Shown here: one piece after another, positions 1-43,765 of the stretch | How positions within the stretch are numbered: the stretch's first letter is position 1 | Layout: each line of letters starts with the position of its first letter | Assembly (NCBI GenBank): GCA_004292595.1 | Contig: RDXM01000134.1 | Location: 1-43,765, forward strand | From: Candidatus Kapaibacterium sp. | Lineage (GTDB): Bacteria; Bacteroidota; Ignavibacteria; Kapaibacteriales; UBA4661 | Direction of reading: 5' to 3' | Length of the DNA: 43,765 nt | Notes under the pieces: model-generated | What the model saw: the letters and a program-made list of their open reading frames with translations, nothing else | What the model was told of the DNA's origin: nothing | The model's database searches: none | Program-made: the position numbers and the translations under genes

Positions 1-71
1 CAGGCATTCTTGCCTGTGTTCATCGCTTGAACCTCGCACCAACACTCACAGACAAGAATGTCTGTGCCACT
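1..71 (+). repeat. Dispersed palindromic element R1, left end cut by window start
   Basis: The right half ends in TCTGTGCCACT, preceded by the sub-hairpin CAGACAAGAATGTCTG, and carries the core CGCACCAACACTC shared with the copies at 15504-15585, 33946-34012 and 35221-35310. The left arm starts inside its own small hairpin (CAGGCATTCTTGCCTG), so the expected outer TAGTGGCA is missing because the window begins here. It lies downstream of the minus-strand cyclase gene. Confidence 0.8.
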
Positions 72-140
72 ATGGAAAAAATTTTGTCGCGTACAGAGCA
101 ATGATTCACAAAATCATCCAGTACGTTTTTTTGATGTGGT

Positions 141-1658
141 TTATTGTGCTTGCGCGACAAACCACGTCCGCATTTTTCCTTTTCCTTTTATCTCAATTTC
201 CCCACGTTCCTCGAAAAGAAAAAGTGCTTGGTTGCTTGGTGTCTGCGCTAAGGAGCAATACACGGCATCGGAAATATGAATTTTCCCTGCTTCGCCGTGA
301 GATTCCATGCGGCTTGCGGTGTTCACGGTGTCGCCCCAGAGGTCGTAGGCAAATTTTTTCTTGCCAATCACGCCAGCAACCACCGAACCTGTGTGAATAC
401 CTATGCGCACAGAAAGCGGTATATTCAATGTTTTGCTCAAAAGCTCCATCGTCGAGTGCATTTCCAATGCCATGCGCACAACAGCGACACAATGGTCTGC
501 ACGCGGCTCAGGAAGCCCTCCGACAATCATGTAGGCATCGCCAATAGTTTTAATTTTTTCTAAATTGTACTGCTCCGAAAAAATATCAAAAGCAGAAAAG
601 ATGCGGTTGAGCATACTCACAATTTCGGCGGCGGGGCGCGTTGCCGCAAGCTGGGTAAAGCCGACAATATCGGCAAAGAGAACGCTCACGTTATCAAACG
701 AACTGGCAATAGTTTCTTCACCGGCTTGCAAGCGTTGAGCGATGCTGCGTGGAAGGATATTATGCAGCAAACGCTCGGCTTTGTCTCGCTCCTGCGAAAG
801 CTCCAGCCCGCGCTCTTGGAGCATGGTATTCGCAATTTCGATTTCCCGTGCTTGTTCGGAAAGAAGGCTCATTTGCCGTTGAATTTCCTCGTTGGCGTTG
901 TGTAAATGCTCGTTGAGTTCCAGCGCAATGCGGCGTTCTTCTTCTGTTTGCTTGGTCATAGCAAATTCTTGTGCAAAGCTGCGAAAGAGCGTTACGGCAG
1001 AAAAGCCTACCGATGCCAGCACCGCATATCCACAAAAAAGGAGAGAAATCTGCTTCGTGAAATCGGTGCCCGTGATGAAAATAATTACACCATAAATGAT
1101 TGCATTGAAAACAACCAGAGCAATAGTGTAGCCTGCATTTGCGTACAATCCAGCAGAAATAAGACACACAAACACCGCAAAAGGACCGTCTATTTCTTCG
1201 TTATTGAGGGCAATCGTGTAGAAGAGCCAGCTTGCAATCAGCATATACGCGGTGCGGAAGATATTTGCCCAAATCCAAAATTGTAGCATGGATCTATTCG
1301 GGTCGTCTAAGCGCAAGTGCCGCCCAGATACATAGCCAAGTGTAAGCGCAGCAAAAAGCGCGAAACGCAGCGCGGATGCTTCTTCCATGAGTTCGGTCAT
1401 CTGAAGAGGAAGATGCAACACATCAAAAAGGATAATTAAAATACCAATAACGACTGCGGCAAATTTTGAGCCAGTGACCATGCGCTGAAAGTTCTGTTTG
1501 AGCATTGCGCTCAAAAACTCATAGCGATATTTCTCTGGCACGGGCGCGATTTTTACTGTTCGCGTCCACCCAAAGCCGCGTATTTCCTCAAGCTGCTTGG
1601 GTGAGGTAGCGTAAATGCTGGAACGTTCCAATGTGTTGTGATGACTGGTGGTATTCAT
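141..1658 (-). CDS. Membrane-bound class III adenylate cyclase
   Basis: Predicted to convert ATP to cAMP at the inner membrane. The 505-residue protein has about six hydrophobic segments (roughly residues 64-81, 97-112, 124-147, 157-172, 174-195 and 203-222). A coiled-coil/signalling helix follows (about 235-310, including LLHNILP), then a class III cyclase catalytic domain (about 318-500). Metal-binding Asp are D330 (FADIVGFT) and D374 (TIGDAYM). K370 (EKIK) and D439 (YDLWG) are the pair that specifies adenine rather than guanine. N446 and R450 (TVNTASRM) complete the site, so it looks active as a homodimer. The catalytic half closely resembles the TPR cyclase at 4458-6377. The start is the first ATG and has no clear Shine-Dalgarno. 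The gene diverges from the secreted-protein gene at 1806. The signal sensed by the membrane part is unknown. Confidence 0.93.
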   Translation of the reverse strand: MNTTSHHNTLERSSIYATSPKQLEEIRGFGWTRTVKIAPVPEKYRYEFLSAMLKQNFQRMVTGSKFAAVVIGILIILFDVLHLPLQMTELMEEASALRFALFAALTLGYVSGRHLRLDDPNRSMLQFWIWANIFRTAYMLIASWLFYTIALNNEEIDGPFAVFVCLISAGLYANAGYTIALVVFNAIIYGVIIFITGTDFTKQISLLFCGYAVLASVGFSAVTLFRSFAQEFAMTKQTEEERRIALELNEHLHNANEEIQRQMSLLSEQAREIEIANTMLQERGLELSQERDKAERLLHNILPRSIAQRLQAGEETIASSFDNVSVLFADIVGFTQLAATRPAAEIVSMLNRIFSAFDIFSEQYNLEKIKTIGDAYMIVGGLPEPRADHCVAVVRMALEMHSTMELLSKTLNIPLSVRIGIHTGSVVAGVIGKKKFAYDLWGDTVNTASRMESHGEAGKIHISDAVYCSLAQTPSNQALFLFEERGEIEIKGKGKMRTWFVAQAQ

Positions 1659-1805
1659 GGACGCTGTATTTCTTTATGGTGTGAAACACAAAGATTTGTA
1701 AATTGTGGCGGAAAAATTTGTTGCCTTTGGACGGAAAAGAAAATACGCATTTTTCCGCACCAGCACCATGAAAACCTTTCGCTTTACCTTCTTTGCAGTT
1801 CCAGT

Positions 1806-2612
1806 ATGCCAGTATTTACGCGCTCTTCAGGATATGTTTTTCTCATTTCTTTGACATATTTTCTTCTGATGCTTGCTGCGCTCACGCAATGCCCTCTTCA
1901 GGCGCAAACCACACCGCACCTCCGCATAGAATCAGTACGCGGGGTGTTGGGCGAAACCGTTGCTGTGCCGTTTCGGATTCTGGAGCGTAGTATTCAGGGC
2001 GAGACCATCACGCTCGACGGTCGTTTCGTTCTCTCAAATTCGAGTGTGGTTTTTCCCAAAGAGTGGCAATTTCCACAAGGCGCACAAAATCTTGCCTCCA
2101 GACTTACTCGCGTGAACGATTCTACCTATACGTTTGTGATAAACTGCCGCCGAACATCAACGCCAAGCGCAACAAACAATGACACGCTTGCGTTTCTGCG
2201 CTGCGAAATTCTTGCTGGCTCGGACACGCTTTCTTCACTTCGTGCAAGTGCCTTGCGATACACCGATTCGCGTGGAAGCAGCGTCATTGCTGATGTTTCG
2301 GGGTTTGTTTTTGCAAGAATACTTGATGCGTCGGTGCCATTTGTACGATTTGCGCAGATGCAAGCAGGTGCGCCAAATCCCGTTGGACGCGGCGCAGCAA
2401 CACGCTGGGCGTACACGATTGATGCGCCCTCGGAGGTTATTTTTTTTATTTACAATACAAGCGGTGAAGAAGTAGAACGCATTGAGCGCAAGAAAGAGCG
2501 CGGCTCGCATATTGAAACATGGTTTCCACGAGCAAATATCGCAGCAGGAACATATTTTGTGCGCTTTACAAGCAATTCTGGCGATGTCATCCAGCGTTTG
2601 GTTATTGAGTAA
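1806..2612 (+). CDS. Secreted protein with T9SS type A sorting domain
   Basis: A 268-residue protein of unknown function. It starts with a signal peptide (hydrophobic core VFLISLTYFLLMLAALT, likely cleavage after LQAQ at about residue 34). The middle region (about 35-185) is beta-rich and opens with a pattern reminiscent of cohesin-like or Ig-like folds (IESVRG.LGETVAVPFRI), but I cannot assign a family securely. The last 80 residues fit a T9SS type A C-terminal domain: APNPVGRG, then a strand ending IYNTSGEEV and IAAGTYFVRF, and a terminal VIQRLVIE. It is therefore predicted to cross the outer membrane through T9SS and be anchored or released at the surface. The start at 1806 puts the signal peptide at the N-terminus; the frame is open further upstream but that part is not convincing. 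It is convergent with the phosphatase gene. Confidence 0.8.
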   Translation: MPVFTRSSGYVFLISLTYFLLMLAALTQCPLQAQTTPHLRIESVRGVLGETVAVPFRILERSIQGETITLDGRFVLSNSSVVFPKEWQFPQGAQNLASRLTRVNDSTYTFVINCRRTSTPSATNNDTLAFLRCEILAGSDTLSSLRASALRYTDSRGSSVIADVSGFVFARILDASVPFVRFAQMQAGAPNPVGRGAATRWAYTIDAPSEVIFFIYNTSGEEVERIERKKERGSHIETWFPRANIAAGTYFVRFTSNSGDVIQRLVIE

Positions 2613-2644
2613 GAAGGCACGTTGCGACAAAGCGACAAACAGTC

Positions 2645-2677
2645 TAGGCGGCTGGTACATACCATGCCAACCGCCTA
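2645..2677. terminator. Hairpin between convergent genes, possible bidirectional terminator
   Basis: TAGGCGGCTGG pairs with CCAACCGCCTA (11 bp with one G-U in RNA) around a loop of about 11 nt. It sits between the stop of the secreted protein (2612) and the stop of the phosphatase (2704). There is no long T-run on either side, so termination is inferred from position and structure only. Confidence 0.4.
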
Positions 2678-2703
2678 ACAAAAAGTGTGATTCATACAAT
2701 CAA

Positions 2704-3207
2704 TCATTCATGTTGAGAGCCATCGCCAAGAAGCAAGCGAGGCGGCGCAAACCACAGCAGCGAACCAAGCGGCGGGCTTTGACGACCAATGCCGATGCAG
2801 GTTACGGCAGCTTTTTTGTAGTCCACATTGAAGTTTGCTGCACCGCAGACCGAACCGATAAGATAACTAACGCATGGGTCGTGCGTAACGAACATAATTT
2901 CTCGATGCTGCTTCACTTCTTGAAACAATGCGGAAAAAGATTCGTATCGCCCGTTGGGCGTGATGCGATTGTCTTGCATACGCTCGCCAGTATAGCCAAG
3001 CTCTGCCGCCAAAATATCCGCTGTCTGGATGGCACGTGTGTAGGGGCTCGAAACAATAAGATGGGGTTTTATGCCCATTTGCGCAAGTTTTGCGCCAATT
3101 CTCTGAACACGAGTGCGCCCTTCACTGGTGAGTTCTCGTCCTGAATCGGGCTTGAGAATATTTGCTTCTTCGGCAATGCCGTGCCGTACAAGATAAATAG
3201 TATTCAT
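2704..3207 (-). CDS. sixA: SixA-like phosphohistidine phosphatase (histidine phosphatase superfamily)
   Basis: A 167-residue protein, the usual size of SixA. It opens with the RHG signature (YLVRHG, R8-H9-G10). A second Arg lies in SSPYTRAIQTA and a second His in FVTHDP, which together form the phosphate pocket of the histidine phosphatase superfamily with H9 as nucleophile. SixA removes phosphate from phosphohistidine on signalling or phosphotransfer proteins in the cytoplasm; the substrate here cannot be told. The start at 3207 places the catalytic His near the N-terminus as in the family; an in-frame upstream extension adds only a hydrophobic stretch and is disfavoured. It diverges from the ABC ATPase gene and converges on the secreted-protein gene. 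Confidence 0.85.
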   Translation of the reverse strand: MNTIYLVRHGIAEEANILKPDSGRELTSEGRTRVQRIGAKLAQMGIKPHLIVSSPYTRAIQTADILAAELGYTGERMQDNRITPNGRYESFSALFQEVKQHREIMFVTHDPCVSYLIGSVCGAANFNVDYKKAAVTCIGIGRQSPPLGSLLWFAPPRLLLGDGSQHE

Positions 3208-3338
3208 AACAACGTAAAAAGACAACGTAAAAAAGGAAAAAGAAATTGCGTACAATATTAGCAAACAATATCAGCAAAATCACATATTTGCACTGTTCTA
3301 TCGCCTCACTTTTGCCAAAAGGAATGTCATAAAACATT

Positions 3339-3352
3339 TTGTAAATTTACAA
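3339..3352. promoter_or_regulatory. Perfect 14-bp palindrome in a divergent spacer, possible operator
   Basis: TTGTAAATTTACAA is a perfect palindrome in the roughly 300-bp AT-rich spacer (3208-3508) between the phosphatase gene (minus) and the ABC ATPase gene (plus). Its position between divergent starts makes an operator plausible. I saw no other gene or RNA in this spacer. Confidence 0.3.
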
Positions 3353-3508
3353 TACTTTAGCGAATTTCAGGCACACAATATCGGGAAATTTGTCCGAAAT
3401 ATATTTTTTTCCACATTTTGTGAAGAATATCATACATTCCCTCCATTATCTTTACGGTAGCGCACTTGCTCTGCCACTCCATTGTACCTCTCTTTTGAAA
3501 GCTCTTCT

Positions 3509-4429
3509 ATGCTTATCGTAGATTCTATTCGGAAAACCTATAAAGGCGGCATTCAAGCAGTTGATGGCGTATCTTTTCGCGTGGAAAGCGGTATGGTTCT
3601 TGGCATTCTCGGACCAAACGGTGCGGGAAAAACAACAACGATTCGCATGATTTTGAATATCCTCAAGCCCGATGCTGGCACGATTACCTTTCAAGGAAAA
3701 CCCGTGCAAGAAACAACCAAAAGCCACATCGGATATTTGCCCGAAGAGCGAGGTCTGTACCGCAAAAGCGCGATTGGAGACAGCTTGCAGTATTTCGCCG
3801 AACTCAAGCATCCGCAGCCAGAAGCAAAGAACATTGTCGCAAGATGGCTTGAACGCTTCAATCTAGGCGGCATGGAAAAGCGCAAAATCGAAGAACTCTC
3901 CAAAGGAAATCAACAAAAAGTGCAGTTTATTGCCGCAGTGCTGCACAATCCCGATTTGCTTATTTTGGACGAGCCTTTTTCTGGTCTCGACCCCGTGAAC
4001 CAGCTTCTCTTCAAAGATGTAGTGCAAGACCTCCGCAATCAAGGCAAAGCAATTATTTTTTGTACGCATCAGCTCGAATCAGCAGAGAAAATTTGCGATG
4101 AAATTGTGCTGTACAACAAGGGAAAAGCGGTCGTGCAAGGCACGGTCGAAGCCGTCAAACAACGCTTCGGCTCGAATACCTTGCGCGTGGAGTTCGATGG
4201 CGATGCGCAGTTTCTTTCGTCGCTTGCGCTGGTGGAAAAAGCAGAAATTTTCCCGCATTATGCCGAGCTTGTCCTCGGCGAAGGCGCAACGCTGAACGAG
4301 CTTTTACCACATATGCTGCCGCATCTCGCCTTGCATAAGGTCGAGCGCGTCCAGCCGTCGCTGCTGAGTATTTTTATTGATATTGTTGGGCATGGAAATG
4401 TGCCGCAGGATTTTTCCACCGAGCCATAA
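3509..4429 (+). CDS. ABC transporter ATP-binding protein (NatA/DrrA type)
   Basis: A 306-residue ABC ATPase. It has Walker A GPNGAGKT (35-42), the ABC signature LSKGNQQK (130-137), Walker B LLILDEP (150-156) and switch His in FCTHQ (H187). A C-terminal extension of about 90 residues resembles the DUF4162 region of exporters of the NatA/DrrA/CcmA class. The partner would normally be an ABC-2 type permease, but none lies next to it: the next gene, 28 nt downstream on the same strand, is a cyclase. It therefore either pairs with a distant permease or is an orphan. The ATG at 3509 is chosen because GAAAG lies 7 nt upstream and it puts the first strand (LIVDSIRKTYKGG) at the usual place. The substrate is unknown. 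Confidence 0.92.
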   Translation: MLIVDSIRKTYKGGIQAVDGVSFRVESGMVLGILGPNGAGKTTTIRMILNILKPDAGTITFQGKPVQETTKSHIGYLPEERGLYRKSAIGDSLQYFAELKHPQPEAKNIVARWLERFNLGGMEKRKIEELSKGNQQKVQFIAAVLHNPDLLILDEPFSGLDPVNQLLFKDVVQDLRNQGKAIIFCTHQLESAEKICDEIVLYNKGKAVVQGTVEAVKQRFGSNTLRVEFDGDAQFLSSLALVEKAEIFPHYAELVLGEGATLNELLPHMLPHLALHKVERVQPSLLSIFIDIVGHGNVPQDFSTEP

Positions 4430-4457
4430 TAGCAGCACTTACACCGCCAGAGAAGAT

Positions 4458-6377
4458 ATGAATGCAGTAACACAGTACTATCACGATACATACACCAAAC
4501 TCAGTACGCACAACCCTGATTACGTGATTCAGTTGAGTGGTATTGCCGAACATCTCGCCGATTGCGGCGACAAAAAAACTGCAACACTCCGCGCACACGA
4601 AGCTCTGGAAGCCGCACGAACACGCAAACACGAAGGCTTGCAGACCACAACACGATGCGAAGCACACTATGCCGAGTACGCTTTGGCAGTCGTGCAGGCA
4701 GAGGACGGGGTGTTTGATGAAGCATTGCCGCATCTTTTCCGTATTATGAACTATGCCGAGGCGCGTCAGTACCGCGAACTACACGCCAAAGCCGCATGGA
4801 GACTGGGTGTGTGCTATTGTCGGATTGCAATGTTTACCACTGCATTGGAGTATTTAACTCAAGCCCGCACCATTGCTCAGGAAATCAGTCATTTTTTGAT
4901 AGAATCTTCGACCTGCACTGCTATTGGCGATGCGCATTTAGGCAGAGAAGATGCTCAAACTGCGCTCCAATACTACCGCGAAGCCCTCCGACTTCTTGAT
5001 ATTACTTCTGCCGAGAACGACGACACAAAACACAGTATTTCTTGGAAAAAGCCATCTATTTTGTTGAATATTGCAACTGCATACAAGTATTTAGGCGGTA
5101 TGCGGCAAGCATTTGTCTATTTCGAGCAAGCACTCACGAGCTACAAACATCAGGAAAATATTGCTGGAATATGCAACGCGCTCATGGGTATTGCCGATGT
5201 GTATTCTACCGAAAAACGCTACGATAAGGCATTAGAACTGCTCTTCACGGCATTCGAGGTGGCACAGCATCACGGTACAGAAAAAGAATTAGGACACGTG
5301 CAATTCGCGCTTGGCCAGATATACCGAGCCGTAGAACGCCCCGAAACCGCGCTTGAATACTTGCTCGCATCAGAAAAACTTCTGGGGGCATCGTCGCTGC
5401 TCAATCTTATTGCGCGAGTGCATGAATCCTTGTCGTTGGTCTATAAATCCTTGCAGCTGTATGAGAAAGCATACCATCATTTGGAAGCATTTCAGGCTAT
5501 CCGCGAACAGACCGCAATGCAAGACGGGAAGCGAGCTGTAAAGTATTTGCAGCAAGGGTTTGAAATGGAGCGAGCGCAAAAAGAAGCAGAAATTTATCGC
5601 TTGAAAAATGTGGAAATAAGCCATGCACAACAAGAAATAGAGCGCCTCCTCTTGAACATCCTGCCTGCGCCCATTGCCCAACGCCTCCGCGAGGGCGAGT
5701 ATCGCATTGCCGATTCTTACGATGCCGTTACCGTTGTTTTTATTGACCTTGTTGGTTTTACGCGCCTTGCAGAGCAGTACTCGGCGGTGCATATTGTTGG
5801 AATGCTCGACCACCTTTTTTCCGAATTCGACGACATTTGCACACGCCTCGGTTTAGAGAAAATTAAAACCATTGGCGATGCCTATATGGCAGTGGCTGGG
5901 CTGCCGTTTCGCCGCGACGACCACGTGCAGCAAGCAGCACTCTTCGCGCTTGCCGTGCAAGCAGTGATGCGCGATCTGGGCAAGCAATACCGCGTACAAG
6001 CGCGAATAGGAATCCACACCGGCAGCGCAGTTGCTGGAGTGATTGGCAAAAGTAAATTTGTTTATGACATCTGGGGCGATACCGTGAACACGGCAAGCCG
6101 CATGGAATCGCACGGCGAGGCAGGAAAAGTGCATATTTCCAACGAAGTGTATCAAGAACTCATTGCGCCTATCTCAACCAATAATATCAACAACAACCAA
6201 CAGCCAGCACTCCATACCTTTGATTTTGAAGAACGTGGAGAAATTGAAGTAAAGGGAAAAGGGCTGATGCGGACGTGGTTTCTCCTTGCTCCCGCTTCGC
6301 AAGACGACCACGACGAGCCTGTGCCTCAGCACAGCGAAACGGATGAACTCGAAACAATGGATTGGAATTTGGAATGA
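4458..6377 (+). CDS. Soluble class III adenylate cyclase with N-terminal TPR domain
   Basis: Predicted cAMP synthase of 639 residues without membrane segments. Residues about 25-350 are helical tetratricopeptide-like repeats (for example ILLNIATAYKYLGGMRQAFVYF and ALGQIYRAVERPETALEYL). A coiled coil (about 370-400) leads through LLLNILP into the catalytic domain (about 415-610). D430 and D474 are the metal ligands, K470 and D537 (YDIWG) the adenine-specifying pair, N544 and R548 the transition-state residues; all are present. The tail after 610 is acidic and low complexity. The ATG at 4458 is preceded by AGAAG and follows the ABC ATPase stop by 28 nt, so the two are probably co-transcribed. 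TPRs in this architecture usually receive a protein partner; which one is unknown. It converges on mfd. Confidence 0.92.
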   Translation: MNAVTQYYHDTYTKLSTHNPDYVIQLSGIAEHLADCGDKKTATLRAHEALEAARTRKHEGLQTTTRCEAHYAEYALAVVQAEDGVFDEALPHLFRIMNYAEARQYRELHAKAAWRLGVCYCRIAMFTTALEYLTQARTIAQEISHFLIESSTCTAIGDAHLGREDAQTALQYYREALRLLDITSAENDDTKHSISWKKPSILLNIATAYKYLGGMRQAFVYFEQALTSYKHQENIAGICNALMGIADVYSTEKRYDKALELLFTAFEVAQHHGTEKELGHVQFALGQIYRAVERPETALEYLLASEKLLGASSLLNLIARVHESLSLVYKSLQLYEKAYHHLEAFQAIREQTAMQDGKRAVKYLQQGFEMERAQKEAEIYRLKNVEISHAQQEIERLLLNILPAPIAQRLREGEYRIADSYDAVTVVFIDLVGFTRLAEQYSAVHIVGMLDHLFSEFDDICTRLGLEKIKTIGDAYMAVAGLPFRRDDHVQQAALFALAVQAVMRDLGKQYRVQARIGIHTGSAVAGVIGKSKFVYDIWGDTVNTASRMESHGEAGKVHISNEVYQELIAPISTNNINNNQQPALHTFDFEERGEIEVKGKGLMRTWFLLAPASQDDHDEPVPQHSETDELETMDWNLE

Positions 6378-6435
6378 AATACTTTCAACAAACTTTCCCA
6401 ACAAACGCTCCTGACTAGGTGAAAAATTAGGATTC

Positions 6436-9400
6436 CTACGCACTTTCCACATTTGCCATCAGTTGCGCTTTTGTTGCTTCAATTATCTGCCGAAGCAGCA
6501 TCAGTGCGGCTTCCAAGCTCCCGACGCGGCTTTGCACCAACACTTTTTTTCCTTTCGGAAGAATCTGCACCGATTTCATGCCCGTGAGCGCAGTAATCAT
6601 CGGCTGGAAAACCGTTTCGTAGAAGCGTACTTTTTCTTCGGGTGGAAACTCGCATATCAAAATGCCGCCTTTGAAGGAAACGTGTCCGAATCCCGTTTCC
6701 AGCGCGGCAATCCGCAAATGCACCGCATCGACAAGGCGCAGAGCAGCTTCTGGGAGTGCGCCAAATCGGTCGCGGAGTTCGCTCGTGGTTGCCTCCACTT
6801 CCTGCATCGTTCCTGAGCGGAAGAGCTTTTTGTAAAATTCGTAGCGTTCCACTTCGTTGCTGATGTAGTTTTTCGGAATCATCGCATCGCCGTCAATATC
6901 GACGGTTACATCATCATTTTTGGGCAAGGTAATTTTCTCCACCTCGCCAAGCGCGTTGGTGCGGCGGTGCATCTGCTTTTCGGGCGCGAACACGTCCGCA
7001 AACTCGCTTGTTTTCAGCTCTTGTACGGCTTCGTCGAGGATTTTTTGGTATAATTCAAACCCAATATCCGAAATAAACCCGCTTTGCTCCGCGCCCAGCA
7101 AATTCCCTGCTCCGCGAATCTCCAAGTCGCGCATGGCAAGATTGAAGCCGCTTCCCAGCTCGCTAAATTCCTCCATTGCCTGAAGCCGCTTCAATGCTTG
7201 TCGCGTGAGTGTTTGTGGTGGCGGAATGAGCAAATAACAATACGCCTGCGTATTCGACCGTCCCACGCGCCCGCGCAACTGGTAGAGTTCCGCCAAACCA
7301 AAATTATCCGCATTGAAAATAATCATCGTGTTTGCATTTGGAATATCAATGCCCGATTCGATAATCTTCGTCGCCAAAAGCGCGTCGGCTCTACGTTCCA
7401 AGAACATTTCCATTTGCTTTTCCAATTCTTCGGGAGTCATCTGCCCGTGCGCGTAGGCGATGCGGAGAGTCGGCACGAGTTCGCGTAAATTGTCGGCAAT
7501 GGTCGGCAAATTGCCAATGCGGTCGTTCACGACAAAAAGCTGTCCACCCCGCGCCAATTCTCGCTCCAACGCCGTGCGCAGAACTTTTGCATTCCACATC
7601 GTAATTTCCGTTTTGACGGGCAAACGATTTCGCGGTGGTGTATTTATCACACTAACATCCCGTGCGCCCATGAGCGAGAAGTTGAGTGTGCGCGGAATCG
7701 GCGTTGCCGTCAGCGTCAAGGTGTCAATACTGACGCGCATTTGACGCAATTTTTCCTTTGCCGCAACGCCGAAACGATGCTCTTCATCCACAATCAGCAA
7801 GCCCAAATCTTTGAATTTCACATCCTTGCTCAAAATGCGGTGCGTACCAATCAGAATATCCACCGAGCCAGATTCCACGCGGCTGAGAATCTCCTTCTGC
7901 TCGCCAGTGGCGCGAAAGCGAGACAAACAGTCACACAGCACAGCGTAGCGTTGCAAACGGTCGCGGAACGAGGAGAAATGCTGCTCGGCAAGAATGGTCG
8001 TTGGAACCAGCACAGCGACTTGCTTTCCCGCCTGCACTGCCTTGAATGCGGCGCGTATTGCCACTTCCGTTTTTCCAAAGCCCACATCGCCGCAGATGAG
8101 CCTATCCATCGGCATTCCAGACATCATGTCTTCTTTTACGTCGCTCGTGGCGGTGGCTTGGTCGGGCGTGTCCTCGTACATGAAGGAGGCTTCCATTTCC
8201 TTCTGCCAAAGCGAGTCCGAAGGGAACGCAAAGCCAGACTGCATCTTGCGTTCAGCGTAGAGTTTGATGAGGTCGCGGGCAATATCTTTCAGGCGTTTTT
8301 TTGTTTTTTCCTTTTTCTTCGACCATTCGCCCGTGCCCAATTTCGTAAGAACTGGCGCGTTTCCTTCTTCGGCGGAGTATTTTTGCAAACGATTGATGTA
8401 GTTCAAATGCACATACATTTTGTCGCCGCCCGCAAAGAGAAGCCGCACCGATTCTTGCTCGCCGCCGCCAACGGTAATTGTTTCCAGCCCGTCAAACTGC
8501 GCAATCCCTTTATCCGAATGCACAACGTAATCGCCGCGCTTCAACTGTTGCAATTCCTTCATGGAAATACCTTTCGGGGAAGACTTCACGCCCCGCGCCC
8601 GCTCCGATGCTTGTTTCTCTGCCTTGCGTCGCATAAATACTTGATGCTCGGTAAAAACTGCTATTTTCGTTTCATGGCAAATAAAACCTTCGGTGAGCGA
8701 AAGCGGCATGAGAACGAGCTTTTGCAAGGTTTCGTCGGTGTCGGCGAGAGCGTCTTGCTCGCCTTCCTTCAAGGAAATATCAGGCGTTTGGGCTTTTCCT
8801 CTTTTCGACAAAGGAAGCATTGGCGATTCCACCGTGCTACCAAAATTTCCCTCCAACGCGCTTTCCAACAAATCCTTCACGCGCTTCATCTGTCCCTGCC
8901 CTTCCGACGACACAAACACCGCATAACCACGCGCTATCAAGCGGCGAATTTCTACAGTGAGATTCGCAATCGAACTTTGAAAATTCGGCTGCGCAACAGC
9001 ATCCATCACGATTGTTGCGTCATTATTTTCCAGACCATTCATCAAAACGGTCGGCAGCTTCCGAAGCGAGGAATGAAGACGTTCTAAGGACTCTTCGGAA
9101 ACATCGTAGGAATGATTGTCGGACGAAAGTAAATCGTGCAACATGGATTGAATTGCTTCGGGCTGCCAGTGGAGCGTAAGAGTGCTTGAGGGCAAGTAAT
9201 CAAGCAGGGTTGCGGCGATGTGGTGTTCGTCGTTGTGGAAGAGATGCGACACGAGCGCGATTTCCTGCACTTCCTTGATACTTCGTTGCGAAAGCGGGTC
9301 AAATTCACGCAAAGAATCAATTTCATCGCCAAAAAATTCAATGCGAATCGGATTTTCCATACCAGGCGGAAACACATCCACAATGCCGCCGCGCACGGCA

Positions 9401-9951
9401 ATATCGCCCGTTGTTTCGACGAAATCTTTGCGGTCGAAGCCGCTTGACGTCAAGGTAAAGACGAAATCATCGAACTTCCGCGCCTCACCACGCCGCAGCG
9501 TAAGGACATTTTGGGAAAATTCCTTCGGCGCAGGCACGGGAAAGAGCAGCGCGTGTGCTGGCGCGACGATGCAAGCGTGGGTCATGCCGATAAGCGCGGT
9601 CAGTGCGCCCGTTACGCCGATAAGCTGCGTGTCGAGCTGCTCTGCGTCGAGCGCGAGTTTTTTATCGCTTTCGGCATACCACAGCACATTTTCAGCACCA
9701 ATGAGGCTTGCAAGGTCGTTGCGGAGTGCTTCGCCGCTTTCGTCGTCGGGCGCAATCACGAGTGTATGCGCCTCCTGGCGTGTTTGCCAGAGCAAAGCGG
9801 CAACGGCGGCAGGCAGCGAACCGAACAGATGCTTGATGTGGTGCGGCTCGGAGGGCGTGTCCGATTGGCGAACAGCCTCCAGAAGTGGCTTCAGAGCTGG
9901 TGCGGATTCGAGATTGCGGAGAATTGCTTGAAACGAGGTAGCTGTTTTCAT
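6436..9951 (-). CDS. mfd: Transcription-repair coupling factor Mfd
   Basis: Mfd is an ATP-driven DNA translocase that removes RNA polymerase stalled at lesions and recruits UvrA. The 1171-residue protein has the full family length and order. An UvrB-like N-terminal region spans about 1-260. The RNA-polymerase-interacting domain spans about 464-560 (LKRGDYVVHSDKGIAQFDGL). The translocase has Walker A GDVGFGKT (621-628), DEEH (722-725), TATPIPRTL and QLRGRVGRS (891-899), and a TRCF C-terminal domain covers about 1015-1120. Residues 376-402 form a non-conserved low-complexity insert (see findings). The start is the ATG followed by KTATSFQAI. It is the last gene of a minus-strand run and lies 230 nt from rtcB, a gap containing a structured inverted repeat. 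Confidence 0.97.
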   Translation of the reverse strand: MKTATSFQAILRNLESAPALKPLLEAVRQSDTPSEPHHIKHLFGSLPAAVAALLWQTRQEAHTLVIAPDDESGEALRNDLASLIGAENVLWYAESDKKLALDAEQLDTQLIGVTGALTALIGMTHACIVAPAHALLFPVPAPKEFSQNVLTLRRGEARKFDDFVFTLTSSGFDRKDFVETTGDIAVRGGIVDVFPPGMENPIRIEFFGDEIDSLREFDPLSQRSIKEVQEIALVSHLFHNDEHHIAATLLDYLPSSTLTLHWQPEAIQSMLHDLLSSDNHSYDVSEESLERLHSSLRKLPTVLMNGLENNDATIVMDAVAQPNFQSSIANLTVEIRRLIARGYAVFVSSEGQGQMKRVKDLLESALEGNFGSTVESPMLPLSKRGKAQTPDISLKEGEQDALADTDETLQKLVLMPLSLTEGFICHETKIAVFTEHQVFMRRKAEKQASERARGVKSSPKGISMKELQQLKRGDYVVHSDKGIAQFDGLETITVGGGEQESVRLLFAGGDKMYVHLNYINRLQKYSAEEGNAPVLTKLGTGEWSKKKEKTKKRLKDIARDLIKLYAERKMQSGFAFPSDSLWQKEMEASFMYEDTPDQATATSDVKEDMMSGMPMDRLICGDVGFGKTEVAIRAAFKAVQAGKQVAVLVPTTILAEQHFSSFRDRLQRYAVLCDCLSRFRATGEQKEILSRVESGSVDILIGTHRILSKDVKFKDLGLLIVDEEHRFGVAAKEKLRQMRVSIDTLTLTATPIPRTLNFSLMGARDVSVINTPPRNRLPVKTEITMWNAKVLRTALERELARGGQLFVVNDRIGNLPTIADNLRELVPTLRIAYAHGQMTPEELEKQMEMFLERRADALLATKIIESGIDIPNANTMIIFNADNFGLAELYQLRGRVGRSNTQAYCYLLIPPPQTLTRQALKRLQAMEEFSELGSGFNLAMRDLEIRGAGNLLGAEQSGFISDIGFELYQKILDEAVQELKTSEFADVFAPEKQMHRRTNALGEVEKITLPKNDDVTVDIDGDAMIPKNYISNEVERYEFYKKLFRSGTMQEVEATTSELRDRFGALPEAALRLVDAVHLRIAALETGFGHVSFKGGILICEFPPEEKVRFYETVFQPMITALTGMKSVQILPKGKKVLVQSRVGSLEAALMLLRQIIEATKAQLMANVESA

Positions 9952-10046
9952 GCTTGAAGATGTAACTGGTCAAATCTTACTGTGGTAGTTTGGATTGAGA
10001 GTAAAAAATAGGAGAATGCTATGACAAAAATATGGATACAACGCAT

Positions 10047-10137
10047 GAGCGTCTTGTCGCAAGATAAAAGAGTTTGCGCTACCGAAGTGAGTATAATCGG
10101 CACGTGCAAGCAGTTTTACTGATGCCACAAGACGCTC
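10047..10137 (-). ncRNA. Candidate structured RNA or palindromic element between rtcB and mfd
   Basis: An 11-bp perfect inverted repeat (GAGCGTCTTGT / ACAAGACGCTC) closes a 69-nt interior. Inside, in the rtcB sense, are a CGCAA/TTGCG hairpin directly against the outer stem, a GGCA/TGCC arm holding a CAGT/ACTG hairpin, and an ACTTCGGT sequence able to form a UUCG tetraloop. This is a multi-branch fold rather than a simple terminator. The strand is inferred from the direction of rtcB and mfd. It may instead be a small mobile palindromic repeat. No known RNA family was recognised. Confidence 0.3.
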
Positions 10138-10181
10138 GTGTATTGTGTCCACAGGCACAATCTGATTGTTAATCTTTATCG

Positions 10182-11360
10182 TTAGTCTTTGTAGGGGTCT
10201 TTTTCGTCCTCGCCTGCCATCGCAACGCCAATCGGGGTAAGCGTATGCAGGATGCGGATAGTTGCGGCGTGGTGTTCCAGCACTTGTGGCAAACGCTTGT
10301 AGCAGTGAGGAGATTCGTCCGTTCCTGCGCCGCGCAGTTCTACCTTGCTTTCTCGCACCCACTCTTGCATCATTTCGCGGCTGATAAGCCCAGGCGATAC
10401 AATTTCTTTCGTGCGATAGTTTATTTTCCCACGTGCTTTGGTGCGGCTCATCACGCGCCCTGCGCCATGAATCGTAGAATAAAGCGAATGCACTGCCTCT
10501 GAGGATTCTACGCCTTCCAAAATCACGGAAATATCGCCCATTGAACCACCAACAAAGCCGCGCTGACCTGGAAAAGCGGGCGTTGCACCTTTGCGCACCA
10601 CCCAATACTCCTCGCCGCCATGCTCTTCTTTCCATGCAAAATTATGGTGATTATGCACCTCGTCTATAATCGTTGCACCCAGTATTGATGCCACTTTCTG
10701 GCACACCCAATCGCGCCCAGCATATGCGTACAGCCCTGCAAGGCGCATTCCTTCGAGGTAGTCTGCACCCAGCGCAGAGGCTTCGTCAATCACCAATGGT
10801 GCGGCATCCATCGCATCTTTCGCGCCGCCTTTTTCAAGGAAATACGACGCAATCGTGTGTCCAAGCCCACGCGAACCAAAATGCACACCTACCCATGCGC
10901 GGTTCTGCTCATCGGAAAAAATATCCACGTAGTGATTGCCACTGCCAACCGTCCCAAGCTGATTGCGGGCTTTGTCCTTGATGGCGTTGGACGGGCGCAG
11001 CTTCCAAGCCTCATCGTTGAATAATTCATGCTCAACGCGCTCGTTATTTTTGCGTCCCATACCAAAACTAATTGCTTTCCACACATCATCCATGATGGTG
11101 GAAATGTGATCGCGAATGTCGCTCACGTCTGCATCCAGCAGCACAGCTTTGTTGCCGCAAGCTATGTCGTAGCCCACACCAGAGGGGCTAATCCGCCCTT
11201 TGTACGCAACCACGCCGCCAATCGGCACAGCATAGCCTTTGTGGTGGTCGCCCATGAGCGCGACTTTCTCTGCGGTTTGTGCGCAGACGCGAATTTGCTT
11301 CAGTGCCTCTTCGTCAATCGGATTTCCCCAAACAGGGATAGTATTATCAATGAGTTGCAT
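10182..11360 (-). CDS. rtcB: RNA-splicing ligase RtcB
   Basis: RtcB joins RNA 2',3'-cyclic phosphate or 3'-phosphate ends to 5'-OH ends using GTP and Mn2+, in RNA repair or tRNA ligation. The 392-residue protein is of the compact bacterial type. Metal and active-site motifs are present: GVGYDIACG (D65, C68), GSGNHYVD (N142, H143), VGVHFGSRG (H160) and VHNHHNFAW (H236 region). YSTIHGAGR contains H298, the His that becomes guanylylated. The start at 11360 (MQLIDNTIPVWG) gives the typical N-terminus; the frame stays open to 11435 but would overlap the upstream LRR gene. No archease gene is adjacent. It follows the LRR gene by 56 nt in the same direction, so co-transcription is possible. Confidence 0.96.
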   Translation of the reverse strand: MQLIDNTIPVWGNPIDEEALKQIRVCAQTAEKVALMGDHHKGYAVPIGGVVAYKGRISPSGVGYDIACGNKAVLLDADVSDIRDHISTIMDDVWKAISFGMGRKNNERVEHELFNDEAWKLRPSNAIKDKARNQLGTVGSGNHYVDIFSDEQNRAWVGVHFGSRGLGHTIASYFLEKGGAKDAMDAAPLVIDEASALGADYLEGMRLAGLYAYAGRDWVCQKVASILGATIIDEVHNHHNFAWKEEHGGEEYWVVRKGATPAFPGQRGFVGGSMGDISVILEGVESSEAVHSLYSTIHGAGRVMSRTKARGKINYRTKEIVSPGLISREMMQEWVRESKVELRGAGTDESPHCYKRLPQVLEHHAATIRILHTLTPIGVAMAGEDEKDPYKD

Positions 11361-11416
11361 TGTTTGAACAGAAAGATATTGGAGAGAGAGTGTGTGTGCG
11401 CGCAGCGCAGCACTCA

Positions 11417-12550
11417 TTAAAATCGTACCTCGCAATTCGGCAGCAGTTTTTTGATTTTTTCCTGCTCTTCAATAGAAAAATTATTACTGCTCAGAACAAG
11501 CGTTTTCAGAAATGCTAGTTTTTCTATTTCTGCTGGAAGAGCCGTGAGTTTATTACCACCTAAATTCAATACTTTCAAGGTTTTTATTTCCGCCACTATC
11601 GGCAAAAGAGCCGCAACGTTGATAGTGGGATTATTCGTCAATGCAAGCATGGTGAGCTTGGAGAGCTTTGTGATTTCTGAAGGCAAGGCTGTTAGCTGGT
11701 TTCCGCCAAGATACAGCATTTGTAAATTGCTGAGATTGCCAATATCGGCGGGCAACGCAGTGAGTTTATTGCTCGTGAGCGTGAGGATATTCAAACTGGT
11801 GAGCTTGCCGATTTGTGGCGGTAAAGCGGTCAGTTGGTTATTGCTGCAATCCAAACGCTCCAATTTACCCAGATTGCCAATGTCGGCGGGAAGCGTTGCG
11901 ATTTGATTATTCCACGCAATAAGTATCTGCAATGCCGATAATTTCCCAATGTCGGCGGGCAAGGCAGTGAGCTTGTTTGTATTCAAAACGAGCTTGCGCA
12001 ATTCTTTTAAGTTCCCGATTTCTGTGGGCAAGGCGGTAAGTTTATTCGTACTTACGTCGAGAATTTTAATGTTGCTTACCTTCCCAATTTCTGCTGGAAG
12101 CGTTGCCAGTTCATTATTCCAGAGATTCAGATATTGCAAATTCTTCAGCGAAGAAGCAACGACGAGTGCGCTGGCATGGTTCATCTGTGCATTACCGCTT
12201 ATGTCCAGCACTTGCAAGTTCGTTAAACTGGTAATCTCTGACGGCAGCACCGTAATCTGATTGCTCCAAAGATTAAGCCATTGCAGATTTTTCATCTGCC
12301 CAATTTCGGGTGGTACGGCGGTAAGTTTATTATTTTTAAGATTCAAACGAAGAACTTTTGCGGGTTCTTTGAGAGCCTCGTCCATCGAAAGATATTCTTT
12401 CTGAGCAGACAAGGCTACACTATCGAGCAAGACTCCCTGCGCAGATGCGGACAAGACTGGTATTGCGAGCAAGGACACAAGCAATGCAAGCCCAGCAAGA
12501 ACGCTCCGAAAGCGCGAGAAAAGGTGAGAGGAAATGCGAAACACGTTCAT
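11417..12550 (-). CDS. Secreted leucine-rich-repeat protein
   Basis: A 377-residue exported protein of unknown partner. A signal peptide covers about residues 1-37 (LAGLALLVSLLAIPVLSASA). An entry segment MDEALKEPAKVLRLNL leads into about 13 leucine-rich repeats of 23 residues with the consensus LxxLxLxxNxLTALPxEIGxL; two repeats are lengthened (NAQMNHASALVV and NPTINVAALLPIV). The fold should be a short solenoid for protein binding in the periplasm or at the surface. No T9SS tail, lipobox or membrane anchor is visible. The entry segment and the C-cap (NNFSIEEQEKI..LLP) are shared with the TPR-LRR protein at 35417-36727. It lies downstream of the YfiR-like gene (136-nt gap) and upstream of rtcB. 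Confidence 0.9.
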   Translation of the reverse strand: MNVFRISSHLFSRFRSVLAGLALLVSLLAIPVLSASAQGVLLDSVALSAQKEYLSMDEALKEPAKVLRLNLKNNKLTAVPPEIGQMKNLQWLNLWSNQITVLPSEITSLTNLQVLDISGNAQMNHASALVVASSLKNLQYLNLWNNELATLPAEIGKVSNIKILDVSTNKLTALPTEIGNLKELRKLVLNTNKLTALPADIGKLSALQILIAWNNQIATLPADIGNLGKLERLDCSNNQLTALPPQIGKLTSLNILTLTSNKLTALPADIGNLSNLQMLYLGGNQLTALPSEITKLSKLTMLALTNNPTINVAALLPIVAEIKTLKVLNLGGNKLTALPAEIEKLAFLKTLVLSSNNFSIEEQEKIKKLLPNCEVRF

Positions 12551-12686
12551 AAAAGTAAAAAGAGAAGGTTCAAATTTGGTGTTCTCATCGCAAGCAACCG
12601 CAGTCTGCTATAATAAGCATTGATGCGGCATTGAGGCAATTATATTGCTAAAAAGTGGGTGCGAAAAAGCTGTGGTGGAAATATTA

Positions 12687-13238
12687 TTATTGAAAAATTT
12701 TCGCCACCTTGAATAAATCCGACGAAAACTCTTGTTTTTCTGCCTTTGCTCGCGCCAGATTGATAAATACTTTTGGTTTGCCAGCTTCCACACCAATAGC
12801 AACCGTAGATTTTCCTGTTTCAATCAAGGACGGCATTCCGGTAATGGTCAAAATGCTGTGGTCTTCGCAGAACTTTTGCGCACCCGAAACGCCCGGCGCA
12901 ATATAGACCACATCGGCATCATCTGCCTCGCGGGCAAGCTGCGGCATCTTACACGCTGTTGCTTGGATGCCAATGGCAATAAATCCGTTTAATGCTTCAT
13001 CTTTCACAATCGAAGAAGCATCGGAAAATACAATCACAACTTTTATTTGCTTGCCTTGCAATGTTTTACTGAGCGAAAACACTTTTTTGAGCAAGACCAC
13101 GTGAAGCTGCACAGGAACAGGAATGTCCTGTGCGTAGCTGACGGTCGGGGTCGCCGAACCCAGCATGAATGCGCCCACGAGCAGCATCAAGACGGGTAGT
13201 ACAACGCCAGAGCGTAGCGTACAAAGAATGTTCATCAT
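12687..13238 (-). CDS. YfiR/DUF4154 family periplasmic protein
   Basis: A 183-residue exported protein (signal peptide about 1-36, ending VSYAQ). The mature part matches the DUF4154 pattern: an early LKKVFSLSKTL, central DADVVYIAPG, ILTITG, a G-rich strand TVAIGVEAGKPKVFINLARA, and the closing EFSSDLFKVAKIF, which parallels the family ending INLxxAKxxGLxxSSxLLKLAxxV. In Pseudomonas, YfiR is a periplasmic repressor of the diguanylate cyclase YfiN; elsewhere DUF4154 genes often sit next to a TonB-dependent receptor, as here (74 nt downstream of the receptor stop). No GGDEF or histidine kinase gene is in the window. Two Cys in the mature part (TACKMP and KFCEDH) could form a disulfide, as in known YfiR. 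Confidence 0.82.
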   Translation of the reverse strand: MMNILCTLRSGVVLPVLMLLVGAFMLGSATPTVSYAQDIPVPVQLHVVLLKKVFSLSKTLQGKQIKVVIVFSDASSIVKDEALNGFIAIGIQATACKMPQLAREADDADVVYIAPGVSGAQKFCEDHSILTITGMPSLIETGKSTVAIGVEAGKPKVFINLARAKAEKQEFSSDLFKVAKIFQ

Positions 13239-13312
13239 AGTTTTGAAAGAATATGAGAGGATAATTATAGTTCGGGTGGTAGAGATTCAGCACGTGTCTG
13301 CCCACAACGTCC

Positions 13313-15460
13313 TTATTTTACTTGCAAACGATACGCTGCTCGCACGAGAATTTCCCGCGAAGGACCAGCAAGGACGGCGTTTCCGGCATTATACGGCTGA
13401 ATAAAATCATAATGTGAACCAAGAACATCATAGACACCTGCACCAACATCCAAGCCAGCAATTTGAAAAACATTTTTAAGATGGACAAAAACGTTCAAAA
13501 GCGCATGAGGCTTGGTTTCTTGGACAGTTTGTACCCCTTCAAAAATTTTCAATTCCGAGACCGTATATCGCCCAGAAAGAAAAATAAACGAAGGATTAAT
13601 CGTCAGACCCTCCAAGACCGAAGAAAGATTAAACGAGGAGTTCAGACAAAGTTTATGCGGCGCGAAGCCAAGCAATACATTATCGTTGGTGAACAAGGAC
13701 TCTTGCCGTCCCTCGCGGCTGGTGCGAAAACTCCACACGCGATACGGATTGAGCGCACGGACGCTATCGGGCAGTCCGTCGTAATTCGCCGTGTAGAACG
13801 AATAGCCTAAATTAACACTTCCCCAGGTATCTTTGAAGAAATATTCTACTTCCACGCCGCGAGTGCCTGTACGAGCGAAGTTTGCGTAGCCGCCACCGCC
13901 AAAAACAATCGCATCCCGAATAGAAATATCGAAAATATTTGCCGAGATAAACATATTGTATTGCAACTGATAGCCCAATTCCACTTCCAGAGCGGTGGTC
14001 AGTTCTGGCTTGATGGCAGGAAACAAGCGAATATTTTCAATTGATGGCGCACGGAAATTTTGCCCAAAGAGTGCTTTGAAATTGAAATTACCAATCGTTT
14101 TGGTAATGCCAAGCCATGGCACAAACGCAAGCGGCACTGCGCTGTGGCGGTCCATGCGCAAACCCGCATTCACGTTCACAATATCGGTCGTGAGCAAGGC
14201 TTGGAGAAATACGCCCAAGTTATTGTACTGCACGGTGCGGCTTTGTACGCCATTGCTATCGCTCCAGAGCGAGGAAATTGGGTCGCGTGAGGAAGCAATA
14301 CCGTTATCAAGATAATACTCGGTGCCGAGCGTGAAAAAGAGAGCTTTGGAAACATCCACCGACACTTGCAAGCTGCCCGTTAGGCGTTCTACCGATTTAT
14401 CAATCACAAGGAAATTGAAGTTTGATGCGGGATTGAGCGCAACCGAATCCGCCAAATTCCACGGCTGTTGCCGCGTGTAGTTGATGCGCGGCGTAAGCGT
14501 AACGCGCTCGGAAATTTTCCAATCATAGCGAGCATCGGCAATGAGCGAGGTGAAATTTGTGCTGAAGGTTTGCGGAAGCGTTTTGCCAATACCATTGCGC
14601 ATGGTCGTATTGTAGCGGTCGTAGAGAACACGCGCTTGGAAATCGCCGTATTTGAGCGAGCCATTGACGTGAAGCGGCATTGTTGTTTGCGTTCCTGCCA
14701 TTGGAAAGGTTACGCCGTCTAAGCCCGTATAGCTGCGGTCGCTGGTGTTTGCTTGCCCCAAATATGCCGACGCGCCAATCGAAACATTGCCGAAATTCTT
14801 GCCAATACTGATGTTTCCGCCATATCGCCCCAGCGCAGAAGACATCTGCCCGAAATTGCCCGACACCGCCACACCGTTGATGTCCTGCGGCAAGCGCGTG
14901 ATGATGTTAATAACGGTCAGTTCTGCAAAGCCGCCATAAAACGACGAGCCGGGACCGCGTATTATCTCAATCCGTTCGATGTTATCGAGAGGAATACGAT
15001 TCGCAATCGGCACTGTCGCAAAAAGAAATTCATTGATTTGCATTCCGTCAATCATCACCAGTGATTTCCCCTCATTTGCCCAGTTTCCACGCGCTCCAAA
15101 GCCGATAATTCCTTGCACGTCTCCGCCAAACTCCACGCCCGGCACAAGGCGCAGCACGTCTATCAAATCACGCGCACCAGAATTAACGATTTCCTCGCGC
15201 TTAATCAACGTAACAACACCCGGCACATCTTTTTTTGCCAACGGCTTTTTCGATGCAACCTGCATCAAATCTATGTCCAAGAGCTTATCGAAATCAATGG
15301 AATCAAGTGCGGTGATGTCCATTTTAGAAAAATCTTGTGCGTGTGCTGCAAGCGGCATCATTGCGAGAATTGCAGCCAACGTAAGGCAATACAACACACG
15401 GATAAACGCTCCACACAATGGTACAGCTAATGGTACAGCTCTCATAGTTTCCCTCTTCAT
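13313..15460 (-). CDS. TonB-dependent outer-membrane receptor
   Basis: A 715-residue outer-membrane gated channel, energised by TonB/ExbBD (not in this window). A long signal peptide ends near AAHAQ (about residue 42). The segment KLLDIDLMQVASKKPLAKKDVPGVVTLIKREEI starts the plug domain (about 60-195: SGARDLIDVLRLVPGVEF, LVMIDGMQINE, IERIEIIRGPGSSFYG, INIITR). The remaining ~500 residues alternate as in a 22-strand barrel and end in VRAAYRLQVK. The plug opening resembles the receptor subtype found beside DUF4154 proteins, which fits the YfiR-like gene 74 nt downstream. The substrate is unknown; no siderophore, vitamin or SusD gene is nearby. The ATG at 15460 is preferred over the first ATG of the frame because it gives a compact signal peptide. 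Confidence 0.92.
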   Translation of the reverse strand: MKRETMRAVPLAVPLCGAFIRVLYCLTLAAILAMMPLAAHAQDFSKMDITALDSIDFDKLLDIDLMQVASKKPLAKKDVPGVVTLIKREEIVNSGARDLIDVLRLVPGVEFGGDVQGIIGFGARGNWANEGKSLVMIDGMQINEFLFATVPIANRIPLDNIERIEIIRGPGSSFYGGFAELTVINIITRLPQDINGVAVSGNFGQMSSALGRYGGNISIGKNFGNVSIGASAYLGQANTSDRSYTGLDGVTFPMAGTQTTMPLHVNGSLKYGDFQARVLYDRYNTTMRNGIGKTLPQTFSTNFTSLIADARYDWKISERVTLTPRINYTRQQPWNLADSVALNPASNFNFLVIDKSVERLTGSLQVSVDVSKALFFTLGTEYYLDNGIASSRDPISSLWSDSNGVQSRTVQYNNLGVFLQALLTTDIVNVNAGLRMDRHSAVPLAFVPWLGITKTIGNFNFKALFGQNFRAPSIENIRLFPAIKPELTTALEVELGYQLQYNMFISANIFDISIRDAIVFGGGGYANFARTGTRGVEVEYFFKDTWGSVNLGYSFYTANYDGLPDSVRALNPYRVWSFRTSREGRQESLFTNDNVLLGFAPHKLCLNSSFNLSSVLEGLTINPSFIFLSGRYTVSELKIFEGVQTVQETKPHALLNVFVHLKNVFQIAGLDVGAGVYDVLGSHYDFIQPYNAGNAVLAGPSREILVRAAYRLQVK

Positions 15461-15503
15461 GGTTCTTGGTTTTATGCACCTTCCACACGACAACGCTTGT
15501 CAA

Positions 15504-15585
15504 TAGTGGCACAGAGCTTCTTGTCTGTATTTGTCTCGCCTACAACTCGCACCAACACTCACAGACAGGAATGTCTGTGCCACTA
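15504..15585 (+). repeat. Dispersed palindromic element R2 (full copy)
   Basis: An 82-nt copy. It starts TAGTGGCACAGA, ends TCTGTGCCACTA, has the core CGCACCAACACTC, and its right-arm hairpin is CAGACAGGAATGTCTG. The left sub-hairpin is degenerate (AGCTTCTTGTCTG). It lies in the spacer between the giant gene's stop and the TonB receptor's start, that is, in the upstream region of the receptor gene. Confidence 0.8.
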
Positions 15586-15649
15586 AATATTTTTTTTCGG
15601 TAGAATCTCTTTATTAGAGTTTATCTCGAATAAGGTTTTTAGGGTTTTG

Positions 15650-15677
15650 GAGCAAGGCAGCATGCTGCCTTGTTTCG
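15650..15677 (+). repeat. 28-nt direct repeat P1 with 20-bp palindrome, downstream of giant gene
   Basis: Contains the perfect palindrome CAAGGCAGCATGCTGCCTTG (15653-15672) with flanks GAG and TTTCG. The identical 28 nt recur in the same orientation at 27323-27350. In the minus direction it lies 45 nt after the stop of the giant gene and could also form a terminator-like hairpin, although no T-run follows. Confidence 0.85.
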
Positions 15678-15722
15678 TAAAAAAGTCTATTCGGAATAAA
15701 GTCTATTGTTTTGCGCAATTCC

Positions 15723-18700
15723 CTAGCGCAGCACCGTAAAGAGGGTTTGCACACGTTGAATTGGCGTTTCTAGTGCCACAAGATACGTGCCAGGCGGATA
15801 ATCCCGCACATCCAGCGTTTCCGATTGTTCCCCAGCATCTTTCGCACCAGCCTGAATCACGCGCAATACGTTGCCGCGCATATCCATAATTCGCAAGGTT
15901 ACGATTTGCGGCGTGGCGAGATTATACGCAATAGTCAGGCTTTCTGGTGCTGGATTGGGATACGTCCGCACTATCCCCTGCGGCGTTGCTGGTGGCGTGG
16001 TGTCAATGCCGCCCGGCGTAAAGACGAAGCGGTCTTGCGAAGAAGCAACACCCGTTGGCGAAGAAATAATGATGCTGCCGCTTGGCAGTGCGCCCGTGCG
16101 TGGCAAAAACAGCGTCATTTCATTCACACTGATAAGACGGAACGGAATTGCCACACCGCCAATAAACACCGATGTTACTGTGCCAAAATTTTCGCCAAAA
16201 ACTTGCAACACCGTTCCTACGTCGCCGCGTGTGGGCGTAAACGAGGTAATAAGCGGCGCAGACGTAATCAGCGTAAACGACGTTGTGCTGCTGACCACGC
16301 CAAGCGGCGTTGTTAAGCCAATCACGCCAGAAACCCCTTCGGGCGGCACAGTGAGCGTTACCTGCGTTGCGCCGACCATCTGCGGCGTAATTGCCACGTT
16401 CACGCCGCCGATGCTTGCTTGCGTTGTTCCCGCAAGATTCCGTCCCGTAATTGTGATGCGCGTTCCAGGTCTGCCGCGAGCGGGCGAAACACCAGTAATG
16501 GCGGGCAATGCAGGCATTCCTTCCGTCCGAGCCATGCCGCCTTGCGTCATCACCGTTACCACATCATTCGGCGTAACACCCGCCGGAATAGAAGCCGTCA
16601 GCTGTGCGGGATTGACGATGGTGAAGGGAACGTTTGTCCGACCGATATTCACGTTTTGTGTTCCCGTGAAATTCTCACCAGAGATGCGCAAAATCAAGCC
16701 TTGACGGCTTTGCACAAAAACCGCACTGGCAATACTTGGCGGCGGAACGTAGCGGAATGTTTGCTGCGAAATTCCCACGCCGCCCGCACTGGTGATAGTA
16801 ATGGTACCGCTTGCCGCGCCGGAAAGCGGAATCACGACACTGATTTGCGTATCGCTATTGACCGTAAAAGGAACGCTCACGTTGCCAATCACCACGCTGC
16901 TCGCACCCGTAAAGGCTCGTCCGGTGACAACGATAACTGTACCAAGCCCACCAACGCTCGGCGTAAAAGAAATACTTCCTGGCTGAGGAATAAAACTAAA
17001 TCCCGCACGAGTACCCGTGCCACCTTCAGCCGTTACCGCCACTTCGCCTGTCGCGCCAGAGCTAAGGATTGCTGTGATTTGCGTCGGCGAGACCAGCGTA
17101 AACCGTGCTGCTGGAGCGCCGCCAAAACTCACCGCGCTTGCTTGGGTGAAATTTGCACCAATAATCGTTACTGCCATGCCCGCACCCGCTCCACGTGGCG
17201 TGAAACCCGAAACGACAGGCGGCGCAATGAAGCGAAATCCCGCTAGTTCAATCGTTCCGCTCGAGGCAGTGATACTTACGTTACCGCTCGAACTGCCCGC
17301 CGCAACCACCGCCGTTGCTTGCGTGTCGGAAATACGGACAAAGGAAGCTGCCAGCACGCCACCAAAACGTACTTCGCTTAATCCCGCAAAATTTACTCCA
17401 GTAATCGCAATGACCGTGCCAGAGCTTGCTCGCGTCGGCGAGAACGATGTGATGCGTGGCGGCGCAAGCAAACTAAAGCCATTTCTACTTGCCGTGCCGC
17501 CCAGTGTCAGCACCGTGATAGTGCCGCCGGTTGTGCCTTGCGGAACGCTTGCCCGAATCAGCGTTGGCGAAACAACAACCACATTTGGCGAGAGAACGCC
17601 GCCAAAACTTACTTGCGCAGTAGTTGTGAAGTTGATGCCCGTAATGGTGATAATGTTTGTCGGCGCAGCGACAATCGGCATAAAACCGTCAATCACGGGC
17701 GAATCCACAAAGACAAAGCCCGGCAGCGAATCCGTGCCGATAGGAGTGCGCACAAACACCGCACCACTCCTTGCTCCATCAGAAACAATAGCATTGATGC
17801 GGGTATCAGAAACGACCTCGTGGCGCAGAGCTATCATTCCACCAAAACGCACTTCGGAAGCATCCGTGAAATTTGCTCCCGTGATAGTAACCATGCCGCG
17901 CCGACCTGATATTGTTGGCGTGAAGCTCAGGATTGTTGGTGCGACCGCAAAAGTAAATCCTGAGCGCGAACCAGAACCGCCAAGCGCAGTAACGCGCACT
18001 TCGCCCGTCGCGCCCGTTGCAAGCGTCGCGGTGATGCGATTTGCCAGAACGCTAAAGGATGCCGCAGAAACACCACCAAAACTCACAGCACTGACGTTGA
18101 TAAAGTTCTCACCGTCAATCACAACCGTTTGCCCTGCACCCGCACGAGATGGCGCAAAAGCAAGTACCTGTGCTGGTGGCAGGAATGCAAAACCGCCTAA
18201 TTCTGCCGTTCCTGTTTGCGTGATAACCTGCACCGAACCTGTCGAAGCAGTCGTAATAAACGCTTCTAATTCTGTGGGCGAAAAGACCGTAAACCGCGCT
18301 GCCGATACGCCACCGAAGCGCACATCGCGCACGCCGACAAAGTTTGCCCCGCTCACAAAAATACGCATTCCGCTGCCAGCCGTTGTCGGGCTAAAACCTT
18401 GCACTCTTGGCGGTGGCGCAACAAAACTGAACATTTGCGTTGAAACGCCCGCGCCACCTGCACTCACCACCGAAACTGTACCGTTTGAGCTGTTCGCTCC
18501 GATAACAGCCGTAATGACGGAATCGGACACAATCGTAAAGCTACCTGCCGCCAAGCCACCAAAGCGCACTGAGCGCACAGCCGCGAAATTGCGCCCAACA
18601 ATGCGCACCGTCGTCCCAACTTCGCCTGTTTGCGGAGAAATGCTCGCCACAACTGGCGTAGAAACAAAGACGATACCCGTGCTAGAAGCCACGCCGCCGA

Positions 18701-21700
18701 GCGTTGCGACTGTTACGCGCCCCGTCGCGCCATTGCCCACGACCGCTTCAATTCTTGTTTGCGAGAGCGCAGAAACGCTTGCTGCCGTTACGCCGCCAAA
18801 CCAAACATTTTGCACTGTGCTGAGATTTGTTCCCGAAATCACCACGCGCAGACCTTCGCCAGATTCTCGCGGCGAAACGTCCGTAATGGTCGGCTCAGGA
18901 ACAAACGTATAGCCCGCAACGCTCGCCGTTCCTGCTGTTGTGGTAACAGAAACGTTGCCCGTCGAACCCGTTGCAACAACAGCGATAATTTGATTGGGCG
19001 AAACCACACGGAAACTCGCCGCCGTTACCTCGCCAAAGCTGACACGCGATGCGCCCGTGAAATTAAAACCAGAAATGGTAATCGTCGCATTCGAGCCGCT
19101 CGACGTTGGCGTAAAACGTACAATCGTCGGTGGTGGAAGCGTTGTAAAAGCGGAGGAAGTCGTTGTGCCGCCTGGATTTGTCAGTGCAATCGCACCACTG
19201 CCCGAAACTACAACGCGAATTTCATTGGGAGAAACAATCGTAAACATCGCAGGAACACCGCCAAACGTGATTGCCGTTACGTTGGCAAGGTTTTGTCCCG
19301 TAATTGTAACGGTTGTTCCGACAATCGCGCTCTGTGGCGCGATGCTCGTAATCACAGGAACGGGAACGAAGATAAATCCTTGCAAGGTCGCCGTACCGCC
19401 TGGAGTCCGCACCGATACTGCGCCCGATGCTCCATTTGCCGAGACGGTTGCCGTTATTTCGCGCGAAGAAGAAGCCGCGAAACGCTGTGCATCCACGCCG
19501 CCAAATGTCGCGGCACTAACGCTCAGGAAGCCCGTGCCAGAAATAGTAATTGTTGCGCCTGGTCCGGCAGTTTTCGGGGTAAAATCAGCAATCGTTGGCA
19601 TGGGAAATTGGAACGTAAATCCCGCGAGCGTTGCCGTTCCGTCTGGCGACGTAACCGAAATGCTTCCCGATGCACCTTCCGCCGACACAATCGCCGTAAT
19701 CTGCGACGGCGACACAACCGCAAAGCGTTCTGCTGGAACGCCGCCAATCCGCACGTCGGTAACAGCCGCGAAATTTGCTCCAAAAATTGTTATCGTTTGC
19801 CCAACTCCAGCCGATACGGGCGTGAAGCTCGTCAGGCGCGGTGCGGGCAAATACACAAACCCGCTTATACTGCCCGTGCCGCCGGGAGTAGAAACCGTTA
19901 TCGGGTCGCCTGCATTGACTGGAACAACGGCGGTCATTTGCGTTGCCGAAATCACGGTGAATGTTGTCGCTGGACGACCGCCGAAGTTCACTGCCGTCGC
20001 GCCCGTGAAGTTCGTTCCTGTGAACGTAATCACTGCGCCGGGTTCGCCGCTTGTGGGCGCGATGCTGGTGATAGTCGGATTATTGACGAAGGTAAATCCT
20101 GCCGTCGCGCTCGTGCCGCCGAGCGTTTGCACCGAGACCGCTCCCGATGCGCCCGCCGCAACGACCGCCGTAATTTGCGATGGACTATTGACCGTGAAGT
20201 TTGTCGCCGCAATGCCGCCAAAGCGCACCGATACTGCGCCCGTGAAGTTTGCTCCCGTTACCGTTACTGGCGCACCCGTTCCCGCCGACGCTGGCGTAAA
20301 TCCGCTCACAATGGGCGCAGGAACAAAGGTAAAGCCAATGCGCGAAGCCACACCGCCCGTTGTATTTACCTGCACAACGCCCGTCATACCGCCGACTGGA
20401 ACGGTTGCGAGAATTTGCGTCGGCGAAACAACGAGCCACATACTTGCTGGAACACCGCCAAACAACACGCCCGTAACACCCGTGAAATTTGTTCCTGTAA
20501 TCAGCACATTGATGCCCGGACCCGCGCTTGCAGGTGCGAAGGCAGAAATCGTTGGTGCTGCTAAGAAGGTAAATCCTGCAAGCGAAGCAGTACCGCCAGA
20601 GGTTGCAACCATAATTGAACCAGACGTAGCATTTGCGCCAAGCACAGCCGTTATTTGCGTTGGCGAAACAAGCATATAGCTTGCAGCAGGGAAATTACCA
20701 AAATTCACCGCATTCAGTGTTGGGAAGTTCGTGCCATTGATGGTAATTGTCGCGCCAGATGCGGCGATTGTTGGCGTGAAGCTCGTAATGGTGGGCGTTC
20801 CAGCAAAAATAAACCCTGCCGAATTTGCTATGCCGCCAGGCGTTGTTACTTGCACCATACCGCTTGTTCCCACGCCGACCGTTGCGATAATTTGATTATC
20901 CGACATCACCGAATACGTCAGTGCTAGTGTGCCGCCAAAACTGACTGCCGTCGCGCCCGACAAAAACGTTCCGTTGATAACAACAGGCATCGTTACGCCT
21001 GCCGTTCCGGGCGTGAAGCTCGTAATCGTCGGTGGAGGAGCGAGATACGTAAAGCCAGCAAGATTGCCAATACCGCCCGCCGTTGTTACCGACACCGCGC
21101 CCGTGGTGCTTCCTGCGGCAACTGTCGCGTTGATTTGTGTTGGAGAAATAACGGTAAAACTCGTGGCTGGAACGCCGCCAAAGCGTACTTGCGTCGCGCC
21201 AGTGAAGTGCATTCCTGTCAGTGTTACAACCGCTCCAGGAGCCGCATTTACGGGCATAAAGCTGGTAATGACTGGCGTTGGCACCCACGTAAAGCCCGCA
21301 AAATTGCTCGTGCCGCCCGGACCCGTTACCGAAACGTTGCCGCTTGCGCCGCCCGCAACCACAGCATTTATCTGAGTTGCAGACACGACGCTGAAACTCG
21401 TTGCGGGAACACCACCAAAATTTACCGCCCAAACGCCCGTAAAACCTGAACCCGTAATGACGACCGTCATCGTCGGACCCGCGCTTGTGGGCGAAATTCC
21501 CGTGATGGTCGGTCCGGGCAGAAATGTGAATCCCGACGCGCTGATTGTTCCGCCCGGTGTTGTTACTTGGATATTCCCCGATGCTGCACCCGCCGGGACA
21601 ACCGCCGAAAGCAGTCCCGGACCAATGACAAGAAAACTTGCTGCTGGCACACCGCCAAAGCTCACTGCCGTTGTTCCTGTGAAAAAACTCCCGTTAATAA

Positions 21701-24700
21701 GCACCGTCGCACCCGCACCAGCACTTGTTGGAGCAAAGCTAGAAATCGTTGGTGGCGCAATAAAAGTAAAGCCTCCAAGAGTACCGGGACCGCCCGGACC
21801 AGTTACCACCACGTTTCCACTGGCACTACCCGCCGCCACAACAGCATTTATCTGGGTTGGCGAAACAATAATAAAACTTGCTGCGGGAACACCGCCGAAA
21901 CTCACGGCGGTTGTTCCTGTGAAGTTTGTCCCTGTAATTATGACTATCGCCCCCGCAGCCGCGCTTGAAGGCGTAAGAAGCACGGGATTTGGCGGCAAAA
22001 GATAGGTAAATCCTGTGAGCGAGCCTGTGCCAAAGGCAGACGTAACCTCTACACTGCCCGACGCACCAGCATCCACCGTTGCGGTAATGACCGTTGAGGA
22101 CATCACCATAAATGTTATTGCTGGAACACCACCAAAACTCACGCCCGTTGCGCCCGTGAAGTTATTGCCAATAATCGTAACGGTTTGCCCCATACCACGA
22201 CTGGTCGGCGTAAAAGAAGAAACCACAGGCGCGGGAATGTATGTAAAGCCGCCGAGCGTCGCTACGCCGCCGAGCGTTGTCATTTGCACATTTCCCGACG
22301 CACCAGCCGCTCCAACCCGCGCCGTTACTTGCGTTGGCGAGACCGTCGAGAAACTCATTGCGGGCATTCCCCCAAAATTTACGCCCGTAACACCAACGAA
22401 GTTTGTGCCGTTGATTGTTACGGTATTGCCGCCGCCCTGACTCGTGGGAGTAAAGTTCGCTATTGTTGGCGTGAAATACAAATAGGTAAAGCCGCCCTGC
22501 GTTACCGTGCCGCCTGGACCTATCACGCTCACATTCGCCGTCGCGCCCGTGCCGACGGTAGCGGTGATTTGCGTGGCTGAAACAACGGTAAACGGCACAG
22601 AAACACCGCCAATTTCTACTTGTGTTGTTGGCGTGAAGCCCGTTCCGTTGATAGTCATGACATTGCCCAGACCAGCACTCGTTGGCGTAAAAGTGGTTAT
22701 TGTTGGTGGAGGAATAAACGTAAATCCTCCTTGTGGTGCGCTGCCGCCAGGTGTCGTTACCGTCACAGAGCCGCTCGCGCCCGCGCCCACAACGGCGGTA
22801 ATTTGCGTATTGCTATTCACAACATATGCTGCATTCACGCCGCCAAACTGCACTTGCGTCGCGCCCGTGAAGTTATTCCCCGTAATCACGACGGTTGCTC
22901 CATTTCCCGCGCTCGTTGGAACGAAGCCAAGAATAGACGGCGCAGAAGCACTATGCACAAAACCGCCCAGCACACCTGTGCCGCCAGGCGTAACGACTTC
23001 GACGTTCCCGCTCGCGCCCGCGCCCACAACGGCGGTGAGCTGCGTGGCAGAGATAGGCGTAACTCCTGTGGCAACGACGTTCCCAAAGCGCACTTGCGTT
23101 ACGCCGCCAAGATTTGTTCCGTTAATTGTTACCACTGTTCCCGCAACGCCCGCCGTTGGTGAGAAACTCGTAATTGTCGGTGCGGCAATGAAGGTAAAGC
23201 CCGCAGCATTCACCGAACCGCCAACATTCGACACCGTTACATTTCCCGATGCACCCGCGCCCACAACGGCGGTGATGAGCATTGAATTCACAACGTTCAC
23301 GCTCATCGCTGGAACACCGCCAAAACTCACACTCGTGCCAGCAGCAAAGTTTGTTCCGTTAATGGTAATCGTCGCGCCTGCTCCAGCGGTCATAGGCGTA
23401 AAACCCGTAATCGTTGGTGCGGGAGCAAAGGTAAAGGCTGTTGCTGCTGTTGCCATACCACCCGGAGTGCGCACCACCAGTGGCGTTGTTGCACCTGCTG
23501 GAACAACTGCTGTTATCACCGTCGGCGAAACAACCGTAAAAGCTGCCGCGTTGATACCACCAAAGGTAACGGTGGTTGTGCCAACAAAATTATTTCCGTT
23601 AATTGTTACGACGGTTGTTGCTCCGGCGGGATTGGGCGAATAGCTGGTAATGCTCGGAGCGGCTTGCCACGTAAAACCCGCTTGCGTAGCCGTTCCGCCC
23701 GGCGTAACGACTTGCACCGCGCCCGATGCACCCGCCGCAAGCATAGCATTTATCTGGGTTGCAGAAACAACGGTGAAACTCGACGCGGGCGTACCGCCAA
23801 AACGCACAACGGTCGCACCAAAAAAGTTTGTTCCTGTAATCGTAACAACTGTTCCATTTCCACCGCTTGTGGGTGTAAAATTTGTTATCGTCGGTACGGG
23901 TGCCATGAAGGTAAAATTTGTGGCAGAATTTACCGTGCCGCCAGGCGAAACAACCTGCACTGCTCCCGACGAGCCAAGCCCCAGCGCTGCGGTAATTTGC
24001 GTGGGCGAGTCCACCGTAAAAGATGCTGCTGCCGTCCCGCCAAAATTCACTTGCGTTGCGGGCGTGAAGTTTGTTCCGGTGATAGTTACCACCGTTCCTG
24101 CAATACCGACTGCTGGAGTAAAGCTCGTGATAGTGGGCGCGGGATGCCATGTAAAATTCGTGGCAGAATTGGCAGGAGGCGCACTGAGCGTTGTTACTTG
24201 TACTGTTCCCGTCATTCCCGCACCAACCGTTGCGTTTATCTGCATTGGAGAAACGACCATATGGCTTGCTGCCGCCGTACCGCCGAAGCTCACTGCTGTT
24301 ACGTTCTGGAAATTTGTTCCAAAAATGCTGACAACGGTTGTGTTTCCGCCAGAGGCAGGAGTAAAGCTCGTAATGGTCGGCGGTGGTGCGAGAAAAGTAA
24401 ATGTTCCCGCCGAATTAACCCCGCCGCCGGGCGTTGTTACGCGCACAACCCCAGTAACTGCACCTGCTGGGACGGTTACGGTGATTTGCGTGTTTGAGTT
24501 TACCGTATAGGCAGGGCAGTTCACACCGCCAATCTGTACTTGCGTCGCGCCCGTAAAGTTATTTCCTGTAATCACCACCATCGCACCTGCCGCCGCCATT
24601 GTTGGAAGAAAGCCAGCAATCGTCGGGGCTGCGAACGTAAAAGTTGTAGCAGAATTGACCGTCCCGCCCGCCGTTGAAACCGCGACAAGTCCCGTCGTTC

Positions 24701-26888
24701 CTGCGCCAACAGTTGCCGTGATGACGCTTGCCGTGTTGGTGTTGATGCTTGCAGGCGTTCCACCGACGGTTACGGCTGTTGCAGCACCAAGATTGCTGCC
24801 GTTAATCGTAATGACCGTGCCGACTGCTCCAGTTGCGGGCGTAAAACTCGTAATGGTGGGTGCGGGAACGAAAGTGAACATCATAGGATTCGATGTACCA
24901 ACACCATTCGGCGTGGTTACTTGCACAAAACCAGATGCGCCCAAAGCCCCGACGTTACACGTAATTTGCGTTGCCGAAACCACAACAACGCTCGTTGCCG
25001 CAACACCACCAAAGGTAACCGTTGCTGGCGCAACAAAATTTGTTCCTGTAATCGTTACCGACATTCCAGGACCACGCGACATTGGCGCAAAGCCAGTAAC
25101 GGTAGGCGGTGCAAGAAAGGTAAAGCCGCCCTGCGTTACCGTTCCGCCAGGATTGGTAACAAGCACGTTTCCTGTCGCGCCGATGCCAACGGTTGCGGTG
25201 ATACTCGTGGCAGTATTCGCCGTGATTGTGGCTGGAACGCCGCCAAAGCTGACGAGCGTCGCGCCAGAGAGATTTGTTCCCGTGATAACAACCGACGCGC
25301 CAGCCGCCGCGCTCGTGGGCGCGAAGCTGGTAATTGTTGGTGCGGGAATGAAGGTAAAGCCGCCTTGCGTTGCCGTGCCGCCGGGTGTTGTGACAACGAC
25401 ATTCCCCGACCCGCCACCTGCGGCAACCGTTGCGACAATCATTGTCCCTGAATTAGAAACAATCGTTGCTGGAACACCGCCAAAACTCACGAGTGTCGCG
25501 CCGCCTAAATTCGTGCCGACAATCGTAACGTTCATCCCGCCGCCTTGGCTCATGGGCGTAAAACTTGTAATGGATGGCGGTGGAATAAAGGTAAACAGAG
25601 CAACCGAAAGCGCAGTGCCGCCCGGCGTGGTAACGGCAATATTGCCCGTCATGCCGCCTGCGCCGATAGTTGCGGTGATTTGCGTTGCGTTCACGACCGT
25701 AAAACTTGTTGCCGCAACACCGCCAAAACTCACCGCCGATGCACCCGTGAAGTTTGTTCCGTTAATGGTTACGAGCGTTCCTGCTCCGCCGGTAGTGGGC
25801 GTAAAACCTGTAATTGTCGGCACAGGAGCAGGTCCGATAGCGCGAATACGATGATTATTGAGGTCCGCAACATAAGCATTGCCCGAAGCATCCATGACAA
25901 CGCCGCTTGGTGCATTGAATTGTGCGGCAGTGCCGACGGCATTCAGGAAACTTGCCGCGCCGCTTCCCGCCAGCGTCGTAACGATGCCCCCAGGCGTAAT
26001 GATGCGAATCCGATGACCACCATTTTCGGCAACAAGGATGTTTCCTGCGCCATTGACCGAGATTCCCGTGGGAGAATTGAAGAGTGCTACCGAGCCTGTG
26101 CCGTCGGCATAGCCGCTTGTATTGCCCGCAAGCGTTGTTACTGCGCCGGCGGCTGTTGTTACGGCGCGAATGCGATGATTATTTTGGTCGGCAACATAAA
26201 CAATCGTTCCTGCGCCATTAACGGCGAGTGCTACGGGCAGATTAAACTGCGCTCCTGCGCCCATACCGTCGGTGCTACCAGCCGTCGCGCTCCCTGCGAG
26301 CGTTGTCACCACGCCAAGTGCCGTAATTCTGCGAATCCGATTATTGATGTAATCTGCTACGTAAACATTCCCTGCGCCGTCCACCGCCACGCCCGTCGGA
26401 AATTGAAACTGTGCAAGCGTTCCCGTTGCATCACTAAAACCACCAACGCCGCTCCCTGCGAAGGTGCTGACCACGCCAGCAGAAATCTTGCGAATGCGGT
26501 GATTGCCAAAATCTGCTACATACACATTCCCCGCGCCGTCCACTGCTACGCCTGTTGGCTGGTTGAATTGCGCCGAAGCTGCTGCTCCTTCTGCCCAGCC
26601 AGACGCGCCCGTGCCAGCGAAGGTCGTTACCACACCAAGCGGCGTGATGCGGCGAATGCAATGGTTGAGCTTGTCAGCAACGTACAGATTACCGCTTCCG
26701 TCAATAGCAATGCCGTTGGGTTGGTTAAATTGCGCTAACACGCCTGTATTGTTCACCAAGCCCGCCGTGCCGCTTCCAGCAAAGGTGGTCACGCTTTGTG
26801 CGAAAGCGGAGGAATGCTTCTGAGGAAAAAAGAAAATACTACTCATGCAAAAACACCAACACACCCCAAGCACAAGACGCAAGGACAT
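15723..26888 (-). CDS. Giant surface protein: NHL propeller, 41 IPT/TIG domains, T9SS tail
   Basis: About 3,721 residues from the ATG at 26888; the open frame extends to a GTG at 26978 and a tandem ATG at 26951/26948. The chosen start gives a clean signal peptide (MSLRLVLGVCWCF ... SSAFAQ). Next come six NHL repeats (VTTFAGSG..., AQFNQPTGVAVDGAGNVYVAD..NHRIR), enough for one six-bladed propeller (about 25837-26800 on the DNA). I count 41 consecutive IPT/TIG domains of about 80 residues (PTITSFTP..G..V.ITGTNF.G.T.V.FGG..A..F.VVS.TQI.A.V..GASG.V.V.TPGGT). The last ~90 residues are a T9SS type A sorting domain (YPNPAPESLTIAYNL, MDMRGNVL, YPPGTYLVAL). Predicted role: a very long extracellular fibre or adhesin exported through T9SS. 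The ligand is unknown. It is monocistronic and bracketed by the 28-nt repeats P1 and P2. The first ~24 TIG domains nearly lack charged residues. Confidence 0.93.
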   Translation of the reverse strand: MSLRLVLGVCWCFCMSSIFFFPQKHSSAFAQSVTTFAGSGTAGLVNNTGVLAQFNQPNGIAIDGSGNLYVADKLNHCIRRITPLGVVTTFAGTGASGWAEGAAASAQFNQPTGVAVDGAGNVYVADFGNHRIRKISAGVVSTFAGSGVGGFSDATGTLAQFQFPTGVAVDGAGNVYVADYINNRIRRITALGVVTTLAGSATAGSTDGMGAGAQFNLPVALAVNGAGTIVYVADQNNHRIRAVTTAAGAVTTLAGNTSGYADGTGSVALFNSPTGISVNGAGNILVAENGGHRIRIITPGGIVTTLAGSGAASFLNAVGTAAQFNAPSGVVMDASGNAYVADLNNHRIRAIGPAPVPTITGFTPTTGGAGTLVTINGTNFTGASAVSFGGVAATSFTVVNATQITATIGAGGMTGNIAVTTPGGTALSVALFTFIPPPSITSFTPMSQGGGMNVTIVGTNLGGATLVSFGGVPATIVSNSGTMIVATVAAGGGSGNVVVTTPGGTATQGGFTFIPAPTITSFAPTSAAAGASVVITGTNLSGATLVSFGGVPATITANTATSITATVGIGATGNVLVTNPGGTVTQGGFTFLAPPTVTGFAPMSRGPGMSVTITGTNFVAPATVTFGGVAATSVVVVSATQITCNVGALGASGFVQVTTPNGVGTSNPMMFTFVPAPTITSFTPATGAVGTVITINGSNLGAATAVTVGGTPASINTNTASVITATVGAGTTGLVAVSTAGGTVNSATTFTFAAPTIAGFLPTMAAAGAMVVITGNNFTGATQVQIGGVNCPAYTVNSNTQITVTVPAGAVTGVVRVTTPGGGVNSAGTFTFLAPPPTITSFTPASGGNTTVVSIFGTNFQNVTAVSFGGTAAASHMVVSPMQINATVGAGMTGTVQVTTLSAPPANSATNFTWHPAPTITSFTPAVGIAGTVVTITGTNFTPATQVNFGGTAAASFTVDSPTQITAALGLGSSGAVQVVSPGGTVNSATNFTFMAPVPTITNFTPTSGGNGTVVTITGTNFFGATVVRFGGTPASSFTVVSATQINAMLAAGASGAVQVVTPGGTATQAGFTWQAAPSITSYSPNPAGATTVVTINGNNFVGTTTVTFGGINAAAFTVVSPTVITAVVPAGATTPLVVRTPGGMATAATAFTFAPAPTITGFTPMTAGAGATITINGTNFAAGTSVSFGGVPAMSVNVVNSMLITAVVGAGASGNVTVSNVGGSVNAAGFTFIAAPTITSFSPTAGVAGTVVTINGTNLGGVTQVRFGNVVATGVTPISATQLTAVVGAGASGNVEVVTPGGTGVLGGFVHSASAPSILGFVPTSAGNGATVVITGNNFTGATQVQFGGVNAAYVVNSNTQITAVVGAGASGSVTVTTPGGSAPQGGFTFIPPPTITTFTPTSAGLGNVMTINGTGFTPTTQVEIGGVSVPFTVVSATQITATVGTGATANVSVIGPGGTVTQGGFTYLYFTPTIANFTPTSQGGGNTVTINGTNFVGVTGVNFGGMPAMSFSTVSPTQVTARVGAAGASGNVQMTTLGGVATLGGFTYIPAPVVSSFTPTSRGMGQTVTIIGNNFTGATGVSFGGVPAITFMVMSSTVITATVDAGASGSVEVTSAFGTGSLTGFTYLLPPNPVLLTPSSAAAGAIVIITGTNFTGTTAVSFGGVPAASFIIVSPTQINAVVAAGSASGNVVVTGPGGPGTLGGFTFIAPPTISSFAPTSAGAGATVLINGSFFTGTTAVSFGGVPAASFLVIGPGLLSAVVPAGAASGNIQVTTPGGTISASGFTFLPGPTITGISPTSAGPTMTVVITGSGFTGVWAVNFGGVPATSFSVVSATQINAVVAGGASGNVSVTGPGGTSNFAGFTWVPTPVITSFMPVNAAPGAVVTLTGMHFTGATQVRFGGVPATSFTVISPTQINATVAAGSTTGAVSVTTAGGIGNLAGFTYLAPPPTITSFTPGTAGVTMPVVINGTFLSGATAVSFGGTLALTYSVMSDNQIIATVGVGTSGMVQVTTPGGIANSAGFIFAGTPTITSFTPTIAASGATITINGTNFPTLNAVNFGNFPAASYMLVSPTQITAVLGANATSGSIMVATSGGTASLAGFTFLAAPTISAFAPASAGPGINVLITGTNFTGVTGVLFGGVPASMWLVVSPTQILATVPVGGMTGVVQVNTTGGVASRIGFTFVPAPIVSGFTPASAGTGAPVTVTGANFTGAVSVRFGGIAATNFTVNSPSQITAVVAAGASGAVSVQTLGGTSATAGFTFVNNPTITSIAPTSGEPGAVITFTGTNFTGATAVNFGGRPATTFTVISATQMTAVVPVNAGDPITVSTPGGTGSISGFVYLPAPRLTSFTPVSAGVGQTITIFGANFAAVTDVRIGGVPAERFAVVSPSQITAIVSAEGASGSISVTSPDGTATLAGFTFQFPMPTIADFTPKTAGPGATITISGTGFLSVSAATFGGVDAQRFAASSSREITATVSANGASGAVSVRTPGGTATLQGFIFVPVPVITSIAPQSAIVGTTVTITGQNLANVTAITFGGVPAMFTIVSPNEIRVVVSGSGAIALTNPGGTTTSSAFTTLPPPTIVRFTPTSSGSNATITISGFNFTGASRVSFGEVTAASFRVVSPNQIIAVVATGSTGNVSVTTTAGTASVAGYTFVPEPTITDVSPRESGEGLRVVISGTNLSTVQNVWFGGVTAASVSALSQTRIEAVVGNGATGRVTVATLGGVASSTGIVFVSTPVVASISPQTGEVGTTVRIVGRNFAAVRSVRFGGLAAGSFTIVSDSVITAVIGANSSNGTVSVVSAGGAGVSTQMFSFVAPPPRVQGFSPTTAGSGMRIFVSGANFVGVRDVRFGGVSAARFTVFSPTELEAFITTASTGSVQVITQTGTAELGGFAFLPPAQVLAFAPSRAGAGQTVVIDGENFINVSAVSFGGVSAASFSVLANRITATLATGATGEVRVTALGGSGSRSGFTFAVAPTILSFTPTISGRRGMVTITGANFTDASEVRFGGMIALRHEVVSDTRINAIVSDGARSGAVFVRTPIGTDSLPGFVFVDSPVIDGFMPIVAAPTNIITITGINFTTTAQVSFGGVLSPNVVVVSPTLIRASVPQGTTGGTITVLTLGGTASRNGFSLLAPPRITSFSPTRASSGTVIAITGVNFAGLSEVRFGGVLAASFVRISDTQATAVVAAGSSSGNVSITASSGTIELAGFRFIAPPVVSGFTPRGAGAGMAVTIIGANFTQASAVSFGGAPAARFTLVSPTQITAILSSGATGEVAVTAEGGTGTRAGFSFIPQPGSISFTPSVGGLGTVIVVTGRAFTGASSVVIGNVSVPFTVNSDTQISVVIPLSGAASGTITITSAGGVGISQQTFRYVPPPSIASAVFVQSRQGLILRISGENFTGTQNVNIGRTNVPFTIVNPAQLTASIPAGVTPNDVVTVMTQGGMARTEGMPALPAITGVSPARGRPGTRITITGRNLAGTTQASIGGVNVAITPQMVGATQVTLTVPPEGVSGVIGLTTPLGVVSSTTSFTLITSAPLITSFTPTRGDVGTVLQVFGENFGTVTSVFIGGVAIPFRLISVNEMTLFLPRTGALPSGSIIISSPTGVASSQDRFVFTPGGIDTTPPATPQGIVRTYPNPAPESLTIAYNLATPQIVTLRIMDMRGNVLRVIQAGAKDAGEQSETLDVRDYPPGTYLVALETPIQRVQTLFTVLR
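16010..25830 (-). repeat. Tandem array of 41 IPT/TIG-encoding units (about 240 bp each)
   Basis: The coding array has a mean unit of about 240 bp (80 codons). Units are recognisable on the plus strand by recurring complements of FGGVPA (GCxGGxACxCCGCCAAA) and of TPGGT (GTGCCGCCxGGxGT). Units near 20080-25830 (N-terminal part of the protein) are the most alike; those at 16010-20080 are more diverged. Similar long units are prone to homologous recombination, so copy number may vary between strains. Confidence 0.9.
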
Positions 26889-27054
26889 AATCGTAATACG
26901 GCGCACTGACGAAGCATTGCGCAGACAAGCAAATACGGAACGAGACATCATAAAAGCAATAAGAAGTGGCTTCAGCACAAGGACAAGTAAAAGAGAGACA
27001 TTATCTCTTTGTCGTACATTTACTCATTTACTCTCGGCAGAAGCAAATGAAACA

Positions 27055-27084
27055 TTGAAAACTTTTGAAAACCTTTGAAAACCC
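27055..27084 (-). promoter_or_regulatory. Three tandem 10-bp repeats upstream of the giant gene
   Basis: Three exact-period units TTGAAAACTT, TTGAAAACCT and TTGAAAACCC on the plus strand, each with an A4 tract. A 10-bp spacing puts the tracts on one face of the helix, as in curved DNA or multi-site operators. They lie about 75-105 bp upstream of the GTG and 170-200 bp upstream of the preferred ATG of the giant gene. Function is inferred from position. Confidence 0.45.
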
Positions 27085-27243
27085 TCAAGTACCGTCAAAT
27101 CTAGTCATTTAGCGTTACAAAACCAAACCTTTTGCGGGATTGCGTACGATGTTTTTGCAGAAAGATTTTTTTTATTGAGCATTTTTTTTAAGGAGTATTT
27201 TTTAAACAGTTGTGCCGACTACAAACAGCAGCAGATGAACAGC

Positions 27244-27284
27244 AAAAAAGCCTTGCGAAGACCATTCTTCACAAGGCTTTTTTT
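27244..27284. terminator. Bidirectional rho-independent terminator
   Basis: AAAAAAGCCTTG pairs with CAAGGCTTTTTT (12 bp), with an inner GAAGA/TCTTC stem around a CCAT loop. It is followed by T-runs on both strands. In the minus direction it would stop transcripts leaving the FecR-like gene before they reach the giant gene. On the plus strand no gene precedes it. Confidence 0.85.
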
Positions 27285-27322
27285 ATTATACCGTTTTGAC
27301 TGTATTTTGAATACTTTGATTT

Positions 27323-27350
27323 GAGCAAGGCAGCATGCTGCCTTGTTTCG
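27323..27350 (+). repeat. 28-nt direct repeat P2 with 20-bp palindrome, upstream of giant gene
   Basis: Identical over 28 nt and in the same orientation as 15650-15677. The perfect palindrome occupies 27326-27345. It lies between the FecR-like gene and the giant gene. Confidence 0.85.
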
Positions 27351-27506
27351 GAGAATTGAAACTATTCATTTTACAATCGAATTAGACCAAATATCAGATA
27401 TTCAAATATCACATTCACATCAGGAGAATAACGAGATAGGAGGAGAAAACGCGCCCTCGCGGGCTACCCCAATGGGCGTAAAATTACGACAATGTAGTTC
27501 GACTGC

Positions 27507-28448
27507 TTATTTTTGCTCTTTGACAAGCGTCTTCATTGTTTCGTAATCTACGCCCGTACGACGCAAGAACTCACGATACGAATCGCTGAAGATTTCAACA
27601 TCACCACCAAGAGTAGAAGCGTCTTTGTACGCGCTCATCGCACGGTAGGTCAAGCCATTTTGCTCGTAGAACGAAGCGAGCATCAGTTTGTCGAGTGCGG
27701 TTGGTTGTGCATTTTGCTCATCGCGCAATGTTTTGAGCTGACCATTCAACGAAGCCATTTCTGCTTCATTCACCATGTAAATACAATAGCTTTCTACCGT
27801 TGGAGCATTCGCGCCAACTTGAGTAACGCTCCAGTAATAGCAACGGTCTTTTTCCAAGCCGAGTGCTTTCAAATTCACGCTTACTTGTGTTTCGGTCAGT
27901 TCACGCTTGAAGCGCACGTTTTGGCTGGCATCGGTGATAGTAAAGAGATATTGCGGAGCTTTGTTGCCATCAACCGAACCGCTCCATGTAAAGGTCATTT
28001 CATCGTCAATGGTCTTGGTCGTGCGTGGCGAAATCAAGCGAAGTTTATTCACATTGAGCGACATCTCCACACTCGCGCTTTTGATGTTTTTGCCTTCTTC
28101 TGCGCCTTTGACCGATTGCACAACAAAACCCACCAACTTATCCATGCCGTTGGATTTCGATGAAACTTTACCAAGCAAATCTTTCACCGGAACGATACCT
28201 TCTTGGCGCAATTCCAATGCTTTACCGCTTTTGTGTACCAAGCCCAAATATACTGGTCCTACCATGCGAAGCTGGTCGGTCGAGGTCAAGCCCGCGCCAA
28301 CAGCAACACTCTTCTTTGTGCGCTCAAGCGTAATTGTGCCTTTGCAGGCAATAATTTTGAACACTTCATCGCCTTGCGCAACGGCAAGTGTCGGAATAAT
28401 AAGCAATGCAAGCAGCATTGTAGCCAGAGATTTACGAGCATTTGCCAT
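27507..28448 (-). CDS. Exported FecR-like envelope protein
   Basis: A 313-residue protein with signal peptide (MANARKSLATMLLALLIIPTLAVAQ). Residues about 28-95 resemble a FecR-type beta-domain: an initial strand EVFKIIACKGTITLER, V-G-A-L-D-L-R spacing, and GLVHKSGKALELRQEG. A middle Ig/Fn3-like strand set follows (RLISPRTTKTIDDEMTFTW ... YLFTITDAS ... CYYWSVTQVG, about 130-225). The last 70 residues are helical and TPR-like (LDKLMLASFYEQNGLTYRAMSAYKDAS). The combination suggests a periplasmic assembly or sensing protein; the exact role is unknown. The ATG at 28448 is chosen because GGAG lies 9 nt upstream and it starts the signal peptide; the further TTG is disfavoured. Two 13-nt direct repeats lie upstream at 28613-28646. 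Confidence 0.75.
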   Translation of the reverse strand: MANARKSLATMLLALLIIPTLAVAQGDEVFKIIACKGTITLERTKKSVAVGAGLTSTDQLRMVGPVYLGLVHKSGKALELRQEGIVPVKDLLGKVSSKSNGMDKLVGFVVQSVKGAEEGKNIKSASVEMSLNVNKLRLISPRTTKTIDDEMTFTWSGSVDGNKAPQYLFTITDASQNVRFKRELTETQVSVNLKALGLEKDRCYYWSVTQVGANAPTVESYCIYMVNEAEMASLNGQLKTLRDEQNAQPTALDKLMLASFYEQNGLTYRAMSAYKDASTLGGDVEIFSDSYREFLRRTGVDYETMKTLVKEQK

Positions 28449-28457
28449 AAATGACAA

Positions 28458-28461
28458 CTCC
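28458..28461 (-). promoter_or_regulatory. Shine-Dalgarno fixing the FecR-like start
   Basis: GGAG on the minus strand, 9 nt before the ATG at 28448. It overlaps the alternative upstream TTG reading and therefore supports the shorter protein. Clear Shine-Dalgarno sequences are uncommon in this window. Confidence 0.6.
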
Positions 28462-28612
28462 AAAAAATGATTGTGAAAAGGTAATGTTAAAACAAGGTTG
28501 TGTCGTTGAGGTTGTATCGCTTTTTGTTGGTCGGCACATCTGAAACATATTTTTCTTTATCTTCAGCGTACCTGCTACAAAAATGCAACAAGCAACATAC
28601 AGATACAATAAC

Positions 28613-28646
28613 TTTGGGGCGAAAGGGTGTTTTTTTGGGGCGAAAG
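28613..28646 (-). promoter_or_regulatory. 13-nt direct repeats at 21-bp spacing, possible operator
   Basis: TTTGGGGCGAAAG occurs at 28613-28625 and 28634-28646. The start-to-start distance of 21 bp is two helical turns. It lies in the 235-bp spacer between the TamB-like gene's stop and the FecR-like gene's start (165-198 bp upstream of the latter). An activator or repressor site is possible but not proven. Confidence 0.4.
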
Positions 28647-28683
28647 AACATTGAAGGCATTTTTTGGGATAAAACCTCGTGAA

Positions 28684-31600
28684 TTACCACGAATTTCTCG
28701 CTCCTAATTTCACTTCCCACTCGCGCTGTTGCCGCATAAACACGCTCGAATTCGCTGTTACTGCCGAGCGCGTGATTTGCAGGACGATATTCCGAAACAG
28801 CTCTTGGTCAAGGAACGAGCGAAAAGGAATATCTATCGAAAAGCTCGTGTTGGGCGTGTTTGTGCCGATGTCGTTGCCAATTTGCCACAGCACACCCAAA
28901 TTGCTGATTTCCCCCGTAAACTGCACCCGCGCTTGCTGCAACTCAAGCGGCGACCCCGTGCGCCCGCCCGCAAAGAAAATGTCTGCACTCCGCACCACGC
29001 CTGTTCCCTGAAGCAAATCGGTCAAAAGGCGCGAGGCGAGCGACGAGGAATTTTGCGTAATTGCCTCGCCAACACCGCTTCCAATGGCAAATTCATCCTG
29101 CGTTCTGCCGAAAAGAAGCAGCATAATTGCATCGTTCTGAATTTTCACCGAATCGCCCACACCTGGCGCGTTATCGAGCAAGTAGCTCATTTTGAGGTTT
29201 GGTGATTTCTTCGTTCCCGTAATGCCGAGATTGACCAAATACTCGCTTGTGCCAGAGCGGTCGGGCTGTGTGCGTTGTCCGCGCAAAGCGGCGTTGATGC
29301 TCAGGCGCGGATTGCTCATCACGCCCGTATTGAACGCTACTTTGCCCGATGCGTTGAAAATACGATAATACTTGTAGGTCGAGCCGTCGCGCAATATCAA
29401 ATCGCCGAAAAGCTGGTGTTCATCGGGGCGGTCGGGCGTTTTTATGTAGCGGAGCGGAGTTTCGGGGTTTTCTTGCGCCAAATTTGCCACAAGCTGCTCG
29501 AAAGGTCCCCATTCCATTGTTACCGAAAAATTCCCTTTCAATTTCACATTCAGCGCGTAATCAATTTTCTCCGCAAACGTCAAAGGCGCGTTGGTGAGGA
29601 GGAGATTGGTCATTGGTGTAGTGGTCATGGGAACATTAGGCATAGCAACACTTGGCGCACTCGTGCTATCGCTCGGCGACTGACCAATGACCAATGGCAA
29701 ATGACCAATGGCAAGGGTTTCATGCCCATGCTCGTCGTACTGCTGCAATACTGCCTGTTCGGCGGAAAATTCGGCAAGTTCGGCGGCGGAAAGCTGCTTG
29801 GGAGCGAGGTTTGGTAAGCCCTCTTCGGTTTGCGAAGAGTCGCGCTGCATGAGCAAGGTGTATTCTTGCTGATTGCAGTCGCGGGCAGTAATGGTGCGCC
29901 CTGTGCGGTCTTTGGTAATTGTTTCAAAGCAAAACAAACGGTTCTCCGATTTCACACTGCGAATTTCAGGGAAACTCACCTTTGCCGCCAACACGTTCAC
30001 ATCGCCGCGCAAATACGGCTTTTCCAGCGTTCCGTAGAAATGGAGCGGTTTTTCGCCCGTCGCAATAATCACATCGCCGTACAACTGTGGCTGCGGGATG
30101 CGCGTAGCATTGCCCAGCACAAACAAGCCCTGTTGCGGTATCTGCGCCGTTACGTCGAAGCCCGTAATATCAAAGCTATTCACCGTAATTGTGCCTTTTG
30201 CCGAAGCGCGTCCTTTTTGGTAATCCAACGGGTCGTTGGCGAGTTGAAGCTGCTCCACAGTAACGGTGCGGTTCAGCAGGGTTGCTTTGCCTTCGGCGAA
30301 ATACTTCAAATTTGTCGCTTCAAAAATAAACGACGAGCGAGGAATGACGGCATCTCCGCGATACACGATGCTGTCCTGCGTGGTGCCAGAAATCGTGAAG
30401 TGCGCATCCGCACTGCCTTGCAGATTGGTAATGCCTGGCACAAAAATATCCACCGCGCCCAGCGGAAGCTCGTTCGCGTCGAAGCTAATATCTATGGGCT
30501 TTCCAGAAACAATGCGCTCTTCCACGTCGGTAAAAGCAAGGTTCAAGGGAAATGTTTTCGCCGTAACGCGCAAGGTTTTCAGGCTGTCCAGCGAGATATG
30601 AAGCGGCTTGTCGGAAAGAAGGCGTGGATTCAGCACCTCTGCCGTCCCGCGCACGGTGGAATCGCTGTGCGTGGCTTCGAGTTGGAGCGTTCCCAGAAAT
30701 GTATTGTTGTACAAAACGTTGGACGCATTGAGCAAAATGTTCATGCGCGGCTCGGCAGGAATGCCAGAAAGCGTGATTTGGAGACGCTCCAGCGTTCCTT
30801 TGAGCGGCGCAAGTGTGGGAATGCGATTCTCCTTCGTAAACAAACGGTTAATGTCCTGAAGCGGCATAGATTCAAGAATCAGCTGCGCATTCGAGAAATG
30901 GTCGAACCACACCTGCCCGCTCAAATACGCCGTTTCGCCGCGTGGACGCTTGAGAGCAAGCTGTTCAATAAGCAAACCCTCTTTGTTCAAAATGGAGGTC
31001 ATCTTGCCTTGCGTCGCCCATTCCATATCGTTGCGATAGAGCAGCCATGCGGTGTCCAGCGTGAATTCCGTGTCGCGCCGTCGCATATCCAAAAGAGCTT
31101 TCGTGTAAAAGGCAAGCGTAGAATCGTCTGCCCGTGCGCTACCAACACTGCTGTACAGCCCGCGCACGTCGAAATCAAAGGTCTCGCCCGTGTAGTTCGC
31201 GCTGCCTTTGGCGTGGCGGAAAATGAAGTCATTCACGCGAAAGAGCGAATCCATGCGGACGCTGGCTTTTGCGGCAATCACATTCAGCGAATCACCCGAC
31301 GAAGCGTGATGGAATGTGCCTTGCAGACCAGCATTAGCAATTTCTACGGATGTGCCGTCGTCGGTGTAATAAAATTCGCGGATGTGGGAGGAATCCACCG
31401 TGAAGGTGTAATCTTGCGTTGTACCCCGTATAGAACCGTGCATTTCGCCTTTGCATTGAATTTTCACAAAACCGCTAAAAAGCCGCGAAATTTCAATATC
31501 GCGCGGAAGCAAGGAAAATTCAGCATCAAGCGGCTTTGCAATGGCAGGTTTCTTGATGTAGAGACCTTCGTAGGTCGAGGCAAGGATGGAATCCCGCACC

Positions 31601-33855
31601 AAATGGTACTTTCGGCGCACCGCAAAAATGGTATTATCCACTTCATTGGCAAACGACGACACAAAACTTGGCATTGTAAACGTCCCGCGCACGTGCGCTT
31701 CGGCAAGCTCCGATTGCAAATGAAACTCGCGGTAGAGCGGGTTCTGCGGCGTTGGCAAATGCTCCAACCGCGCTGAAATGCTAAACGGCTCGAAGGCTTT
31801 TTTGGGGGTGCGGAAATCGGTGGCACGTAAGGTGAAAATTCCTTGCAAACTATCAGGATTGAAGCTGCTTCCAAGCACGTTCATCGTAAAAGAAGCATCG
31901 GTATTCGAGCCAGGAAACAGCGTGAGGCGATACAAGTCCAAGTGCGCAGCGCGAGATTCTATGCGGTACGTGGGCTTTTCCATATTTTGCACATTCACCA
32001 AACCACTTAGCCACAAATCGGCATTGCGCGGAATATTTTCATCGGTATCATCATCCAAAACAAAGTCTGCTGGGCGATTCCAGTGCAGATGCGCGTTGTT
32101 CAGCGTGAGAATGCCTGCATCGCGGAGCGTGGCATCCAGCGAAAGCTGGTCAAAGCTGCGCCCTGCAATTTCGGAATTGGATGCTTCCAGTTGCAATGCG
32201 GTGTTTGCGTCCTTCAGCGTCAAACCTTGTCCTTTCAGCGTAATGGTTGCATTCAGCGAACTTTTTAGACTAGGATTATTCGCAATCGCACCAACGTCCA
32301 CGCCGCTTACAGCAATATTCGCTTCGTAGCGGGCAGTATCCCTGCGGGCATCGGAGGGCGCGTGAAATCTCGCATCCAGCGTTGCTGCGCCCGCACCGCT
32401 TTTGAGCGCGAGTTTTGCTTCGAGGTTTTCCATTGTACCCCGCACCGTTCCTTGCTCAATCGCTAGAAAATTTACTCCGCTCAGGTTTGGAATTTTCCCT
32501 TTTGCGATAAGTCCAGGCGCGAAACGGCAGAGGTCGGCGTAGGAGATACGCATTGGATTTATGACCACATCCATTGCTGTTTTTGCCAGTATGTGTGCGG
32601 GCTTGAGCGCGTTTGGTTTGTGCAGACTGTCATTCCACGAAAGCAAATTCCACGCGGTATTGGTAAAATTCCCTTCGAGCGAAAGCAGTGTTTGTGAGGC
32701 TTTAGCGCGGTTTGCGTCTGGCACGGTAGCGAGCGACAAGGTTTTGAGCGTCATGCGCGGGAGCGAGCCGTAGGCATCAAAGCGCAAAGCGAGTTTTCCC
32801 GCAAAATCGTCAAGCGCAGACGTGAAGCGTTGCACGTCGCGGAGGCTGATGGAATCGGCATGGAGAGCGGCTTGCAGGTGTAAGGCATGAATCTGTGCGC
32901 TGTCCAAGCGACGGAAAATGTTGATGTTGTCCGCCACAAGACGCATTCGCACAAGCGATTCACTTGTTTGGCAGCGAAAATACTTGAGTTCTGCGCGGTT
33001 GGTGTCGCACTGCGCAGCAAAGGCAATATTGCGCACACGCAGATTTGATGCGGTCTCGCGGAACGACAAATGATACAGCGAAGCAGTACCTTCTTTGGTG
33101 CGAGGATTGAACATTGCGGCAAGCGAAAGATTCACGCTGTCGAAGTTTGCGCGGGTAGGATTGAAGCGGTGTGCAGGCATTTTTGCCAGACCAGCACGTT
33201 GCAATGCCGATGCAATCTCTGGCGCGAGCAGGAATGCGGGCAAACGGGGAGTTGGCGCAGCAAGCGAGTCGAAAACCCGCACCGAACCTTGTTCTATTGC
33301 AAAGTCGCGGACTTCCACGCGCCAGCGAAAGGGTTTTAGTTTTTTGGTGGAATCGGGCGGCGGGAAAAGATGTGTGAAATTCCACGAGGAATCCATACTG
33401 CGAAGCAAGGTAATACGCGGTTCCACGAGCTTTACGCCGTTCAGCATAATTTTCCGCACGAGCAAAAGCTCCACGTCGTAGTGCAACTGCAATTCTCGCG
33501 CTTGCAAAATGGTGTCGCCCGCCGCAATCATGCGCAAGCCAGAGAGATTGAGGTCGGAGATGAGCGAGCCAGAAAAGTCGTCAAATTCCACTTTTGCTTC
33601 CAAGCGAGCATTCACCGTACTTATCACCGTTTTCACCAGCCATTGCCGAAGCGTGGGAACGCTGATAAACACAGTAACCGTAGCACCGAATACCATCCCA
33701 AGCAGCATCAGTGCTAGCACCGTGCGGCGAAACCAGAAGAAGAATCCGCGCCGTTGCTCGCGCTTCTCTGGCGCGGGCGGCGTTTGCTCGCCAAGCATCT
33801 GCTCGCCGAGTGAGGATTCATCTGGTGTTGGTGGTATGGGGTCTTGTTCGTGCAT
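28684..33855 (-). CDS. tamB: TamB-like translocation/assembly module protein (DUF490)
   Basis: A 1,723-residue envelope-spanning protein of the TamB/AsmA-like class, which bridges the inner and outer membrane and supports outer-membrane protein assembly or lipid transfer. The N-terminus is cytoplasmic and Pro-rich with one transmembrane helix (about 43-67: TVLALMLLGMVFGATVTVFI). It is followed by AsmA-like beta repeats (VEFDDFSGSLISDLNLSGLRM). The long middle is a repetitive beta groove. The last ~400 residues match the TamB C-terminal domain (SNPRLSINAALRG, EYLVNLGITGTKKSPNLKMSYL, LLLFGRTQDEF, VRSADIFFAGGRTGSPLELQQARVQFTGEISNLGVLWQIG, and a terminal REWEVKLGARNSW). A Pro/Thr/Met-rich linker coded near 29600-29720 looks like an in-frame repeat insertion. 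No TamA/Omp85 gene is adjacent. Confidence 0.88.
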   Translation of the reverse strand: MHEQDPIPPTPDESSLGEQMLGEQTPPAPEKREQRRGFFFWFRRTVLALMLLGMVFGATVTVFISVPTLRQWLVKTVISTVNARLEAKVEFDDFSGSLISDLNLSGLRMIAAGDTILQARELQLHYDVELLLVRKIMLNGVKLVEPRITLLRSMDSSWNFTHLFPPPDSTKKLKPFRWRVEVRDFAIEQGSVRVFDSLAAPTPRLPAFLLAPEIASALQRAGLAKMPAHRFNPTRANFDSVNLSLAAMFNPRTKEGTASLYHLSFRETASNLRVRNIAFAAQCDTNRAELKYFRCQTSESLVRMRLVADNINIFRRLDSAQIHALHLQAALHADSISLRDVQRFTSALDDFAGKLALRFDAYGSLPRMTLKTLSLATVPDANRAKASQTLLSLEGNFTNTAWNLLSWNDSLHKPNALKPAHILAKTAMDVVINPMRISYADLCRFAPGLIAKGKIPNLSGVNFLAIEQGTVRGTMENLEAKLALKSGAGAATLDARFHAPSDARRDTARYEANIAVSGVDVGAIANNPSLKSSLNATITLKGQGLTLKDANTALQLEASNSEIAGRSFDQLSLDATLRDAGILTLNNAHLHWNRPADFVLDDDTDENIPRNADLWLSGLVNVQNMEKPTYRIESRAAHLDLYRLTLFPGSNTDASFTMNVLGSSFNPDSLQGIFTLRATDFRTPKKAFEPFSISARLEHLPTPQNPLYREFHLQSELAEAHVRGTFTMPSFVSSFANEVDNTIFAVRRKYHLVRDSILASTYEGLYIKKPAIAKPLDAEFSLLPRDIEISRLFSGFVKIQCKGEMHGSIRGTTQDYTFTVDSSHIREFYYTDDGTSVEIANAGLQGTFHHASSGDSLNVIAAKASVRMDSLFRVNDFIFRHAKGSANYTGETFDFDVRGLYSSVGSARADDSTLAFYTKALLDMRRRDTEFTLDTAWLLYRNDMEWATQGKMTSILNKEGLLIEQLALKRPRGETAYLSGQVWFDHFSNAQLILESMPLQDINRLFTKENRIPTLAPLKGTLERLQITLSGIPAEPRMNILLNASNVLYNNTFLGTLQLEATHSDSTVRGTAEVLNPRLLSDKPLHISLDSLKTLRVTAKTFPLNLAFTDVEERIVSGKPIDISFDANELPLGAVDIFVPGITNLQGSADAHFTISGTTQDSIVYRGDAVIPRSSFIFEATNLKYFAEGKATLLNRTVTVEQLQLANDPLDYQKGRASAKGTITVNSFDITGFDVTAQIPQQGLFVLGNATRIPQPQLYGDVIIATGEKPLHFYGTLEKPYLRGDVNVLAAKVSFPEIRSVKSENRLFCFETITKDRTGRTITARDCNQQEYTLLMQRDSSQTEEGLPNLAPKQLSAAELAEFSAEQAVLQQYDEHGHETLAIGHLPLVIGQSPSDSTSAPSVAMPNVPMTTTPMTNLLLTNAPLTFAEKIDYALNVKLKGNFSVTMEWGPFEQLVANLAQENPETPLRYIKTPDRPDEHQLFGDLILRDGSTYKYYRIFNASGKVAFNTGVMSNPRLSINAALRGQRTQPDRSGTSEYLVNLGITGTKKSPNLKMSYLLDNAPGVGDSVKIQNDAIMLLLFGRTQDEFAIGSGVGEAITQNSSSLASRLLTDLLQGTGVVRSADIFFAGGRTGSPLELQQARVQFTGEISNLGVLWQIGNDIGTNTPNTSFSIDIPFRSFLDQELFRNIVLQITRSAVTANSSVFMRQQREWEVKLGARNSW
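29605..29709. repeat. Inverted and tandem TGACCAATG-type repeats inside the TamB-like gene
   Basis: ATTGGTCATTGGT (29605-29617) is the exact reverse complement of ACCAATGACCAAT (29683-29695). The right arm continues as a tandem TGACCAATGGCAA pair. The segment encodes a low-complexity Pro/Thr/Met/Leu linker in frame. The TGACCAA heptamer pattern resembles short tandem repeats common between genes in cyanobacteria (recalled, not searched). Confidence 0.6.
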
Positions 33856-33945
33856 GAAATGCGGTTTTTTAAAAATTACCGATGTTCCTGTGTTCGTGCG
33901 CCTTAGGAAGGCTCAAAAATTAAATGGATAAACTTCAACAATATT

Positions 33946-34012
33946 TAGTGGCACAGACATTCCTGTCTGTGCGTGTTGGTGCGGGCTTCAGGCGACGACG
34001 TCTGTGCCACTA
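33946..34012 (-). repeat. Dispersed palindromic element R3 (full, short copy, inverted)
   Basis: 67 nt framed by TAGTGGCACAGAC and GTCTGTGCCACTA, a 13-bp perfect terminal inverted repeat. It contains the CAGACATTCCTGTCTG hairpin. The core reads as CGCACCAACACGC on the minus strand, so this copy is inverted relative to R1, R2 and R4. It lies between the Uma2 stop and the TamB-like start. Confidence 0.85.
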
Positions 34013-34044
34013 CTGACTTGAACCACTTATTTTTTTACCATTCC

Positions 34045-34806
34045 TTATGCCAAATCATCGGGGTTTACTCCCAGCGCACGAAGTTTTGCTGCCAACATAT
34101 CAGCTCTGTTTTTCTCTTGCTCTGCCTTGATTTTCTCTTGCTCGGCATTCTTTTTTTCTTGCTCTGCACGTCGTCGTTCCATCTCTGCCTGTTTTTGTGC
34201 GGCTTTCCATGCGCGACGGATTTCTGCTATCGTCTCAAAGCGTGTTCCGTCCTTGCGTGTAACAACGAGTCCGTAGTTTGGACTGTTTTTGGCAGCTTCC
34301 AGCGTAAAGGTTACGCCCACAAGCGGACTGTACCATTCTTCTTGGGTGTAGAGATACTGCAAATGCCCATTTTGTCTATGCCACGCATTAAACTTCTGTT
34401 TTTGCGGGTCGAAGGTGTAGTATTCCTGCACATTGAATTGGTCATAGAATTCCAGTTTATCCATCATTTCCGACGGTGTATTGCCGGGCGAGACAATCTC
34501 TATGACCACCTGTGGCGCGATATTGCCTTCTTTCCATTGCATATACGACGGACGGTCGCCAGGCGGTCTGCCGAAAACGAGCATCACATCTGGTGCGAGG
34601 CGGATACCAGAATTTCCTTCGACGGGATACCAGAATAAGTCTGCCGCACAAAAAACATCGTCACGCCCCGCGAACATTGCATCCATGCCGCTTTTGAGCA
34701 TCGTTATCAGATTGTATTGCGTCGTATTTTCCGCCATGGGCTGTCCGTCGCTTTCGGGATAGATGACCTCGTCCGTTGCGGGGTCAAGGAAGAGTGTAGG
34801 TGTCAT
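34045..34806 (-). CDS. Uma2 family (DUF820) PD-(D/E)XK endonuclease-like protein with coiled-coil tail
   Basis: 253 residues. The core matches the Uma2 fold: APDVMLVFG (D73), VVIEIVSPGN (E103), then MMDKLEFYDQFNVQEYYTFDP (K117), the D/E/K pattern of the PD-(D/E)XK nuclease superfamily. Members are abundant in cyanobacteria and some Bacteroidota; their biological role is unresolved. Residues about 195-240 form a highly charged coiled coil with tandem AEQEK heptads. The ATG at 34806 starts the usual N-terminus; the upstream part of the frame (HTFCTLYYRSFS) is not family-like. It stands alone, with element R3 just downstream and a 610-bp gene-free stretch upstream. Confidence 0.87.
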   Translation of the reverse strand: MTPTLFLDPATDEVIYPESDGQPMAENTTQYNLITMLKSGMDAMFAGRDDVFCAADLFWYPVEGNSGIRLAPDVMLVFGRPPGDRPSYMQWKEGNIAPQVVIEIVSPGNTPSEMMDKLEFYDQFNVQEYYTFDPQKQKFNAWHRQNGHLQYLYTQEEWYSPLVGVTFTLEAAKNSPNYGLVVTRKDGTRFETIAEIRRAWKAAQKQAEMERRRAEQEKKNAEQEKIKAEQEKNRADMLAAKLRALGVNPDDLA

Positions 34807-35220
34807 ACTGAATGAACGATAATAAAGTGTGCAAAAAGTATGCAAAAAATATGCTCAAATTACAAGGATTTATGACGCTTTCCAACGAAAAGAGTTGCAG
34901 CGCATTGGGGAGAAAAATTGCCCTTGTTTGCATTTTTGGCATGGGAATTGAATGTATAGAAAACGGGTACAGAAATTCTTCAGAAAGATGGCAAAAAGCA
35001 TCCGCATTGGGTGGACTTTGCCCGAAAGATTCTCGTTACCAGAGCGCATCAGAGCTTGTGTGTGTGCTTTCGGTAGCGAGCAGGGAAAAGTGTATCTTTT
35101 TCTGAATGTTGTCTTGTTTTGGCGCATTCGTTGGATGCTTGTGGACTTCATTTGGTTGAATAAACGTGTGCAGAACCGAAGGTGTTTGTACTTCTCTGGT
35201 GAGGTGTGTCATTATCCAAG

Positions 35221-35310
35221 TAGTGGCACAGACATTCCTGTCTGTGTTGCTTACCTGAACCCCGCACTAATACTCATAGACTATTCACAGACAAGAGTGT
35301 CTGTGCCACT
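35221..35310 (+). repeat. Dispersed palindromic element R4 (full copy)
   Basis: 90 nt from TAGTGGCACAGAC to GTCTGTGCCACT, with sub-hairpins CAGACATTCCTGTCTG and CAGACAAGAGTGTCTG. The core is CCGCACTAATACTC, a variant of CGCACCAACACTC. It has the same orientation as R1 and R2. Confidence 0.85.
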
Positions 35311-35330
35311 TTTAAAGAAGAAATTTTGTT

Positions 35331-35350
35331 CTGTACTTTTGCAAGTACAG
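35331..35350. promoter_or_regulatory. Inverted repeat upstream of the TPR-LRR gene
   Basis: CTGTACTT and AAGTACAG form an 8-bp perfect inverted repeat around TTGC, 66 bp upstream of the ATG at 35417. It could be an operator half-site pair or an RNA hairpin. Confidence 0.35.
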
Positions 35351-35406
35351 AGAGTCAAAATTATTCTCACAACAGAACTATAATTTTCCCCTTTATTTCA
35401 TTTTTT

Positions 35407-35411
35407 TGGAG
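35407..35411 (+). promoter_or_regulatory. Shine-Dalgarno of the TPR-LRR gene
   Basis: The sequence TTTGGAGACGCT precedes the ATG at 35417; GGAG is about 5-6 nt from the start. It supports the first of the two tandem ATG-type starts. Confidence 0.55.
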
Positions 35412-35416
35412 ACGCT

Positions 35417-36727
35417 ATGATGCACGCACGCTTGCTTCGTTCTCTTTGCGGAATGGCGTTGCTTCTGGCTTTCAGCATAACATTTATGCCCCTTGAAGGC
35501 TTTGCGCAGCGCAAAGTTCCCTCGAAAGAGCTTGCCGCCCGATTTATCAAGCTCGGTATGTCGTACCGAGAAGGCGGCGATGCCGATAACGCTTTGTATT
35601 TCCTAAACAAAGGTCTTAATCTGTCGCGGCAAACAAAAAACCGCTACTGGGAGGCTGCTGCTTACGAAATGATTGGTTTGGTGTACAAGGACTTACGCGA
35701 TAAAGACCGCGCTGTCCAGAACCTTCAAAAGGCTCGCCGAATCTACAACGACATCATTCGCTCGCCGAATGGAAGTCAGGTAGCGATTGAACGCGAGCTG
35801 GAACAGGCGCAGATGATGGACTACAACAGCGTTTCTGAAAATGAAAACGAAACTGCACTTGCCCAGCAAGTCGAGGTCTTGCGCAATCAAGTGGATTTGC
35901 TCAAAAGCGAAAATGCCGCTTTGCGCGAGGAAATTGCGATGCTGCGCAGCGAAAACAGCTTTACTCCGAACCGCCTAGAAGCAGCACCGCCGCCACCACA
36001 ATCGCAGTACCCCGCTCCACAAGCACCACCGCGAGCAAACGGCGCATACAACAGCGCATTCAACGTTGAGCCAATCAATATGCTGGACTTGGACGCTCTC
36101 GAAAATATGAACGGATTTACGTCGCTCGAAGAAGCATTGAAGAATCCTGATGCTGTGGTGAAGCTGGATTTGCAAAATAATGGCATGAAAGCCTTGCCGC
36201 CAGAAATAGGACGCTTCCGCAATCTCCAATATCTGAACGTCAGTCGTAATCAGCTTTCTGAGCTACCCCGCGAAATTGGCAACCTTGCTCGCTTGCAGGT
36301 GTTGAATGTTAGTGGTAATCAAATTGATATTGTTCCAGCAGAATTGCGCCGCTTGCAGAGCTTGAAACAGCTGAATCTTTCTGCAAATTTGCTCAAAAAA
36401 CTTCCGCCCGAAATCGGCAGCCTGACCAAGCTAGAATTTTTGGATGCGGGCGAAAACCGCCTCACGCAAGTTCCCGCCGCCATTGGCTTGGCAACAAATA
36501 TTCGCACACTGTATCTGCGCACCAATTCGCTGACCACGTTGCCGCCCGAAATCGGCAAACTCAAGCGTTTGCGTGATTTGGATATTGATGACAATTTCTT
36601 TACCGATGAAGATTTGGACTTGGTTTTTGCAACCTTGCCCGACACCAATATCATCACCCAAACCCAGCAAGGCGCACAAACAGGCGGCGGCGAAGAGCCT
36701 TTGCCAGAAAACAACGGCGGGCAGTAA
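35417..36727 (+). CDS. Exported TPR / coiled-coil / leucine-rich-repeat protein
   Basis: 436 residues. A signal peptide (about 1-30, ending EGFAQ) is followed by TPR-like helices (about 35-115: ARFIKLGMSYREGGDADNAL, AAYEMIGLVYKDLRDKDRAVQNL). A coiled coil covers about 145-182 (QQVEVLRNQVDLLKSENAAL), then a Pro/Gln-rich linker (about 190-212). The entry motif SLEEALKNPDAVVKLDL leads into seven 23-residue LRRs (about 250-415, consensus LPPEIG.L..L..LN.S.N.L). The tail is Gly/Glu-rich. It is likely a periplasmic or surface-exposed interaction scaffold. The entry and cap segments match those of the LRR protein at 11417-12550, so both probably belong to one lineage-specific family. The following barrel gene starts 148 nt downstream on the same strand. 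Confidence 0.9.
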   Translation: MMHARLLRSLCGMALLLAFSITFMPLEGFAQRKVPSKELAARFIKLGMSYREGGDADNALYFLNKGLNLSRQTKNRYWEAAAYEMIGLVYKDLRDKDRAVQNLQKARRIYNDIIRSPNGSQVAIERELEQAQMMDYNSVSENENETALAQQVEVLRNQVDLLKSENAALREEIAMLRSENSFTPNRLEAAPPPPQSQYPAPQAPPRANGAYNSAFNVEPINMLDLDALENMNGFTSLEEALKNPDAVVKLDLQNNGMKALPPEIGRFRNLQYLNVSRNQLSELPREIGNLARLQVLNVSGNQIDIVPAELRRLQSLKQLNLSANLLKKLPPEIGSLTKLEFLDAGENRLTQVPAAIGLATNIRTLYLRTNSLTTLPPEIGKLKRLRDLDIDDNFFTDEDLDLVFATLPDTNIITQTQQGAQTGGGEEPLPENNGGQ

Positions 36728-36812
36728 CGAGTTTTTTCTTGAAAATATCTGCTTCAGCTTCTCGGCTTCCGACGCTATTTTTATGCAGTTCAGTCAGACG
36801 GTGTGCTTCACA

Positions 36813-36840
36813 ATTTTGCTCCAACGATTTTGCTCCAACG
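36813..36840 (+). repeat. Tandem duplication of 14 bp upstream of the barrel gene
   Basis: ATTTTGCTCCAACG occurs twice head to tail and a third ATT follows. It lies 36-63 bp upstream of the ATG at 36876, so copy changes could alter promoter or leader spacing. Confidence 0.6.
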
Positions 36841-36875
36841 ATTATCAAACTCCATCATTCAATCTGCGAACATTT

Positions 36876-38516
36876 ATGAAACGTTCATTCTTTCTTTGCG
36901 TTGTGATGCTGTGGCTGGCATCATCTATGCTCTGGAGCCAAGTGCGACGCGCACCCGCTACAAATAGCAGGACAGGCGCAAGTCGCGCTCCAGCAGCCCG
37001 CTCCACAGCAGCTCCCCCGCCAGCAACGGCGGCGGCACAGCCACAAATTGCTAATGACCCGCCCACTGGTACAGCCCCCGCTCCAGCACCAGTGGGTTCT
37101 GTTCGTGCTAATACGCCCGCCAGTAGTCGTGTTCGCGCTCCTGGTCGCCCAAGTACAGCGCGGGGTGTGCAAGTGCCGCGCACAGGTGCGCCAGCAGCAG
37201 CACCGCGCCCAGTGGCGCAAGTGCCACGCACACAAATTGACTACTGTACGTTGTGCGTCAGTACGCTTGCTTCGATTGAGCATCCGCTTGTGAGTGGTTC
37301 GCTGGCTCGCCATGCGGCATTGGGCGGCGGCGGCTATGGCATGGGCGGGCAATATATCACCTACGGCGCGAATCCGTTTTTGATTGATTCCTATTCCATT
37401 TTCTACAATCCCGCATATGCCGACCGCTACCGCGATGCGATTTTTGTGAATGCTGGTTCGATTAGTTCTGGTCCAAATTCGCAGCCGCTCTCAAGTTTTG
37501 GCGGTCCGTCGCTGGGAGCAATTTTCTCCATTAGTCCCCGCGTTACGGTGGGCGGGATTGTTTCGTTTGAATCCTTTCCCGGCACAACACCCGTCAATAC
37601 GGACATTGCAAGCGGCATTGCCATTGCAAGCATCTTGGGCTTGGGATATACGGGATTTATACCCAATCCAAACTTCACGCTCATTCGCGCTCGCAACGTC
37701 GCACAACTGCAAACAACCTACAACACTGCGCCAGAAAACAGCAAAGGTGGTGTCGTCTTAGCGGCTGGTGTGTCCTATACTTCCACGTCGCTCGCACCGC
37801 TTACCCTGCAGCCGCGCCCGCAAACTGGCTCGAACTTAACGCAAATTGGCTTCAATTTTGGCATTCTTGTAACGACAAACACAACATCTATGTTTGATTT
37901 ATCGGCATCGGTGTTGCTTCCGCGCGTTTCATTGCCTCTGCCGAACAGCACCAATGGTACTGCGGTCTATAACAGCACAATTATCGGCATTAATGCTCGG
38001 TATATCGCACGGTTGTCGAAAGAATTTACGCTTATTCCGATGGCGAATATCTACGCCGTTTCGAGCGGTTCGCCGTACTTTGGGAATATAAACAGCTTCG
38101 ATGGTGGTATTGGCTTCAATTACGTGTCTGGTCCGCTTTTGTTTGTCGGCGGTATCAGTGTGGGCGTGGGCGGCGGCGGTAATTTGCCGTCGCAAGCCGT
38201 CATTGGCGCGGGTCCGATTTCGCAAGAGTTGATTCTCCCGCGCTGGAATCTTGGTGCAGAATATCGCATTATTGAATGGTTCAAGATTCGTGCGGGCTAC
38301 GCAGGCTACACCTCAACATCAAGTAGCAATGACATACGTTTCCCGTCGTACTTTAACTATGGCTTGTCGCAAGGCGTTTCGCTCGGATTTGGTTTGGAGT
38401 TTGGGAAATTTACGCTCGACCTCACCACCGACACCCGCACCTTGCAACGCGGCTTTGGCAATATCGGAAGCGGCGAACCGACCTTTGGTTTTGTGTCGGC
38501 GAACTTCCGGTTTTAA
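36876..38516 (+). CDS. Outer-membrane beta-barrel protein with Pro/Ala-rich N-terminal linker
   Basis: 546 residues. The signal peptide covers about 1-21. A region rich in Pro, Ala, Thr and Arg spans about 23-119 and is predicted disordered. A Cys pair follows (C124 and C127 in YCTLC) just before the barrel. The rest (about 140-546) alternates polar and hydrophobic residues in strands such as GAIFSISPRVTVGGIVSF and ends in SANFRF with a C-terminal aromatic residue, typical of barrels inserted by BamA. FYNPAYADRYRDAIFVNAG recalls the NPA motif of FadL/PorV-like families, so a T9SS-related PorV-like or transport role is possible, but assignment is uncertain. The ATG at 36876 is chosen for the signal peptide; the frame is open further upstream through the preceding gene's end, which is not credible. 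Confidence 0.78.
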   Translation: MKRSFFLCVVMLWLASSMLWSQVRRAPATNSRTGASRAPAARSTAAPPPATAAAQPQIANDPPTGTAPAPAPVGSVRANTPASSRVRAPGRPSTARGVQVPRTGAPAAAPRPVAQVPRTQIDYCTLCVSTLASIEHPLVSGSLARHAALGGGGYGMGGQYITYGANPFLIDSYSIFYNPAYADRYRDAIFVNAGSISSGPNSQPLSSFGGPSLGAIFSISPRVTVGGIVSFESFPGTTPVNTDIASGIAIASILGLGYTGFIPNPNFTLIRARNVAQLQTTYNTAPENSKGGVVLAAGVSYTSTSLAPLTLQPRPQTGSNLTQIGFNFGILVTTNTTSMFDLSASVLLPRVSLPLPNSTNGTAVYNSTIIGINARYIARLSKEFTLIPMANIYAVSSGSPYFGNINSFDGGIGFNYVSGPLLFVGGISVGVGGGGNLPSQAVIGAGPISQELILPRWNLGAEYRIIEWFKIRAGYAGYTSTSSSNDIRFPSYFNYGLSQGVSLGFGLEFGKFTLDLTTDTRTLQRGFGNIGSGEPTFGFVSANFRF

Positions 38517-38535
38517 TGCCAGAACATCGGTACGA

Positions 38536-38589
38536 GAAGGAATACCGTTCACACCCCTGATTTGATGCGGTGTTGCGTGGTATTCCTTC
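38536..38589. repeat. Long palindromic stem-loop downstream of the barrel gene
   Basis: GAAGGAATACC pairs perfectly with GGTATTCCTTC (11 bp), and an inner ACACC/GGTGT stem shortens the loop. It could be a small dispersed palindromic element or part of a terminator; no T-run follows. The rest of the 38517-38710 spacer shows nothing else. Confidence 0.55.
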
Positions 38590-38710
38590 GCGTGTTTGCT
38601 TACGGACTGCTGATGTATCCTTGATGCAGAGGATGGTTTTTTCTTCACTTTTATTTTGAATAATTATGCTATGGAAGCCTGATTCTACCACGTTTGACGG
38701 GCAACATTCC

Positions 38711-41700
38711 ATGTTCTTCGCCATGCAGAAAAGCCGCAATCATCACCTGCTTGCGAGTATTCTCTGCATCGCGCTTGTCTGGATGCCACTTTTCGGCTTG
38801 GCTACGACCAAGCTCCGTGCGCAGTCTCTTCTGACCATTGCGCCCGTCAGCGACCTTGTAACTGCACTGAATACGCCCGTGTCGGGGCAAATCCGCCTCA
38901 CCGATGCCAACCCGAACTCCGTGATGATGCTGGGGTTTGCCGACGACAACGCGCTTATTCCCAATGAAAATATCGTCATTAGCCAAACGGGCGCAATCCG
39001 CCAACTCACCGTAACGCCAACGCCTGGACGCTCTGGCACAACCGTGATTACGATTATCGGCACAAACGCCGTTGGGCAGAATGCGCAAGTTACCTTCAAT
39101 ATCACCGTTGGCGGGGCAAGCTCTGCGCCGAGCATCAGCACTATTCCGCCAACAGCCACCGTGCAGGGCAATCCCGTTACGGTGAATTTTACCATTACCG
39201 ACACCGACCCCAGTGCGGTCAATGTCATCCCCAGTAGCGATAATTTTTTGCTGGTGCCGCAATCGGGCTTGCAAGTAACGGGCTTTGGCGCGTCGCGCTC
39301 ACTGCGTATCGCGCCGAGTTCGACGCAGTTTGGCACGGCATCCATTACGCTTACTGCCACGAATCCGAGCGGTTTTTCTTCGCGCCAGACCTTCACGCTC
39401 ACCGTCAATCGCGCCGACCAAGCCATGCCCAGCATTACCTCGCCCGGTGATCTTGTTGCGGCGATTGACCAAACTATTTTGGGATTTTTCTCGGTGCAAG
39501 ATCTCTCTGGTCCGCAAAACGTCGTGGTTTCGGGAAGTTCTAATAATCCGTCGGTGATTCCCAACGAAAACGTCCGTGTTTCGGGCGTTGGCACGGCGCG
39601 GACGGTTTCGATTACGCCCGCTCCGGGCAGAACGGGCGAAGCATTGATTGTCCTTCGCGCCATTAACCAAGCGGGTTTGAGCGCAATCGCTGTCTTTACC
39701 GTCTATGTGGCAAATCCCTTCGCACCCGCACAAATACGCAATCTCCGCGATACGACCGTCTTGCAAAATACAACGCTCGTTTTTCCCTTTACGGTGATTG
39801 ATGCAAATTTGAGTACGCTGCAGCTTCAGCCAACCTCAGCAAATCCCGACGTTATTCCCGAAGCAAATATGCGGATTACTGGCACAGGAACATCGCGTAT
39901 CTTGACCGTAAACCCCAATCAAAACCGCTTCGGAGAAGCTGCCATCGCCATTACGACGCTGAATCAGAATGCCTTTCGTTCGTCGGCATTGCTGCGTATT
40001 ACCGTTGTCGCGCCGCCTGTTTTGGGAACAATTCCACCGCTCTCGACCCGCATCAATACTACTGTTCAAGGGAATCTGACCGTAAGCGATGCTAATCCAG
40101 GAAGTGTGAATTTTACCGTATCGTCGTCCAATCCCGACCTTGTGCCGAATGCAAATGTTTCCGTTACAGGAACGGGGACAAATCGCGTTATTACCGTCAA
40201 TCCCGCATTTAATCGCACTGGAACGGTAACAATAACGCTGACCGCCACCAACAATGCGGGCTTGACGGCAACAACCAGTTTTCCCGTCACCGTTTTCCAG
40301 CCACAGACACCGCCGAGCGTGGGTACGATTGCCAATGCTGCCACGCAGCGCAACGTCCCGCTCTCGCTGATGTTCACGGTGAGCGATGCCGATGTTAGTT
40401 CGCTACGTTTCAGCTTTGCCTCGTCGAATCCGTCAGTGTTTCCCGCACAAAACATCATGGTCAGTGGTTTGGGAACGATGCGCACCGTAACACTTATTCC
40501 CTCGCCAAATGCGGTGGGAAGTGCGTTTATTACGATGACCGTAACGAATTCTGCTGGACTCAGCACCATGACGGGCTTTACCGTAACGGTTGTGCCGCCG
40601 CCAGCACCGCCGAGTTTGAGCGCAATTATCAATCTCACCACCGAGCAGAATCGTTCTGTTACGATGCCGTTTGTTGTGAGCGACGAAGATATTCCGAGCA
40701 TTCAACTTCGCGCAAACTCGAATAATCAAGCCTTGTTGCCAGATTTTAATTTACAATTTGGTGGCTTTGGTGCCTCGCGCACTATCACCATTACGCCCGG
40801 CTTCAATCAGCTTGGAAGCGGCGTAATTACGATTACGGCGACGAATCGTCAGGGACAAACAGCAACTCTGACGCTGAACGTAACCGTTACGCCGCCCCAG
40901 ATTCCACCGACGATTCAGCCGATTGGCAATGTTATTTTGGGGCAAAATCAAACCACAAATCGCACCTTGACCGTCAGCGACCCGAACTTTTTGAGTACGC
41001 TCAGTTTCCGAACCGAAAGCTCGAATCCATCGGTGCTTTCGACCTTTGGCTTGCCGATAAGCGGCTTCGGGACACAGCGTAATTTGACCATTGCGCCAAA
41101 TCTGAACGTTTCTGGCTCGTCGGAAGTGCGCCTTACGGTAACGAATCAGATTGGACTGAGCGCGAATACGAGCTTTTTGGTAACGGTCGTGCCGCCGCCC
41201 AGCATCACGCCGCCGCCGATTTCTCCGCCAAATACCAGTGGCATTCCTTTTCTTGAAACCCGCATAAATACAAGCACGAACTCCTCGTTTACGGTTATTG
41301 ATAATAGCGGTTTTCCACTCAGTTTTACCGTACAAAGCTCGAATACGACGCTTGTGCCAGTGGATAGTGTGCGATTTATCCGCGACGGAAACACGGTGCG
41401 CGTGATAATCAATCCAGCACAAGACCAGACCGGACGCGCTCGCATCACGGTAACGGTCAGCAATGGTTTTTCTTCGTCCGTCATTTCATTCGATGTAGAT
41501 GTGAAGCCAAATCCGCCCATTCCGCGTATTCCGTTCCTCATTGCACCGCCGAATAACACGACAGGCTTATCAATAAATCAGAATCAATTCCGTTGGTCGA
41601 GTGTGCCGGGTGCGGTGCTGTATCATGTTCAAATTTCCAATGATTCATTGTTCCAGCTCATTTATCTGAACAATCCCGAACTGACCGATACAAGCTGGGT

Positions 41701-42211
41701 GATAACGACCTTCAACATTGAGCGGCAGTATTTCTGGCGTGCGCGGGCGTTGTTTGGGCTTACGCCTGGCGATTGGTCGGAGGTCTGGACGTTCCGCACA
41801 GGGCGTGTGCGTCAGGGCGGAGGATTTGCAAAGAGCGAGAACGGCGCAGATGCAAGCAGTAGTCAGGTGTTTGCAGGGCAGCAGCCAGCGCATTCGGAGC
41901 AGCGCGTGGTGCGGATGATTGGCTCGGATGCCGCACAAATACTGAGTTCTGGAGCGCGTTTGATTGCCAATATTCCAAATCCTTTCAACGAAACCACACG
42001 CATTGAATATGAGCTTGGCGAGGACTTGGACGTGCGTTTGGAAATAACGGATGTGCTTGGCAAACAGGTAGCAGAGCTTGTGCGCTCACGGCAGAGAGCA
42101 GGCTTGTACGCGCTCGACTGGAACGCACAGAGCTTGCCGTCAGGCGTGTATGTATGCCGCTTGCACACTCCCAAGCAGAGCCTCAGCCGCCAAATGCTTA
42201 TTCAGCGATAA
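38711..42211 (+). CDS. Large secreted protein with nine Ig-like repeats, Fn3-like domain and T9SS tail
   Basis: About 1,166 residues from the ATG at 38711 (alternatives 38666 and 38723). The signal peptide ends near KLRAQ. Nine repeats of about 95-100 residues follow, each with D(A/T/E)(N/D) near the first third, S.NP.(L/V)(I/V)P...., G.GT.R..T..P....G...ITLTATN.AGL.A and a closing VTVV.PP, as in bacterial Ig/cadherin-like adhesin repeats. Then comes an Fn3-like domain (FRWSSVPGAVLYHVQIS ... YFWRARALFGLTPGDWSEVWTF). The C-terminal ~85 residues form a T9SS type A sorting domain (IPNPFNETTRIEYEL, ITDVLGKQVAEL, LPSGVYVCRL). Predicted as a surface-bound adhesive or structural protein exported by T9SS. 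The ligand is unknown. Confidence 0.88.
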   Translation: MFFAMQKSRNHHLLASILCIALVWMPLFGLATTKLRAQSLLTIAPVSDLVTALNTPVSGQIRLTDANPNSVMMLGFADDNALIPNENIVISQTGAIRQLTVTPTPGRSGTTVITIIGTNAVGQNAQVTFNITVGGASSAPSISTIPPTATVQGNPVTVNFTITDTDPSAVNVIPSSDNFLLVPQSGLQVTGFGASRSLRIAPSSTQFGTASITLTATNPSGFSSRQTFTLTVNRADQAMPSITSPGDLVAAIDQTILGFFSVQDLSGPQNVVVSGSSNNPSVIPNENVRVSGVGTARTVSITPAPGRTGEALIVLRAINQAGLSAIAVFTVYVANPFAPAQIRNLRDTTVLQNTTLVFPFTVIDANLSTLQLQPTSANPDVIPEANMRITGTGTSRILTVNPNQNRFGEAAIAITTLNQNAFRSSALLRITVVAPPVLGTIPPLSTRINTTVQGNLTVSDANPGSVNFTVSSSNPDLVPNANVSVTGTGTNRVITVNPAFNRTGTVTITLTATNNAGLTATTSFPVTVFQPQTPPSVGTIANAATQRNVPLSLMFTVSDADVSSLRFSFASSNPSVFPAQNIMVSGLGTMRTVTLIPSPNAVGSAFITMTVTNSAGLSTMTGFTVTVVPPPAPPSLSAIINLTTEQNRSVTMPFVVSDEDIPSIQLRANSNNQALLPDFNLQFGGFGASRTITITPGFNQLGSGVITITATNRQGQTATLTLNVTVTPPQIPPTIQPIGNVILGQNQTTNRTLTVSDPNFLSTLSFRTESSNPSVLSTFGLPISGFGTQRNLTIAPNLNVSGSSEVRLTVTNQIGLSANTSFLVTVVPPPSITPPPISPPNTSGIPFLETRINTSTNSSFTVIDNSGFPLSFTVQSSNTTLVPVDSVRFIRDGNTVRVIINPAQDQTGRARITVTVSNGFSSSVISFDVDVKPNPPIPRIPFLIAPPNNTTGLSINQNQFRWSSVPGAVLYHVQISNDSLFQLIYLNNPELTDTSWVITTFNIERQYFWRARALFGLTPGDWSEVWTFRTGRVRQGGGFAKSENGADASSSQVFAGQQPAHSEQRVVRMIGSDAAQILSSGARLIANIPNPFNETTRIEYELGEDLDVRLEITDVLGKQVAELVRSRQRAGLYALDWNAQSLPSGVYVCRLHTPKQSLSRQMLIQR

Positions 42212-42255
42212 GGTGTGAAGAGACACAAATCTTTCACGGAGTAGAATCCATCATT

Positions 42256-42294
42256 GTAGAGACAAGGCTGCACCATGCTGCGCCTTGTCTCTAC
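42256..42294. repeat. Palindromic hairpin GTAGAGACAAGGC upstream of the glycosyltransferase
   Basis: GTAGAGACAAGGC pairs perfectly with GCCTTGTCTCTAC (13 bp) around a 13-nt loop. The inner CAAGGC...GCCTTG resembles the P1/P2 palindrome. The GTAGAGAC...GTCTCTAC frame recalls dispersed repeats frequent in cyanobacterial and other genomes (recalled, not searched). It may also end the upstream transcript. Confidence 0.65.
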
Positions 42295-42317
42295 GTTTAT
42301 TTTCTCTACGTTTATTT
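42288..42317 (+). repeat. Tandem 15-bp duplication next to the hairpin
   Basis: TCTCTACGTTTATTT is repeated twice exactly. The first copy overlaps the right arm of the GTAGAGACAAGGC hairpin, so the duplication probably arose at the edge of that element. It lies 12 bp before the Shine-Dalgarno of the glycosyltransferase gene. Confidence 0.65.
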
Positions 42318-42328
42318 TTGTCGTGTTT

Positions 42329-42338
42329 GGAAAGGAAG
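42329..42338 (+). promoter_or_regulatory. Strong Shine-Dalgarno deciding the glycosyltransferase start
   Basis: GGAAAGGAAG lies 5 nt before the ATG at 42344. The frame is open upstream to 42275, but that part is made of the palindromic repeat and its tandem copy, so the start at 42344 is clearly right. Confidence 0.75.
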
Positions 42339-42343
42339 CGTTT

Positions 42344-43654
42344 ATGAAAAATGTTTTAGTGATTGCGTATTATTTTCCGCCATCGGGTGGCGCAGGTGTG
42401 CAGCGTGTCTTGAAACATATTCGGTATCTGCCAGATTTTGGCTGGAATCCTATTGTTCTGACGGTGGAGAACGGCGAATATCCCGCCCGCGATGAATCCT
42501 TGATACAGCAAATTCCGCCGAATATCCACATTGAGCGCACTCGCATTTATGAGCCGTATAGCCTTTATCGGCAGTTTGTCGGGCAGCCCGCCCACACGCC
42601 GATTGACGTAAATACGCTCAAAAAAAATGCGTCCGAGCGGAGCTTTGCCGAGAATATTGCCGAGCAGATTCGCGCAACCTTCTTCATTCCTGATGCGCGT
42701 GTAGGATGGCTGCTCACGGCTGTTGATGCGGGGTTGCGGCTTATCAAGGAACACAATATCACGGCACTCTATAATTCTTCCCCGCCCTACACGACCGCGC
42801 TGATTGCCCGCCAACTCAAGCGAAAAACAGGCTTGCCCTGGGTAACGGGCTTCCGCGACCCATGGACGGGCTTTCTAACGACACCAAAACGCTGGTTTCT
42901 TCCTGCGTGGATTGATAAACGCCTCGAACGCTCTGTGTTTGAGGAAGCAGATGCTATCGAATGCGCATGGGAAGGCATTCGCAAAGATATTGCTGGAAAA
43001 TTCCCGCATATTCCCGCCGAAAAATACCACCATATTCCCAACGGCTTCGATTCTAACGATTACCCCGCCATCCCGCCAGTGCAGAACGAGCGATTTACCA
43101 TCACTTACACTGGTTCGATGTATGGCTATCGCACACCAGCATCGTTTTTGAAGGCATTGGAAGGAGTGATTGCGCAGGGAGAAATTCTGCCAAACGAAGT
43201 ATTGGTGCGCTTTATCGGGCGTTTTGGCGACGAAATTCATGTGATGTTTGCCGCATTTCCGCACCAAGAGTGCTTGCAAATCCTCGGCTATATGCCGCAT
43301 GAAGAAAGTATCGGCTATTTATTGCGCTCGGACGCGCTCTTGCTCGTGGTGGATGAAGCAAAAGAAAGCGAGGAAATTGTTCCGGGGAAAGTGTATGAGT
43401 ATGTTGGTGCAATGCGCCCGATTCTCGCCGTCGCGCCCACGCACGGAGCTATTCACGAGCTTTTGCAGGAAACCGCTTCTGGTAAAACCGCGCATCAATC
43501 GGATGTTGCGGGCATTGCTGCAAATATCCGCAGCTATTTCCGTGCATGGAAAGCGAAGGAAGCATTTACCCCAAACACAAGTATTATTCAGCACTTTGAG
43601 CGAAAAAATGCAACAGGAGCATTGGCGCGGCTTCTGGCACATACTGAACACTGA
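42344..43654 (+). CDS. Glycosyltransferase, GT4/GT-B type
   Basis: 436 residues. The N-terminus VLVIAYYFPPSGGAGVQRVLKHIRYLP is the first Rossmann unit of GT-B fold enzymes with its Gly-rich loop. The middle has YNSSPPYTTALIARQLKRKTGLPWVTGFRDPW, typical of this sub-family. The C-terminal nucleotide-sugar domain includes FTITYTGSMYG, the bilobal loop and EEIVPGKVYEYVGAMRPILAV, where the Glu-rich motif resembles the retaining GT4 signature. It transfers a sugar from an activated donor to a growing polysaccharide or glycoconjugate at the inner face of the membrane; donor and acceptor cannot be told. No other polysaccharide gene is in the window, but the gene is near the right edge, so a cluster may continue beyond it. 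Confidence 0.88.
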   Translation: MKNVLVIAYYFPPSGGAGVQRVLKHIRYLPDFGWNPIVLTVENGEYPARDESLIQQIPPNIHIERTRIYEPYSLYRQFVGQPAHTPIDVNTLKKNASERSFAENIAEQIRATFFIPDARVGWLLTAVDAGLRLIKEHNITALYNSSPPYTTALIARQLKRKTGLPWVTGFRDPWTGFLTTPKRWFLPAWIDKRLERSVFEEADAIECAWEGIRKDIAGKFPHIPAEKYHHIPNGFDSNDYPAIPPVQNERFTITYTGSMYGYRTPASFLKALEGVIAQGEILPNEVLVRFIGRFGDEIHVMFAAFPHQECLQILGYMPHEESIGYLLRSDALLLVVDEAKESEEIVPGKVYEYVGAMRPILAVAPTHGAIHELLQETASGKTAHQSDVAGIAANIRSYFRAWKAKEAFTPNTSIIQHFERKNATGALARLLAHTEH

Positions 43655-43690
43655 ACACTGATAGGGCTTTCGCAAAATGTGCTTTTGAAG

Positions 43691-43717
43691 CTCACAGACA
43701 GGAATGTCTGTGCCACC
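43691..43717 (+). repeat. Dispersed element R5, right half only
   Basis: CACAGACAGGAATGTCTGTGCCAC (43693-43716) is the right arm of the TAGTGGCACAGA family without core or left arm. It lies 38 bp after the glycosyltransferase stop and 24 bp before the left arm of R6. Confidence 0.75.
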
Positions 43718-43740
43718 AAAGCCAGTATCTATCAGTTTTG

Positions 43741-43765
43741 TAGTGGCACAGGCATTCTTGCCTGT
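43741..43765 (+). repeat. Dispersed element R6, left arm cut by window end
   Basis: TAGTGGCACAGGCATTCTTGCCTGT is the left arm of the family. Its last 17 nt equal the first 17 nt of the window; overlapped, the two ends would rebuild one full element like R4. Confidence 0.8.

Follow-up and report, generated by a model that had tools for sequence, protein, structure and literature searches.

A giant NHL-TIG-T9SS protein and its conserved gene neighbours in Candidatus Kapaibacterium

Closest described systems

When uncultured bacteria encode giant surface proteins, these are commonly left as "adhesin, function unknown". We analysed a window of 43,765 nt from Candidatus Kapaibacterium sp. (contig RDXM01000134.1, GCA_004292595.1), a member of the Kapabacteria/Ignavibacteria group, which carries a giant gene for a protein with an NHL propeller, a rod of TIG domains and a T9SS tail. 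The described systems nearest to it are T9SS adhesins, TIG-type glycan-binding proteins and YfiBNR.

When a profile of the TIG units was compared with solved structures, the top match was BACOVA_02650, an IPT/TIG protein (456 aa chain) whose structure was solved with a xylogluco-oligosaccharide. We take this protein to be of the SGBP-B type, to be encoded near a TonB-dependent barrel and to be anchored at the opposite end compared with the window protein. The likeness would be that of a TIG rod holding a binding part and encoded near a TonB-dependent barrel; BACOVA_02650 differs in being about eight times shorter and in having another head, and we know of no YfiR or CHASE8 partners for it. The hook formed by GhpA is multimeric and is used for predation together with the T6SS.

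An excerpt of the review PMC11205867 describes SprB and RemA of Flavobacterium johnsoniae as large adhesins that are exported by the T9SS and displayed at the surface, and GhpA of Aureispira as a giant T9SS-secreted grappling hook protein acting in ixotrophy. The window protein resembles SprB and RemA, as they appear in that excerpt, in being a large protein predicted to reach the surface through the T9SS, and differs from them in its type A tail, NHL head, TIG rod and linked TonB-plug/YfiR-like gene pair; the type B tail family TIGR04131 had no match in it (three families listed at E 0.001, with TIGR04183 as the only tail family). With GhpA it has in common the giant size, the T9SS tail and, for the TIG rod, a weak match at the level of the Ig-like fold, whereas no sequence match was found among 17 profile matches or among the whole-protein matches listed (60 of 71), and the heptameric hook is a feature of GhpA. 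In the published model of YfiBNR, as given in an excerpt of PMC4655355, YfiR connects the periplasmic domain of YfiN with an outer-membrane protein. In the window locus, too, genes for a YfiR-like protein and an outer-membrane partner stand together, and the corresponding cluster of a second genus adds CHASE8-HAMP inner-membrane proteins. However, the outer-membrane partner is a TonB-plug barrel and not an OmpA-like lipoprotein such as YfiB, the outputs in the second genus are a histidine kinase and a chemoreceptor instead of a GGDEF protein, a giant fibre is added, and the YfiR match is marginal. Literature searches returned no description of such a YfiR/TonB-receptor/CHASE8 cluster and no publication combining NHL repeat, TIG domain and type IX secretion; the same layout was also absent, outside the protein's own orthologues, from the ORFs scanned, in line with the original prediction, in which no described protein of this exact architecture was known.

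Architecture of the giant protein

The giant ORF (15723-26978) lies on the minus strand as one unbroken frame of 3751 codons counted from a GTG, while the plus-strand frame over the same interval is interrupted by stops. The ATG at codon 31 (MSLRLVLG...) is the likelier start, which places the gene at 15723..26888 (minus strand, frame open from 26978) and gives 3721 residues, matching the protein of about 3,720 residues proposed earlier. Residues 31-60 (26799..26888, minus strand) form a predicted signal peptide, recognised by eye from a hydrophobic core followed by S-A-F-A and Q, with an AxA-type site before Q61; the listed orthologues have a comparable N-terminus. The first reading of this DNA did not mention the minus strand, the sibling giants, the conserved array or the conserved neighbour cluster.

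A six-bladed NHL propeller occupies residues about 62-384 (25827..26795, minus strand). The Pfam NHL family matched the protein with 132 bits against a cut-off of 20, 5 stretches passing on their own, and an HMM built in this analysis detected six blades. The AlphaFold2 model of the head also contained 6 four-stranded blades (pLDDT 95.2), and a Foldseek search with it returned NHL propellers. These results agree with the six NHL repeats that had been read from the sequence. As for the closed six-blade propeller proposed for structure prediction, the six four-stranded blades were recovered, and the ring is probably closed as judged from the strand order of the model only, in which the N-terminal strand appears to complete blade 6. 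Conservation in orthologue columns showed no clear difference between classes of propeller loops and no clear binding face; the propeller may bind a partner, as its sequence family would suggest.

The head is followed by 41 tandem TIG (IPT) domains of ~79-80 aa each, spanning residues 389-3655 (16014..25814, minus strand). An HMM trained on the protein's own sequence found 41 units without large gaps, a count that leaves out one negative-score match inside the propeller, and 37 stretches passed the Pfam TIG cut-off on their own; the 41 domains originally counted were thus recovered in full by the protein-derived HMM. The units have a mean protein identity of 45% (maximum 71%), and five middle units were modelled with a pLDDT of 92.7. 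The protein ends with a T9SS type A C-terminal sorting domain (15762..15962, minus strand), as had been proposed, matched above cut-off by both PF18962 (residues 3673-3739; 36.4 bits, cut-off 27) and TIGR04183 (28.8 bits, cut-off 23). All nine T9SS tails tested, that of the window protein included, scored above the Pfam cut-off. In the order signal peptide, six NHL repeats, 41 TIG domains and type A tail, the last three elements are supported by domain searches (the propeller and the TIG units by models as well) and the signal peptide by inspection.

The genome itself encodes the translocon protein SprA (TIGR04189, on contig C51, over cut-off) and 84 T9SS tail matches, 74 of them above cut-off. 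Many further giant NHL/TIG/T9SS proteins occur in it. One sibling of 5291 aa (C170) has all three parts (NHL propellers, TIG domains, T9SS tail) within a single frame, with five propellers separated by one TIG domain each and nine TIG domains at the end, whereas the window protein has one head on a rod of the 40-unit class.

A frame break or an artefact of repeat assembly was ruled out by repeat search, unit divergence and unit counts in independent genomes. Tandem Repeats Finder detected no array within the giant gene, and it is unlikely that a DNA repeat was collapsed or expanded, because there is no DNA array, the units are only ~45% identical and independent genomes hold 40 or 41 of them. 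Comparison of genomes G000 and G005 revealed purifying selection along the gene (dN/dS of 0.08 in the head, 0.14-0.15 in the array and 0.09 in the tail).

Conservation of the array and of the linked genes

Of 10 family genomes examined, 9 (G000-G007 and G009) have an orthologue of the giant gene, so that the same architecture does recur in related genomes, where the original prediction had proposed to look for it. In the six complete orthologues the TIG units number 40 or 41 and follow one another in matching order, which indicates an old array of almost constant length. The plain best match of each unit fell on the diagonal for 41/41 units in G005, compared to 1/40 in each of G006, G004, G003 and G007, 3/32 in G001 and 1/15 in G009. 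A one-unit shift accounts for part of the off-diagonal matches, and most N-terminal units still best-match a non-counterpart. The diagonal between species stands out only after double centring. After this correction the alignment of unit order was better than all 60 permutations in 21/21 pairs, a test that leaves out G009, drops the last partial unit of G001 and uses, for pairs with G001, a compared length that was picked from the observed data. For unit 30, identity was 35% to its assigned counterparts and 41% to other units, and no positional correspondence was demonstrable for the N-terminal half of the G009 protein. The head contig (C142, 15 units) and tail contig (C58, 25 units) of G009 probably belong to one gene. 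Selection for array length is unproven, since the copies are too unlike to recombine readily and the G001 orthologue apparently has 43 units.

Downstream of the giant gene, on the same minus strand, lie genes for a TonB-plug outer-membrane receptor (13313..15493), a YfiR/HmsC-like protein (12687..13238) and a leucine-rich-repeat (LRR) protein with an N-terminal signal sequence recognised by eye (11417..12550), the last also a conserved cluster member. The TonB-plug gene directly follows the giant gene in 9/9 genomes that have it, and the YfiR-like gene comes next in eight of these, the G001 contig ending past the TonB-plug gene; the LRR gene is linked in 8/9, the contig being too short in the fragmented G002. 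Any further neighbour was common to at most 3 of the 8 genomes compared. The linkage is kept in two genera, and the dN/dS between G000 and G005 was 0.06 for both the TonB-plug and the YfiR-like gene. Such linkage could also reflect co-regulation instead of contact.

Pfam matched only Plug on the barrel (E 0.01). The best NCBIfam matches of the two genes were to a TonB receptor and YfiR-like pair, TOL_0244/TOL_0243, far below the equivalog cut-offs (NF053590, 83.5 against 645 bits for the TonB-plug gene; NF053591, 18.8 against 125 bits for the YfiR-like gene). The YfiR-like protein matched DUF4154 with 25.6 bits against a cut-off of 24.9, in an alignment confined to the family's second half, and a family-wide DUF4154 scan picked up the fibre-linked gene in 2/6 genomes where it was visible (G000 and G005). 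Among relatives of the window protein, DUF4154 was the sole Pfam family matched (8/9 at E 0.1), and a profile-profile comparison between the fibre-linked proteins and four YfiR proteins from the genus gave a weak match (probability 5.8, E 0.0065). The assignment of the fibre-linked protein to YfiR is marginal.

In G009, from the second genus, the same-strand cluster continues with a second YfiR-like gene and with genes encoding CHASE8-HAMP-HisKA-HATPase and CHASE8-HAMP-MCP proteins, whose CHASE8-HAMP domains are of the kind controlled by YfiR elsewhere. The G009 MCP has a 54-62% full-length match in 7/8 genomes of the window's genus. In seven genomes of this genus, 9 of 32 DUF4154 matches had a CHASE8 match no more than 0.4 kb away, and 13 of 32 had one within 6 kb. 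A paralogous barrel/YfiR-like pair, whose YfiR-like part is 43-55% identical to that of the window and above the Pfam cut-off in 4/5 genomes, has a CHASE8 protein as the next gene in 3/5 genomes. No CHASE8 match was present within 6 kb of the fibre cluster's own YfiR-like gene in G000 and G005, the genomes of the window's genus where both were found, and G009 is the single genome in which the full chain from fibre to chemoreceptor is linked.

A possible sensory fibre and its alternatives

The conserved outer-membrane and periplasmic neighbours, which are of a signalling type, suggest a fibre that takes hold of something or senses it and informs the cell. Combining the domain order, predicted folds, orthology, near-constant unit number and gene linkage described above, we tentatively favour a T9SS-displayed sensory or adhesive fibre that feeds a barrel-YfiR-CHASE8 relay. 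Our confidence in this relay, previously evenly balanced, was lowered a little because the YfiR comparison was weak. According to this model, the T9SS would export the fibre, and the sorting domain would leave its C-terminal end attached to the cell surface, so that the NHL propeller would sit at the free N-terminus, carried by the rod of 41 Ig-like TIG domains, as the outermost part of the products of the conserved cluster. The propeller would capture or touch a ligand or a surface; the barrel, in contact with the fibre at the outer membrane, would read its occupancy or tension; the YfiR-like protein would pass the signal across the periplasm, and the activity of the CHASE8 signal proteins would be altered. 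The long surface fibre with a binding head at its free N-terminus that was originally proposed fits the tests as far as the architecture and the long exported rod are concerned, while binding would follow only by inference. A more specific version, which we regard as doubtful, is that a propeller-tipped T9SS rod, kept at ~40 domains and perhaps 150 nm long, is the extracellular input of the relay, conveying contact or tension through the TonB-plug barrel and the YfiR-like protein to CHASE8 chemoreceptors and kinases, so that the cell would touch at a distance and steer or switch state.

The most credible rival, to which we give a rather low yet substantial probability, is a plain adhesion or matrix fibre whose propeller binds a glycan, a neighbour cell or a mineral, the barrel, YfiR-like and LRR genes being co-regulated with it and taking no part in sensing. 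Its architecture is like that of other large T9SS adhesins, as far as these are covered by the excerpt of PMC11205867, its own genome is rich in giant NHL/TIG/T9SS proteins, and the case for signalling consists of linkage, with a marginal YfiR match. However, this linkage is selective, the cluster genes being kept together in two genera while nearly all other neighbours differ, and one cluster (G009) includes CHASE8 sensors. The same sensors point to signalling and away from a nutrient-capture arm, an improbable reading in which the TIG rod would hold a binding head and hand substrate to the adjoining TonB-dependent barrel, as Sus-type glycan-binding proteins do. The profile match to BACOVA_02650 and the position of the TonB-plug gene right after the fibre gene would fit such an arm, but the barrel matches Plug without CarboxypepD_reg, the hallmark of SusC, and no linked gene (barrel, YfiR-like, LRR, or the G009 kinase and chemoreceptor) encodes a SusD or a glycan enzyme.

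We consider it very improbable that the protein is a predation or motility appendage like the GhpA grappling hook or the gliding adhesin SprB. T9SS secretion is common to both of these in the excerpt of PMC11205867, and a Foldseek search with the five-TIG model returned GhpA fragments (9flw, 9fly, 9flv and others) along with other matches. Nevertheless, the structural similarity is of a general Ig-like sort (TM-score by query length 0.23-0.27), no GhpA chain occurred among the 17 TIG-profile matches (E up to 1) or among the whole-protein matches listed (60 of 71), and the protein matches just one of two T9SS tail families, type A.

Together, these results describe a giant fibre that is conserved unit by unit across the genus and tied to a specific barrel/YfiR-like pair, with inner-membrane sensors linked as well in one genome. 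The testable question that results is whether CHASE8 receptors are signalled to by a T9SS fibre by way of a TonB-plug barrel. If this were true, a diderm cell would sense contact far from its own surface.

Domain architecture and fold of the giant protein

The minus-strand frame at 15723-26978 comprises 3751 codons without a stop, and the gene likely starts at the ATG of codon 31, giving 3721 residues. The protein consists, in order, of a signal peptide (judged by eye), an NHL region, a TIG array and a T9SS type A sorting domain that exceeds both curated cut-offs (Pfam, NCBIfam). An HMM built from the protein itself placed 41 contiguous TIG units at residues 389-3655; Pfam counted 37 that qualify individually, and the NCBIfam repeat family NF058597 also matches the array, in 30 stretches. 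Identity among the units averages 45% (maximum 71%), and no tandem array at the DNA level is listed within the gene.

We used AlphaFold2, with an alignment of 17 sequences, to model the head together with TIG units 1-2. The model (mean pLDDT 95.2) has six blades, each four-stranded; judging from strand order rather than coordinates, the N-terminal strand 5-10 would complete blade 6 as its fourth strand. Foldseek and sequence search placed the head in the class of NHL propellers, with matches to those of a teneurin-like protein, SUPPRESSOR OF QUENCHING 1, NHLRC2, Pizza designs and TRIM71. Conservation in the orthologue columns showed no clear difference across propeller faces or loop classes. 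Five middle TIG units were modelled with a pLDDT of 92.7 beside a pTM of 0.65, so the individual domains are secure but not their mutual orientation.

The closest relatives in a named collection are MAGs labelled 'Ignavibacteria bacterium' and 'Candidatus Kapaibacterium'. The window's genome (G000) encodes SprA, and its 84 T9SS tail matches (74 above cut-off), 115 TIG matches and 38 NHL matches make the protein one among many giants. We scanned the layout of ORFs of at least 400 aa at loci L021-L105, which hold the best 80 matches listed and some siblings, with limited flanks; among these ORFs, one propeller followed by at least 30 TIG units was confined to the giant protein and its orthologues. 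A 5291-aa sibling on contig C170 has five propellers with a single TIG between them and nine TIG at the end. Propellers strung in this way were seen in the giants of C170 (L021, L023), C34 (L024) and C63 (L025) of the same genome, and the same bead-chain layout recurs in L036, L041 and L057, the last with nine pairs. The C34 and C63 frames run off their contig ends with identical last 30 residues, so that a repeated region is common to both giants; it probably broke the assembly.

A short protein of similar length (frames of 740-793 aa) was observed in six genomes (G000:C64, G001:C488, G006:C71, G004:C12, G002:C232 and G007:C112), 31-35% identical to the giant's last 425 residues; the G000 copy has both TIG and T9SS matches. 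The window also encodes another T9SS-tailed protein, with Big_9-type repeats, at 38666-42211 (+), and a T9SS tail match under the cut-off (22.3 bits) at 1638-2612 (+).

Unit number and unit order among orthologues

With the head as query, 28 of the 61 genomes searched gave a match, and the ten of the window's family (own included) were taken further; the genomes are drafts, several of them fragmented. The gene's end was found at 51-100% identity in all eight genomes of the genus, G002 being represented by this end only, and in G009 of another genus; G008, which is 70% complete, gave no gene-end match at this level. Our own HMM, with rows scoring 5 or less left out, gave 41, 41, 40, 40, 40 and 40 units for the six complete copies. 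The G001 copy lies on two contigs with 32 units (last partial) and 12 units (first partial), a total of 43 if the two partial ones belong to one unit, and G009 has 15 (last partial) on one contig and 25 on another.

After double centring, a clear diagonal was seen in 15 of 15 pairs of complete copies, displaced by one unit where a 41-unit copy was compared with a 40-unit copy; plain best-match counts did not make the correspondence visible in distant pairs. The unit-order alignment beat all 60 permutations in every one of the 21 pairs tested, and the six pairs of 40-unit copies aligned without shift. Where 41-unit copies were aligned with 40-unit copies, their additional unit fell at unit 4 in 5/8 pairs; in the other three it was placed at different points in roughly the first ten units. 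Most position-specific were the last three units (54-62% identity to counterparts versus 33-37% to others). Between G000 and G005, dN/dS was 0.08 for the head, 0.14-0.15 for the array and 0.09 for the tail, values that are rough because dS is high (0.7-1.2). The constant number of units may be due to selection for length, or only to DNA similarity too low for recombination.

A conserved cluster with a barrel and a YfiR-like protein

We compared gene neighbours in eight genomes (G000, G001, G003-G007 and the head contig of G009) with flanks of unequal length. The families common to 6 or 7 of the eight were the giant gene (the window's own copy excluded from its count), a TonB-plug gene (13313..15493), a YfiR-like gene (12687..13238) and an LRR gene (11417..12550), all on the minus strand in the window. 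The next commonest family, several genes off the cluster, was shared by three (G001, G004, G006), and all remaining families by two. The TonB-plug gene directly follows the giant gene on the same strand in 9/9 genomes having the latter, split into two frames in G002, and the YfiR-like gene comes next in 8/9, the G001 contig stopping before it. The LRR gene is linked in 8/9 (the G002 contig is too short to reach it), upstream of the fibre gene in G001, G003, G004, G006 and G007 and downstream in G000, G005 and G009. Elsewhere in the window are a Pfam-confirmed nucleotide cyclase gene at 141-1658 (-) and a second one, judged from sequence, at 4377-6377 (+).

The best NCBIfam names, both under cut-off, were TOL_0244 receptor for the TonB-plug gene and TOL_0243 YfiR-like protein for its neighbour. 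The window's YfiR-like protein exceeds the DUF4154 cut-off by 0.7 bits, in the family's second half, and DUF4154 is the sole Pfam family matched by its relatives (8/9 at E 0.1). A DUF4154 scan of seven genus genomes found the fibre-linked gene in two (G000, G005) of the six where it is visible, and a comparison of the fibre-linked profile with one of four YfiR proteins of the genus gave a weak result (probability 5.8, E 0.0065). In a paralogous barrel/YfiR-like pair, the YfiR-like part is 43-55% identical to the window's and exceeds the cut-off in 4/5 genomes (G001, G004, G005, G006), which supports the YfiR assignment.

CHASE8 partners and a possible relay

The periplasmic domain of YfiN goes by the name CHASE8 in Pfam. 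A full cluster including CHASE8 genes was found in G009 only, in the same-strand order fibre tail, TonB-plug (75% identity), YfiR-like (79%), LRR (60%), second YfiR-like (71%), CHASE8-HAMP-HisKA-HATPase (507 aa) and CHASE8-HAMP-MCP (612 aa). This chemoreceptor has full-length matches at 54-62% on other contigs in 7/8 genus genomes; the best full-length match listed in G002 is at 38%, and the matches in G008 either fall in its cytoplasmic portion or stand at just 35%. Among the matches listed, frames of 488-536 aa match its CHASE8-HAMP part at 56-68% in 7/8 genus genomes (not G004), and by this match they would resemble the G009 kinase.

In seven genus genomes, a CHASE8 match lies no more than 0.4 kb from 9/32 YfiR matches and no more than 6 kb from 13/32, and none of these YfiR matches is fibre-linked. 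Both families were absent from three same-order genomes (0/3). The gene next to the paralogous pair encodes a CHASE8-HAMP protein in 3/5 genomes (G001, G004, G006); in G005 its product is an oxidoreductase, in G000 it is MacB-like, and in none of the five is it a giant fibre. In G000, though, a same-strand giant TIG protein starts three genes upstream, and in G004 one lies nearby in the opposite direction.

A second TonB-plug barrel was observed close to a CHASE8-HAMP-MCP-like gene in four genomes (G004:C8:61825-66428, G001:C553:6531-11078, G006:C95:149829-154332 and G009:C336:7180-11666), with a YfiR-like gene between the two in the first three; it is perhaps an outer-membrane receptor wired to a chemoreceptor. 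At L138 (G000:C147), the genes for a TonB receptor and a YfiR (DUF4154) protein lie no more than 6 kb from one for a CHASE8-HAMP-SpoIIE phosphatase-type protein, a different output type with the same input.

Each Ig-like domain measures about 3.5-4 nm, so that 41 units would make a rod of roughly 150 nm. If the protein behaves like Porphyromonas T9SS cargo, which PMC11205867 describes as cleaved and then surface-attached via its new C-terminal end, the rod would stand out with the propeller at its tip. For Pseudomonas, PMC4655355 describes YfiR as a bridge from YfiB in the outer membrane to the YfiN periplasmic domain, named PAS there. All steps beyond surface display we infer from gene linkage: the state of the fibre would be read at the outer membrane via the linked barrel and YfiR-like protein, which would hand the signal to CHASE8 proteins.
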